A stretch of 38,776 nucleotides of DNA from a virus, in the IMG/VR virus record IMGVR_UViG_3300035183_000869, positions 1 through 38,776 of that record, one strand, 5' to 3'. Below, piece after piece: positions 1 through 38,776 of this stretch (position 1 is the stretch's first letter; each line of letters begins with the position of its first letter). Under the pieces are notes generated by a model. The model was not told the DNA's origin. It made no database searches and saw only the letters and a list, made by a program, of their open reading frames with translations. The translations under genes and the position numbers were made by a program.

Positions 1-1418
1 TCGGGCTCGGCCTGCGGGTCGCTCAGGAACTCGACGTTCGCCCGAACCGTCTCGTCCGAGATGATGCCGGCCCCCCGGAACTGGAGGAGCCGGACGTCGG
101 CGTTCAGCCGGTCCAGGCCGGCACCGACGCCGTAGACGATCTCGATCTCGTGCCGACCGTCGATGTCCTTGGTCGGGCGGTAGGTCGCCTGGTTCCCGAC
201 CGGCCGGTACAGCGGCTTCTCGCGGTCGAGGTACCGCTCGTCCAGCTGGAACCCGACGCGGTGGATCTGCTGGCGGAGGTCGCCGAGGAGCATCTGGATC
301 TGGCGGACGAGCGAGGTCAGCGAGCCCTGCGTCGAGGCGACGAAAGCGGCCGAGGCGATGGATTGGCGGACCTCGCCCTGGCGCGAGGCCGGGTAGGCGA
401 GGCCGCCCCGCTCCTGCGTGTCCAGGAAGCCGATGATGGAGAGCACCTCGGGCGGAACCCCCGGCATCTGCAGGCGCGTGATGCCCGACTCGCTCGTCGG
501 GTCGAGCTGGTAGATGGTCCTCGGCCCCGGCGGGTCCTCGGGGTTGAGCACGTTCTTCATCACGAGCGGTGAGTGGACCAGCTGGTCCATGTAGTCCACG
601 AGCAGCTGCACGATGCGGTTCTTCGCCACGAGCGAACCGCCCACCTGGTCGAGCATCCCGACGATGCGCCCGTCGGGCGAGGGCAGCTGCACCATCGCCG
701 CCGGCGGGACGCCGAGGTCGTGCCGCCAGCGCTTGACGATGCGGACGCCTCCCGGGCCGAGCGGCTTCCCGTTGTTTCCGAGCGCCGCCACCGCCTTGAC
801 GACCTCGTCGTAGCAGTACAGGTCCCAGATCTCCACGGTGTCCGAGCCGCGCTGCGCTCGCCCGAGGTCGAGGTCGGGGAACAGCCGCTCGGCGACGCGG
901 CGCTTCACGCGCTGGACGACGAGGAGCTCCTGCAGCTGGCCGTTGAAGACGTCGGGGTAGCAGAAGCGCGGGTCCACCCGCATGAAGCGCGGATAGGGCG
1001 AGCGGTCCACCCAGGACACGGCGAAGGCCGCGCCGGTGACCGCGAGGTCCATCGCCCACAGCGGGACCATGAGCGGGCCACGGTCGGCCTGCCAGTGCGT
1101 CTCGGCCACCTGGGCGCGGACCAGCGCCTTCTGCGTCTCCCGGTCGGTGTCGTTCTTCGCCGGCGAGCGCGGCGTGGGCGTGACCTCGGCGACGATGCGC
1201 CCGAGGTCGCGCACGAACGTCTCGGCGACGTTCTGCACCAGCGGGAAGTTAACCTCCCTCCTCTCCCCCTGCTTGAGGACCGGCCATTCGCCGCGCAGCA
1301 GCGCGTCCACGTCCTGGACGCGCGCCTTCCAGGTCGCGTAGGTCTCGCCGATCTGCTCGCGGAAGCTGACGAGGTACTCCTCAGACAGCCTGCTTTCGGT
1401 CACCCGCTCGTCGCTCAT
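1..1418 (-). CDS. Portal protein, variant A (partial, C-terminus off window)
   Basis: This is the N-terminal three quarters of a portal protein, the dodecameric ring through which DNA is packaged and leaves the capsid. It is collinear without indels with the complete portal at 36930-38690, starting at the same ATG inside the end of the terminase gene (38-bp overlap, GGAGG three bases upstream). The reading frame stays open to base 1, where roughly the last 113 residues are cut off by the window edge. It differs from the right-hand copy by about 82 bases in 1377, many at third codon positions, so both versions look functional. It is best read as a second strain variant of the same gene captured at the contig end, not as a paralogue. 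Confidence 0.85.
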   Translation of the reverse strand, partial: MSDERVTESRLSEEYLVSFREQIGETYATWKARVQDVDALLRGEWPVLKQGERREVNFPLVQNVAETFVRDLGRIVAEVTPTPRSPAKNDTDRETQKALVRAQVAETHWQADRGPLMVPLWAMDLAVTGAAFAVSWVDRSPYPRFMRVDPRFCYPDVFNGQLQELLVVQRVKRRVAERLFPDLDLGRAQRGSDTVEIWDLYCYDEVVKAVAALGNNGKPLGPGGVRIVKRWRHDLGVPPAAMVQLPSPDGRIVGMLDQVGGSLVAKNRIVQLLVDYMDQLVHSPLVMKNVLNPEDPPGPRTIYQLDPTSESGITRLQMPGVPPEVLSIIGFLDTQERGGLAYPASRQGEVRQSIASAAFVASTQGSLTSLVRQIQMLLGDLRQQIHRVGFQLDERYLDREKPLYRPVGNQATYRPTKDIDGRHEIEIVYGVGAGLDRLNADVRLLQFRGAGIISDETVRANVEFLSDPQAEP

Positions 1419-1504
1419 GGGCCTCCCAGTACGCGCTCCAGCCGCCCGTGAAGCCGGGCGCGAGCCCGCCACGGAACGTCGTAGCCATGCTGATGCCCGG
1501 CACA
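1..1504. repeat. Terminal repeat, left copy (same locus as 37273-38776)
   Basis: Bases 1-1504 match 37273-38776 at a constant offset of 37272 with no gaps. The last mismatch is at 1377 (C) versus 38649 (T). From 1378 to 1504, exactly 127 bases, the copies are identical. 127 is the largest k-mer used by a common de Bruijn assembler, so the contig very probably closes on itself at this 127-mer, with two strain variants entering it. The implied genome length is 37,272 bp. Confidence 0.9.
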
Positions 1505-3147
1505 AGGGCGCGCGCGTTGTACTTGAGGAACCACAGCGCCATCAGCACGTCGTCGGTGTCCCCCTGCGGGTAGACCATCGCCTCGTTGATGAGCAGGTCG
1601 CTCATCCGGCGGGACTCGGCGTCACCGTAGGGGAACCGCACCCGCCCGGCCCGGAAGTCAACGGCGAGCGACTCGATGCCGAAGTGCGCGTCGTTCTTCG
1701 ACTCCCGCGTCGTGGTGTGGGGCCTGACCCGGACCCGCCTCGAGATGGAGCCGAACTCCGGCGTCTGCAGCCAGAAGTGGGCCAGGTTCTTCTCCACGAT
1801 CAGGTACTCCGGGCGGTAGGTCGCGATCATCCGGTCGAGCTGCTCGTTCGCCTCCCGCAGCTGGAGCTTGTCCCGCAGCACCTCGAGCAGCACCGCCTCG
1901 AACTCCCGGGCGCCCGGGGCGAAGGCGACGTCGGCCACCACGATGCCCCAGTACGCCGTCGGGGAGGGGTCCACCGAGATGGCCCTGACCCACGTCCCGC
2001 TGGCCGGCGGCGAGGAGGGCGGCGTGCCCCAGGTGCGGTCCCGGTCGAGGCACCCGGGCGCATCGGCCTCGCCGTGGATCCAGGCCTCCTGGATGAGCCG
2101 GCGGTGCTCGGTGTGCGGGTTCTGCTGGTACAGGCACTCGAAGCCGTCCTGGCCCAGGAGCTCGTACTGCTCCATCAGCTCCTCGAACGGCTTCTCCTCC
2201 GGCCAGAGCACCTTCGGCGGTACTCCCTCGGCGGGGTTCCCCCAGTCGAGCACGGCGGGGTAGCGGATGGTGTGCCAGAGCTTCGGCGCGCCCGCAAGCC
2301 GCGTCATCCGCAGCTTGTCGAGCGTGCCGTAGATGTCCCGCAGGTGGACCCGCTGCCCGATGACCAGCGCCCGCCCGCCCTTCACCAGGCGCGAGAGCAC
2401 CTCGCGCCGGAACCAGCGCTCCTCGCGCTCCCGCTCGGTGTCCGAGCGCGCGATCTTCTCGTCCGTGATGTCGTCGGCGATGATGAGCGTGGCGCGCCGC
2501 CCGAGGATCTGCTGCCCCGAGCCCCGGATCTGGATGGACAGGTCACCCGTCGCGCCCTCGGTCCGCCTGCCGGCGACCATCCCCTCACCCGCCTGCGGCC
2601 GCCAGGGGAACAGCGTGTTGTCCGGCCGGAAGCGCCCGAAGACCTGGAGCAGCTTGGTGTTCGATTCCAGGTGCGTGAACATCTCCTGGGTGACCTTGCG
2701 GACGCCCTCGCCGGTCTTGGAGATGATGATGATCTGCTCGTCCCGGTTCCCGCAGAGCAGGTAGATCGGCAGCCACACCGCCATCACCGTCGTCTTCGCG
2801 TGCCCCGGCGGCACGTTCAGCAGCAGGTAGCGGTGCTCGAAGAAGTCCCGGACCCACTGCTTCGCGTGCGCCGGCAGGTACTCGTAGCCGGAGAACTCGA
2901 CGAAGAACCGCTCGAACCCCTCCGCCGAGGGCGGATGCACCATCGACCGGTAGGGCTCCTCGAGCTGCTCCGGGCGCATCGGCTCCGGGATGACGATGAC
3001 GGAGGCCGCCATCCCCTCCTGCCTGGCGTAGGCGAGGATCTGCCAGATGCGACGCTCCGACAGCCCGAGCTTCTTCGCGATCTGCGTGGCCGAGTAGCCA
3101 CGCTCGCGCAGCGCCACGACCTCCTTCGCCCGAGCGGCCGTGGGCAT
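1381..3147 (-). CDS. terL: Terminase large subunit with N-terminal helix-turn-helix
   Basis: This is the motor ATPase and nuclease that cuts and packages phage DNA. Counting from the ATG at 3147 (588 residues), an HTH segment lies at about residues 17-38 ([19 protein letters not shown]). Walker A PPGHAKTT is at 113-120 and Walker B LIIADD at 221-226. The C-terminal RNase H-like nuclease has an acidic residue in AISVDPSP near 390 and another in DDVLMALW near 533. No separate small-terminase gene is recognisable next to it, so the HTH may supply DNA recognition in cis; this is inference. Longer starts at 3195 (GTG) or 3249 are open but would run towards or into the divergent HNH gene. It overlaps the portal start by 38 bp. 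Confidence 0.92.
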
Positions 3148-3209
3148 ACCGCCGCGCAGCTTCTCGCGGCCACGCTTGGAGTTGGGTGACGCCACGCCGG
3201 CATGGTCTC

Positions 3210-3238
3210 GCCCTCGACAAGGGCAGCACGCTCGGCCC
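3210..3238 (+). promoter_or_regulatory. 15-bp dyad plus -10-like box, HNH gene
   Basis: GCCCTCGACAAGGGC (3210-3224) is a dyad with 5-bp arms GCCCT/AGGGC. CACGCT follows at 3227-3232, and the GTG start comes six bases later, leaving no room for a leader or Shine-Dalgarno. The same arrangement, with one base changed in the dyad, precedes the only other isolated rightward gene (29267). Read leftward it could also act on the divergent terminase. Confidence 0.5.
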
Positions 3239-3595
3239 GTGGCACGCAAGCGCCTGAGGTACCCGAGCGACCCGCACTACTACACCAAGGCCGGCCCGGT
3301 CCGCATCACCCACCCCGACGGCACGGTCTCCGAGGAACCCCCCCTCGACGAGGAGGCCTACGCCAGGCTCATCAAGGAGCGCTGGCCGATCCCGCTCCGC
3401 GTTCGCCGCCAGGTCTTCCGCCGCGACGGGGGCCTCTGCCGCTACTGCGGCGCGCCCGGCGAGGAGATCGACCACATCGTCCCGGTCGCCCTGGGCGGCA
3501 GCAACCGCCTCGACAACCTCGTGCTCTCCTGCCACGACTGCAACAGCCGCAAGGGCGCGCAGGTCTGGAAGCCGCGCAAGCGCGCTTGCCCTTGA
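3239..3595 (+). CDS. HNH endonuclease
   Basis: This is a 118-residue HNH nuclease from a GTG at 3239. The zinc-bracketed catalytic core is complete: C67-x2-C70, D78-H79-I, P82, GG at 86-87, N93, then C98-x2-C101-N102 and K105. The N-terminus is basic (ARKRLR), and a 45-residue linker precedes the core. HNH proteins encoded beside terminase are known in many cos-type phages to be needed with TerL for DNA cleavage or packaging, and here the gene is directly divergent from terL. A free-standing homing-type role is possible but less likely given this position. The GTG start is chosen because upstream in-frame codons overlap terL, and because a -10-like box lies six bases upstream. Confidence 0.85.
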
Positions 3596-3620
3596 TTTTG
3601 GGCCTTGGTTCCCTTACCCT
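3592..3620 (+). promoter_or_regulatory. Possible promoter TTGATT-17-TACCCT
   Basis: TTGATT (3592-3597) and TACCCT (3615-3620) are separated by 17 bases, immediately after the HNH stop. The -10 box overlaps a CCCT-N5-AGGG dyad (3617-3629), weakly like the dyads at 3210 and 29235. No gene follows for about 790 bases, so a transcript from here would be a long leader or a non-coding RNA. Confidence 0.35.
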
Positions 3621-3726
3621 CCGTCAGGGACACTCCACGCCGAAGCTGCACGAGCACCACCCCCGAGCCACCTCACCGGTATCCTTCACCGAGAGCCAGG
3701 AACCGTTCGGGGGTCGCTCGCCGGCC

Positions 3727-3758
3727 CCGTGGCGGAACGGCTCACCCCGCCGCCACGG
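3727..3758. repeat. Inverted repeat, 9-bp arms
   Basis: Arms CCGTGGCGG (3727-3735) and CCGCCACGG (3750-3758) are perfect complements around 14 bases. No T-tract follows on either side, so it is not a typical terminator. Confidence 0.5.
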
Positions 3759-3982
3759 TGGCTGCCCCTGATGTCGCGAGCGACCCCCGAGCACCACCCG
3801 CCGAGCTGCCGAGCACGGCGCGGATCTTCAGAGCCCGCCTACACCGAGCAGAACCGGTCACCAGCGCGCAGATGTGGGCACGTTCAGAGCCATGCACCGG
3901 GCGGAATGCGTGAAACGGGGTGCGTGGGGGAGACTACATCCTTCTCCACGCGCGCGTTTATGGACCCCGGTATCGCCCCCCG

Positions 3983-4000
3983 GTCGAACGCTCGTTCGAC
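3983..4000. promoter_or_regulatory. 18-bp palindrome, operator-like
   Basis: GTCGAACG-CT-CGTTCGAC has two perfect 8-bp arms around a two-base centre. This is the size and symmetry expected for a dimeric repressor site. It is one of two such palindromes within 100 bp; the other is at 4060-4081. Confidence 0.45.
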
Positions 4001-4059
4001 TCCCTGCCCTCTCCCGAGCGCTCCCCCGCCTCGATTGTGGGGTCCCTGACCTGCGGCTT

Positions 4060-4081
4060 CACTCTACCTGTAGGTAGGGTG
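4060..4081. promoter_or_regulatory. 22-bp near-perfect palindrome, operator-like
   Basis: The core is CTACCT-GT-AGGTAG (4064-4077), flanked by CAC on the left and GTG on the right with a single mismatched pair between, so nine of ten arm positions pair. It resembles a dimeric regulator site or a recombinase half-site pair. No cognate protein can be assigned. Confidence 0.45.
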
Positions 4082-4147
4082 AGGGTCGGGCGGGCGGTTG
4101 CGGGCCCTCAGGGGCGCGATCGCGGGCTCCAGCGCTCGAGGACGCAG

Positions 4148-4174
4148 GGCCACGCACCCCCCGAGTGCGTGGCC
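4148..4174. repeat. Hairpin, 10-bp perfect stem
   Basis: GGCCACGCAC and GTGCGTGGCC pair perfectly around a 7-base loop. It is GC-rich with no T-run, so it may be a structured leader element or a protein site rather than an intrinsic terminator. Confidence 0.45.
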
Positions 4175-4306
4175 TCGCGGCCGCTCCGCTCGGCCTCACG
4201 GCTGCCCTATCGGCTGCTCGCCTCCGCCTCACGGTCGCTCGCTCCGATCCGCTCGAGCGCAAGCCCTCGAGCCGGCCGGGACGATCCGTACAACGGCTCG
4301 GCGATC

Positions 4307-4318
4307 GTTTGTACAAAC
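4307..4318. promoter_or_regulatory. 12-bp perfect palindrome GTTTGTACAAAC
   Basis: GTTTGTACAAAC is unusually AT-rich for its surroundings. A second GTACAA lies 24 bases upstream (4288-4293), so two GTAC centres sit roughly two helical turns apart. It lies 23 bases before the TTGACC box at 4342. It could be an operator for the rightward promoter or part of an attachment site for the serine recombinase. Confidence 0.35.
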
Positions 4319-4341
4319 CGATGAAGATGGGCGGAGGGGGA

Positions 4342-4380
4342 TTGACCAGGCTCACCGTGAGGGTGTAGGGTGACGGTGAG
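4342..4380 (+). promoter_or_regulatory. Rightward promoter with operator over the -10
   Basis: TTGACC (4342-4347) and TAGGGT (4366-4371) are 18 bases apart. Perfect 8-bp inverted arms CTCACCGT (4351-4358) and ACGGTGAG (4373-4380) flank the -10 box. Binding to these arms would occlude RNA polymerase, so this looks like a repressible promoter driving the 4414-6647 operon that ends in the recombinase. Confidence 0.5.
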
Positions 4381-4413
4381 GCCCGAGGGGCGGGCCACAG
4401 GGGGTGAGGCAGG

Positions 4414-4692
4414 ATGGCCATCTCGGTGGGCAATCGGATTGGGGGGTGCTCCACGTACGACCTGGAGCGCGACATCGAGGAGTTCATCCGTCGCATCGAG
4501 TCCGACGGCTACGCGGTCGTGCAGGACACGAGCCGGCGGCCCTGGAACCACTACGTCGTCGGCTGCGGTATCGGTCACGACGACGCTCGACTCGCCGAGT
4601 GGGGCGAGTCCTTCGCCGCCTACCTGGAGAACGAGTGTGCCGAGCCGTGGTGGGCGGATCCGACCCATCGCCGCTGGTACGTCGGCGAGTAG
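4414..4692 (+). CDS. Hypothetical protein, 92 aa
   Basis: First gene of the rightward operon; I do not recognise a family. It is small, acidic and aromatic-rich, with a helical stretch (LERDIEEFIRRIESDGYAVV, about residues 17-36) followed by WNHYVVGCG and a Trp-rich C-terminus (AEPWWADPTHRRWYVGE). There are three cysteines but no CxxC pair, and no signal peptide or membrane segment. The ATG at 4414 follows GGTGAGGCAGG, a usable ribosome site. The downstream spacer carries the first copy of a hairpin/ribosome-site cassette. Confidence 0.75.
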   Translation: MAISVGNRIGGCSTYDLERDIEEFIRRIESDGYAVVQDTSRRPWNHYVVGCGIGHDDARLAEWGESFAAYLENECAEPWWADPTHRRWYVGE

Positions 4693-4767
4693 GTCCCACA
4701 GCTGCGTCTCGAGCCCTCGCCCGAGGGCTCGGGGCGGAGCCGGAGGGGCCGGCTCGGGGGAGGTGAG
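4690..4767 (+). repeat. Intergenic hairpin/ribosome-site cassette, copy 1
   Basis: Starting at the stop codon, the unit reads TAGGTCCCAC-A-GCTG, then a hairpin with 9-bp arms (4711-4730, GAGCCCTCG/CGAGGGCTC). Next comes a 31-bp block (4737-4767) identical to 5298-5328. That block contains GAGCCGG-AGGGG-CCGGCTC, a second stem, and ends in GGGGGAGGTGAG, which is the ribosome site of the next gene. The hairpin sequences differ between copies while the pairing is kept. Confidence 0.75.
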
Positions 4768-4772
4768 AGGAG

Positions 4773-5258
4773 ATGGCACGGTGGTACGCGCTAGTGGGTG
4801 ACGAGGGCGCCGAGTCCGACCCGTTCGAGGCCGGATCGGACGAGGAGGCCATCGCGGAGGCTCGGCAGCGCGTCGGCGAGTGGATCGACCCGACCGAGAT
4901 CAGCGACACGGCGTGGGTGGTCGAGCGGCTCGTCGAGGTCGTGGGAGATGAGCGCCGCGAGGTGGGCGAGGTTGCCCGGCGCATCGAGCCGGAGGCGGCC
5001 ACAACCTGCCCGAACGGCGAGGAGCACGAGTGGGTCGACGACGGCACCCTCTACCGGCTCGTCGGCGGCCTGCGCGACAACCCCGGTGTCTGGGGCCACG
5101 GGGGCGGCGTCACGATCACCGAGGTCTGCAGGCGCTGCGGCACCGAGGTCGTGAGGGACACGTGGTGCCAGTGCGGCGACTACCCGTCGCCGGGGGCCGA
5201 GCACGTGCATCGCTACGTGACCGTGGGCAAGTACCGGGAGGAGCTCGAGGAGGTCTAG
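4773..5258 (+). CDS. Zinc-binding hypothetical protein, 161 aa
   Basis: The N-terminal 30 residues are acidic (SDPFEAGSDEEAIAEARQRVGEW) and resemble a small alpha/beta segment. The C-terminal half has CPNGEEHEW, then CRRCG and CQCG, ending with H-x-H-RY, a pattern consistent with one or two structural zinc sites. Proteins with this Trp/Cys C-terminal pattern occur as hypotheticals in phages and bacteria; I cannot name a function. The start is set by GGGGGAGGTGAG in the repeated cassette just upstream. The gene is followed by copy 2 of the cassette. Confidence 0.75.
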   Translation: MARWYALVGDEGAESDPFEAGSDEEAIAEARQRVGEWIDPTEISDTAWVVERLVEVVGDERREVGEVARRIEPEAATTCPNGEEHEWVDDGTLYRLVGGLRDNPGVWGHGGGVTITEVCRRCGTEVVRDTWCQCGDYPSPGAEHVHRYVTVGKYREELEEV

Positions 5259-5328
5259 GTCCCACGGCTGAGGGCCGGGCCCATCGGGCCCGGCCCTGAG
5301 CCGGAGGGGCCGGCTCGGGGGAGGTGAG
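5256..5328 (+). repeat. Intergenic hairpin/ribosome-site cassette, copy 2
   Basis: Same architecture as 4690-4767: TAGGTCCCAC-G-GCTG, then a hairpin with 12-bp perfect arms (5271-5282 with 5286-5297, loop ATC), then the identical 31-bp block at 5298-5328. The core GCCGGAGGGGCCGGC (5300-5314) also occurs at 27637-27651 upstream of the capsid gene. Confidence 0.75.
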
Positions 5329-5332
5329 TCCC

Positions 5333-5470
5333 GTGTGGAAGGCCTTGTTCGCAGACTCCCTGCGGACGCTCGCGCAGGTCGTGGCGGCGGCCCTGGTCGC
5401 TGCCGCCGTGCTCGGAGTGTACGTCGTGCTCGGGATGCTGCACGACGGGTACCTGAGGATCGGGTGGTGA
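5333..5470 (+). CDS. Small single-pass membrane protein, 45 aa
   Basis: A GTG at 5333 follows the ribosome site of cassette copy 2 by four bases. The product is 45 residues with one hydrophobic segment (AQVVAAALVAAAVLGVYVVL, about residues 14-33), preceded by a short basic N-terminus (WKALFADSLRTL) and followed by a short polar tail (HDGYLRIGW). It is likely an inner-membrane peptide. A role in superinfection exclusion would be typical for a gene in a lysogeny-type operon, but that is a guess. The stop is two bases before the next ATG. Confidence 0.7.
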   Translation: MWKALFADSLRTLAQVVAAALVAAAVLGVYVVLGMLHDGYLRIGW

Positions 5471-5472
5471 GG

Positions 5473-5688
5473 ATGGACGGTACGACGATGCGCCGCTTCG
5501 CCGAGCAGGATCACCGGAACGGCGAGCACACCGACCCGCCGAAGAACGCCGACCACTGCTGGTACTGCCGGGACATCCTGAGCGGTGAGTCTGACCGCGT
5601 GCTCGAGCGGGAGAGCGAGCCGGCGACCGAGCCCCGTGCGTGGTCACCGACGGCTCGTGAGGCCGCGTGGATGAGGAAGGGCGCGTGA
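5473..5688 (+). CDS. Hypothetical protein with CxxC, 71 aa
   Basis: The ATG at 5473 is two bases after the upstream stop and is preceded by GGTGGTGAGG. The 71-residue product is hydrophilic with a single HCWYC motif near residue 27. That could be half of a zinc site or a reactive Cys pair. The rest is charged and probably flexible (DRVLERESEPATEPRAW). No family is recognised. It overlaps the next gene by 4 bp if that gene uses its GTG. Confidence 0.65.
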   Translation: MDGTTMRRFAEQDHRNGEHTDPPKNADHCWYCRDILSGESDRVLERESEPATEPRAWSPTAREAAWMRKGA

Positions 5689-5891
5689 GAGCGATGAACG
5701 GTCGCTGCGACTGGTGCGGGGACGAGCTCGACCGCGAGCCGGACGAGCAGATCCCCGACGAGACTCTGCTCGGCGTGCGTACGGGAGCACATCCCGACTG
5801 CCCGAGAGCGTTGAACCGCGAGCCGGGGGGCGCGCGGCTCGCAGGCCACGAGCGCGGCCCGTCCCCCAGTCTCGCCGGAGCGTGGAGGTGA
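5685..5891 (+). CDS. Small zinc-finger-like protein, 68 aa
   Basis: The GTG at 5685 overlaps the upstream stop (GTGA) and follows AGGAAGGG; an ATG three codons later (5694) is an alternative. A C-D-W-C pair near the N-terminus and H-x2-C (HPDC) about 30 residues on form a plausible CCHC zinc site. The C-terminus is Gly/Arg-rich and likely disordered. Function is unknown; with its neighbours it forms a set of small Cys-pair proteins just before the recombinase. Confidence 0.6.
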   Translation: MRAMNGRCDWCGDELDREPDEQIPDETLLGVRTGAHPDCPRALNREPGGARLAGHERGPSPSLAGAWR

Positions 5892-5897
5892 GCCTAG

Positions 5898-6647
5898 ATG
5901 AACCGTCCGAGTGCGTTTACGGGCGCAAGCCCTGACCGTGGGCCTGGGCGCAAGCCGCCCCGAGCCCTCCCCTACCTTCGCGTGAGCACGACCGAGCAGG
6001 CCACCGACGGGCTCGGGCTCGATGTACAGCTCCAGGCCTGCCGAGCGTGGGCGCAGCGGAACGGGTACGTGCTCGTCCCGGGGGAGCGGGATGAGGGGAT
6101 CTCCGGCACCGCCCCGCTCGATGAGCGTCCCGGGCTTGCACGTGCGCTCGCCCGGCTCGAGGACGGGGCGGCGGAGGCCCTAGTCGTTTACCGCCTCGAC
6201 CGCCTGGCGCGCGACATCATCGTGCAGGAGACCGTCGTTCGCCGGCTCGAGGCGAGGGGCAAGCAGGTCATCTCGGCCACGGAGCCGGACATCTCGAGCT
6301 CGGACGAGGACCCGACCCGGGCGCTCGTCCGAGGCCTGCTCGGGCTCATCGCCGCCTACGAGCGTGCGGTCATCAAGGGCAGGCTCGCCTCGGCTCGCCG
6401 GCTCAAGGCCGAGCGCGGGGAGTACGCGGGCGGGAGGCCGCCGTTCGGGTACGCCGCCGCCTCCGGGACGCTGATCCCGGTGCCCGAGGAGCAGCGCGTG
6501 CTGCGGCGCATCGCCGAGCTGCGGCGCGAGGGCTACTCGCTCGAGCGCATCTGCGAGCGGCTGGCCGAGGAAGGTCTCAAGCCCCGCTATGCGGAGCGCT
6601 GGCATCCGTGGCAGGTCTCGAAGCTGCTCCGTCGGGTCTCAGCCTGA
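5898..6647 (+). CDS. Serine recombinase, probable integrase
   Basis: This is a 249-residue site-specific recombinase of the resolvase/invertase superfamily. The catalytic serine is S30 in YLRVSTTEQ. Other conserved elements are EGISG (about 66-70), YRLDRLARD (98-106) and the long helix through AAYERAVIKGRLASARRLKAERG. After GGRPPFGY comes a short DNA-binding region (EQRVLRRIAELRREGYSLERICERL) resembling the start of the large-recombinase domain. The zinc ribbon and coiled coil of full serine integrases (usually more than 450 residues) are absent, so this is an intermediate-size form. It is the only recombinase seen and the last gene of the rightward operon. The start follows GGAGGTGA by six bases. 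Its 3' end overlaps the convergent gene by 71 bp. Confidence 0.9.
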   Translation: MNRPSAFTGASPDRGPGRKPPRALPYLRVSTTEQATDGLGLDVQLQACRAWAQRNGYVLVPGERDEGISGTAPLDERPGLARALARLEDGAAEALVVYRLDRLARDIIVQETVVRRLEARGKQVISATEPDISSSDEDPTRALVRGLLGLIAAYERAVIKGRLASARRLKAERGEYAGGRPPFGYAAASGTLIPVPEEQRVLRRIAELRREGYSLERICERLAEEGLKPRYAERWHPWQVSKLLRRVSA

Positions 6648-6822
6648 CGAGCGGGAGCCGTCCGAGGAGCTGCGGGACGTACAGCTCCCAGGTGCCGGGC
6701 TCGTACGTGCGCGCCTCGCCGCCCGGCAGCCGCACCTCCAGGCTGCCATCCTCGTGCTCCTGGTAGGAGAGCACGGGCTCGCCGCCCCACTCCTCGTCGG
6801 AGGAGAAGACGACGCGCGGCAT
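6577..6822 (-). CDS. Hypothetical protein, 81 aa
   Basis: Last gene of the long early leftward operon. The ATG at 6822 shares a base with the upstream stop (TGATG). The body is acidic and beta-rich (EWGGEPVLSYQEHEDGSLEVRLPGG), and the tail (RPATDASAPHSGA) looks disordered. That tail is encoded on the strand opposite the recombinase C-terminus, so the two operons collide inside coding sequence. No family is recognised. Confidence 0.65.
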   Translation of the reverse strand: MPRVVFSSDEEWGGEPVLSYQEHEDGSLEVRLPGGEARTYEPGTWELYVPQLLGRLPLVRLRPDGAASRPATDASAPHSGA

Positions 6823-7055
6823 CAGTCGCCACCTCCGATCCCGAGCCGGTGGCAGAGGCCCGCCCAGACGAAGGCATCCGCGACGCTCACGGCCCACAGC
6901 CCATACCTCGGCACCGTCAGGTAAACCCACTCGCCCGCCACCGTCGCTCCGCTCTTCTCGTAGAGCCGGAGGAACTCTTCGGACGACAACCCGTAGCGCT
7001 GCTCGAAGCGGAGCAGCCGCTCGTGCAGGTCTTGCTCGCTGTAGAACGGCTTCAT
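6822..7055 (-). CDS. Hypothetical protein, 77 aa
   Basis: The ATG at 7055 overlaps the upstream stop by 4 bp. The N-terminal half is a charged helical segment (EQDLHERLLRFEQRYGLSSEEFLRLYE) and the C-terminal half is aromatic and hydrophobic. The helix pattern resembles small toxin/antitoxin partner proteins but is not diagnostic. The gene sits tightly between two other small genes of the same operon, so co-expression is certain if the operon is transcribed. Confidence 0.7.
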   Translation of the reverse strand: MKPFYSEQDLHERLLRFEQRYGLSSEEFLRLYEKSGATVAGEWVYLTVPRYGLWAVSVADAFVWAGLCHRLGIGGGD

Positions 7056-7309
7056 CGGTCGAGCTCCGCCTCGAGCACCGTGATCTCGTACACGAGCACG
7101 GTGCCGTCGCCCCGCTCCCGATGCCGCCGACCGGTGATGTGGCCCTTGAACCTGCCGGTCACGTACTCGTGGAAGGCGAACCCGCCCCGGTCGGTCGGTA
7201 GGTCGCGGGTGCCGAGGAGCGTGAAGCGCACGCCCTCGGGCTTCGGCCATCCCTCGCCCTCGAAGGCGAGCTGGCTCGGCTCCTGCGACGGCATCGGCAT
7301 GACGGTCAT
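7052..7309 (-). CDS. Hypothetical protein, 85 aa
   Basis: The ATG at 7309 is preceded by GGAGGTGG and overlaps the WhiB stop by 4 bp (ATGA). The predicted fold is beta-rich (VRFTLLGTRDLPTDRGGFAFHEYVTGRFKGHITGRR, then VLVYEITVLEAEL). Together with the 77-residue protein downstream it forms a coupled pair, which could be a two-component unit such as toxin and antitoxin. That idea rests on organisation only. Confidence 0.65.
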   Translation of the reverse strand: MTVMPMPSQEPSQLAFEGEGWPKPEGVRFTLLGTRDLPTDRGGFAFHEYVTGRFKGHITGRRHRERGDGTVLVYEITVLEAELDR

Positions 7310-7791
7310 GCGACCACCTCCTGTCCCATGAGGCCCCACATCGAGGCCTGCTCGTCCATCGACCTCAGCAGGATGTCCACCTGCTCATCCACGGGCCGGC
7401 AGGCACGGTGGTCCCGGGGCCGCGCTCTCGTGCCCGGCTCGCAGTCGTCCCGGTGCGCGGCGTCCTTGCGTTCCGAGGGTAGGGTGCCGCCCCAGATGCC
7501 CCAGGGGTCGCACGTCTCCAGCGCCTCCCGCAGGCACGCCTCCCGGACCGGGCAGACGACACAGATCGCCTTGGCTCGCCGCTCGGCCAACGTCAACCCC
7601 TTCGTCGCGCGGTCCTCGGAGCTCCGCTCGGGGTACCACCAGTCGGGGTCGACGTGCGGCAGCTGGCCGCACAGGCCACGGTCGATCCAGCGCCGGCGAC
7701 GACGGGACGCGAGCAGGGAGTAGCCGACCCAGGCGCGGGGAACGCTCGTGCCCCAGGGGAGCTTGCCCGCCACCTTCGTCACGCTGTCCAT
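7306..7791 (-). CDS. WhiB-family iron-sulfur transcription regulator
   Basis: This 161-residue protein has the four iron-sulfur ligands of the Wbl family: C41, then C77-x2-C80-x5-C86. The signature turn GIWGG is at 98-102. HVDPDWWYPE after C41 is also typical. Wbl proteins bind a [4Fe-4S] cluster and usually act on the host sigma factor; they are found in Actinomycetota and their phages, which supports the host call. Phage copies are known to alter host septation or block superinfection. The C-terminus beyond GIWGG is longer than in many family members and lacks an obvious basic DNA-contact patch. The start carries a 23-bp repeat shared with the upstream gene region at 8178-8200. Confidence 0.92.
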   Translation of the reverse strand: MDSVTKVAGKLPWGTSVPRAWVGYSLLASRRRRRWIDRGLCGQLPHVDPDWWYPERSSEDRATKGLTLAERRAKAICVVCPVREACLREALETCDPWGIWGGTLPSERKDAAHRDDCEPGTRARPRDHRACRPVDEQVDILLRSMDEQASMWGLMGQEVVA

Positions 7792-7803
7792 CTCGCCTCC
7801 TCC
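7781..7803 (-). repeat. Start-associated 23-bp repeat, copy 1 (whiB start)
   Basis: These 23 bases cover the ribosome site (GGAGGAGGCGAG) and the first four codons (M-D-S-V) of the WhiB gene. They are identical to 8178-8200. Two neighbouring genes thus share a duplicated translation-initiation region. Confidence 0.8.
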
Positions 7804-7825
7804 GATCCCGCCTCGGGCTCCGCCG

Positions 7826-8122
7826 CTACTCCTCGTAGACGCGCTCGTAGGTCGCCTCGAAGATGTCAGGCTTGACCGGGTAGAACTCTCCCTGCACGCC
7901 GCGCACGATGTAGTCGCCGGGCGAGGCCTCGAGCATGCCCTCCAACGTCTTGACCTGTAGCTTCAGGTCTGGCGCAGGGACCCGCCCATCCTTGCTCAGC
8001 AGGCTTCCAGCCGCCGGGCAGAATCGGAGCATCGCAGCGATGCTCTCCTTCGTCGAGGGGTCCCACTGCAACGCCTCGATCTCCACGGGGCGCTTGCGAT
8101 ACCGCCTCGGCTCCAGATCCAT
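7826..8122 (-). CDS. Phage protein with PGDYI...GEFYPVKPDIF motif, 98 aa
   Basis: This is a widespread small phage protein of unknown role, recognisable from YRKRPVEIEALQW near the start and PGDYIVRGVQGEFYPVKPD with IFEATYERVYEE at the end. The central region runs FCPAAGSLLSKDG. The ATG at 8122 follows AAGGAGGAG, the strongest ribosome site in the area, and gives the length usual for the family. An upstream in-frame ATG at 8188, inside the 23-bp repeat, would add 22 residues without similarity to the family. Both starts could be used. Confidence 0.75.
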   Translation of the reverse strand: MDLEPRRYRKRPVEIEALQWDPSTKESIAAMLRFCPAAGSLLSKDGRVPAPDLKLQVKTLEGMLEASPGDYIVRGVQGEFYPVKPDIFEATYERVYEE

Positions 8123-8175
8123 CTTGGCTCCTCCTTCCCTCGTCCCACTAGCGGGGTCGGTCATGGCGTTCTCGT

Positions 8176-8493
8176 CTACGCTGTCCATCTCGCCTCCTCC
8201 CACAGGTCGTGGATCGTGCAGCCGAGCACGCAGGCCCAGCGGTCGGCCTCCGCCACGCTGATGCGCCCGAGCTGATGGGCGCGCCAGAGGTAGCGCTGGC
8301 CGGTGCGGGGGCGCGTGCCGTAGCGCAGGTCGTAGAGCCGACCAGCGTCGGCCCAGGTCAGGCCGGCGCGGGCTAGGGCCGCGAACAGCGGCAGCGGCGA
8401 CAGGCGCGGCGAGTGCAGCTCGCGCCAGCATCGTCCGCAGACCTGCTGCGAGCGGCTGGTCACCCGTCCGCCGCAGGCGTCACAGGTCCGCAT
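8176..8493 (-). CDS. Zinc ribbon plus HTH-like protein, 105 aa
   Basis: The N-terminal zinc site is CDACGG at the start and CGRCW about 15 residues later. The C-terminal segment (YLWRAHQLGRISVAEADRWACVLGCTIHDLW) looks like an Xre-type helix-turn-helix. A Cys4 ribbon followed by an HTH suggests a DNA-binding regulator, although the low conservation leaves this open. The ATG at 8493 follows GAGGAGG. It overlaps the upstream gene by 34 bp and the 8188 start by 13 bp. Confidence 0.7.
   Translation of the reverse strand: MRTCDACGGRVTSRSQQVCGRCWRELHSPRLSPLPLFAALARAGLTWADAGRLYDLRYGTRPRTGQRYLWRAHQLGRISVAEADRWACVLGCTIHDLWEEARWTA
8178..8200 (-). repeat. Start-associated 23-bp repeat, copy 2
   Basis: Identical to 7781-7803. 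It contains GGAGGAGGCGAG and an ATG at 8188 encoding M-D-S-V, in frame with the 98-residue protein that has its own better start at 8122. It either gives an N-terminally extended product or is a duplicated initiation site serving a short upstream peptide. Confidence 0.75.
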
Positions 8494-9020
8494 CGAGCCT
8501 CCTCGCACACAGCCTCGTAGCGCCAGATCCACAGGGTCTTCCGACCGTAGACCGCGTCGCTTTGCATGCGCTTGCGCGACCACGTACCGCCGCCGGTCGA
8601 GCCCGCGTCCTCGCGGATCTTCGTCCACCCGTCGAACCGGTAGATGTCCCCACGGTGCATGGCGTTGTGGGAATAGGAGACGGCGGCCTTGACCGGCCAG
8701 CAGGCCCAACGCGGGGCACACACCTCGCGCCACAGCCTCAGCATCACCCTCGTGGCCCAGGGCTCGCACGCAGCGAGCCTCGTGAGCTCCACCACCTCGT
8801 CCCGCCGGTAGCCGGCCACCGGGCCGTTGACGATGCTGCCGGATGTCGCCACCGCCACAGGTCGGCCGTCCACGGTGAGGACGTACGCCTCCTGCCGGAA
8901 CGGACGATGCACGGGACCGAGGCGGTGACCCCACCGGACCAGCAGCTCGTTCGCCTCGGCGATACTGATCGGGTACAGGCCAGCCATCGCCACGTCCACC
9001 AGCGGCTCCTGAGCAGTCAC
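8460..9020 (-). CDS. GNAT-fold protein, Mom/XF1762-like
   Basis: This 186-residue protein has features of acyltransferase-fold phage proteins related to Mu Mom and the XF1762 family: PISIAEANELLVRW with GHRLGP near the start, VDGRPVAVATSG, then EVVELTRLA followed by a helix (ATRVMLRLWREV). Near the end are VSYSHNAMHRGDIYRFDGWTKI and an aromatic/basic tail (KTLWIWRYEAV). In Mu, Mom modifies adenines in phage DNA and protects it from restriction. Whether this copy modifies DNA is inference. It is expressed with replication and recombination genes. The ATG at 9020 overlaps the resolvase stop by 4 bp. Confidence 0.6.
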   Translation of the reverse strand: MTAQEPLVDVAMAGLYPISIAEANELLVRWGHRLGPVHRPFRQEAYVLTVDGRPVAVATSGSIVNGPVAGYRRDEVVELTRLAACEPWATRVMLRLWREVCAPRWACWPVKAAVSYSHNAMHRGDIYRFDGWTKIREDAGSTGGGTWSRKRMQSDAVYGRKTLWIWRYEAVCEEARCGPVTPAADG

Positions 9021-9469
9021 GCCAAGCTCCTCGCGAGCTCGAAGAACTCCTCAGGGGGCAGCTCCAGCCAGCCGAAGACGTAGGGCACGCGCCCCATGTG
9101 CGTTCGCTCCAGCAGGTCGGGCTGGACCCACACCCGCCAGGGCCGGCGGTTCGAGCGCACCCAGAGGCAGCGGTAGCGCCTCGACCCGACGATCGGGACC
9201 GACGGCATCCGCCGCAGCGTGGCCCGCACGAACGCCTCGCCCTCGATGCCGTGGCGGCCGACCACGGCAGCGCGCTCGTCGCACTTGACCTCGACGATCC
9301 ACGGCTCGACGTTCGCCAGGTCGCCCGGCCACGGCGAGGCGTCGCGGGGACCGTATGGCCGCAGCGAGCCCGAGCCGGGGGAGCGGCAGGCACGGGGCCA
9401 GCCGTTGGCTCGCCAGAGGGCGACGACCTCGCGCTCGGCGCGGGAGCCCTTGCGGTGGGGCGAGGTCAC
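9017..9469 (-). CDS. Hjc-like Holliday-junction resolvase / PD-(D/E)XK nuclease
   Basis: This 150-residue protein begins KGSRAEREVVALWRANGW, the N-terminal acidic helix typical of Hjc-type resolvases. PGD follows at 48-50 and VEVK at 59-62, giving D50, E60 and K62 as the PD-(D/E)XK catalytic triad. It would cleave four-way junctions formed during ERF-mediated recombination or replication. The C-terminal part (RRYRCLWVRSNRRPWRVWVQPDLL) looks like beta strands completing the fold. It lies in the recombination/replication block with 4-bp overlaps on both sides. Confidence 0.75.
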   Translation of the reverse strand: MTSPHRKGSRAEREVVALWRANGWPRACRSPGSGSLRPYGPRDASPWPGDLANVEPWIVEVKCDERAAVVGRHGIEGEAFVRATLRRMPSVPIVGSRRYRCLWVRSNRRPWRVWVQPDLLERTHMGRVPYVFGWLELPPEEFFELARSLA

Positions 9470-9957
9470 GACCGCCTCCCCTCAAGCCAGCGTTGCCACC
9501 AGAGGCGCTCGGTCGTCGGCCCGTAGTCGTCCACCCAGCCGAGGCTGGTCCGCACCTCCGCCTCGTCGGCCTGGAGCACCCCGACCGAGGCCTGGCGCTG
9601 GAGCTCGGCGCAGACGAGCCCGACCTCCCGGTCGGACAGATCCGGCCAGGCCTCGAGCACGAGCGCCGGAGCCTGCCTGCGCCACCAGCCCTCCGGCTCG
9701 CCGGCCCCGAGCTGCGCCCGCTGGGGCACGTGCTGCGCGTGCAGGCTCGTCGCCATGACGTCGCGGGTCTCCTCGAGCAGGTCCGCCGGTGCAGGCCGGC
9801 GCTTGGCCCGGCGCGTGAGCGTGCGCGCGGCCTCGGTCGCGCAGCGCTCACACAGGCGCTCGTCCCGAACGGCCTCGACGTAGATCTCGGCGCGCTCGGG
9901 GGTGACGGCGGCGAAGGCACCGAGCATGCGGGTGACGGCGCGGACGAGGTCGGTCAC
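9466..9957 (-). CDS. Possible helicase-loader-like protein, 163 aa
   Basis: The first 65 residues (LGAFAAVTPERAEIYVEAVRD and on to RAKRRPAPADLLEETRDV) have the helical layout of phage loader/inhibitor proteins in the G39P/P-type group: a short helix, then an A-x-A-helix region, then a P-x-x-ADL turn. CERCATEA could be a metal site. The remainder is Trp-rich and unassigned. Its position directly after the initiator in the operon fits a loader. No helicase gene is seen, so a host helicase would be recruited. The function is inferred from position and pattern only. Confidence 0.5.
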   Translation of the reverse strand: MTDLVRAVTRMLGAFAAVTPERAEIYVEAVRDERLCERCATEAARTLTRRAKRRPAPADLLEETRDVMATSLHAQHVPQRAQLGAGEPEGWWRRQAPALVLEAWPDLSDREVGLVCAELQRQASVGVLQADEAEVRTSLGWVDDYGPTTERLWWQRWLEGRRS

Positions 9958-10715
9958 CGGCTCCCCCTCGCCTCGAGCCGGCGCTCGACCTCGGCCGCCA
10001 CCTCGTCGAACTCGCTCCGCCGAGCCACGAGGCCGCGAGCAGCGGCGCGGAGCCTCGGTAGGTGCTTGGCCACCGCGTGCGCCGTGCAGGTCGCGTCGCC
10101 CATCACGCGCGGCCAGGCGGCGATGGCCGCGCGGAGCTCGTCCCGGCTGATTCCGGTGGCCCGGATCTCGGCCGCTGCGGCGTTGAGAGCGTCGGCGGCC
10201 TTCCTCGTCAGCCGAGAGCGGGCCTCCGCCGAGTAGGCCTCGCCCGTCTCGAGGGCGAACAGCGTCTCGTAGATCGGGTCGTTCCTCGGCGAGCCGTTGC
10301 GGGCGCGACGTCGCTTCGCGCCAGAGAGAGAGATAACGCTAGTTATCTCTCTCTCTGGTAGTTCTATATGGCTCTCGTTCTCTGCCGCACCGGTGCGGCT
10401 ACCCCCCGCCGCAGCCGTGCGGCTACCTGGCCGCAGGATGTAGTCGTTCGTCGTCAGCTCCTTCGACCCCTCGGCGGCGGGCCGGTGGCGCACCTCGAGG
10501 ATCCCGACCTGGCAGAGCTCGGCCAGGGCCCGGTCCACCGAGTCCAGCGAGCAGCCCAGCCTCTCGGCCAGCGTTCGCCGGCTCGGATGGGCGTGCCCCT
10601 GCTTGCCGGCGTACCGGGCGAGGATGCCGTACAGCCTCACCGCCCGGTCGCTGACCGGCGCGTCGAGGAGCCACTCGGGGATCTGGGCGAACGGTAGGGT
10701 GTTGATGACGCTCAT
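9954..10715 (-). CDS. Replication initiator-like winged-helix protein
   Basis: This 253-residue protein has an N-terminal winged helix (SDRAVRLYGILARYAG then HPSRRTLAERLGCSLDSVDRALAEL, about residues 22-68), as in phage replication initiators and replisome organisers. A linker follows with a repeated GSRTAAAG/GSRTGAAE, and then a C-terminal helical domain. The linker DNA contains two 11-bp direct repeats (10393-10403 and 10417-10427) and a 38-bp perfect inverted repeat (10321-10358). This is the classic place for an origin inside the initiator gene, as in lambda O. The ATG overlaps the upstream stop by 4 bp. Confidence 0.7.
   Translation of the reverse strand: MSVINTLPFAQIPEWLLDAPVSDRAVRLYGILARYAGKQGHAHPSRRTLAERLGCSLDSVDRALAELCQVGILEVRHRPAAEGSKELTTNDYILRPGSRTAAAGGSRTGAAENESHIELPEREITSVISLSGAKRRRARNGSPRNDPIYETLFALETGEAYSAEARSRLTRKAADALNAAAAEIRATGISRDELRAAIAAWPRVMGDATCTAHAVAKHLPRLRAAARGLVARRSEFDEVAAEVERRLEARGSR
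10321..10358. repeat. 38-bp perfect inverted repeat, candidate replication origin
   Basis: The 17-bp arms CCAGAGAGAGAGATAAC (10321-10337) and GTTATCTCTCTCTCTGG (10342-10358) are perfect complements around GCTA. It is much more AT-rich than the surrounding gene and lies in the linker coding region of the initiator. About 35-70 bases away are two 11-bp direct repeats GTGCGGCTACC with 24-base spacing. Confidence 0.7.
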
Positions 10716-11011
10716 GACCGCCTCTCGCGTTCTGAGAGCGCCCGAACCCCCTTCCCGCGCCCATCACCCTGCCCCACTCGCGAACGGGGCTCTCCGTGGC
10801 TCTGAGAGCCCGGAATGGGCCTTCCTGCGGGATCACAAGCCTGTGATTCCGGGACGTGGATGCCGGGCACGGGCCGGCGCCTGGAGGAAGCCACGCGCCA
10901 GACGAGGACCGCCGGCACCCGGCAGCGCCAGCACTCGACGAGATCGCCGCGCTCGGTCGCCTCGGGAACCGAGACGATGTGCCCGCAGACGAGGTGGGCG
11001 TAGGCGTTCAC
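10712..11011 (-). CDS. Zinc-binding hypothetical protein, 99 aa
   Basis: The GTG at 11011 overlaps the upstream stop (GTGA) and follows AGGAGGGGGAA. The N-terminal 40 residues hold a CGH motif and a C-x2-C pair (LVCGHIVSVPE, then ECWRCR), consistent with one zinc site. The C-terminal 60 residues are Pro/Gly/Arg-rich and probably disordered (PIPGSQSHGEPRSRVGQG). It lies just upstream of the initiator, so a role in replication or DNA binding is possible but not shown. Confidence 0.65.
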   Translation of the reverse strand: MNAYAHLVCGHIVSVPEATERGDLVECWRCRVPAVLVWRVASSRRRPVPGIHVPESQACDPAGRPIPGSQSHGEPRSRVGQGDGRGKGVRALSERERRS

Positions 11012-11175
11012 TTCCCCCTCCTGATCCCGGGCCGCCCGTGCGTCTCGCACTCCAGCCACAGGTGGCCGGGCTCCTCGCGCAGCACGAGCGGTCGGCCGCA
11101 GCGCTCGCAGCGGCCATAGGGTGAGCCGGGCCGGGGCCGCGAGGCCTCCCCCTTGCCCCTCCCGGTCCGGCTCAC
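11008..11175 (-). CDS. Small zinc-ribbon protein, 55 aa
   Basis: The GTG at 11175 overlaps the ERF stop (GTGA). The basic N-terminus (VSRTGRGKGEASRPRPG) is followed by CERCGRPL and CETHG about 22 residues later, a compact C-x2-C...C-x2-H zinc ribbon. The tail is short and basic. It follows the ERF gene, which itself ends in a zinc ribbon. A small DNA-binding accessory protein is plausible. Confidence 0.6.
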   Translation of the reverse strand: MSRTGRGKGEASRPRPGSPYGRCERCGRPLVLREEPGHLWLECETHGRPGIRRGK

Positions 11176-11807
11176 AGCTCCGGCCTCCACTCCTGGCTGC
11201 AGTTGCGGCACTTGCGCTCACCGTCGGCGAGCCTGAGGATCCGGTCTGAGCCGCAGCTCGGGCAGCGCTCGGTGCCCGACTCGGCGGCGGGATGCGGTCG
11301 GGTGGCCGCCGAGCCGGGTGCCGAGCTGCGGGACGGGCGGCGGCGAGGAGGGTCGGCAGTGGAGACCGCCTGCCCGTCGTCGTCGTCCTCAGCGGCGATG
11401 CCGAGGACGGCCGTCAGGGCGTAGCGCCGGGCGTAGGTGATCGCCGACCCAGAGGCCTGCGCGTTCTGCCCCGCAGGCATGGCGAGCGGACCGTAGGCCT
11501 CCCAGTGCCCGCTCTTGTGTAGCAACAACGTCGTGACCTGGATGTAGCCGTCGCGGGTGGAGACCTCCTGCGAGATGGCCAGGCCGTGGCGAGCGAGCAC
11601 GGGCCGAACCGCCTCGAGGATGGAGGGCAGGTCGGCGTACTGGTACGAATACGAGCCCGTGGCCGCGGTTTTGTTCTTGGGCACGGCTGGCATCTCCGCG
11701 AGGGCCGCCACGACCGCAGCGGCCCACTCGGCCCGGCGCTCGTCATCCTTGGGATCGTGCTCCGCTGACGCCGTCGGTAGGAGCGTCAGGGTCGTGCTGC
11801 CGTCCAT
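11172..11807 (-). CDS. erf: ERF-family single-strand annealing protein
   Basis: This is a recombinase that pairs complementary single strands during phage recombination or genome circularisation. The ERF signature is clear: SYQYADLPSILEAVRPVLARHG, then VTTLLLHKSGHWE and PAGQNAQASGSAITYARRYAL, then AVLGIAAEDDDDG. A proline-rich linker leads to a C-terminal zinc ribbon (CPSCGSDRIL...CRNCSQEW). The start is ATG 11807, eight bases from AGGAGG; a GTG directly before it (11810) is equally possible. The stop codon of the upstream 45-residue gene overlaps it. The zinc ribbon fused to ERF is less common than the bare domain. Confidence 0.92.
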   Translation of the reverse strand: MDGSTTLTLLPTASAEHDPKDDERRAEWAAAVVAALAEMPAVPKNKTAATGSYSYQYADLPSILEAVRPVLARHGLAISQEVSTRDGYIQVTTLLLHKSGHWEAYGPLAMPAGQNAQASGSAITYARRYALTAVLGIAAEDDDDGQAVSTADPPRRRPSRSSAPGSAATRPHPAAESGTERCPSCGSDRILRLADGERKCRNCSQEWRPEL

Positions 11808-11944
11808 CACGCTTGCCTCCTGTTGTCCTCGAGCAGGGCCTCGACCCGGTCTTCGAGCTCGTCGAGGAACCGCTCGACGAGCTCGAGCGCACCCCGCAGG
11901 TTGAGCAGGACGGTGGTGATGTCGTATCCGCCTTCAGCGTTCAT
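11807..11944 (-). CDS. Small acidic helical protein, 45 aa
   Basis: ATG at 11944, overlapping the upstream stop by 4 bp. The 45 residues form an almost continuous acidic amphipathic helix (LRGALELVERFLDELEDRVE, with leucine-type heptads), preceded by a short GGYDITT segment. It probably forms a coiled coil or binds a partner. Its stop overlaps the ERF start (TGATG), so the two are translationally coupled and it may act with ERF. No family is recognised. Confidence 0.65.
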   Translation of the reverse strand: MNAEGGYDITTVLLNLRGALELVERFLDELEDRVEALLEDNRRQA

Positions 11945-12297
11945 GGCTGTTCCTCGTCGAACGGGAAGTCATCGCGGTCCGCAGCCTCGGCGCAGCCAGC
12001 GCAGTCGCCCCAGCGCTCCGAGGGATGCCACGGGCATGGGTCATCCATGGCCGGCTCGGGGCGGCCCATGATCCTGCTCGCGATGGTTGCCCCACCGGTC
12101 CGGGCCTCCTGGGCGAGAGGTCCGGATTTGTACGCGGGGCAGCGCCGGTGATGGTCGCTCGGATGCCTGCCGCACTGGCCGCACCGAGCACGCGGGCACG
12201 AGAGAGCGTGGCCGTGAAGCCTGACCCGGTAACCGCAGTCTCGGCAGACACCGGGGCTATCCCATCGCAGACCGCCGCGCAGAGGGACGGAGCTCAT
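11941..12297 (-). CDS. Multi-zinc-finger protein, 118 aa
   Basis: There are ten cysteines and several histidines in 118 residues. CRDCG, then C-x4-C-x2-C (SCPRARCGQC) with HPSDHHRRC make one cluster. CPWHPSERWGDCAGC near the end makes another. This indicates two or three zinc sites of the RING/ribbon type. The tail is acidic (DRDDFPFDEEQP). Start ATG 12297 overlaps the upstream 25-residue gene by 4 bp; there is no separate ribosome site, so translation likely depends on coupling. Function is unknown. Confidence 0.65.
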   Translation of the reverse strand: MSSVPLRGGLRWDSPGVCRDCGYRVRLHGHALSCPRARCGQCGRHPSDHHRRCPAYKSGPLAQEARTGGATIASRIMGRPEPAMDDPCPWHPSERWGDCAGCAEAADRDDFPFDEEQP

Positions 12298-12371
12298 TTG
12301 AGGCACTCCGTGAGCATGACCCCGATCAGGAACATGACCGCGCCAAAGAGAAACCACAACAACTCGCTCAT
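12294..12371 (-). CDS. 25-residue membrane peptide
   Basis: The entire product is one hydrophobic helix (LLWFLFGAVMFLIGVML, residues 4-20) with a short MSE start and TECLK end. It overlaps both neighbours by 4 bp (ATGA), so it is part of a coupled chain rather than a stray frame. A second 25-residue membrane peptide with the same design lies at 13663-13740. Phage peptides of this kind can disturb or guard the membrane; the role here is unknown. Confidence 0.55.
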   Translation of the reverse strand: MSELLWFLFGAVMFLIGVMLTECLK

Positions 12372-12685
12372 CGGCCCAGGTAGTCCTCCTCGTGCTCCTC
12401 GTCCAGGTGGCGCACGAAGTCCCGGTGCGTCCGGCAGGCCGGCAGGTGGACGGTCGCGCACCGGGCGCAGAGCGCACGCCGACAGATGCACCAGATGTCC
12501 ACCGCTGCGCCGCAACGGATGCAGGTGGGCGAGCCGGGCCGGGGGGAGCCTTCCCCACCTCGAGCCCCAGCCCGGCTCACGTCCTCGCCGTCCCGCTCGC
12601 CGAGGCGCGCTGCTCGACCGAAGCCCAGGCTGACGAGCGTCGCCACGACGACCCAGAGCAGCGCGCAGGCCAGGAACAGCAGCAT
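12368..12685 (-). CDS. Membrane-anchored zinc-finger protein, 105 aa
   Basis: An N-terminal transmembrane helix (LLFLACALLWVVVATLVSLG, residues 2-21) is followed by a charged linker. A cytosolic Cys-rich domain comes next: CIRCG, CICRRALCARC and CRTHRDFVRH, a B-box or ribbon-like pattern with enough ligands for two zinc ions. The end is acidic. The start shares a base with the upstream stop (TGATG); a GTG one codon earlier is possible. Membrane-tethered zinc fingers are unusual for a phage early gene; one could bind a host factor at the membrane. Confidence 0.65.
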   Translation of the reverse strand: MLLFLACALLWVVVATLVSLGFGRAARLGERDGEDVSRAGARGGEGSPRPGSPTCIRCGAAVDIWCICRRALCARCATVHLPACRTHRDFVRHLDEEHEEDYLGR

Positions 12686-12966
12686 CACCCCACCTCCGAG
12701 CGCGTACCGGGGCGCGTGGCGGTACGCGGTCCCGGGCCCGAGGTCTCCGCCCCCACAGCCGCCCCGGTCGCGATCTCGTCCCTGGCTCGGCGGATGAGCT
12801 CGGCCACGTTGGGCAGGTGGTCGTGGACCAGCTGCCACAGGTAGCGGTCGGCCCACCGCCGGAGCGTCTGGTCGTCCGTCGAGTAGAACCGCCGCCCGTC
12901 CTTGATCGCATCCTCGATGTCGTGGATGCGGCTCAGGGCGTCCGTCAGCAGGTCCGTGGCGCTCAC
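12685..12966 (-). CDS. Hypothetical protein, 93 aa
   Basis: GTG at 12966, 4-bp overlap with the upstream stop, preceded by GGAGGAACG. The first 65 residues are helical (SATDLLTDALSRIHDIEDAI, then ADRYLWQLVHDHLPNVAELIRRARDE). The last 25 are Pro/Thr/Gly-rich and likely disordered. There is no metal motif or membrane segment, and no family is recognised. Confidence 0.65.
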   Translation of the reverse strand: MSATDLLTDALSRIHDIEDAIKDGRRFYSTDDQTLRRWADRYLWQLVHDHLPNVAELIRRARDEIATGAAVGAETSGPGPRTATRPGTRSEVG

Positions 12967-13220
12967 CGTTCCTCCTGCGGGGTCAGGCTCGCCAGCGCCT
13001 CGAGCGCGAGCCACTGGTCGAGCGCGATGGCCGGATGGGTTCCTTCCGCGAGCGCGACCTCCAGCACCGAGATCACGCCGTCGAGCGCGCGCGTTGCGGC
13101 GTGCAGGGTCTCCGTGTGGGGGTGCCAGCCCTCGGCGGTGGCCTGCACCATCACGCGCCGGAGCAGGGCGGTCTCGAGCTTGGCGTGCCAGAGGGCGGTG
13201 CCGATCTGCTCGGGGGTCAT
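12963..13220 (-). CDS. Hypothetical helical protein, 85 aa
   Basis: ATG at 13220, overlapping the upstream stop by 4 bp. The product is nearly all alpha-helical with Ala/Leu-rich segments (LWHAKLETALLRRVMVQATAE, HAATRALDGVISVLEVALAEG, LDQWLALEALASL). No cysteines. Function is unknown; the tight coupling to its neighbours supports that it is a real gene. Confidence 0.65.
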   Translation of the reverse strand: MTPEQIGTALWHAKLETALLRRVMVQATAEGWHPHTETLHAATRALDGVISVLEVALAEGTHPAIALDQWLALEALASLTPQEER

Positions 13221-13666
13221 GCGGCCCTCCCTGAGAGACGAATGGCGTATTCGGCCAGCACCCGCTCCCGCCGAGGGTGAACCAGCCGGAGCCGCTCGAA
13301 CAGCCGCACTAGACCCCGACCCGGCACTTCGACCTCTGTGTAAATCGGTTCGACGTCCAGCCGGAGCTGCCCGACGAGAACTTTGACGCCGTGCTGGCGC
13401 ATGGCGGCGGAGAGCCTGCGGAGTAGATCGTCGAGCACTGCGGAGGATACGTCGGGCGGGGTCTCGGCCGGTACGCGGCGCATGTGCGTGAACAGGCGGA
13501 CCGGTCGGCGCTCGTATCCGACGTCCAGCGGCGCTGCCCGATCGCCAGGCTCCGTCTCCGCGACAGGTAGCTCCCTGAGGCGGGGGATGAGAACCTCGTT
13601 GCGTGGTGGCTCGTCGGGGATCAGCGCGAAGTCGAAGATGCTCGGGGGAGGAGCGATTTTCGTCAC
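13217..13666 (-). CDS. Hypothetical protein, 149 aa
   Basis: GTG at 13666 overlaps the stop of the small membrane peptide (GTGA) and follows GGGAGGCGGC. The N-terminus is extended and proline-rich (APPPSIFDFALIPDEPP). The middle is mixed, and the C-terminal half has a helix (SSAVLDDLLRRLSAAMRQHG) followed by strand-like segments (VKVLVGQLRLDVEPIYTEVEVPG). No recognised motif. It has no clear paralogue in the window. Confidence 0.6.
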   Translation of the reverse strand: MTKIAPPPSIFDFALIPDEPPRNEVLIPRLRELPVAETEPGDRAAPLDVGYERRPVRLFTHMRRVPAETPPDVSSAVLDDLLRRLSAAMRQHGVKVLVGQLRLDVEPIYTEVEVPGRGLVRLFERLRLVHPRRERVLAEYAIRLSGRAA

Positions 13667-13740
13667 GCCGCCTCCCTCGCGATGAGCCAGGCCAGGACGA
13701 CCACGCCCGAGAACACGAGCCAGGACAGCAGCGGGCTCAT
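13663..13740 (-). CDS. 25-residue membrane peptide
   Basis: One hydrophobic helix (LLSWLVFSGVVVLAWLI, residues 4-20) between MSP and AREAA. It has a strong ribosome site (GAGGAGGAGCG) and 4-bp overlaps with both neighbours. It matches the length of the peptide at 12294-12371 without clear sequence identity, which suggests two independent membrane micro-proteins in the early operon. Confidence 0.55.
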   Translation of the reverse strand: MSPLLSWLVFSGVVVLAWLIAREAA

Positions 13741-14015
13741 CGCTCCTCCTCCTCGGGTGTGACGTGGGCTGCCTCGAGGATGGGGAGCGGGACTCCGAGT
13801 TCCTCGAACAGCACATCCAGGCACTCGCGCTCGTCCTCGTAAGCCTCGTGCGCGCTTTGGGCGACGGTCGATCTCGCGACGACCAGCCATTCTCGGCTTG
13901 CCCCGACCGCGCACTCCCAGTCAGCCTCCCTCAGGCGCTTCACGAGCCACCGGGCAAAAGGCGTTTGCTGCGGCACGGGCTTGAGCTCGAACGCGACCCT
14001 GTAGCTCCGCGTCAT
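13737..14015 (-). CDS. Hypothetical protein, 92 aa, paralogue of next gene upstream
   Basis: It shares a pattern with the 90-residue product at 14012-14284: an initial YRV-x-FEL strand, WL near residue 24, LREA-x-W, WLVVAR versus CLTAV, an AYE helix with a following L, and a final LEELG with P-x-L. The two genes are adjacent with a 4-bp overlap, so a tandem duplication followed by divergence is likely. ATG 14015 follows GGGGAGGGGCG. The function of the family is unknown. Confidence 0.7.
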   Translation of the reverse strand: MTRSYRVAFELKPVPQQTPFARWLVKRLREADWECAVGASREWLVVARSTVAQSAHEAYEDERECLDVLFEELGVPLPILEAAHVTPEEEER

Positions 14016-14284
14016 CGCCCCTCCCCGTGCACGACCCGCAGACCGTGCAGGCGCGGGAACAGGAGACCGAGGTTCTCGAGGACGCCGGCGAGCCACGTGC
14101 GGATGTACTCGTACGCCTCGTCCGCGCTGCACGCTTCACACCGGTGGACAGCGGTGAGGCACTGCGTCTCGCTCAGGGTGAGGACGCGCGTGTCCCAGCC
14201 GGCTTCCCTGAGCTCCCCATCGAGCCAGGTGCCGAGCGCCTTCGGCAGCTCGAACTCAAGCTCAACGCGGTAGAGGGCCTTCAC
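14012..14284 (-). CDS. Hypothetical protein, 90 aa, paralogue of next gene downstream
   Basis: Second member of the tandem pair (see 13737-14015). It has YRVELEFELP at the start, LREAGWDTRV in the middle, then AYEYIRTWLAGVLENLGLLFPRL. It has two Cys (CEAC) that the other copy lacks, which may be a partial metal site. Starts at ATG 14284, overlapping the HTH gene by 4 bp. Second gene of the early operon, so it is among the first proteins made. Confidence 0.7.
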   Translation of the reverse strand: MKALYRVELEFELPKALGTWLDGELREAGWDTRVLTLSETQCLTAVHRCEACSADEAYEYIRTWLAGVLENLGLLFPRLHGLRVVHGEGR

Positions 14285-14451
14285 GACTCCTCCTCTCGCC
14301 TGAGCCGCCGGATGTGCTGGTAGACGCGGGCTCGGGTGAGCCCGAGGATCGCGGCGATGTCAGCAGGGCGCTTCCCCTCGGCGAGAAGGCTCCGCACGAG
14401 CTCGCGGGTCGGTCGCCTCGGGTCCGACTTCTCACGCATCGGCGCTGCCAT
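14281..14451 (-). CDS. Small HTH regulator, first gene of the early operon
   Basis: 56 residues from ATG 14451. The C-terminal two thirds is a helix-turn-helix of the sigma-region-4/Trp-repressor style: PTRELVRSLLAEGKRPADIA followed by AILGLTRARVYQHIRRL. The N-terminus is basic. The promoter -10 box ends seven bases before the ATG, so the transcript is probably leaderless. A dyad (ACCCC/GGGGT) in the promoter spacer is a good candidate binding site for this protein, making autoregulation plausible. No larger CI-type repressor is evident in the window. Confidence 0.75.
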   Translation of the reverse strand: MAAPMREKSDPRRPTRELVRSLLAEGKRPADIAAILGLTRARVYQHIRRLRREEES

Positions 14452-14458
14452 GGTGCGG

Positions 14459-14487
14459 ACGATACACCCCTCGGGGTCGGCTGTCAA
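14459..14487 (-). promoter_or_regulatory. Early leftward promoter, leaderless type
   Basis: On the minus strand the -35 is TTGACA (14482-14487), the spacer is 17 bases and the -10 is TATCGT (14459-14464). Seven bases separate the -10 from the A of the ATG at 14451, the expected transcription start. ACCCC-TC-GGGGT (14466-14477) sits in the spacer as a likely operator. This one promoter can feed 24 genes down to 6577. Confidence 0.75.
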
Positions 14488-14596
14488 CCGTTCTCGCCCG
14501 GGCGTCGGCCACATCTGCGAAGGGTTGCCGGGAGCACGGTGAGATCGTAAGCGACGGGCCTCGCGGCTTTCATTTCGGCGTCGAGATCGAAAGGAA

Positions 14597-14632
14597 AAGC
14601 CGAGGCTCCGAAAACCTCCGGAGCCCCGGCTT
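14597..14632 (-). terminator. Intrinsic terminator of the late operon
   Basis: Arms 14597-14610 and 14619-14632 pair over 14 positions with one mismatch (core GGCTCCG/CGGAGCC) around an 8-base loop. Reading leftward, the stem is followed by TTTTCCTTT. It lies 42 bases past the last late gene and about 110 bases before the early promoter, so it insulates the two operons. Confidence 0.8.
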
Positions 14633-14674
14633 CACCCGGGCCCGGATCTCGCACCACGCATCGTACGCACCGCG

Positions 14675-14965
14675 TCAAGCTCCCGGCTCGGCCAGCAGCC
14701 AGTCCACGAGCGAGGGGTAGGGCGGAGGCCACGCACGGAGGATGATGTCGTGCTCGCGCTCGGGGTGGCGGAGCAAGGGCTCGACGTTGTCGCCGAGCTC
14801 CCAGCGCAGCGCCGAGCCTCGGCTCGCGAGGGTCATGCGGAGCTCACCGGCCTCCCGCCAGCAGGCGAAGCCCTGCTTGCACGCGATCCAGCCGGCGGCG
14901 ACCTGCCACGGCTCACGAGGCTTGAGCGCCCAGATGAAGCGAGGGATGGCGTTGACGGGGCTCAT
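14675..14965 (-). CDS. Hypothetical protein, 96 aa, last gene of late operon
   Basis: ATG 14965 overlaps the upstream stop by 4 bp. The product is tryptophan-rich (FIWALKPREPWQVAAGWIACKQGFACW) and ends in a helix (YPSLVDWLLAEPGA). No membrane segment and no recognised family. It is followed directly by the terminator at 14597-14632, so it closes the late transcript. Confidence 0.65.
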   Translation of the reverse strand: MSPVNAIPRFIWALKPREPWQVAAGWIACKQGFACWREAGELRMTLASRGSALRWELGDNVEPLLRHPEREHDIILRAWPPPYPSLVDWLLAEPGA

Positions 14966-15177
14966 CGCCGTCCGACCCTCAGGACGGGCCAGTAGCGCCG
15001 CCCGATGAGGATGCGCAGGTACGGCGGCCAGCGCCGGTAGACCCAGCGGATGACGTTGCCGCCGTCCTGGCGGTTGAGGTCGCCGAGGCGCAGGTGCTGG
15101 CAGCGGCCCTGGCAGCGTTCGTGCTCGCGATCCTCGTTCCAGCCGTGCTCGTCCACCCAGGCGCGGAAGACGTACAT
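14962..15177 (-). CDS. Basic hypothetical protein, 71 aa
   Basis: ATG 15177 shares a base with the upstream stop (TGATG). CQGRCQH in the first third may bind metal. The last 30 residues are very basic and aromatic (VIRWVYRRWPPYLRILIGRR), suggesting nucleic-acid or membrane contact. No recognised family. Confidence 0.6.
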   Translation of the reverse strand: MYVFRAWVDEHGWNEDREHERCQGRCQHLRLGDLNRQDGGNVIRWVYRRWPPYLRILIGRRYWPVLRVGRR

Positions 15178-15389
15178 CAGCCCTCCCGGAAGCGGGCGAG
15201 CACGTGCGTGCTCGCCCCGCCGTCGAGGATGTCCATCAGCTCGAGGATGGCGGCAGCGGCCTCCTCGTCCTCGGCGCGCCGGCACCCCTCGAGGAGCAGG
15301 GCGAGCGCACCGAGCGCGAGCGTCGGTTGCAGGCCGCCCGCCGCGAGGCGCTGGAACGTGCGGTACAGGTCGGAGCGGAGGTCGTTCAT
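15177..15389 (-). CDS. Hypothetical helical protein, 70 aa
   Basis: ATG 15389 overlaps the metallophosphoesterase stop by 4 bp. All-helical composition (LRSDLYRTFQRLAAGG, LALGALALLLEGCRRAEDEE, AAAILELMDIL). The middle segment is hydrophobic but short for a membrane span. Unknown function. Confidence 0.6.
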   Translation of the reverse strand: MNDLRSDLYRTFQRLAAGGLQPTLALGALALLLEGCRRAEDEEAAAAILELMDILDGGASTHVLARFREG

Positions 15390-16270
15390 CGCGCACCTCC
15401 CGGCCAGTCGTTCGGGCGCGGCTCGTACTCGAGGAGCCACTCGATGGAGAGGGAGGGGGCGAGCCCCTTCGTGGCCGTGCCGAACTCGAGGATGCACGAG
15501 CCGACCACCGAGGAGATGCCCTTGCTCGCCATCCAGTTGGACTGGGCCTGGAACGAGGGGACCATGATGCCCCAGCAGTTGCGGCCCTCGTCGTAGATCT
15601 CGGCGGTCTTGTGGAAGTTGCCCATGACCACGAGGCGCGGTCGCGGCGGCTGCAGGCGCTCGATCCAGGTCTCCAGGCGGTAGGACCGCTGGCGGGTGAT
15701 GCCGAGGTGCGGATGGCAGAGCTGGATCAGCACGCCAGCCACCTCGACGTAGCCGACGGAGCCGAACCGGGACCGCCCGCCTCCGAGGTAGTTCAGGTCG
15801 TCACGCTCGGAGCAGATCGCCTGCACGATGTCGGCCCCCGAGGCCTTCCAGTGGGAGGCGTCGTGGTTGCCGGCGATGAGGTACTGCGGCACGCCGATGT
15901 CCGGGATGCCCTCGAGCGCCGCCTGCTTCTGCGCGTCGAAGCCGTGGGCCCAGACCTCGTACTCGAAGCCGGCGTGCATGCTCGAGGCACCATCCGTGAT
16001 GTCGCCCGGGATGAGCACGGCCTGCACGCGGCGCTTGCGGAAGTAGCGGTAGTGCTCTCGCAGGTACGTCGGCTGCTGCCACTTGGAGCCGAAGTGCAGG
16101 TCGGACACGACCCCGATACGCACGCGGTCCCCCCGGAGGCGAGAGACGTCGAGCTCCGCCTTCGGCGCGGGCGGCTCCGGCCGATGCACCACGTACCCGC
16201 GCTGCTCGAGGACGCCGATGAGCTCCTGCTCGTCGAGGCTGTCGGCGACCAGCCGCTCTACCTCGGACAT
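15386..16270 (-). CDS. Calcineurin-like metallophosphoesterase
   Basis: This 294-residue phosphoesterase has the two-metal site: D57-x-H59 in VVSDLHFG, GD at 89-90 in IPGDITDG, GNHD at 134-137, H186 in CHPHLG, and GNFH at 217-220. It hydrolyses phosphomono- or diesters; the natural substrate (nucleotide, DNA end or RNA) cannot be read from the sequence. The first 45 residues are an acidic/proline extension (SLDEQELIGVLEQRGYVV then PEPPAPKAEL). It sits among late accessory genes. The usual last motif GHTH is GNFH here, keeping the metal-binding His. ATG 16270 is inside the end of the upstream gene. Confidence 0.85.
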   Translation of the reverse strand: MSEVERLVADSLDEQELIGVLEQRGYVVHRPEPPAPKAELDVSRLRGDRVRIGVVSDLHFGSKWQQPTYLREHYRYFRKRRVQAVLIPGDITDGASSMHAGFEYEVWAHGFDAQKQAALEGIPDIGVPQYLIAGNHDASHWKASGADIVQAICSERDDLNYLGGGRSRFGSVGYVEVAGVLIQLCHPHLGITRQRSYRLETWIERLQPPRPRLVVMGNFHKTAEIYDEGRNCWGIMVPSFQAQSNWMASKGISSVVGSCILEFGTATKGLAPSLSIEWLLEYEPRPNDWPGGAR

Positions 16271-16518
16271 GAGCACTCCCCCCTGAGGTGGCGGTCCACG
16301 CTGGTCCGGCCGACATGGACACCGAAGCGGTCGCGCAGGATGCGCCAGACCGTCATGGTGACCGGCCTGCGACCGCTGGCCCTCGCCTGCACGAGCGCCG
16401 CGACGTACTCGGCGGCCGGCCCCTCGAGGTCGTTCGCCCAACACCTGGTGCCAGGTCTGCTGCCCTCGAACGAGGCTGCGATCAGGGCCTCGAGGTCCTG
16501 CTCTCCCCGGTGAGCCAT
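16258..16518 (-). CDS. Hypothetical protein, HTH-like, 86 aa
   Basis: ATG 16518 follows AGGAGGTCTC. The C-terminal half (TVWRILRDRFGVHVGRTSVDRHLRG) has a helix-turn-helix look, with VHVGRTSVDRHL as the recognition helix. The N-terminal half is helical and acidic. It could be a small regulator of late genes, or a terminase-small-subunit-like protein; such proteins in actinobacterial phages often have this kind of W-x-I-L-x-x-FGV...S-x-x-R motif. It overlaps the metallophosphoesterase by 13 bp. Confidence 0.6.
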   Translation of the reverse strand: MAHRGEQDLEALIAASFEGSRPGTRCWANDLEGPAAEYVAALVQARASGRRPVTMTVWRILRDRFGVHVGRTSVDRHLRGECSCPR

Positions 16519-16526
16519 GAGACCTC

Positions 16527-16694
16527 CTATGCGTCTACGTCCCAGTCGTGCTCGCACCAGAGGCAGTGCAGCCAGACGTGGGCACGCTTCCCCTTCGCGG
16601 TCGGAAGCTCCAGCCTCCTGACGACGCTCGCGTCGTAGCCGCGGGCGGGGCAGGTGAAGCCCGCAGCGGTCCAGGCACCATCACGCCCACCCAA
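16527..16694 (-). CDS. Small Cys/Trp protein, 55 aa, TTG start
   Basis: The coding frame ends ...WLHCLWCEHDWDVDA with a C-x2-C pair, and CPARGYD appears earlier, so one zinc site is plausible. No ATG or GTG start exists in frame after the upstream gene. A TTG at 16694, seven bases from AGGAG, gives 55 residues and a 14-bp overlap. The start is uncertain but the frame is sensible. Confidence 0.5.
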   Translation of the reverse strand: MGGRDGAWTAAGFTCPARGYDASVVRRLELPTAKGKRAHVWLHCLWCEHDWDVDA

Positions 16695-16944
16695 GGTGCG
16701 TCTCCTGATACGCCCGCGCCAGCGCCCTCCACGCCACGTGGACCAGTGGGTGCTCGTGCGAGTCCGGGTCCTCCAGCTCGCCGACCTCGTAGCGCCGCAG
16801 GTGCCGGTACATCGCCTCCAGGTGCGACGGGTCCTGCTTCCAGTGGACCTTCTTGCCCTCCGCACGCTTGCGCGCACCGTCCTTGGTCGGACCCATCAGC
16901 AGCCTGAGGAACTCGCGCAGGATCTCCTCCTGTTCTTCAGTCAC
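16681..16944 (-). CDS. Small protein resembling dATP/dGTP diphosphohydrolase N-terminal family (DUF5664)
   Basis: 87 residues from GTG 16944 (AAGGTGA upstream). The stretch KVHWKQDPSHLEAMYRHLRR followed by GELEDPDSHEHPLVHVAW matches the shape of the helical core in the PF18909 family: H-L-E-A-x2-R-H-L, then GE-x-DPDS, then HP-L-x-H-x-AW. Members trim purine dNTPs in some phages. The protein is shorter than usual and may be only part of the active unit. The call is from pattern memory and needs a profile search. Confidence 0.4.
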   Translation of the reverse strand: MTEEQEEILREFLRLLMGPTKDGARKRAEGKKVHWKQDPSHLEAMYRHLRRYEVGELEDPDSHEHPLVHVAWRALARAYQETHLGWA

Positions 16945-16997
16945 GACTTGTCACCTTGCGACTTGAGTGGGTTCCAAGCGGGACGACCGGGTAGCCC

Positions 16998-17234
16998 TCA
17001 TTGCTGAGCAGCAATATCGGCCTCCCCGAGGGTGCGGATCTCCATCACGCAGACGCGCGGGATGGTCGTGACGGCGCGCCACTCCTCCTCGCCGATGCGC
17101 TCGCCGGCGACCGAGACCGCCGCCGCGTCCCGCGTGTCCAGGAGCCAACCCGTGGTCTCCACGGTTGCCAGTTTCGGCACCTCGTCCATGGCGAACGTGG
17201 CGTCGAGCCAGGTGACCGTGACCAGCTCGGGCAT
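16998..17234 (-). CDS. Hypothetical protein, 78 aa
   Basis: ATG 17234 shares one base with the upstream stop. Beta-rich sequence (ELVTVTWLDATFAMDEVPKLATVETTGWLLD) followed by RIGEEEWRAVTTIPRVCVMEI. It resembles small single-domain beta proteins with no assigned role. A 16-bp palindrome (ATTGCTG-AG-CAGCAAT, 17000-17015) overlaps its last codons. Confidence 0.6.
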   Translation of the reverse strand: MPELVTVTWLDATFAMDEVPKLATVETTGWLLDTRDAAAVSVAGERIGEEEWRAVTTIPRVCVMEIRTLGEADIAAQQ

Positions 17235-17602
17235 CAGCTCTCCTCCTCGTAGGTGACGTCGAAGTGGGAGAGCGCCCAGCTGTAGAGCGCGAGCAGCCCG
17301 CCGAGGCGCAGCGGACGGTCGAACCCGAGCCAGGTCGCACCGATGGAGCCGGTGAGGGCTCCGATGAGAGCGAAGGTCAGCCAGCGTGGGAGGTAGTAGG
17401 CGGTGACGTAGGTGAGCGGGGGCAGGGCGTCGTCCTTGCGCAGCAGCGCGATGCCCTCGGGGATCCCGAAGCAGATGGCGGCGAGGACGGCCCAGGCACG
17501 GAAGGGAACGAGGAAGGCGGCGGTGATAAGGCCGACGGCCACGATGAGCCACATCGCGAGCCAGGGCCTCGACCATCGCGAGGGGCGCTCAGGCGAGGTC
17601 AT
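17234..17602 (-). CDS. Multi-pass membrane protein, holin candidate
   Basis: 122 residues with three or four membrane segments: LAMWLIVAVGLITAAFLVPF (about 15-34), AWAVLAAICFGIPEGIALL (36-54), WLTFALIGALTGSIGATWLG (74-93) and a weaker GGLLALYSWALSHF. Basic N-terminus (MTSPERPSRWSRPW), acidic C-terminus (TYEEES). Located three genes after the endolysin in the same operon, as expected for a holin of the multi-span type. The small 74-residue protein at 17792 is a rival holin candidate, and the two may act together. Confidence 0.55.
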   Translation of the reverse strand: MTSPERPSRWSRPWLAMWLIVAVGLITAAFLVPFRAWAVLAAICFGIPEGIALLRKDDALPPLTYVTAYYLPRWLTFALIGALTGSIGATWLGFDRPLRLGGLLALYSWALSHFDVTYEEES

Positions 17603-17795
17603 CGGCCCCCCTCAGGCCACGGAGCCAGGCGCGCATCCGTCGGGCCTCCCACCAGACCCGCAGGCGCGAGGGGCGCTGCGACGCGGGCTTGCGCTCGCAC
17701 CACGCGCAGGTCTCCGGCGTCACGATCAGCCCCTCGCGGACCTCGGCGGTGGACCAGTGCCCGCAGTCGTGGCGCGTGGAGACCTGCCACGTCAC
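17589..17795 (-). CDS. Small zinc-binding protein, 68 aa
   Basis: GTG 17795 overlaps the upstream stop by 4 bp. CGHW (residues 11-14) and CAWCERK about 20 residues on form a likely C-x-H...C-x2-C zinc site. The C-terminal third is strongly basic with Trp (RLRVWWEARRMRAWLRGLRG), suggesting nucleic-acid or membrane interaction. It lies between two membrane proteins of the lysis region. Unknown role. Confidence 0.6.
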   Translation of the reverse strand: MTWQVSTRHDCGHWSTAEVREGLIVTPETCAWCERKPASQRPSRLRVWWEARRMRAWLRGLRGADDLA

Positions 17796-18016
17796 GGAGC
17801 CGCCCTCCGCCTCCGGGTTGTGGATTCCAGGCGCTCCAGCCGGTCGGCCACGCGCTCCAGGGCGACGCGGACGTCGGCGAGCGCCTGCGTGTGCGAGGAC
17901 ATGTGGTTGCCGAGGAAGACGAGCACGTCGCGCATCGTCCGGCGCAGCGTGCGGGCGACGTAGACCAGGCCCACGATCGCGGCCACTCCGACGGCGAGCT
18001 GGTCCCAGGCCGGCAT
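17792..18016 (-). CDS. Small membrane protein with coiled coil, holin-like
   Basis: 74 residues: an N-terminal membrane helix (LAVGVAAIVGLVYVARTL, about 7-24), then a basic turn and a long amphipathic helix (ALADVRVALERVADRLERLE), ending basic (TTRRRRAAP). This layout is common for small phage holins or pinholin-type proteins encoded beside the endolysin. The start overlaps the endolysin stop (TAATG), so the two are coupled. Confidence 0.55.
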   Translation of the reverse strand: MPAWDQLAVGVAAIVGLVYVARTLRRTMRDVLVFLGNHMSSHTQALADVRVALERVADRLERLESTTRRRRAAP

Positions 18017-18678
18017 TATGCCTTCCCGTCCCTCCACGCCCGGAGGAGCTGGCGGCACGTCTTGACGCCCGCCGAGGCGAGGACGCGCTGCATGTAGACC
18101 GGGTGACGGACGCGGTAGGCCCGCAGCTTCCTGAGCGCCCGGGCCTCGGACCATGCATCCGAGTCGTCATCGAGCTCGAAGTGCATCGCGTCGACGCGAC
18201 CGTCCCGGACCTTCTGCCCGGCCCGCAGCAGCATCCTGCGGACCAGCCGCACCTTCTCGTCACTGGATAGGGGATCCGTGTCGTCCCAGGTCGCCCCCCA
18301 ATCGAAGCCAGCGCTGAGGAACGCCGAGACGAAGCGCAGGCCATCGAGCAGGCCGAAGCGTGTGAAGTCCGTCTCAAGCACGCCGTCGTCCCGCATCGGG
18401 TTCTCAGCGGGCCGGATGTCCAGGGCCCTCGGCCAGCTGTGGTAGCTCCAGGACGTGGTCGAGCCCCGGATGGGTCGGCAGGCGTATGTCTGGATGTCGG
18501 AGAGGTAACCGGCCTGTCGGCGTTGGACGAGAAACCGACCGTAGTCGGTGCGAAGCGCTAGCAACTCGGCGTACTTGACGGGATAGATCCCCGCTGGGTG
18601 CCAGGTCGCATCCGCCCCGAAGAGCTTGATTGTCACCCGGTCGCTCTGGCACGGCGGTCCCCATCGCCCCCAGGTCAT
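18016..18678 (-). CDS. Endolysin, M15-type peptidase
   Basis: 220-residue peptidoglycan peptidase of the VanY/L-Ala-D-Glu (M15) type. The zinc ligands are H80 and D87 in SYHSWPRALDIRP and H166 in DAMHFEL. The WG-x-W segment (FDWGATWDD) between them is typical. It cuts peptide cross-links in host cell wall at lysis. No signal peptide is evident, so it depends on a holin. No separate wall-binding repeat is visible; the last 40 residues (VYMQRVLASAGVKTCRQLL) form a helical tail that may serve binding. The start follows GGAGGCTGAC. Confidence 0.85.
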   Translation of the reverse strand: MTWGRWGPPCQSDRVTIKLFGADATWHPAGIYPVKYAELLALRTDYGRFLVQRRQAGYLSDIQTYACRPIRGSTTSWSYHSWPRALDIRPAENPMRDDGVLETDFTRFGLLDGLRFVSAFLSAGFDWGATWDDTDPLSSDEKVRLVRRMLLRAGQKVRDGRVDAMHFELDDDSDAWSEARALRKLRAYRVRHPVYMQRVLASAGVKTCRQLLRAWRDGKA

Positions 18679-18679
18679 G

Positions 18680-18859
18680 TCAGCCTCCGGTGCTCCTGAT
18701 GTAGACGTCCTCGCGCAGCGCGAAGGCGGGCTCGCCGTCGGCGCTCATGCCGTCCCAGGCGAGGCGGCCCGCTCTCCGGGCGTCCCGGACCAGGCGGGTG
18801 GCCTCGGCACGGGACAGGCCGGGCCGCACGGCGGCAGCGACCATCTCCTCGGTGGTCAT
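18680..18859 (-). CDS. Hypothetical protein, 59 aa
   Basis: ATG 18859 chosen (CAGGTG five bases upstream); an in-frame ATG at 18889 would add 10 residues but lies inside the 18881-18899 palindrome with no ribosome site. Helical sequence (TTEEMVAAAVRPGLSRAEAT, RLVRDARRAGRLAWDG), then a short strand-like end. It may be winged-helix-like. Between tail genes and the endolysin. Confidence 0.55.
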   Translation of the reverse strand: MTTEEMVAAAVRPGLSRAEATRLVRDARRAGRLAWDGMSADGEPAFALREDVYIRSTGG

Positions 18860-18880
18860 GAGCACCTGTCGGTGCAGCAC

Positions 18881-18899
18881 ACCTGCCATATGGGCAGGT
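18881..18899. promoter_or_regulatory. 19-bp inverted repeat before the lysis genes
   Basis: ACCTGCC-ATATG-GGCAGGT has perfect 7-bp arms. It lies in the 52-bp gap between the tail proteins and the lysis region, one of few gaps in the late operon. There is no T-tract, so an operator or RNA-structure role is likelier than termination. Confidence 0.4.
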
Positions 18900-18911
18900 A
18901 AGCAGGCGTGT

Positions 18912-19592
18912 CTAGGGCAGCCGTCTTCCGAGGATCTTGCTCGGGTTGGGCGGGGTCGAGGTGAACTGCGGAGCGCCGAGGTAGGTGACCGAGAGGCGCT
19001 TGCCTGCGGCGAGCAGCGTGAGCGAGGTGCTCCCGGTGTGGCCAGCCACGAGGCGGATGCGAGTGTTCCCCGGCGAGATGTTGAGCTTGCCCATCCACAC
19101 GACCTGGACATCCGTGGGGGCCCCGGGAACCGCAGCCACGCGGACGATCTGCAGCGTGGCCCAGGTCGTCCCATCGTCGGACCGGTGGAGCTCGAGGCGG
19201 CGGCGGCCCGTGGAGTCGGAGGAGAACCGCACGGCACCCACGATTAGGTAGACGCCGTTGCCGTCGGGGCCCCGCGCGTCGAGGAAGACGGAGTCGGAGG
19301 CAAGGTTCGGTGTGAAGTTGGGCGTGGAGTACCCGGACTGGTTGAACCCCACGACGGTGTCGCTGTCATCATTCGGCACGCCGGTCTGGTCGTTCGTGCT
19401 CGTGACCGTGCAGCCCTCCGCGAGCAGCGCCAGAGTTGACGTGCCGGCCCAGGCCATCTCGGTGTCGGCGAGCGCGTAGGGCGCGACCTCCTCGGGCCAG
19501 GCGAGCTCCGGCTCGGGGGAGCACCGCAGCGTCTCGAACGGTGAGGGGCGGCCCTCACCCGGGATGCCGATGAGCCGGTGCCACTTCGTCAC
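18912..19592 (-). CDS. Tail-associated structural protein, 226 aa
   Basis: GTG 19592 overlaps the upstream stop by 4 bp. The mature part is beta-rich with Thr/Ser/Gly runs (CTVTSTNDQTGVPNDDSDTV; VYLIVGAVRFSSDSTGRRRL; TRIRLVAGHTGSTSLTLLAAG), typical of a beta-sandwich virion protein. The N-terminus (HRLIGIPGEGRPSPFETLRC) is extended. By position it belongs to the tail-fibre/tail-tip group with the 583-residue protein and the tailspike. A precise role cannot be given. Confidence 0.6.
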   Translation of the reverse strand: MTKWHRLIGIPGEGRPSPFETLRCSPEPELAWPEEVAPYALADTEMAWAGTSTLALLAEGCTVTSTNDQTGVPNDDSDTVVGFNQSGYSTPNFTPNLASDSVFLDARGPDGNGVYLIVGAVRFSSDSTGRRRLELHRSDDGTTWATLQIVRVAAVPGAPTDVQVVWMGKLNISPGNTRIRLVAGHTGSTSLTLLAAGKRLSVTYLGAPQFTSTPPNPSKILGRRLP

Positions 19593-21340
19593 GGGTTCAC
19601 GCTCCGGAGCAGGAGCCGCATCGTGCCCTCGCCGGTCGGCCCGACCTCCTCCTCCAGGGCCTCCACGAGCACGCTGTGCGTGGAGTAGCCGACGCCGTCC
19701 CCGCCCCGCTCCTGGTAGCGCCGGCCGTCGAGGAGCGTGACCGCCTGCCGGTTGTCGTGCAGGCTCCGCAGGTAGCCGCGCAGCACCGAGGCGTTCGGCA
19801 CGGCGTTCGTGGACTCTCGGCGGTCGGTGACCTGCACCCGCAGATCCCACGTCTCCGCGTAGCTCAGCGCGTAGAGCCTTGGCGCGACCGAGAGCAGCCG
19901 GCAGCCGCTCGCCCCGTCGAGGCGCACCCGCAGCGTGTAGCAGGTGATGTTCGAGCCGGAGAGGTCGATGTACTTCTGCTTGTCCGCCGCCGCCGTCGTG
20001 CCCGCGCTCGTCCACGTGCCGTCCTCGTCGAGCTGGTAGTGGACCGTCACGGTGCCCGAGCCCGGCTTCTGTACCACGTAGAAGCCGAGGAGCTGCTTCC
20101 GAACGTACGGCGAGTCCAGGTCCCAGGCCGGCGAGATGAGCTGCCAGCTGCCGGTCGCCGGGGCCCGGTCGGAGCGCCAGGAGTTGACCTTCACCGCGCT
20201 CGCGCTCCCGTGCGCCGAGAGCCGGCGCTGCCCGTACAGGCCGAGACCGACGAGCCCGCCGTCGGTGGCGCGGGCGCGCTCGTCGAGCTCGGAGAGCGCG
20301 CCAGCCCCGGGATCGTAGACGTAGATGTAATCGGTGGTGCCGTCGGTCACGGCGGCGAGCACGGTGTTCCCGTAGCCCGGACCGAGGGCGAGCGCGGTCG
20401 CCGCCCCGACGCCCTCGCCGACGTTCGCGAGGTGCATCGGCTGGAGTGCCTTCGCGCCCATGCCGTGAAGCTCGACCCTTCCCTCAGGACCCTCGGCGAG
20501 CACGTAGACGATGCCGCTGCGCACGACCATCGCCTTGGCCGTCACGCCCTCGAGGTTCCACAGGTCCACGCCCGCCGAGTTCCGCCAGCGGTGGACGACG
20601 GCCTGCCCGGGCGAGGAGTAGAGCATGAACACGCCGTCGGCCCCGCCTGCGGCGGCCCCGTAGTAGGTCGAGGGCAGGGTCTCCAGCGCGGGCTGGTAGA
20701 CCTGCATGGTGGAGTCCTGGGTGATGGGCAGCGTCGCCTTCGGGTTGTAACGGAGCAGCGTCTTGCCGGTCCACCCGTAGACCCAGCCGCCGTGCGAGGC
20801 CATGCCGAGGAACGGCGGTCCGGTCACGTCGTTCACCGCCGTCGAGATCGCCGAGGCCGTCGCCTCCTCGACCTGGCGCGTTGTACCGTTGTGGGCGGAA
20901 ACCCACAGCTTGTCCCCGACGGCGGCGGCGGCCGTGATTGAGTAGCCAGAGGCGAAGACGGGGTTGTTCGGGTGCGCCGTCCACGTTGTGCCGTTGCTCG
21001 TGTAGAACAGCCGGCGCTCGTAGCAGACCCAGGTGATGCCGGCCCCGTTCGCGAAGACGGCGATGCTCGGGCTCGCTCCCGTCGTGAGACTCGCCTGCGC
21101 GCGGTCGGGAGGAGCCGTCACGGAGCCGGGTATGCGCGGGTTCGCCTTCCCGTACCAGTAGCGGTTGGGCTGGTTCGGGTCGTAGAACTCCAGCCCCTCG
21201 CCGCCGGACCAGTCGTCGTGGTCCCAGACGACGATACGCTCGTCCTGGACCGGCTGGCGCACGTAGCGGTAGGCCCCCTCGCCGCGCGCGAGGTGGAACT
21301 CGTAGGGCCCGATCTTGATGTCAGCGCCGGACGGGAGCAT
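19589..21340 (-). CDS. Large tail protein, beta-propeller-like, 583 aa
   Basis: Repeating blade-like stretches (GAGITWVCYERRLFYTSNGT; GDKLWVSAHNGTTRQVEEA; HGGWVYGWTGKTLLRYN; SGIVYVLAEGPEGRVELHG; VTDGTTDYIYVYDPGAG) with W/Y-V-Y/W and turn motifs suggest a beta-propeller through most of residues 80-380. This is followed by a C-terminal beta region (GTVTVHYQLDEDGTW). The N-terminal 75 residues (YEFHLARGEGAYRYVRQP, VWDHDDWSGGEGLEFYD) may dock to the tail. Likely a virion tail component next to the tailspike. ATG 21340 follows GAGGAATGAGCG. Confidence 0.7.
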   Translation of the reverse strand: MLPSGADIKIGPYEFHLARGEGAYRYVRQPVQDERIVVWDHDDWSGGEGLEFYDPNQPNRYWYGKANPRIPGSVTAPPDRAQASLTTGASPSIAVFANGAGITWVCYERRLFYTSNGTTWTAHPNNPVFASGYSITAAAAVGDKLWVSAHNGTTRQVEEATASAISTAVNDVTGPPFLGMASHGGWVYGWTGKTLLRYNPKATLPITQDSTMQVYQPALETLPSTYYGAAAGGADGVFMLYSSPGQAVVHRWRNSAGVDLWNLEGVTAKAMVVRSGIVYVLAEGPEGRVELHGMGAKALQPMHLANVGEGVGAATALALGPGYGNTVLAAVTDGTTDYIYVYDPGAGALSELDERARATDGGLVGLGLYGQRRLSAHGSASAVKVNSWRSDRAPATGSWQLISPAWDLDSPYVRKQLLGFYVVQKPGSGTVTVHYQLDEDGTWTSAGTTAAADKQKYIDLSGSNITCYTLRVRLDGASGCRLLSVAPRLYALSYAETWDLRVQVTDRRESTNAVPNASVLRGYLRSLHDNRQAVTLLDGRRYQERGGDGVGYSTHSVLVEALEEEVGPTGEGTMRLLLRSVNP

Positions 21341-21350
21341 CGCTCATTCC

Positions 21351-22787
21351 TCAGACGAGGGCCACCGATTTCCACGCGCCGCCGATGCGCACGTAAAGTC
21401 GGTTGTTGGTGGTGTCCACCACAAGGGTCCCATCCGCAGGCGGGGAGCTGAAGTCGGCATCCGTAGGGGCATCAGCTTTCGTCTTCGTCGTCAGTCCGTC
21501 TACGGCCACTAGACGGTCGTCCGTCGCGAGCACGTTCGCGGACTGGCGGTATAGCGTCGTATCGGGAGCCGATGTCCCCGCGCCGAGGTCCATCCTTCCG
21601 TCAGCTCGCAGTGCGAACCTGTCGAAGCTGTCTCCATCGAGCCGGGTTGCATACGTGACCGCCGCGGCCGCGCTTCGGATGACTGGGGATCGCCTTGTGG
21701 GGCCGACCACCAGGAGCCTGTTCGTGTCGAGGTCTGACGCTTGCTGGTTGCCAGACTCGGTGATGCCGTGGATCTCGTTGGCACTCTCTCCGGTGGGGAG
21801 CGCCGAGTCTGACGCTTGGACGCCCTTGAGCGTGTTGTCCGCTGTGCGGAGACCGTGGATCCTGTTCCGTGCAGCGTTGCCGGATTGGAACACCAAACCG
21901 CTCTGCTGGGAGCCCGTCGTAAGAACGCTGTGGAAGGCGTTGTCCGGACCCTGGACGACTATATTGTGCCGTGTGCAGCCGTGTACCCTCAGATTCACGA
22001 ACGTGTTTCCGGATGCCCCCTCGAGGTTCATCCCATAGCCATCGATCGACCGGATGAACACGTTCGAAAAACGATTGTTCTGCATGGTCGAGCTACCATA
22101 GATGCCGGTGGCATTGCCAGCGCTCCGAGCGGAGTCGTTGATGAGCCTCAGGTTGCTGAACGAGTTGTCCGCTGCGTCGTTCAGGCCCAGAGCTATCCCA
22201 TCGCATTGGTACAGGAACACGTTCACGAAGTCGGTGTTTCTGAGGCCGAACGTCTCGGAGCCAACCACGGAACGGATCCCATGCCAAGCGCCATCGACCA
22301 CCAGGTTCACGACCTGACCCTGGTAGGTCTTGGTCGCCTTCAAACAGGTAACCACCTTCTGGCTGGCGCTGAACCAGAGGTTGCTCAGGAAGAAGTCGAT
22401 ACAGAAGTACATGAAAAGGATCGGGTAGGCGTTAGTATCGCTCCAGTCGCTCGCGACGCTCATGTGCAGATTGGTTATGCGGACATTCAGGGTATAGTTC
22501 TTGCTGCCGTACCAGTTCGCCGGGACGAGGCCGCCGTCTGGGTTCGGCGAGGTCCAGATCAGCTTGCTGCCGTGGCCCACTCCGACTAGGTGAACGTAGG
22601 GCTTGTAGAGCAGCTGGGTGAATCGGTAGTCGCCTGGGGGGAAGAACACCCCGCCGCGCACACCGGCAGCCTCGTCGATGGCCGCCTGGATGGCAGCTGT
22701 ATCGTCGGTCACGCCGTCGCCAAGTGCCCCGTACTTCTTGACGTTGATGTACAGCGGCAGCTCGGAGGCTGGCAGTCGCTTAGGCAT
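21351..22787 (-). CDS. Tailspike with pectate-lyase-like beta-helix
   Basis: 478 residues. VKKYGALGDGVTDDTAAIQA at 12-31 is the hallmark start of right-handed beta-helix tailspikes, followed by PPGDYR and rungs such as NSFSNLRLINDSARSAGNATG and NNRFSNVFIRSIDGYGMNLEG. A C-terminal module (about 395-478, RLDGDSFDRFALRADGRMDL to NNRLYVRIGGAWKSVALV) looks like a trimerisation/receptor-binding end. It probably binds or cuts host surface polysaccharide. The gene is clearly richer in A/T than the rest of the genome (two sampled lines at about 45-48% GC), a sign of recent exchange. Confidence 0.85.
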   Translation of the reverse strand: MPKRLPASELPLYINVKKYGALGDGVTDDTAAIQAAIDEAAGVRGGVFFPPGDYRFTQLLYKPYVHLVGVGHGSKLIWTSPNPDGGLVPANWYGSKNYTLNVRITNLHMSVASDWSDTNAYPILFMYFCIDFFLSNLWFSASQKVVTCLKATKTYQGQVVNLVVDGAWHGIRSVVGSETFGLRNTDFVNVFLYQCDGIALGLNDAADNSFSNLRLINDSARSAGNATGIYGSSTMQNNRFSNVFIRSIDGYGMNLEGASGNTFVNLRVHGCTRHNIVVQGPDNAFHSVLTTGSQQSGLVFQSGNAARNRIHGLRTADNTLKGVQASDSALPTGESANEIHGITESGNQQASDLDTNRLLVVGPTRRSPVIRSAAAAVTYATRLDGDSFDRFALRADGRMDLGAGTSAPDTTLYRQSANVLATDDRLVAVDGLTTKTKADAPTDADFSSPPADGTLVVDTTNNRLYVRIGGAWKSVALV

Positions 22788-23154
22788 CGTACTCCTCCAT
22801 CACGTAGACCGTGACGGAGCCGGAGGAGACGACCCCGTACAGTGCGGCGGTGGTCCGGACCTCCAGCGCCTCGCCCGCCGCGAGCTTCACCCCGGTGCCG
22901 GTCGTGACGCCGACGCCGCCCACGTACACCGGCTTCGAGGCCGAGGCGTCTACGGCGACCAGGACGGCCTTGCGGGTCTCCCTCGCGGCGGCGAGTACGG
23001 TTGCGCTCGTGCCCACCGTGACCTGCGCGGTGGCGACGGCGGTCGAACCCTGCTCGTCCACACGCTGGACATGGACCGGGTCGCCGCTGATCGTGCGCAG
23101 GTCAGTTCCGACCAGCGCACCCTGTCCCGGTGTGACCGCGACGTTGTCCGCCAT
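22780..23154 (-). CDS. Small structural protein, 124 aa
   Basis: ATG 23154, seven bases after GGAGAGG. Beta-rich, Val/Thr/Ala sequence (VHVQRVDEQGSTAVATAQVT; VLVAVDASASKPVYVGGVGV; GEALEVRTTAALYGVVSSGS), the type of a small phage decoration or tail-assembly beta-barrel. In the same frame immediately upstream lies RPTQAWYAFLERI, a motif common near the ends of phage tail proteins, so the gene may have a longer form with a non-ATG start. It overlaps the tailspike start by 8 bp. Confidence 0.65.
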   Translation of the reverse strand: MADNVAVTPGQGALVGTDLRTISGDPVHVQRVDEQGSTAVATAQVTVGTSATVLAAARETRKAVLVAVDASASKPVYVGGVGVTTGTGVKLAAGEALEVRTTAALYGVVSSGSVTVYVMEEYDA

Positions 23155-23156
23155 GG

Positions 23157-24623
23157 CTATCCTCTCCAGGAAGGCATACCACGCCTGCGTAGGGCGTCCC
23201 GACCCGCGCTCGTTCCCCTCGGCTTCTGCCACCAGGAGGCCGGGTAGCCCGGGGCCTGCCAGCTCAGGAGTAGGAGCAGGTGGAAGGCATCTTTCGCCGG
23301 GAGCGTCGACCCGTGCCCGCCGAGCTCTGCCGACCCGAGCGTGACGCTGAGCGAGCCCGAGACCTCGACGGCCCCGGAAGCGGACACGGCAGCAGACGCA
23401 AGGGTGACGGAGAGTTGCCCGGTGATCTCGCCCCCGCCCACCGAGCCGCTGGCCGACAGGGAGGCAGCGGCCAGTCCTACGGAGGCCTGCCCGGAGACCT
23501 CGACCGCGCCGCTGGAGGAGAGGGTGGCCGCCCCGAGCGCGGAAGACAGGGTGCCGCCGACGGTCACCCCGCCCGAGCCGGACAGCGTCGCCGAGCCTAG
23601 CGTGGCCGTCAGCGAGCCGGCGACCTGGACCCCGCCAGAGCCGGAGAGGGTCGCGGCACCGAGCGTCTGGGACAGGTTGCCGGTGATCTCGGCCGCTCCG
23701 ACGGTCCCGGACGCGCTGAGCGTGGCCGCACTGAGCGTGCTCGACAGCGAGCCCGAGGCCTGGACCCCGCCAGAGGCAGACAGGGTCGCTGTGCCGAGCG
23801 TGCTCGACAGGCTCCCAGCTACGGCGACGGAGCCGGCTGCCGAGCCGGTTGCCGCACCGAGCGTGCTTGAGAGCGAGCCGCTGACGCTCACCTGGCCGGA
23901 GGCCGAGAGGGTCGCGGCACCGAGCGTCTGGGACAGGTTGCCGGTGATGGGAGCCGGTGCCGGGACGAAGCTCGCGCCGAAGAAGATGTAGCGGCCCTGC
24001 GCCGGAGCGGAGGCGGTCGAAGCATCCGCGCTCGTCGAGGAGCTGACGTTCTCCTTGCGGAACGTCTGGAACCCAGCGTCGGTCCCGGTCGTCGTCGTCG
24101 CCGCCGTGCCAGCCGTCCAGCCCGTGACCGAGCCCGCCGATAGGTCGTCGGAGGAGACGAAGAACTGGATGACCGTGCGCTCCGAGCCGGAGACGGTGAC
24201 GGCGGGAACCGCGCCGTTCGCCGTGCTGTAGAGCGGGGACTGCGCGATCTGGTCCCACGGGTCGCCCGTCGTGACGCAGCCCCGGACGACGTAGGCGCGA
24301 CCCGCGAAGCAGGTGTCGGTCCCCGTGTCCCATCCCGAGGGGCGGGTGAACGTCGGGTTCGTCTCGGAGCTGGACGCCGCACGACGCCAGAAGATGGCCC
24401 ACTCGCCGTCGATGATGCCCGACGTGATGAGCGTGTCGCTCGCGGCCTTGGTCCAGCCCGAGGGTGCCGTGAGCGTGGCCGTCCCGCTCGTCGTGTTCGG
24501 CACCCAGCCCACGACGCAGGCGACCAGGATGTCGTTGGCCTGGTGGGCCGGCAGGGTGACGGTCAGGTTGCCGCTCGTGACCGCCGCGACCGAGCCCTCT
24601 GCGGCGAGCATGGGGGCGGCCAT
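23157..24623 (-). CDS. Repeat-rich tail protein, 488 aa
   Basis: Residues 1-220 form a globular beta domain (LTVTLPAHQANDILVACVVG, PSGWTKAASDTLIT, EWAIFWRRAASSSETNP), typical of a family of phage/prophage surface proteins. Residues 226-438 are ten imperfect 21-residue repeats with consensus GSLSSTLGAATLSASGxVxVS. The last 50 residues are unlike the rest (HLLLLLSWQAPGYPASWW). The repeats probably form a beta-stacked shaft. Three of them begin ITGNLSQ or ITGQLSV, marking higher-order units of about four repeats. ATG 24623. Confidence 0.75.
   Translation of the reverse strand: MAAPMLAAEGSVAAVTSGNLTVTLPAHQANDILVACVVGWVPNTTSGTATLTAPSGWTKAASDTLITSGIIDGEWAIFWRRAASSSETNPTFTRPSGWDTGTDTCFAGRAYVVRGCVTTGDPWDQIAQSPLYSTANGAVPAVTVSGSERTVIQFFVSSDDLSAGSVTGWTAGTAATTTTGTDAGFQTFRKENVSSSTSADASTASAPAQGRYIFFGASFVPAPAPITGNLSQTLGAATLSASGQVSVSGSLSSTLGAATGSAAGSVAVAGSLSSTLGTATLSASGGVQASGSLSSTLSAATLSASGTVGAAEITGNLSQTLGAATLSGSGGVQVAGSLTATLGSATLSGSGGVTVGGTLSSALGAATLSSSGAVEVSGQASVGLAAASLSASGSVGGGEITGQLSVTLASAAVSASGAVEVSGSLSVTLGSAELGGHGSTLPAKDAFHLLLLLSWQAPGYPASWWQKPRGTSAGRDALRRRGMPSWRG
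23310..23948 (-). repeat. About ten 63-bp tandem repeats within a tail gene
   Basis: The DNA encodes ten 21-residue units. One stretch of about 40 bases is identical at roughly 23647 and 23908, that is, four units apart. This favours copy-number change by recombination. Confidence 0.8.
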
Positions 24624-24636
24624 GCGCGCCCCCTAC

Positions 24637-25035
24637 CTAGGCGTTCGCGTCGGTCAGCGTGAAGGTGTTGACGGTGACCGTCTGGCCGCTGTTGATGCTC
24701 GTGTTGTCCAGGTTCAGGTCGGCGCCCGAGGTCGCGACCGTCCCCTGCATGTGGCAGGTCGTCCCGGCCGAGTCCTTGATGCGGAAGTGGCCGGCCGTGC
24801 CGGAGGCCGAGGCCGTTGCCGACCACGTGCCGAGCTTCGACTTCGACCCCGAGGAGGCGGCGGCCATCCAGTCAGACGGCAGCGTGATCTCGACGAGCAG
24901 CGTGCCGGAGTCGGCGGCAGAGCAGTCGGCCGGCGGGGCTCCCGTCCGGATCTGGAGCTTCGGGCTCGTGCCGATGGTCGTCTCGACCTGGTCGAGCCTG
25001 GCGTTGCGGACAGCGGTGGAGAACTGGATCGCCAT
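24637..25035 (-). CDS. Structural protein, tail family, 132 aa
   Basis: The start MAIQFSTAVRNARLDQVETTIG and the segments LQIRTGAPPADCSAADSGTL, VEITLPSDWMAAASSGSKSK and FRIKDSAGTTCHMQGTV belong to a widely distributed small phage structural family usually found near tail genes. It is likely a tail or head-completion beta protein. ATG 25035. The end NTFTLTDANA is the typical C-terminus. Confidence 0.75.
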   Translation of the reverse strand: MAIQFSTAVRNARLDQVETTIGTSPKLQIRTGAPPADCSAADSGTLLVEITLPSDWMAAASSGSKSKLGTWSATASASGTAGHFRIKDSAGTTCHMQGTVATSGADLNLDNTSINSGQTVTVNTFTLTDANA

Positions 25036-25045
25036 CAGGACCTCC

Positions 25046-25906
25046 TCATGCCTTGCCTGCCGGTGGGTACAGCGCCGCGCACTCGGCCCTCACGCGCAGC
25101 AGCGCCTGCTGCCACTCCTGCTTCCAGAGCAGCGCCGTGCGGGCACGGTCGGAGCCCTGCACGCCGTCGAGGATGTCGGCTCGGACCTCTGTGCCGGTGC
25201 GCTGCGTCTGCGTCCCGAGGACGACGCGGTAGCACGCGCCGAGGACGACCGCATCGGCCACGGGCGGCGAGCCGTCGGGGATGTCTGCGGTCCCGGTGAT
25301 CTTCGCACGCATCACCGCCGTGACGGTGTTCGAGCCGTGGAAGAGGCCGCGCGGGAAGCGGAAGCCCGAGCCGGAGGCGACGAGCCCGGTCGGCAGGTTC
25401 CGGGCGAACTCGACCGGCTTGCCGCTGCCCTCGGAGCCGAAGATCCCGAGGTACTGGTTCGAGGAGCCGTAGCGCTGGCTCACGCGCACGACGTCGATGG
25501 CGGTTGCCGAGGCGTCGTACCAGTCCTTGTTCGGGTCCGGGGTGATGGTGATGGTCTCGGTCTTCCAGGCGTACGGCCAGAGGTTCTGGACGGCCCACGT
25601 GAGCGCCTGGAGCACCTGCCGGTAGGTGTAGGTCGGGTCGCGCACGAGCGCGATGGAGGAGTGGGCCTGCGCCGTCGTGCCGGCGTAGCCGCGCACCACC
25701 GTGAGCGTGTTGCCCGAGACCGAGGAGACGAGCACCTGCTCGCCGTTGTCCTGGAACTCGCCGACGTTCCCCGCCGCCCAGCGCGTCCCGTCGGGCACGG
25801 TCACGGACGTCGTGGAAGCGTCCACCGCCGTGCCGGTCGTCTGCCAGGGGCGGTCCCCGAGCAGGTCCCGCACGCGAGGGATGAGGTCGGCGGTTGATAC
25901 GGCCAT
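25046..25906 (-). CDS. Head-tail connector/adaptor-like protein, 286 aa
   Basis: N-terminal helix (TADLIPRVRDLLGD) then a beta insertion (VTVPDGTRWAAGNVGEFQDN, VSSVSGNTLTVVRGYAGTTA), a helix (TYRQVLQALTWAVQNLWPYA), and a large second domain with an end helix (RTALLWKQEWQQALLRVRAECA). This matches phage adaptor proteins that sit below the portal. It lies after the capsid gene, as adaptors do. ATG 25906. Confidence 0.65.
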   Translation of the reverse strand: MAVSTADLIPRVRDLLGDRPWQTTGTAVDASTTSVTVPDGTRWAAGNVGEFQDNGEQVLVSSVSGNTLTVVRGYAGTTAQAHSSIALVRDPTYTYRQVLQALTWAVQNLWPYAWKTETITITPDPNKDWYDASATAIDVVRVSQRYGSSNQYLGIFGSEGSGKPVEFARNLPTGLVASGSGFRFPRGLFHGSNTVTAVMRAKITGTADIPDGSPPVADAVVLGACYRVVLGTQTQRTGTEVRADILDGVQGSDRARTALLWKQEWQQALLRVRAECAALYPPAGKA

Positions 25907-25909
25907 CGG

Positions 25910-26086
25910 CTACAGCATCACGGCGTGGTCCGGCAGCGGTTCGCCGAGGACCGGCACCTTCTCGCCCTCGGGCACCTTGACCTGCTGGCCCTCGAACTCG
26001 ACGATGACCTCGCGGAGCGCGGTGCCGTCCGGCGCGACCTCGCAGCCGGCCTCGGCGCAGTCGTGGATCGTGGGCTCGTTCGCCAT
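25910..26086 (-). CDS. Hypothetical protein, 58 aa
   Basis: ATG 26086 with a strong ribosome site (TAGGAGGTATCGAC). Short, acidic, with HDCAEAGCEV near the start and a beta segment (REVIVEFEGQQVKVPEGEK). The pattern hints at a small SH3-like or KOW-type domain. Located between virion genes, so it is probably a minor structural or assembly protein. Confidence 0.6.
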   Translation of the reverse strand: MANEPTIHDCAEAGCEVAPDGTALREVIVEFEGQQVKVPEGEKVPVLGEPLPDHAVML

Positions 26087-26097
26087 GTCGATACCTC

Positions 26098-26559
26098 CTA
26101 GATGTCGTACTCGGCCACATAGAGGACCGGAGCACTCCAGTTGTCGCCGGCTTGGAGGTTTGTGGTGGTGCTGAGGAGCCGGTAGCCCGGTGGGAGCAGG
26201 ATGTCGGGCAGCGGAGCGAACCGAGAGGCGGAGTCCGAACCCGTCCACCCGCTCCCGACGCCGCTGAACCATTCGTACCGATTGAGGAGGGACGCGGTCT
26301 GTAGCCCGGAGGAAGGAATGACGGCGAACCTGTTTGCGGTGTTACCGTCGTCGATCTGGAGTCGCGGAGCCCTGTTGGCTACCGTCGCGTCGGTCAGCAA
26401 CTCGACGAGGACTGCCAGCACTCTCCACACCTTGCCGTTCGGCACGGTCACCAACCACTCCTGCCCGGCGGCGGGGTCGGTGCCGGTGACGACCTTGAGC
26501 CGGGCGGCCTCCAGCCGGACGAGACTGCCGCCCACCAGGATGAGTTCCGTGTCCATCAT
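26098..26559 (-). CDS. Structural protein, 153 aa
   Basis: ATG 26559 (GAGAGGAGCACG upstream); a second ATG follows directly. Beta-rich jelly-roll-like segments: TELILVGGSLVRLEAARLKV, QEWLVTVPNGKVWRVLAVLV, then RYEWFSGVGSGWTGSDSASR and LPPGYRLLSTTTNLQAGDNW, ending VLYVAEYDI. This resembles small phage head-decoration or tail proteins. Its start overlaps the upstream stop. Confidence 0.6.
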   Translation of the reverse strand: MMDTELILVGGSLVRLEAARLKVVTGTDPAAGQEWLVTVPNGKVWRVLAVLVELLTDATVANRAPRLQIDDGNTANRFAVIPSSGLQTASLLNRYEWFSGVGSGWTGSDSASRFAPLPDILLPPGYRLLSTTTNLQAGDNWSAPVLYVAEYDI

Positions 26560-27029
26560 CGTGCTCCTCTCGTACCATGCCCCGCCACGGTGAAGCGCAC
26601 GTCCCTGCCGGAGCCCCGCTGCACGGCGTCGAGGTACATCCCGGCGACGCGCCGCAGGGTCTCGACGTCCACAGGCTCGCCCTCGCGCCAGAACTCCGCA
26701 CCGAACGCGCGGTACTCCTCGTCGCTGAGATCCGCGGGTGTGACCGGCCGCCCGAGCTGACGAGCCCGGGCCTCCAGGTGCGCGACGAAGTGCAGCGCCA
26801 GCTGCTCGGCACGCTCGCGCGGCGTCCGCTTCGCGATGGGGACGAGTCGGGCCCGGCCCTTGCCGGTCGGGGCGGCCACGGTGACCGAGCGGTTCCACGG
26901 CTCGACGCGGGCACCGTCCGCATCGGCGGCGGTGATGGCCCCCCGGAAGACGCGGGAGCCGGCCTGCGGCCGCAGGATGATGCGCAGCGCCCTCAGGGCC
27001 TCGTCCCGGACCTCATCCGATGCTGACAC
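26556..27029 (-). CDS. Head-tail region protein, 157 aa
   Basis: The first 60 residues (SDEVRDEALRALRIILRPQA, VFRGAITAADADGARVEPW) and a helical second half (RERAEQLALHFVAHLEARAR, SDEEYRAFGAEFWREGEPV, VETLRRVAGMYLDAVQRGSG) suggest a mixed structural or assembly protein. ATG 27029 overlaps the upstream gene by 17 bp. No family is recognised with confidence. Confidence 0.55.
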   Translation of the reverse strand: MSASDEVRDEALRALRIILRPQAGSRVFRGAITAADADGARVEPWNRSVTVAAPTGKGRARLVPIAKRTPRERAEQLALHFVAHLEARARQLGRPVTPADLSDEEYRAFGAEFWREGEPVDVETLRRVAGMYLDAVQRGSGRDVRFTVAGHGTRGAR

Positions 27030-27609
27030 GCCGCAGCTGCTCCTGGCGGATGCGATCGTTGAAGACCTCGACCGCCTCCGCCCCCATGGAGTGGATGACG
27101 ATCTTGGCCTCGGTCTCGTTGCAGTAGCTCCCGAAGGCCGTTCGCACCCTCGGGTTCGGCTCGTAGCAGCCGGGGAACTCGCACATCGGCGCGATGCCGA
27201 GCTCCTGCGGCCACCGGAAGCCCTGCGCGAGCGCGCGCTCGACGGCCCTGCCGGAGTCCGTGCCCTCGTCCACCCGGATCGGTCGCACGTTCGCGACCAT
27301 CTCGTACTGGACGGTCTCCTCCACGCCGTCCTGCTTGAACGTGCTCTGCCCGCAGTGGAGCGCCTGGCCCTCGACGCGCTCGTCGCACACCGAGCAGCGC
27401 AGCACCACGGTCGTGAGCGTGCGCGGGGACTTGCTGAAGTAGGGGTTGTGCTGGCAGCGCTCCCACCAGCGGGGACGCCGCTTCGACTGGCACTCCTCGC
27501 AGACGGGCGCCACCATCTTCACCTCGCGGACCCGGATCCCACGGTACTGCTTCTGCGATGCCGCGACGGGCAGCGCGACCAGGTCTGCGGCCTTCGGCTT
27601 GTCAGCCAT
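27013..27609 (-). CDS. Cys-rich protein next to capsid, 198 aa
   Basis: It begins ADKPKAADLVALPVAASQKQ and has CEECQSKRRPRWWERC, then CSVCDERVEGQALHCG, and later CEFPGCYEP and FGSYCNETEA. At least two zinc sites are likely. ATG 27609 follows GTAGGGAGGGAGC. It is translated directly after the capsid gene. Zinc-ribbon proteins in that slot are found in some phages as capsid-associated or assembly proteins; the function is not known to me. Confidence 0.6.
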   Translation of the reverse strand: MADKPKAADLVALPVAASQKQYRGIRVREVKMVAPVCEECQSKRRPRWWERCQHNPYFSKSPRTLTTVVLRCSVCDERVEGQALHCGQSTFKQDGVEETVQYEMVANVRPIRVDEGTDSGRAVERALAQGFRWPQELGIAPMCEFPGCYEPNPRVRTAFGSYCNETEAKIVIHSMGAEAVEVFNDRIRQEQLRRVSIG

Positions 27610-27629
27610 GCTCCCTCCCTACGGGTGAG

Positions 27630-27658
27630 GTGGGGGGCCGGAGGGGCCGGCCCCCCAC
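27630..27658 (-). repeat. Hairpin after the capsid gene, 12-bp stem
   Basis: Arms 27630-27641 and 27647-27658 pair perfectly around AGGGG. It contains GCCGGAGGGGCCGGC (27637-27651), the same core as the two cassettes at 4739 and 5300. There is no T-tract leftward, so it may act as an RNA 3' stabiliser or processing signal for the abundant capsid mRNA. Confidence 0.6.
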
Positions 27659-27668
27659 GCACCGGCTA

Positions 27669-28547
27669 CTAGGCGGTCGCCTTCGTGATGACGGCCTGGC
27701 CCCGGGGGTCATCCGCCCGGGCGACACCCAGGTTGTAGCTGGCGACGATCTCGGTCGCACGCAGCGAGGCGTCCCGCTGGAGCTCGACCCGGAAGTCGCG
27801 CAGCTGGTGCCAGACGATGGCGTCCTTCGAGGCCACCACGCCGGCCCGGTCCGCGCCGGCGTTCGCCGTCACGACCGAGCTGGTCTGCCAGATGTCCACG
27901 CCCATGAGCGAGCCGGCGTACGCGTCCCGCTGGACCGAGTCCATGATGGACTGCTTCAGCTGGGGGTTCGCCAGGAAGTTGCTGTTGTTCGGCCCCGACA
28001 GCATGCCGCCGGTCGCCGTCTGGAGGTGGAACACCTGGACGGGGTGCAGGATGGCCGTGTACGGGCCGGGCACGTCGCGCTGGGCGAGCGCGCTCACGGC
28101 CGTGATGAACTGCGTCAGCGTGAGCGCCGACCCGGAGGTGCCCGTGACGTTCGAGAAGCCGCCGAACAGACCGCAGAACTGGTCGTTCAGCCGCTCCGCG
28201 AGCGAGCGGACCAGGACCTCCCGGACCCACTCGTAGGCGTCGAACTCGCTCGCCTCGGACAGCACGTCGGTCGGGGTCGCCATGATGGCCTGCTCCGAGG
28301 CCGTCACGGTCACGTTGCCCGTGCTGATGGCCGTGTTGGTCCCGTCGGTCGCCTCGGCGATGCCGGCGGCCGCGCCGGGGTCGGTGATCTTCGGAATCTG
28401 GACCGTGCGGCCGGCACCGAACGGGTCGGCCTGCATGAACAGGGTCTTGAAGGGCAGGACCAGCGGCCGCAGCTCCTCCATCAGCGCCCGGTGCAGGGCG
28501 GTGATGACCGTGTCGTCCGCGGTCGTGGTCGTGGTCTCGTTCGCCAT
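27669..28547 (-). CDS. Major capsid protein
   Basis: 292 residues. Capsid features: N-arm (TVITALHRALMEELRPLVLP), KTLFMQADPFGAGRTVQIPK, then GTNTAISTGNVTVTASEQAI, a long spine helix (YEWVREVLVRSLAERLNDQF), and the late P-domain segment SLMGVDIWQTSSVVTANAGA. The end, ATEIVASYNLGVARADDPRG, is typical of HK97-fold capsids. It follows the scaffold gene. It lies in the part of the operon with the hairpin at 27630, suggesting mRNA-level control. Confidence 0.85.
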   Translation of the reverse strand: MANETTTTTADDTVITALHRALMEELRPLVLPFKTLFMQADPFGAGRTVQIPKITDPGAAAGIAEATDGTNTAISTGNVTVTASEQAIMATPTDVLSEASEFDAYEWVREVLVRSLAERLNDQFCGLFGGFSNVTGTSGSALTLTQFITAVSALAQRDVPGPYTAILHPVQVFHLQTATGGMLSGPNNSNFLANPQLKQSIMDSVQRDAYAGSLMGVDIWQTSSVVTANAGADRAGVVASKDAIVWHQLRDFRVELQRDASLRATEIVASYNLGVARADDPRGQAVITKATA

Positions 28548-28568
28548 GTTGCCTCAACTCCTCAGGGA

Positions 28569-29087
28569 TCAGCTGGAGAGGACTCCGACCTCTCCGACGT
28601 CGGCGATCCCTCGCTGCTGCGCCTCGCGGACCGCACGGCCCGGGTCCTGGCGGTGGAGCTCGGCGAACTCCTTCCAGGTGATCGGACCCTGCGTCGAGGC
28701 AGCCGCAGCGGCAGGCTGCGTCGGCACGAACGCCGGCTCGCTCGCCGGCTGCTCGGCCGTCTCCCGTTCCGGCTCGGGGACGGCGAGCCCGTACTCCTGC
28801 GCCCAGGTCCGCACGCTCTCGGGCGTGGGCTCCGCGCCATCCTGGGCCTTCAGGTACAGCTCGGCCCACTTCGGGTTGAGGCCCACCTGCTCGAAGATGG
28901 TCCGGGCCGAAGCCACGGTCCTCTCGCGCTCGGCCTGCTCGCGGTAGGCGCGCAGCTCCTCCAGCTCCTTGCGGGCCGCCTTCAGCTCCTTCTCGAGCTT
29001 GCGGGCGTGCTCGCGGATCTGGCGGATGGTGGAGTTCTCCACCTCGGGCTCTTCGTCCTCCTGGTCGAACAGGGCGTCGTCGTCCAT
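28569..29087 (-). CDS. Capsid scaffolding protein
   Basis: 172 residues from ATG 29087 (GGGAGGAAGTG upstream). Acidic start (MDDDALFDQEDEEPEVENS) followed by a long coiled coil (EHARKLEKELKAARKELEEL, about 30-65), then a Pro/Ala-rich linker (EQPASEPAFVPTQPAAAAAS) and a short C-terminal helix (TWKEFAELHRQDPGRAVREA). This composition and its place right before the capsid gene are classic for scaffolding proteins, which leave or are cleaved during maturation. Confidence 0.8.
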   Translation of the reverse strand: MDDDALFDQEDEEPEVENSTIRQIREHARKLEKELKAARKELEELRAYREQAERERTVASARTIFEQVGLNPKWAELYLKAQDGAEPTPESVRTWAQEYGLAVPEPERETAEQPASEPAFVPTQPAAAAASTQGPITWKEFAELHRQDPGRAVREAQQRGIADVGEVGVLSS

Positions 29088-29230
29088 CACTTCCTCCCGT
29101 GGTGACGGTGCGGGGCACACCGGAAGAGGGGTTACACCGCTAGAAGGCCAGCGGTCGGCCGCCGGGCCGCGCAGGCGCGCGGACTCTTGCCGTGACGGCG
29201 GGGGCCGGCAGGTCCCGCCCGCGCACAGGC

Positions 29231-29260
29231 TTGCGCCCTCGTCAAGGGCGGGCGTACGCT
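29231..29260 (+). promoter_or_regulatory. Leaderless-type promoter with GCCCTCGTCAAGGGC dyad
   Basis: TTGCGC (29231-29236) and TACGCT (29255-29260) are 18 bases apart, and the ATG comes six bases later. The dyad 29235-29249 matches the one at 3210-3224 at 14 of 15 positions, including its arms. This is the only rightward promoter seen in the structural half. Confidence 0.6.
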
Positions 29261-29266
29261 TGCGCC

Positions 29267-29473
29267 ATGAGGTGGCTGCTCGAGAAGCTGGCGATCCTCG
29301 TGGCCTACGTCATCGCGGCCTACATCGCCGTCGTCATCGCGTGGTTCTTCTCGCTCATGATGGGCGAGCCGCCGGAGGAGCCCATCCGTCCTGCGGACGT
29401 CGCCGGCATGAGCGGACCCACCGCGCCGGTCGGCGCGACCGGGGCGTACGACTACGGCGACCCGTACCCGTAG
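29267..29473 (+). CDS. Orphan rightward membrane protein, 68 aa
   Basis: A single gene on the opposite strand to the whole structural operon. Residues 4-31 form a hydrophobic segment (LLEKLAILVAYVIAAYIAVV then WFFSLMMG), followed by a Pro/Gly/acidic tail (EPPEEPIRPADVAGM and GAYDYGDPYP). It is likely a single- or double-pass membrane protein with a cytosolic tail. Its own promoter and lone position fit a moron gene expressed from a prophage, for example in superinfection exclusion. That role is inferred. Confidence 0.7.
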   Translation: MRWLLEKLAILVAYVIAAYIAVVIAWFFSLMMGEPPEEPIRPADVAGMSGPTAPVGATGAYDYGDPYP

Positions 29474-29474
29474 C

Positions 29475-30452
29475 TCACTCGGACCGCTGGGTCGGAGGCT
29501 TGCCCCCGACCAGGACCGCGCCGGTGGCGGTGGGCACGAGCTGCTGTTCGGCGCGGTCGGTCTGCTCGAAGGCCTGGATGTTGCGCATCAGCTGTCCCAG
29601 GACCTCGCGCGCCCGGGCGGCGTTCTTCCCGCCGACCACAGCGGTGACGAGCTGCCGCTTGTTCAGGCCGACGCCCCGGATCTGGCTCTCCGGCAGGACC
29701 GAGAGGAACAGGTCGGCCAGCTGCTCGAAGCTCTTCTGCAGGTCGGCGTCGGACAGGCCGGCTGCGGCGACCCGCTTGACCAGGCCCCGGCCGATGCTCG
29801 TCTGGGTGGCCGCCTCGCCCTTGTCCCGCACGTTCAGGCCGGCCATCGTCGCCGCCGTGCGGGCCTGCGCCTCGCGCCAGATGCGGTACCACTCGGGGTC
29901 GGCCCGGCCAGCCACGAAGTCGAGCAGGTCCTTCTCCCGCACGTCGCGCTTGATGCCCATCGCCTCGAGCGTCTGCTTGAACTGCTGGAAGGCGACGCGG
30001 TTGTCCCGCATCGTGGCGACGGCCTGGGCCCGGGTGCGGAACGCGCTCACGCTCACGTCGTTGCGGAACAGGTGCGCGATCTGCGCGTCGGTCAGCCGGA
30101 TGCCGACCGAGGCGGCGATGTCCTCGTAGGCGTTCCGGGTGGCGATGTACTGGGCCTCGGTCATCCGCAGCGTGCCGTCGGGGTTGAAGATGCCGGGGAA
30201 GGCCTCGCGGTAGAAGCGGGTCTGCCGGAGGTGGTAGAGCGCCTCGGCCTGGCCCCAGCGGTTGCTGGCCGCTTGCTGCGCCCAGGCGCGAGCCTCGGCG
30301 GTGAGCGGGATGTAGAGGGACTGAAGCAGGGCGAGGTACGGCTCGACCGGCGAGGTAGGCGGAGCCGAGGAGCCGCCGGAGGAGCCCGAGCCCCCGTTCC
30401 CCGTGTTCTGGGGCGGCGGCGTCCCGAGGAACTGGTTCTCGTCCTTCGCCAT
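29475..30452 (-). CDS. Internal virion-type protein, 325 aa
   Basis: Glycine/Pro-rich start (MAKDENQFLGTPPPQ, SGSSGGSSAPPTSP), then a fully helical body (LTAEARAWAQQAASNRWGQA, AQYIATRNAYEDIAASVGIR, QFKQTLEAMGIKRDVREKDL, DLQKSFEQLADLFLSVLPES). Directly after the giant protein and likely co-assembled with it as a second ejection protein. No enzymatic motif is seen. ATG 30452. Confidence 0.6.
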   Translation of the reverse strand: MAKDENQFLGTPPPQNTGNGGSGSSGGSSAPPTSPVEPYLALLQSLYIPLTAEARAWAQQAASNRWGQAEALYHLRQTRFYREAFPGIFNPDGTLRMTEAQYIATRNAYEDIAASVGIRLTDAQIAHLFRNDVSVSAFRTRAQAVATMRDNRVAFQQFKQTLEAMGIKRDVREKDLLDFVAGRADPEWYRIWREAQARTAATMAGLNVRDKGEAATQTSIGRGLVKRVAAAGLSDADLQKSFEQLADLFLSVLPESQIRGVGLNKRQLVTAVVGGKNAARAREVLGQLMRNIQAFEQTDRAEQQLVPTATGAVLVGGKPPTQRSE

Positions 30453-30453
30453 C

Positions 30454-33400
30454 TCAGCCTCCCTGGATCGCCTTGATGAGGTTCTCCTGCCCGAACGGCT
30501 CCGGGCGGAACTGGCCGAACAGGACCGCCTCGTACAGCGGGATCCACGCCCGCATCCTGTTCCCCTCGGGAAGGGCAGCCTGGAGCTGCTCCCACAGGCG
30601 GGCGAAGGCTCGGTCGTAGTCGGGCGAGGCGGGGTCCCGGTAGCGCTCGATGACCGACTCCAGGTACGCCTTGCGCTCGACCGCGTACTGCGAGTACCAG
30701 GCCGGGTTGTAGCCCTGGCGCTTGATCTGCTCGTAGTCGAACTTCGCCGCCTCGACCATCTTCGCCCACAGCTCGTTGTCCATGCCGTAGCCGATGGCCT
30801 CGTACCGCACGATGGGCGGGGCGAGCTCGAGCTTCAGCACGTCCCGCGCCCAGGGGCCGTACTTGTCGGCCGTGCGGGAGAACAGCTTCTCGCGCAGCGC
30901 GTCCATCCACTGCCGCTGCGGTGAGTCGGGCGCGGGGTTCAGCTTGTTCAGGGCCTCGTAGTAGTCGCGGTTGATGCTCTGGATCTCCTCGAGGAAGGCG
31001 CTCACCTTCGACGGCGGCGCGCCGAGGTTCCGGTACACCCGCGCCCGCTGGAACTGAGAGAGCCAGGAGATGGGCTTCGAGGCCCAGGCGAGCTTGGCCT
31101 GCTCCCTCGCCTCCGGCTCCATCGCGTTCCACAGGAACACCTGGGGGCTCGGGTACCGCTCGCCGTCCGGTCCGATGACCGGGCCCTGCGAGTCCTTGAA
31201 GCGGCGGATGGCGTCGTAGACCTGGGCGGCCTTGTCGTCCTGGCTGTTGAGGCGGAACTCCTCGGCCTTGTCGTACAGCTCCTTGAGCTTGGCCGAGTAG
31301 GCGCCGACGATGTCGTTCATGTACCAGGCGATCAGCTTCCCCCGCTCGGTCGTCGGCTTCTCGTAGGTGGCGAGCTCGTTCAGGGCACCGGCCACGGCCC
31401 GGTACTCGTAGCCCACCCCCGCCTCGTTCAGGTAGGCCGCCGACTCCTTGAGGAGGTTCTGCAGCTCGGCCAGCCGCTCGGCTTCGAACGTCTGCTTCGG
31501 CTTCTCCCCCGTGAGCTTGGCCCAACGCTCCTTGTTGTCCTTGATGTAGGCCCACGCGTCGGGGTTCAGCGCGAGGAACCGCTCCCACTCGTAGCGCGCG
31601 TCACGCGAGCAGGCGGAGTAGACGGCCCAGTTGCGCAGCTGCTCGGCCGGCGTCGCGCCGGCCTTCTGCGCGCAGTTGTGGACGCGGTTGATGAAGACGC
31701 GGTAGGCGTCCCACGTCTGGATCGCGCGGACGTACTCCTCGGGCGGGAGCACCCGGATGAGCCCGGCCCGGAGCTTGTCGTCGAACTGCCCCTCGCCGAA
31801 GTCCTTGTACGGCAGGCTCCCGTCGCCGGGTCCGTAGTAGCTCGTCGCGTAGGCCAGGGACTCGGGGTGGTCCTTGAGCCACTGGTCGAGCACCTCGCGC
31901 TGGGCATCCGTCAGCTGCGACTTGCTCGTAACACCGAGGCTCTGCCAGAACCGCTGGTACTGGAGGCGCTCCTCCTCGGTCGCCTGGACCGAGAAGGGCC
32001 CGACGGTGGATCCGAACAGGCGGACGCCGAGCAGGCCGAGCAGCCGGGAGTGCGCCCGAGCCTGCAGCTCGTCCCACCAGTTCTGCAGGGCCTCCTTGTA
32101 GGCGGCCTCGTCCGCGATGGGCTGGCCGCTGCGCGGGTCCTTCTTGTCGGTGAGGAACTGCTCGGGGCGAGGCGGCTTGATGCCCTCGTCCAGCATCTCT
32201 TGGTACGCGGCCTGGATAGCCTGATCCTCCGTCCGCTGGAAGACGACCTTCGAGTAGCCGCCGTCGAAGGCGAAGGGTGGGGGGCCGGGCTCATCGAGGG
32301 CGGTCGTGGCGAACTCCCAGGCGTAGGTGAAGTGCGCGGGCCAGATGGACTGGTCGGGTCCGAACTGCTGCAGGACGTTCGAGATGGCCTCGAACACGCC
32401 ACCGTAGTTCCGGGCGAGCCGTCCGAGCAGGACGTTGTCGGGCGTGGACAGCTGCGGGAGGCCCTGGAACATCAGGTTGAGCGACTGCGGCCGCCCGAAG
32501 ATCGTGTCGGGGACGGTGATGAGGCCGGCGGCCGCAGCGGGCTTGAGGATCCATCCCACCCACGGGGCCATGAGCATGTCCTGGCCGTAGGGATCCTTGC
32601 GGATGGCTCCGGTCGCCTTGAGCAGGTCGAGCAGCTCGTTGCCCCTGAACACGAGGTAGCTCGCGCCGACCGGCCAGTAGTAGCGAGAGGGGATCTTCAC
32701 GAGCCAGGTGTAGGTGACCTCCTGCGTGGCAGGGAGGAAGTAGCTGTGGTCACCGAGCGCGCGGTGCAGGCTCGAGCGCGCGGCGAGGTCGTACATGATG
32801 TCCTTGGTGATGACGTTGGCCCGGGCCCGGGCGGCCGCCTCAGCGAACTCGGGGGCCCAGCCCTGCCGCTCGAGCGTGGCCATCGTCCGCTCGTAGACCT
32901 GCCAGTAGAGCGTGCCCCGCGTCAGCTCGAGGTCGGCCTTCGTGGCGAACCGCATCGGGAGGTAGGCGAAATCCGAGAATGCCCGGACGAGGTTGTCCAG
33001 CAGCTCCCAGCCGGTCAGGCCTCCGCCGCGCACCATCCCCATCCGGTACGGGATCGACGGCGGGGGACGCCACTCGCCGCTGCTCATCCGCTTGGCGAGC
33101 TGCTTCCTCACGGCGTTCGCATCGCCGAGCCGGACGCCCTTGCCGTAGCTCGCCGCCTCCTCCTCGAGCTTCGCGACGCGCTCGCGCAGCTCCTTCACGT
33201 TGCGGCTCAGCTCGGCGAGGACGGCCGGGGACTCCTTGTTCGCGGTCGCCTCGGCCAGGGCCCGCTCGCCGGCTTCGAGGTCGGTCCGCAGCACCTCGAG
33301 CCGGCCGGCGATCTCCTCGGGCACCGCGCCCTTGTAGCGCCAGACGCCGGTGCCGATGGCACGGATCAGCTCAGGGTCGCCGCTCGTGATGTCCTGGAGC

Positions 33401-36237
33401 TCCTGCCACTTGCGCGCGACGTACTCCTCGACGCTGATGCCCATGCGCTCGATCTGCGGCTTGATCTCCGCGAACTTGAAGGACAGGTAGTCGCTCCGCT
33501 TCAGCTCGGCCAGGAACCGGTCGGGGCCGACGCGCGCGAGCGTGCGGACGATGGGGTCGGTGTGCTTCTCCCAGTAGTACTCCTGGAGCGCCTGGGCTGC
33601 TAGCCTTGCCTCACCTTTCTTCGGCAGGACCGTTCCGTTCGTCCACTCGGGGTGGCTCTTCCAGACGATCTCGCCATCGGAGCCCTTCTGGGCGTAGTCC
33701 ATGAGCATCCCAAGGTCGGTCGAGTCGATCTCGCCGAGTACCCTGCCCCGCTCCGCGAGGTACTCCAGCATCTCCTTCGGCATCGGGAGCCCGAACGGGA
33801 GCGGGGTGCGGGCAAGGCCGCGCCCCGCCAGCGAGATGAACATCTCGGAGGGCCGGTAGCCGAAGGCAGCCATGCGCGCCACCTGCTCCATCTGGATGCG
33901 CAGCGTCATGGCAACGACGCGAGGACCGAGGATGAGGGGCTTGAAGACCGTGGTCGCCGTCTTCAGCACACCCCGCGCGGCGTCGAACGCATGCCGCACT
34001 CCGGGCACGGCGTTCTTCATCCGTGAGATGAGCGAGTTCGCCTCGGTCAGGGTGTCCACCGACGGCAGCGTGACCTTCTCCACGAGCTCGGTCGGCTGGG
34101 ACGGCAGCGCCCGCTTGAGGCCACCCTCCTCGTACCACAGCACGGGCTCCGCCACGCGGATGGGGTCGCCCGTCACCGGGTGCGTGCCGGCCACCACGTG
34201 GACGCGGGAGTGCTCGACCTCCTCGGCGCTCTTGCGGAAGATGCGCGTCACCTCGTCGAAGATCTGGAGGTCCAGCCCCCGGAACTCGCCCCGCTGAACG
34301 GCCGCGCGCGCGGCTTCGACCGTCGAGTACCTGCCCCGGGTGAGGCCATCCGCGATGGCATCCGGCACGGTCCCGGTCAGCCAGTCGTGGAACGCGTCGA
34401 AGTGCGTCTTCGCATCCAGCATCTCCTGCATGACCCGCCGGATGGTGGCCGTGGGCGTCCCGGCCCTCCGGAGGTAGTCCCCGATGACCGAGGCGTTGTG
34501 CGTGGCCCAATCGACCGGCTTCGAGGCTGCCGTCGGCATCCAGATCTCGGGGAACCGTGGGAGGTCGTCCACGAGCCGGGAGAGACGGAAGCGGGAGCCC
34601 CGATGCAGGGCGGCCACCACGTTCTCGAGCTTCGTCGCCGGAACGTCCCGCACCACTGCCCGGGCGAAGGAGGCGTTCGGCCACTGGTACAGCGGCTCGC
34701 GGTTGATGAGGTCGCCGAGCTTCGCTTCGAGCTGCATGCGCTCCGCGAGGAGGCGGTTGACCCGCGCCTCCACCATCCCAAGCCGCGGCGTCCCCGGCTC
34801 CGGCACCGCCTCGAGCGTGCGACCCAGCTCGGAGTCGATCTCGGCGAGGCGGGTCTTGATGTTCCGCAGCCCGTCGGTCGTGGGACCCTCCTTGACGTAG
34901 TCCACCAGCGCACGGGCACGCTCGTCGGCTGTGCCGTAGGCGAGCTTCTTCGCGAGCTCCGCCGGCATGTTCCGGAAGCGCTCCATGAGCGCGGCGACCG
35001 GCGAGTCCGGGTGGGATCCCGTCGTGCGCATGACGTCCTTGATGAGGGACCGGCCCCGGCGCGTGGTCACGAAGTCCTCGACGCCCTTGGACGCGATGCG
35101 GTACAGCGTGTCCTCGATGACTCCGGTCGCGGGCGGCAGCATCTCCCGGGGTACGGCGCGCGCGGTCTTGAGCGCGGCTGCCGCCTTCGCGATCTTGCCG
35201 CCGACGACCCACTGCGCGAGGAAGTCCATGACGTTGCGCATGCGCTCGCTGTAGAGGCTCGGCTGCCCGGTCTGCGGGTTCGTCTCGACGCCGAGGAGCC
35301 GGCCCGCTTGCTGGTCCCTCTGCGCGACCGCGAGCGCATCCTCCACCGCACGCTGCTCGGGGTCCAGCGACCGGAGCCCGTTCGCCACGGCCGCGTTCGT
35401 GTAGTAGTCGACGAGCGTGCCGAACGGCTCGGGCGTCTCGTGCGGCCACTTGTAGCCCTTGGTGAGGACGACCGGAGCCGCCAGGACGTCGGCCACGCCG
35501 GCAACGACCTTGGAGAATGCCGTCTCGAGGCCCCGGGCCGCAGCGCCCGCCGCGCCGGCGACACCGCCGAGGTGGAAGGCCCGGAGGAGTCCGCCGCCGG
35601 CCGCGCCGGCGACCTCGAGCGGAGCGTTGAGTAGCTGCCCCGCGGCAGCGCCGGGGCGCTCGGGTACGAGCTCGAGCCAGTCGTGGATGGCGGTTCCGAC
35701 CGTACCGGGACCCGAAGGCTGGAACGCCTCCGCGAGCGCAGCCTCGACCTCGGGCGTGAGCGCACCGTGCGCCGCGAGCGCCTGCGTGATCACGGGCGGC
35801 ACGGTGGCCGAGCCGGACGCGAGCGCCTGCTGGAGGGCGAGCATGAGCGGACCCTGCTGATCGCGGGGGAGCCGCTGGAGCTCATCCAGCACGGAGAGGG
35901 CGGCGTCCCTGCGCTCGGCCGGCACGCGGGAGAGGACGGTGTAGCGGACGGCGGCGAGCGAGCCCGGGATGCCGGCGAAGGACTCGCGCTGGGCGACCCA
36001 GCTCGTCACGGCATCGGCAGCCCTGGCCACCTCGCCGAGCTGGCGCTTGGGCATCGCGCCCATCATCAGCCGGAGCGCAAGACCGGGGTGCCGCTGCACG
36101 AGCCCCATCGGAACTTCCCGAGCCCGCTCGGCGAGCTGGGCTGCGGCGCTCGGCTCGGGCGCGGGAGCTGGAGTGCCGCGCTTGCGGCCCTGCTTCGGCT
36201 CGGATACGCCGCCGCCCTGCGTCACCTGGACGGGCAC
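30454..36237 (-). CDS. Giant internal virion / ejection protein, 1927 aa
   Basis: The gene takes about 15% of the genome. Start GTG 36237 (GGGGGG ten bases upstream), three bases after the upstream stop. The protein is mostly helical; a coiled coil lies at about 977-1032 (RLEVLRTDLEAGERALAEAT, NVKELRERVAKLEEEAASYG), and hydrophobic parts include TATTVFKPLILGPRVVAMTL (about 755-775) and WVGWILKPAAAAGLITVP. The sequence alternates helical blocks with PGDGS- and DKKDPRSGQP-type loops. Giant helical virion proteins of this sort in short-tailed phages are ejected with the DNA to form a channel (T7 gp16-like role). No lysozyme motif is recognised. Its position between portal and scaffold is unusual. 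Confidence 0.65.
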   Translation of the reverse strand: MPVQVTQGGGVSEPKQGRKRGTPAPAPEPSAAAQLAERAREVPMGLVQRHPGLALRLMMGAMPKRQLGEVARAADAVTSWVAQRESFAGIPGSLAAVRYTVLSRVPAERRDAALSVLDELQRLPRDQQGPLMLALQQALASGSATVPPVITQALAAHGALTPEVEAALAEAFQPSGPGTVGTAIHDWLELVPERPGAAAGQLLNAPLEVAGAAGGGLLRAFHLGGVAGAAGAAARGLETAFSKVVAGVADVLAAPVVLTKGYKWPHETPEPFGTLVDYYTNAAVANGLRSLDPEQRAVEDALAVAQRDQQAGRLLGVETNPQTGQPSLYSERMRNVMDFLAQWVVGGKIAKAAAALKTARAVPREMLPPATGVIEDTLYRIASKGVEDFVTTRRGRSLIKDVMRTTGSHPDSPVAALMERFRNMPAELAKKLAYGTADERARALVDYVKEGPTTDGLRNIKTRLAEIDSELGRTLEAVPEPGTPRLGMVEARVNRLLAERMQLEAKLGDLINREPLYQWPNASFARAVVRDVPATKLENVVAALHRGSRFRLSRLVDDLPRFPEIWMPTAASKPVDWATHNASVIGDYLRRAGTPTATIRRVMQEMLDAKTHFDAFHDWLTGTVPDAIADGLTRGRYSTVEAARAAVQRGEFRGLDLQIFDEVTRIFRKSAEEVEHSRVHVVAGTHPVTGDPIRVAEPVLWYEEGGLKRALPSQPTELVEKVTLPSVDTLTEANSLISRMKNAVPGVRHAFDAARGVLKTATTVFKPLILGPRVVAMTLRIQMEQVARMAAFGYRPSEMFISLAGRGLARTPLPFGLPMPKEMLEYLAERGRVLGEIDSTDLGMLMDYAQKGSDGEIVWKSHPEWTNGTVLPKKGEARLAAQALQEYYWEKHTDPIVRTLARVGPDRFLAELKRSDYLSFKFAEIKPQIERMGISVEEYVARKWQELQDITSGDPELIRAIGTGVWRYKGAVPEEIAGRLEVLRTDLEAGERALAEATANKESPAVLAELSRNVKELRERVAKLEEEAASYGKGVRLGDANAVRKQLAKRMSSGEWRPPPSIPYRMGMVRGGGLTGWELLDNLVRAFSDFAYLPMRFATKADLELTRGTLYWQVYERTMATLERQGWAPEFAEAAARARANVITKDIMYDLAARSSLHRALGDHSYFLPATQEVTYTWLVKIPSRYYWPVGASYLVFRGNELLDLLKATGAIRKDPYGQDMLMAPWVGWILKPAAAAGLITVPDTIFGRPQSLNLMFQGLPQLSTPDNVLLGRLARNYGGVFEAISNVLQQFGPDQSIWPAHFTYAWEFATTALDEPGPPPFAFDGGYSKVVFQRTEDQAIQAAYQEMLDEGIKPPRPEQFLTDKKDPRSGQPIADEAAYKEALQNWWDELQARAHSRLLGLLGVRLFGSTVGPFSVQATEEERLQYQRFWQSLGVTSKSQLTDAQREVLDQWLKDHPESLAYATSYYGPGDGSLPYKDFGEGQFDDKLRAGLIRVLPPEEYVRAIQTWDAYRVFINRVHNCAQKAGATPAEQLRNWAVYSACSRDARYEWERFLALNPDAWAYIKDNKERWAKLTGEKPKQTFEAERLAELQNLLKESAAYLNEAGVGYEYRAVAGALNELATYEKPTTERGKLIAWYMNDIVGAYSAKLKELYDKAEEFRLNSQDDKAAQVYDAIRRFKDSQGPVIGPDGERYPSPQVFLWNAMEPEAREQAKLAWASKPISWLSQFQRARVYRNLGAPPSKVSAFLEEIQSINRDYYEALNKLNPAPDSPQRQWMDALREKLFSRTADKYGPWARDVLKLELAPPIVRYEAIGYGMDNELWAKMVEAAKFDYEQIKRQGYNPAWYSQYAVERKAYLESVIERYRDPASPDYDRAFARLWEQLQAALPEGNRMRAWIPLYEAVLFGQFRPEPFGQENLIKAIQGG

Positions 36238-36240
36238 GGC

Positions 36241-36630
36241 CTAGCCCCCCAGGTAGTGGACGAGCAGACGGGCGAGAACGCGCAGCTGCTCCGGAGCGTC
36301 CGGCTGGGCAGCCGCTTCGACGATCACCGGTGCGGCGCGGAGGACATCCGGCGTGGGCGCGATGCGACCCTGCACGTCGAGGCCCGCGCCGGCCTCGCCG
36401 TCCCTGGGCGGACCGAACAGGAACTCCTCCACGTCGTTCGCCGGCCGGAAGGACAGGTCCCGGCGGGGAGCCTGGGGCAGCACGTCCGGCTGCGGGGCAG
36501 GCGCAGGCTCGGGCGTCGGAGCCGGCTGCTGGTCGGGCACGGCCTGCAGCGCCTCGTTCAGCTGCGTGGCAGCGCCCTGAGGCAGCTGGTCGGGCGTGCC
36601 GGCACGGCGTCGGATGGGCGCGTCCGCCAC
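36241..36630 (-). CDS. Proline-rich structural/assembly protein, 129 aa
   Basis: GTG 36630 (CGGAGGTAGC upstream). N-terminal two thirds are Pro/Ala/Gln-rich (QAVPDQQPAPTPEPAPAPQP), then FRPANDVEEFLFGPPRDGEA and a C-terminal helix (APEQLRVLARLLVHYLGG). It is between the small basic proteins and the giant protein. Possibly a minor head protein. The low-complexity linker limits recognition. Confidence 0.6.
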   Translation of the reverse strand: MADAPIRRRAGTPDQLPQGAATQLNEALQAVPDQQPAPTPEPAPAPQPDVLPQAPRRDLSFRPANDVEEFLFGPPRDGEAGAGLDVQGRIAPTPDVLRAAPVIVEAAAQPDAPEQLRVLARLLVHYLGG

Positions 36631-36631
36631 G

Positions 36632-36766
36632 CTACCTCCGCTTCCTCGCCTTGCCGGCCACGCGCAGCGCGATCGCCACGGCCTGCTTGACCGGGTAGCC
36701 CTCGTGGACGAGCTTCCGCACGTTTGCCGAGACGACCTTCTGCGAGCGACCCTTCCGCAGCGGCAT
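36632..36766 (-). CDS. Small basic protein, 44 aa
   Basis: ATG 36766 overlaps the upstream stop by one base (TGATG). The sequence (RKGRSQKVVSANVRKLVHEG, then PVKQAVAIALRVAGKARKRR) belongs to a common small phage family with the PVKQAVAIAL-type motif, found near portal or capsid genes. It probably binds DNA or the portal; function unknown. Confidence 0.65.
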   Translation of the reverse strand: MPLRKGRSQKVVSANVRKLVHEGYPVKQAVAIALRVAGKARKRR

Positions 36767-36930
36767 CAGCCCTTCACCTTCCGCAGGTTCGGGTTGCGCC
36801 GCTTGGCGGCGGCCGACGCGCGCCGGGTGCCAGCGGCCAGCATCGCCCGGGCCCGCTCGAGCGAGACGCCCTCTCGCTTCGCGATGCTGCGCGCCACGGC
36901 GTCGAAGCCGGGGTGTGCCTTCTTCGCCAT
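36766..36930 (-). CDS. Small basic protein, 54 aa
   Basis: ATG 36930, six bases after GGGGAGGTGG; a second ATG at 36933 is equally possible. HPGFDAVARSIAKREGVSLE and RARAMLAAGTRRASAAAKRR are helical and basic. It resembles small phage proteins with the GF-x-x-V-x-x-IA-x-xEGVS-x-x-RAxAMLA pattern found next to portal genes. Function unknown. It overlaps the portal stop. Confidence 0.65.
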   Translation of the reverse strand: MAKKAHPGFDAVARSIAKREGVSLERARAMLAAGTRRASAAAKRRNPNLRKVKG

Positions 36931-38690
36931 CATCCACCTCCCCTGACGAGGACCTGTTCGAGCGGCGGCGGTTGGAACGCCGCCGGGAGCGGGACTGGCT
37001 GTGGGACCGCGCCGCGCGAGAGCGCGACCTGCTGCTCGGCAGCGGGCGGAGCCTGCTCCGGCTGCGGGAGCTGCCCGGCCTGCTCGGCCTGCTGGGCCTG
37101 CTGGGCGCGCTCGGCGGCCATGCGCTCGCGCACCTTCGCCACGGCGTCCACGAGCGAGAGGCCGTCGCGGCGCTGGAGCGTGAGCACCTCCGCGATGAAG
37201 TCGAAGCTGATGTTCGGGTCCGTGAGGAATCGCTGGCGGATGGCGCGGGCGACCTCCTCCCGCTCGATGCGGTCGGGCTCGGCCTGCGGGTCGGTGAGGA
37301 ACTCGACGTTCGCCCGGACCGTCTCGTCCGAGACGATGCCGGCACCCCGGAACTGGAGCAGCCGGACGTCGGCGTTCAGCCGATCCAGGCCGGCACCGAC
37401 GCCGTAGACGATCTCGATCTCGTGCCGGCCGTCGATGTCCTTGGTCGGGCGATAGGTCGCCTGGTTCCCGACCGGCCGGTACAGCGGCTTCTCGCGGTCG
37501 AGGTACCGCTCGTCCAGCTGGAACCCGACGCGGTGGATCTGCTGGCGAAGGTCGCCGAGGAGCATCTGGATCTGGCGGACGAGTGAGGTGAGCGGCCCCT
37601 GCGTGGACGCGACGAAGGCCGCCGAGGCGATGGACTGCTCGATCTGGCCCTGGCGGGAGGCCGGGTAGGCGAGGCCGGCGTGCTGCTGCTGGTCGAGGAA
37701 GCCGATGATGGAGAGCACCTCGGGCGGAACCCCGGGCATCTGCAGGCGCGTGATGCCGGACTCGCTCGTCGGGTCGAGCTGGTAGATCGTCCTCGGCCCG
37801 GGCGGGTCCTCGGGGTTGAGGACGTTCTTCATCACGAGCGGCGAGTGGACCAGCTGATCCATGTAGTCCAGGAGCAGCTGCACGATGCGGTTCTTCGCCA
37901 CGAGCGAACCGCCGACCTGGTCGAGCATGCCGACGATCCGCCCGTCGGGGGAGGGCAGCTGCACCATGGCCGCCGGCGGGACGCCGAGGTCGTGCCGCCA
38001 GCGCTTGACGATGCGGACCCCTCCCGGGCCGAGCGGCTTCCCGTTGTTGCCGAGCGCCGCCACGGCCTTGACGACCTCGTCGTAGCAGTACAGGTCCCAG
38101 ATCTCCACGGTGTCCGAGCCGCGCTGGGCCCGACCGAGGTCGAGGTCGGGGAACAGCCGCTCGGCGACGCGGCGCTTCACGCGCTGGACGACGAGGAGCT
38201 CCTGGAGCTGGCCGTTGAACACGTCTGGGTAGCAGAAGCGCGGGTCCACCCGCATGAAGCGCGGATACGGCGAGCGGTCCACCCAGGACACGGCGAAGGC
38301 CGCGCCGGTGACCGCGAGGTCCATGGCCCACAGCGGGACCATCAGCGGGCCACGGTCGGCCTGCCAGTGCGTCTCGGCCACGAGAGCGCGAACCAGCGCC
38401 TTCTGCGTCTCGCGGTCGGTGTCGTTCCTCGCCGCCGAGCGCGGCGTGGGCGTCACCTCCGCGACGATCCGGCCGAGGTCACGCACGAACGTCTCGGCGA
38501 CGTTCTGCACCAGCGGGAAGTTGATCTCCTGCCGCTCGCCCTGCTTGAGCACCGGCCACTCGCCGCGCAGGAGGGCGTCCACGTCCTGGACGCGGGCCTT
38601 CCACGTCGCGTAGGTCTCGCCGATCTGCTCGCGGAAGCTGACGAGGTATTCCTCAGACAGCCTGCTTTCGGTCACCCGCTCGTCGCTCAT
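36930..38690 (-). CDS. Portal protein, variant B (complete)
   Basis: 586 residues from ATG 38690. It builds the portal ring for packaging and ejection. N-terminal helices ([40 protein letters not shown]) and the segment WVDRSPYPRFMRVDPRFCYP are characteristic of phage portals. A middle beta/helix region (VIVQLLLDYMDQLVHSPLVM style) precedes a C-terminal Gln/Pro-rich tail (RAQQAQQAEQAGQLPQPEQA). The start lies in the terL end, with GGAGG three bases away. Bases 37273-38690 are mirrored by the left-edge copy. Confidence 0.88.
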   Translation of the reverse strand: MSDERVTESRLSEEYLVSFREQIGETYATWKARVQDVDALLRGEWPVLKQGERQEINFPLVQNVAETFVRDLGRIVAEVTPTPRSAARNDTDRETQKALVRALVAETHWQADRGPLMVPLWAMDLAVTGAAFAVSWVDRSPYPRFMRVDPRFCYPDVFNGQLQELLVVQRVKRRVAERLFPDLDLGRAQRGSDTVEIWDLYCYDEVVKAVAALGNNGKPLGPGGVRIVKRWRHDLGVPPAAMVQLPSPDGRIVGMLDQVGGSLVAKNRIVQLLLDYMDQLVHSPLVMKNVLNPEDPPGPRTIYQLDPTSESGITRLQMPGVPPEVLSIIGFLDQQQHAGLAYPASRQGQIEQSIASAAFVASTQGPLTSLVRQIQMLLGDLRQQIHRVGFQLDERYLDREKPLYRPVGNQATYRPTKDIDGRHEIEIVYGVGAGLDRLNADVRLLQFRGAGIVSDETVRANVEFLTDPQAEPDRIEREEVARAIRQRFLTDPNISFDFIAEVLTLQRRDGLSLVDAVAKVRERMAAERAQQAQQAEQAGQLPQPEQAPPAAEQQVALSRGAVPQPVPLPAAFQPPPLEQVLVRGGG

Positions 38691-38776
38691 GGGCCTCCCA
38701 GTACGCGCTCCAGCCGCCCGTGAAGCCGGGCGCGAGCCCGCCACGGAACGTCGTAGCCATGCTGATGCCCGGCACA
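37273..38776. repeat. Terminal repeat, right copy
   Basis: The same 1504 bases as 1-1504 with about 82 substitutions, all before 38650; the final 127 bases are identical. Differences are densest where 37573-37692 aligns to 301-420, about 21 of 120 bases. Confidence 0.9.
38653..38776 (-). CDS. terL: Terminase large subunit, C-terminal fragment
   Basis: The last 41 codons of terL, cut by the window end, identical to 1381-1504. It is the same gene as the complete terL at 1381-3147, reached again after one genome length. Not an independent gene. Confidence 0.85.
   Translation of the reverse strand, partial: VPGISMATTFRGGLAPGFTGGWSAYWEAHERRAGDRKQAV

Follow-up and report, generated by a model that had tools for sequence, protein, structure and literature searches.

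Cluster A mycobacteriophages carry as many as 30 stoperators per genome, mostly in one orientation (PMC6550527), and in M. tuberculosis both the TANNNT -10 box and leaderless starts are frequent (PMC3898074). The accessory ('moron') genes of prophages are often highly expressed in the lysogen (PMC7067206). Here we describe a short element at two promoters of a complete IMG/VR record of 38,776 bases and 70% GC, the whole of which was analysed and is referred to as the window.

Genome setting of the two sites

Most genes of the window are leftward, those for terminase, portal, a 1,927-aa protein, scaffold and capsid among them. Rightward are the HNH gene at 3239, a group at 4414-6647 ending in a serine recombinase, and, at 29267, the gene for a 68-aa membrane protein, which lies antisense among leftward morphogenesis genes (Table 1). 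Two isolated rightward genes had been described earlier, but the HNH gene heads a rightward segment (3239-6647) and is not fully isolated. Searches of Pfam and PHROGs gave no match for the 68-aa protein. The capsid has 30-33% identity to capsids of Pelagibacter phages and of phage DSL-LC06, and the terminase and portal share ~22-29% identity with their counterparts in various phages, some of them Streptomyces phages. The presence of a WhiB gene (7306-7791) suggests that the host is actinobacterial, and this unclassified phage is probably an actinobacterial one. The record ends overlap, with 1-1504 matching 37273-38776 at 94.5% identity in the portal gene; the map is probably circular, at ~37.3 kb, and assembled from two strains or across a strain difference, or else the overlap is a true duplication of the portal segment.

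Table 1. Coordinates of the genes, promoter-like sites and dyads discussed in the text
Feature	Position	Strand	Evidence or remark
Large terminase (TerL), N-terminal HTH, divergent from HNH gene	1381..3195	-	Pfam HTH_23; tblastn to phage terminases
Dyad copy 1, GCCCTCGACAAGGGC, imperfect, 15 bp	3210..3224	+	centre 3217
-10-like box CACGCT	3227..3232	+	six bases before HNH start, without convincing -35
HNH endonuclease, 118 aa, GTG start	3239..3595	+	Pfam HNH E=2.8e-13; PHROGs HNH families
Promoter-like TTGATT-17-TACCCT	3592..3620	+	transcription start expected near 3627
Weaker dyad, CCCTCCGTCAGGG	3617..3629	+	overlaps -10 box and start region of the 3592 promoter
56-aa HTH protein, candidate regulator	14281..14451	-	PHROG 686 E=7e-9
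Promoter-like TTGCGC-18-TACGCT	29231..29260	+	dyad occupies most of spacer
Dyad copy 2, GCCCTCGTCAAGGGC, imperfect, 15 bp	29235..29249	+	
68-aa protein, ATG start, one predicted membrane span, ~residues 8-32	29267..29473	+	hydropathy up to 2.62

Several other elements were seen in the window. The ~0.8 kb at 3596-4413 has no convincing gene; it has promoter-like sites at 3592 and 4342, contains dyads at 4059-4082, at 4148-4174 and, as TTTGTACAAA, near 4310, and may be a region for attachment, packaging or control. Inside this gap, GTCGAACGCTCGTTCGAC (3983-4000) contains an exact match to CGAAC-RNNY-GTTCG, a form of the LexA (SOS) box of Gram-positive bacteria; as the record holds 1 match within one mismatch against 0.44 expected, chance could account for it. 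On the plus strand a repeated intergenic module occupies 4690-4767 and 5256-5328, starting each time at the TAG stop of the preceding gene and consisting of TAGGTCCCAC(A/G)GCTG, a long hairpin and then GAGCCGGAGGGGCCGGCTCGGGGGAGGTGAG before the next start. The hairpin stems differ in sequence with pairing kept (fold z-scores -2.6 and -6.0), and GG(A/G)GGTGAG likewise stands upstream of the genes at 4414 and 5898; the modules recall the ESAS/SAS elements of Cluster K mycobacteriophages (PMC3203893). At 10320-10359, within a leftward HTH_36 gene, lies a long inverted repeat, GCCAGAGAGAGAGATAACGCTAGTTATCTCTCTCTCTGGT, whose T-rich tail is weak, and searches of the window for Rfam families and tRNAs found none.

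Two rightward promoters share a 15-mer

The sequence GCCCTCG(A/T)CAAGGGC has two exact copies in the 38,776-base record, at 3210-3224 and 29235-29249 and both on the plus strand, precisely where the preliminary description had placed them; a third exact copy is absent from the record, and other matches with up to three mismatches appear to lie within genes. Its description as a 15-bp dyad holds in that palindrome-like pairing is present, but the symmetry is imperfect, with pairing at 6 of the 7 positions and an identical mispair in both copies. The centre of copy 1 is the midpoint of the 43-nt gap (3196-3238) between the divergent starts of TerL (GTG 3195) and HNH. The start codons lie 14 and 17 bases past the dyad ends, on the same strand, and the -10 boxes 2 and 5 nt past them, a difference of 3 bp between the sites. 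Comparison of the two upstream regions for more extended homology gave nothing convincing, and none of the papers searched contains the 13-bp core of the dyad.

Both dyads are accompanied by a -10-like box with a start codon six bases on, CACGCT (3227-3232) before GTG 3239 and TACGCT (29255-29260) before ATG 29267. This arrangement had been reported for both sites, and indeed YACGCT-N6-RTG has just these 2 matches in the record (0.85 expected). The promoter pattern TTGNNN-N15-19-TANNNT has just 7 matches at 70% GC, four of them intergenic: 3592-3620, 4342-4371 and 29231-29260 on the plus strand, and 14487-14459 on the minus strand. Copy 2 lies inside TTGCGC-18-TACGCT, a good, real-looking promoter whose TACGCT-N6-ATG has the leaderless layout (TANNNT ~6 nt before the start and no Shine-Dalgarno); from this layout its transcript is predicted to begin at the ATG. 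Copy 1 lies upstream of CACGCT, whose first -10 position is C rather than T, so that this box is not TANNNT. At both genes the dyad overlaps the -35/-10 region, with the 3239 promoter itself weak. The HNH mRNA is likewise predicted to be leaderless, starting at GTG 3239.

The weaker CCCT-N5-AGGG dyad noted earlier at 3617-3629 is present, and it overlaps the -10 box of the good promoter TTGATT-17-TACCCT. It shares with the 15-mer the outer CCCT/AGGG alone, and it sits elsewhere within its promoter. This core occurs 4 times in the record (0.94 expected), at 3211, 3617, 29236 and 30563; the first three lie at rightward promoters, and that at 30563 is inside the gene for the 1,927-aa protein. The record's best promoter-like match, TTGACA-17-TATCGT (14487-14459, minus strand), is also of the leaderless type, lies seven bases before the ATG of the 56-aa HTH gene, and has a spacer dyad, ACCCCGAGGGGT, that differs in sequence from the 15-mer dyad.

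IMG/VR queries with the major capsid protein (MCP), TerL, the 68-aa protein and the portal found no close relatives, and no relative keeping the HNH or 68-aa gene was found in the IMG/VR, GTDB contigs or phage records searched. Loci in the alignment of distant MCPs reach at most 38% identity, and all of those fetched lack the 68-aa gene as well as the portal and every other structural gene tested; among GTDB contigs there were two distant matches. Phage records held no near DNA match to 26500-38776, and for 1-8000 the matches listed were distant, at 1-2% query coverage; the collections searched may lack records very close to the window. The bare 15-mer was found in 118 IMG/VR stretches, nearly all apparently coding when judged by eye from their flanks, mostly for the string A-L-(D/V)-K-G (ALDKG/ALVKG). 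Searches for the composite motif returned one match, inside a gene, and 12 relaxed matches without the arrangement; among the collections searched there is no genuine second occurrence of the composite pattern.

A candidate operator and its alternatives

We give about an even chance to the reading that the 15-mer is a core-promoter operator at which one repressing protein controls leaderless rightward genes, with the 3617 site perhaps under joint control. One DNA-binding protein would dock at the 15-mer, in competition with RNA polymerase, the operator centre lying ~22-25 bp upstream of the expected transcription start and inside the core promoter. Two autonomous rightward genes would be controlled, those for the HNH endonuclease and the 68-aa single-span membrane protein, and since their transcripts would start at the start codon, binding would directly shut off each gene; the weaker 3617-3629 site, which overlaps the -10 box of another rightward promoter, the third, may be subject to the same control. 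Protein binding, repression and a single regulator for all sites are what we infer from these sequence features. A repressor, which can cope with the 3-bp difference between the two spacings, seems more likely than an activator, which usually cannot.

The operator reading is supported by the coincidence of both YACGCT-N6-RTG matches, and of three of the four CCCT-N5-AGGG cores, with these promoters, by the rarity of the shared dyad in chance trials (10 and 0 in 100,000, below), by the place of the 29231 and 3592 promoters among the four intergenic matches of a rare pattern, and by the commonness of the leaderless TANNNT layout in an actinobacterium (PMC3898074), the kind of host suggested by the WhiB gene. 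Counting against it are the lack of any relative found to keep the genes, the poor -35 at 3239, the 3-bp spacing difference, the departure of the 3617 site in both sequence and placement, and the lack of a candidate regulator linked to the site; the dyad is moreover imperfect, with an identical mispair in both copies that binding by a symmetric dimer would not call for. The preliminary description had proposed a regulon, and what stands of this is the same site at two promoters with a weaker, partial fit at a third, but no regulator is linked to the site; the operator reading describes a plausible, unproven small regulon. If it is true, the 68-aa membrane protein and the terminase-side HNH nuclease would be co-regulated, in a lineage for which no close relative was found, and the roles of both genes (e.g., phage exclusion or packaging) would be testable through one switch.

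Coincidence, with a GC-rich 15-mer present by chance in both of two ordinary promoters of very GC-rich DNA, is unlikely but far from negligible. The window has 1,086 pairs of 15-mers with at most one mismatch, so the sharing of a 15-mer alone means little; both members are dyads in 2 of these pairs, and the second, 1852/37056, is likewise palindromic. A shared 15-mer turned up in 11 of 4,000 random pairs of real stretches of matching sizes and in 11 of 3,000 dinucleotide shuffles, and Markov models of the two gaps gave a shared 15-mer in 727 of 100,000 trials, a shared dyad in 10, and a shared dyad on the same strand with its distance to the start within 5 nt in 0. These figures are optimistic, because the pattern was already seen when its significance was calculated; with this post hoc choice allowed for, a chance origin of the shared dyad is unlikely. 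Coincidence must also accommodate a common strand, near-equal distances to the start, and the same -10-like box at a spacing unique to the two sites.

An activator could also bind the site; MerR-type proteins, for instance, bind dyads between -35 and -10 and activate the promoter by twisting it. This reading is improbable: the dyad is in or beside the spacer, and the 3239 promoter, with no good -35, might need help, but the 29231 spacer is 18 rather than 19-20, the 3-bp difference puts the sites on different helix faces relative to the -10 box, and the window proteins scanned against Pfam (part of the ORFs) include no MerR-type match. The shared mispair and orientation are compatible with an asymmetric site bound by a monomer, and thus with a stoperator-like roadblock that halts leftward late transcription, besides or instead of rightward control. 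Both copies stand in front of leftward genes (TerL at one, scaffold and capsid at the other), but this reading is very improbable, as two sites compare with as many as 30 in Cluster A genomes (PMC6550527), no repressor of the stoperator kind was recognised and both sites coincide with rightward promoters. More doubtful still is a combined role, in which the asymmetric site would be a rightward operator and, in the same bound state, a leftward roadblock ahead of the terminase and capsid genes, and one repressor would govern accessory genes on one strand and late genes on the other. We rejected an RNA hairpin, acting as terminator or leader in leftward transcripts, as barely credible: the mispair does become a U-G wobble in leftward RNA, completing the stem, but folding is no better than that of shuffled sequence (z 0.03 and -0.33) and no T run follows on the leftward strand.

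Comparison with known systems

Cluster A stoperators are similarly short repeated sites in one orientation, but they recur in many copies across the genome, whereas the window has two exact copies, which lie within promoters of opposite-strand genes and have no matching repressor recognised (PMC6550527). The likeness to the leaderless TANNNT promoters of M. tuberculosis lies in a -10 box ~6 nt before the start, with no leader and no Shine-Dalgarno; those promoters are mapped and ours predicted, and the 3239 promoter has CACGCT instead of TANNNT (PMC3898074). The 68-aa gene is comparable to prophage 'moron' genes (PMC7067206) in that it is small, lies on the opposite strand among late genes and has a promoter of its own, but its expression in a lysogen is assumed here and no terminator is established. 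Set beside core-promoter operators of phages and plasmids, at which repressors bind between the -35 and -10 boxes or over them, the window has two strong copies alone, each an imperfect dyad with a common mispair; like those operators, it has a short dyad in the core promoter and genes that could be controlled singly, and control of this kind is familiar.
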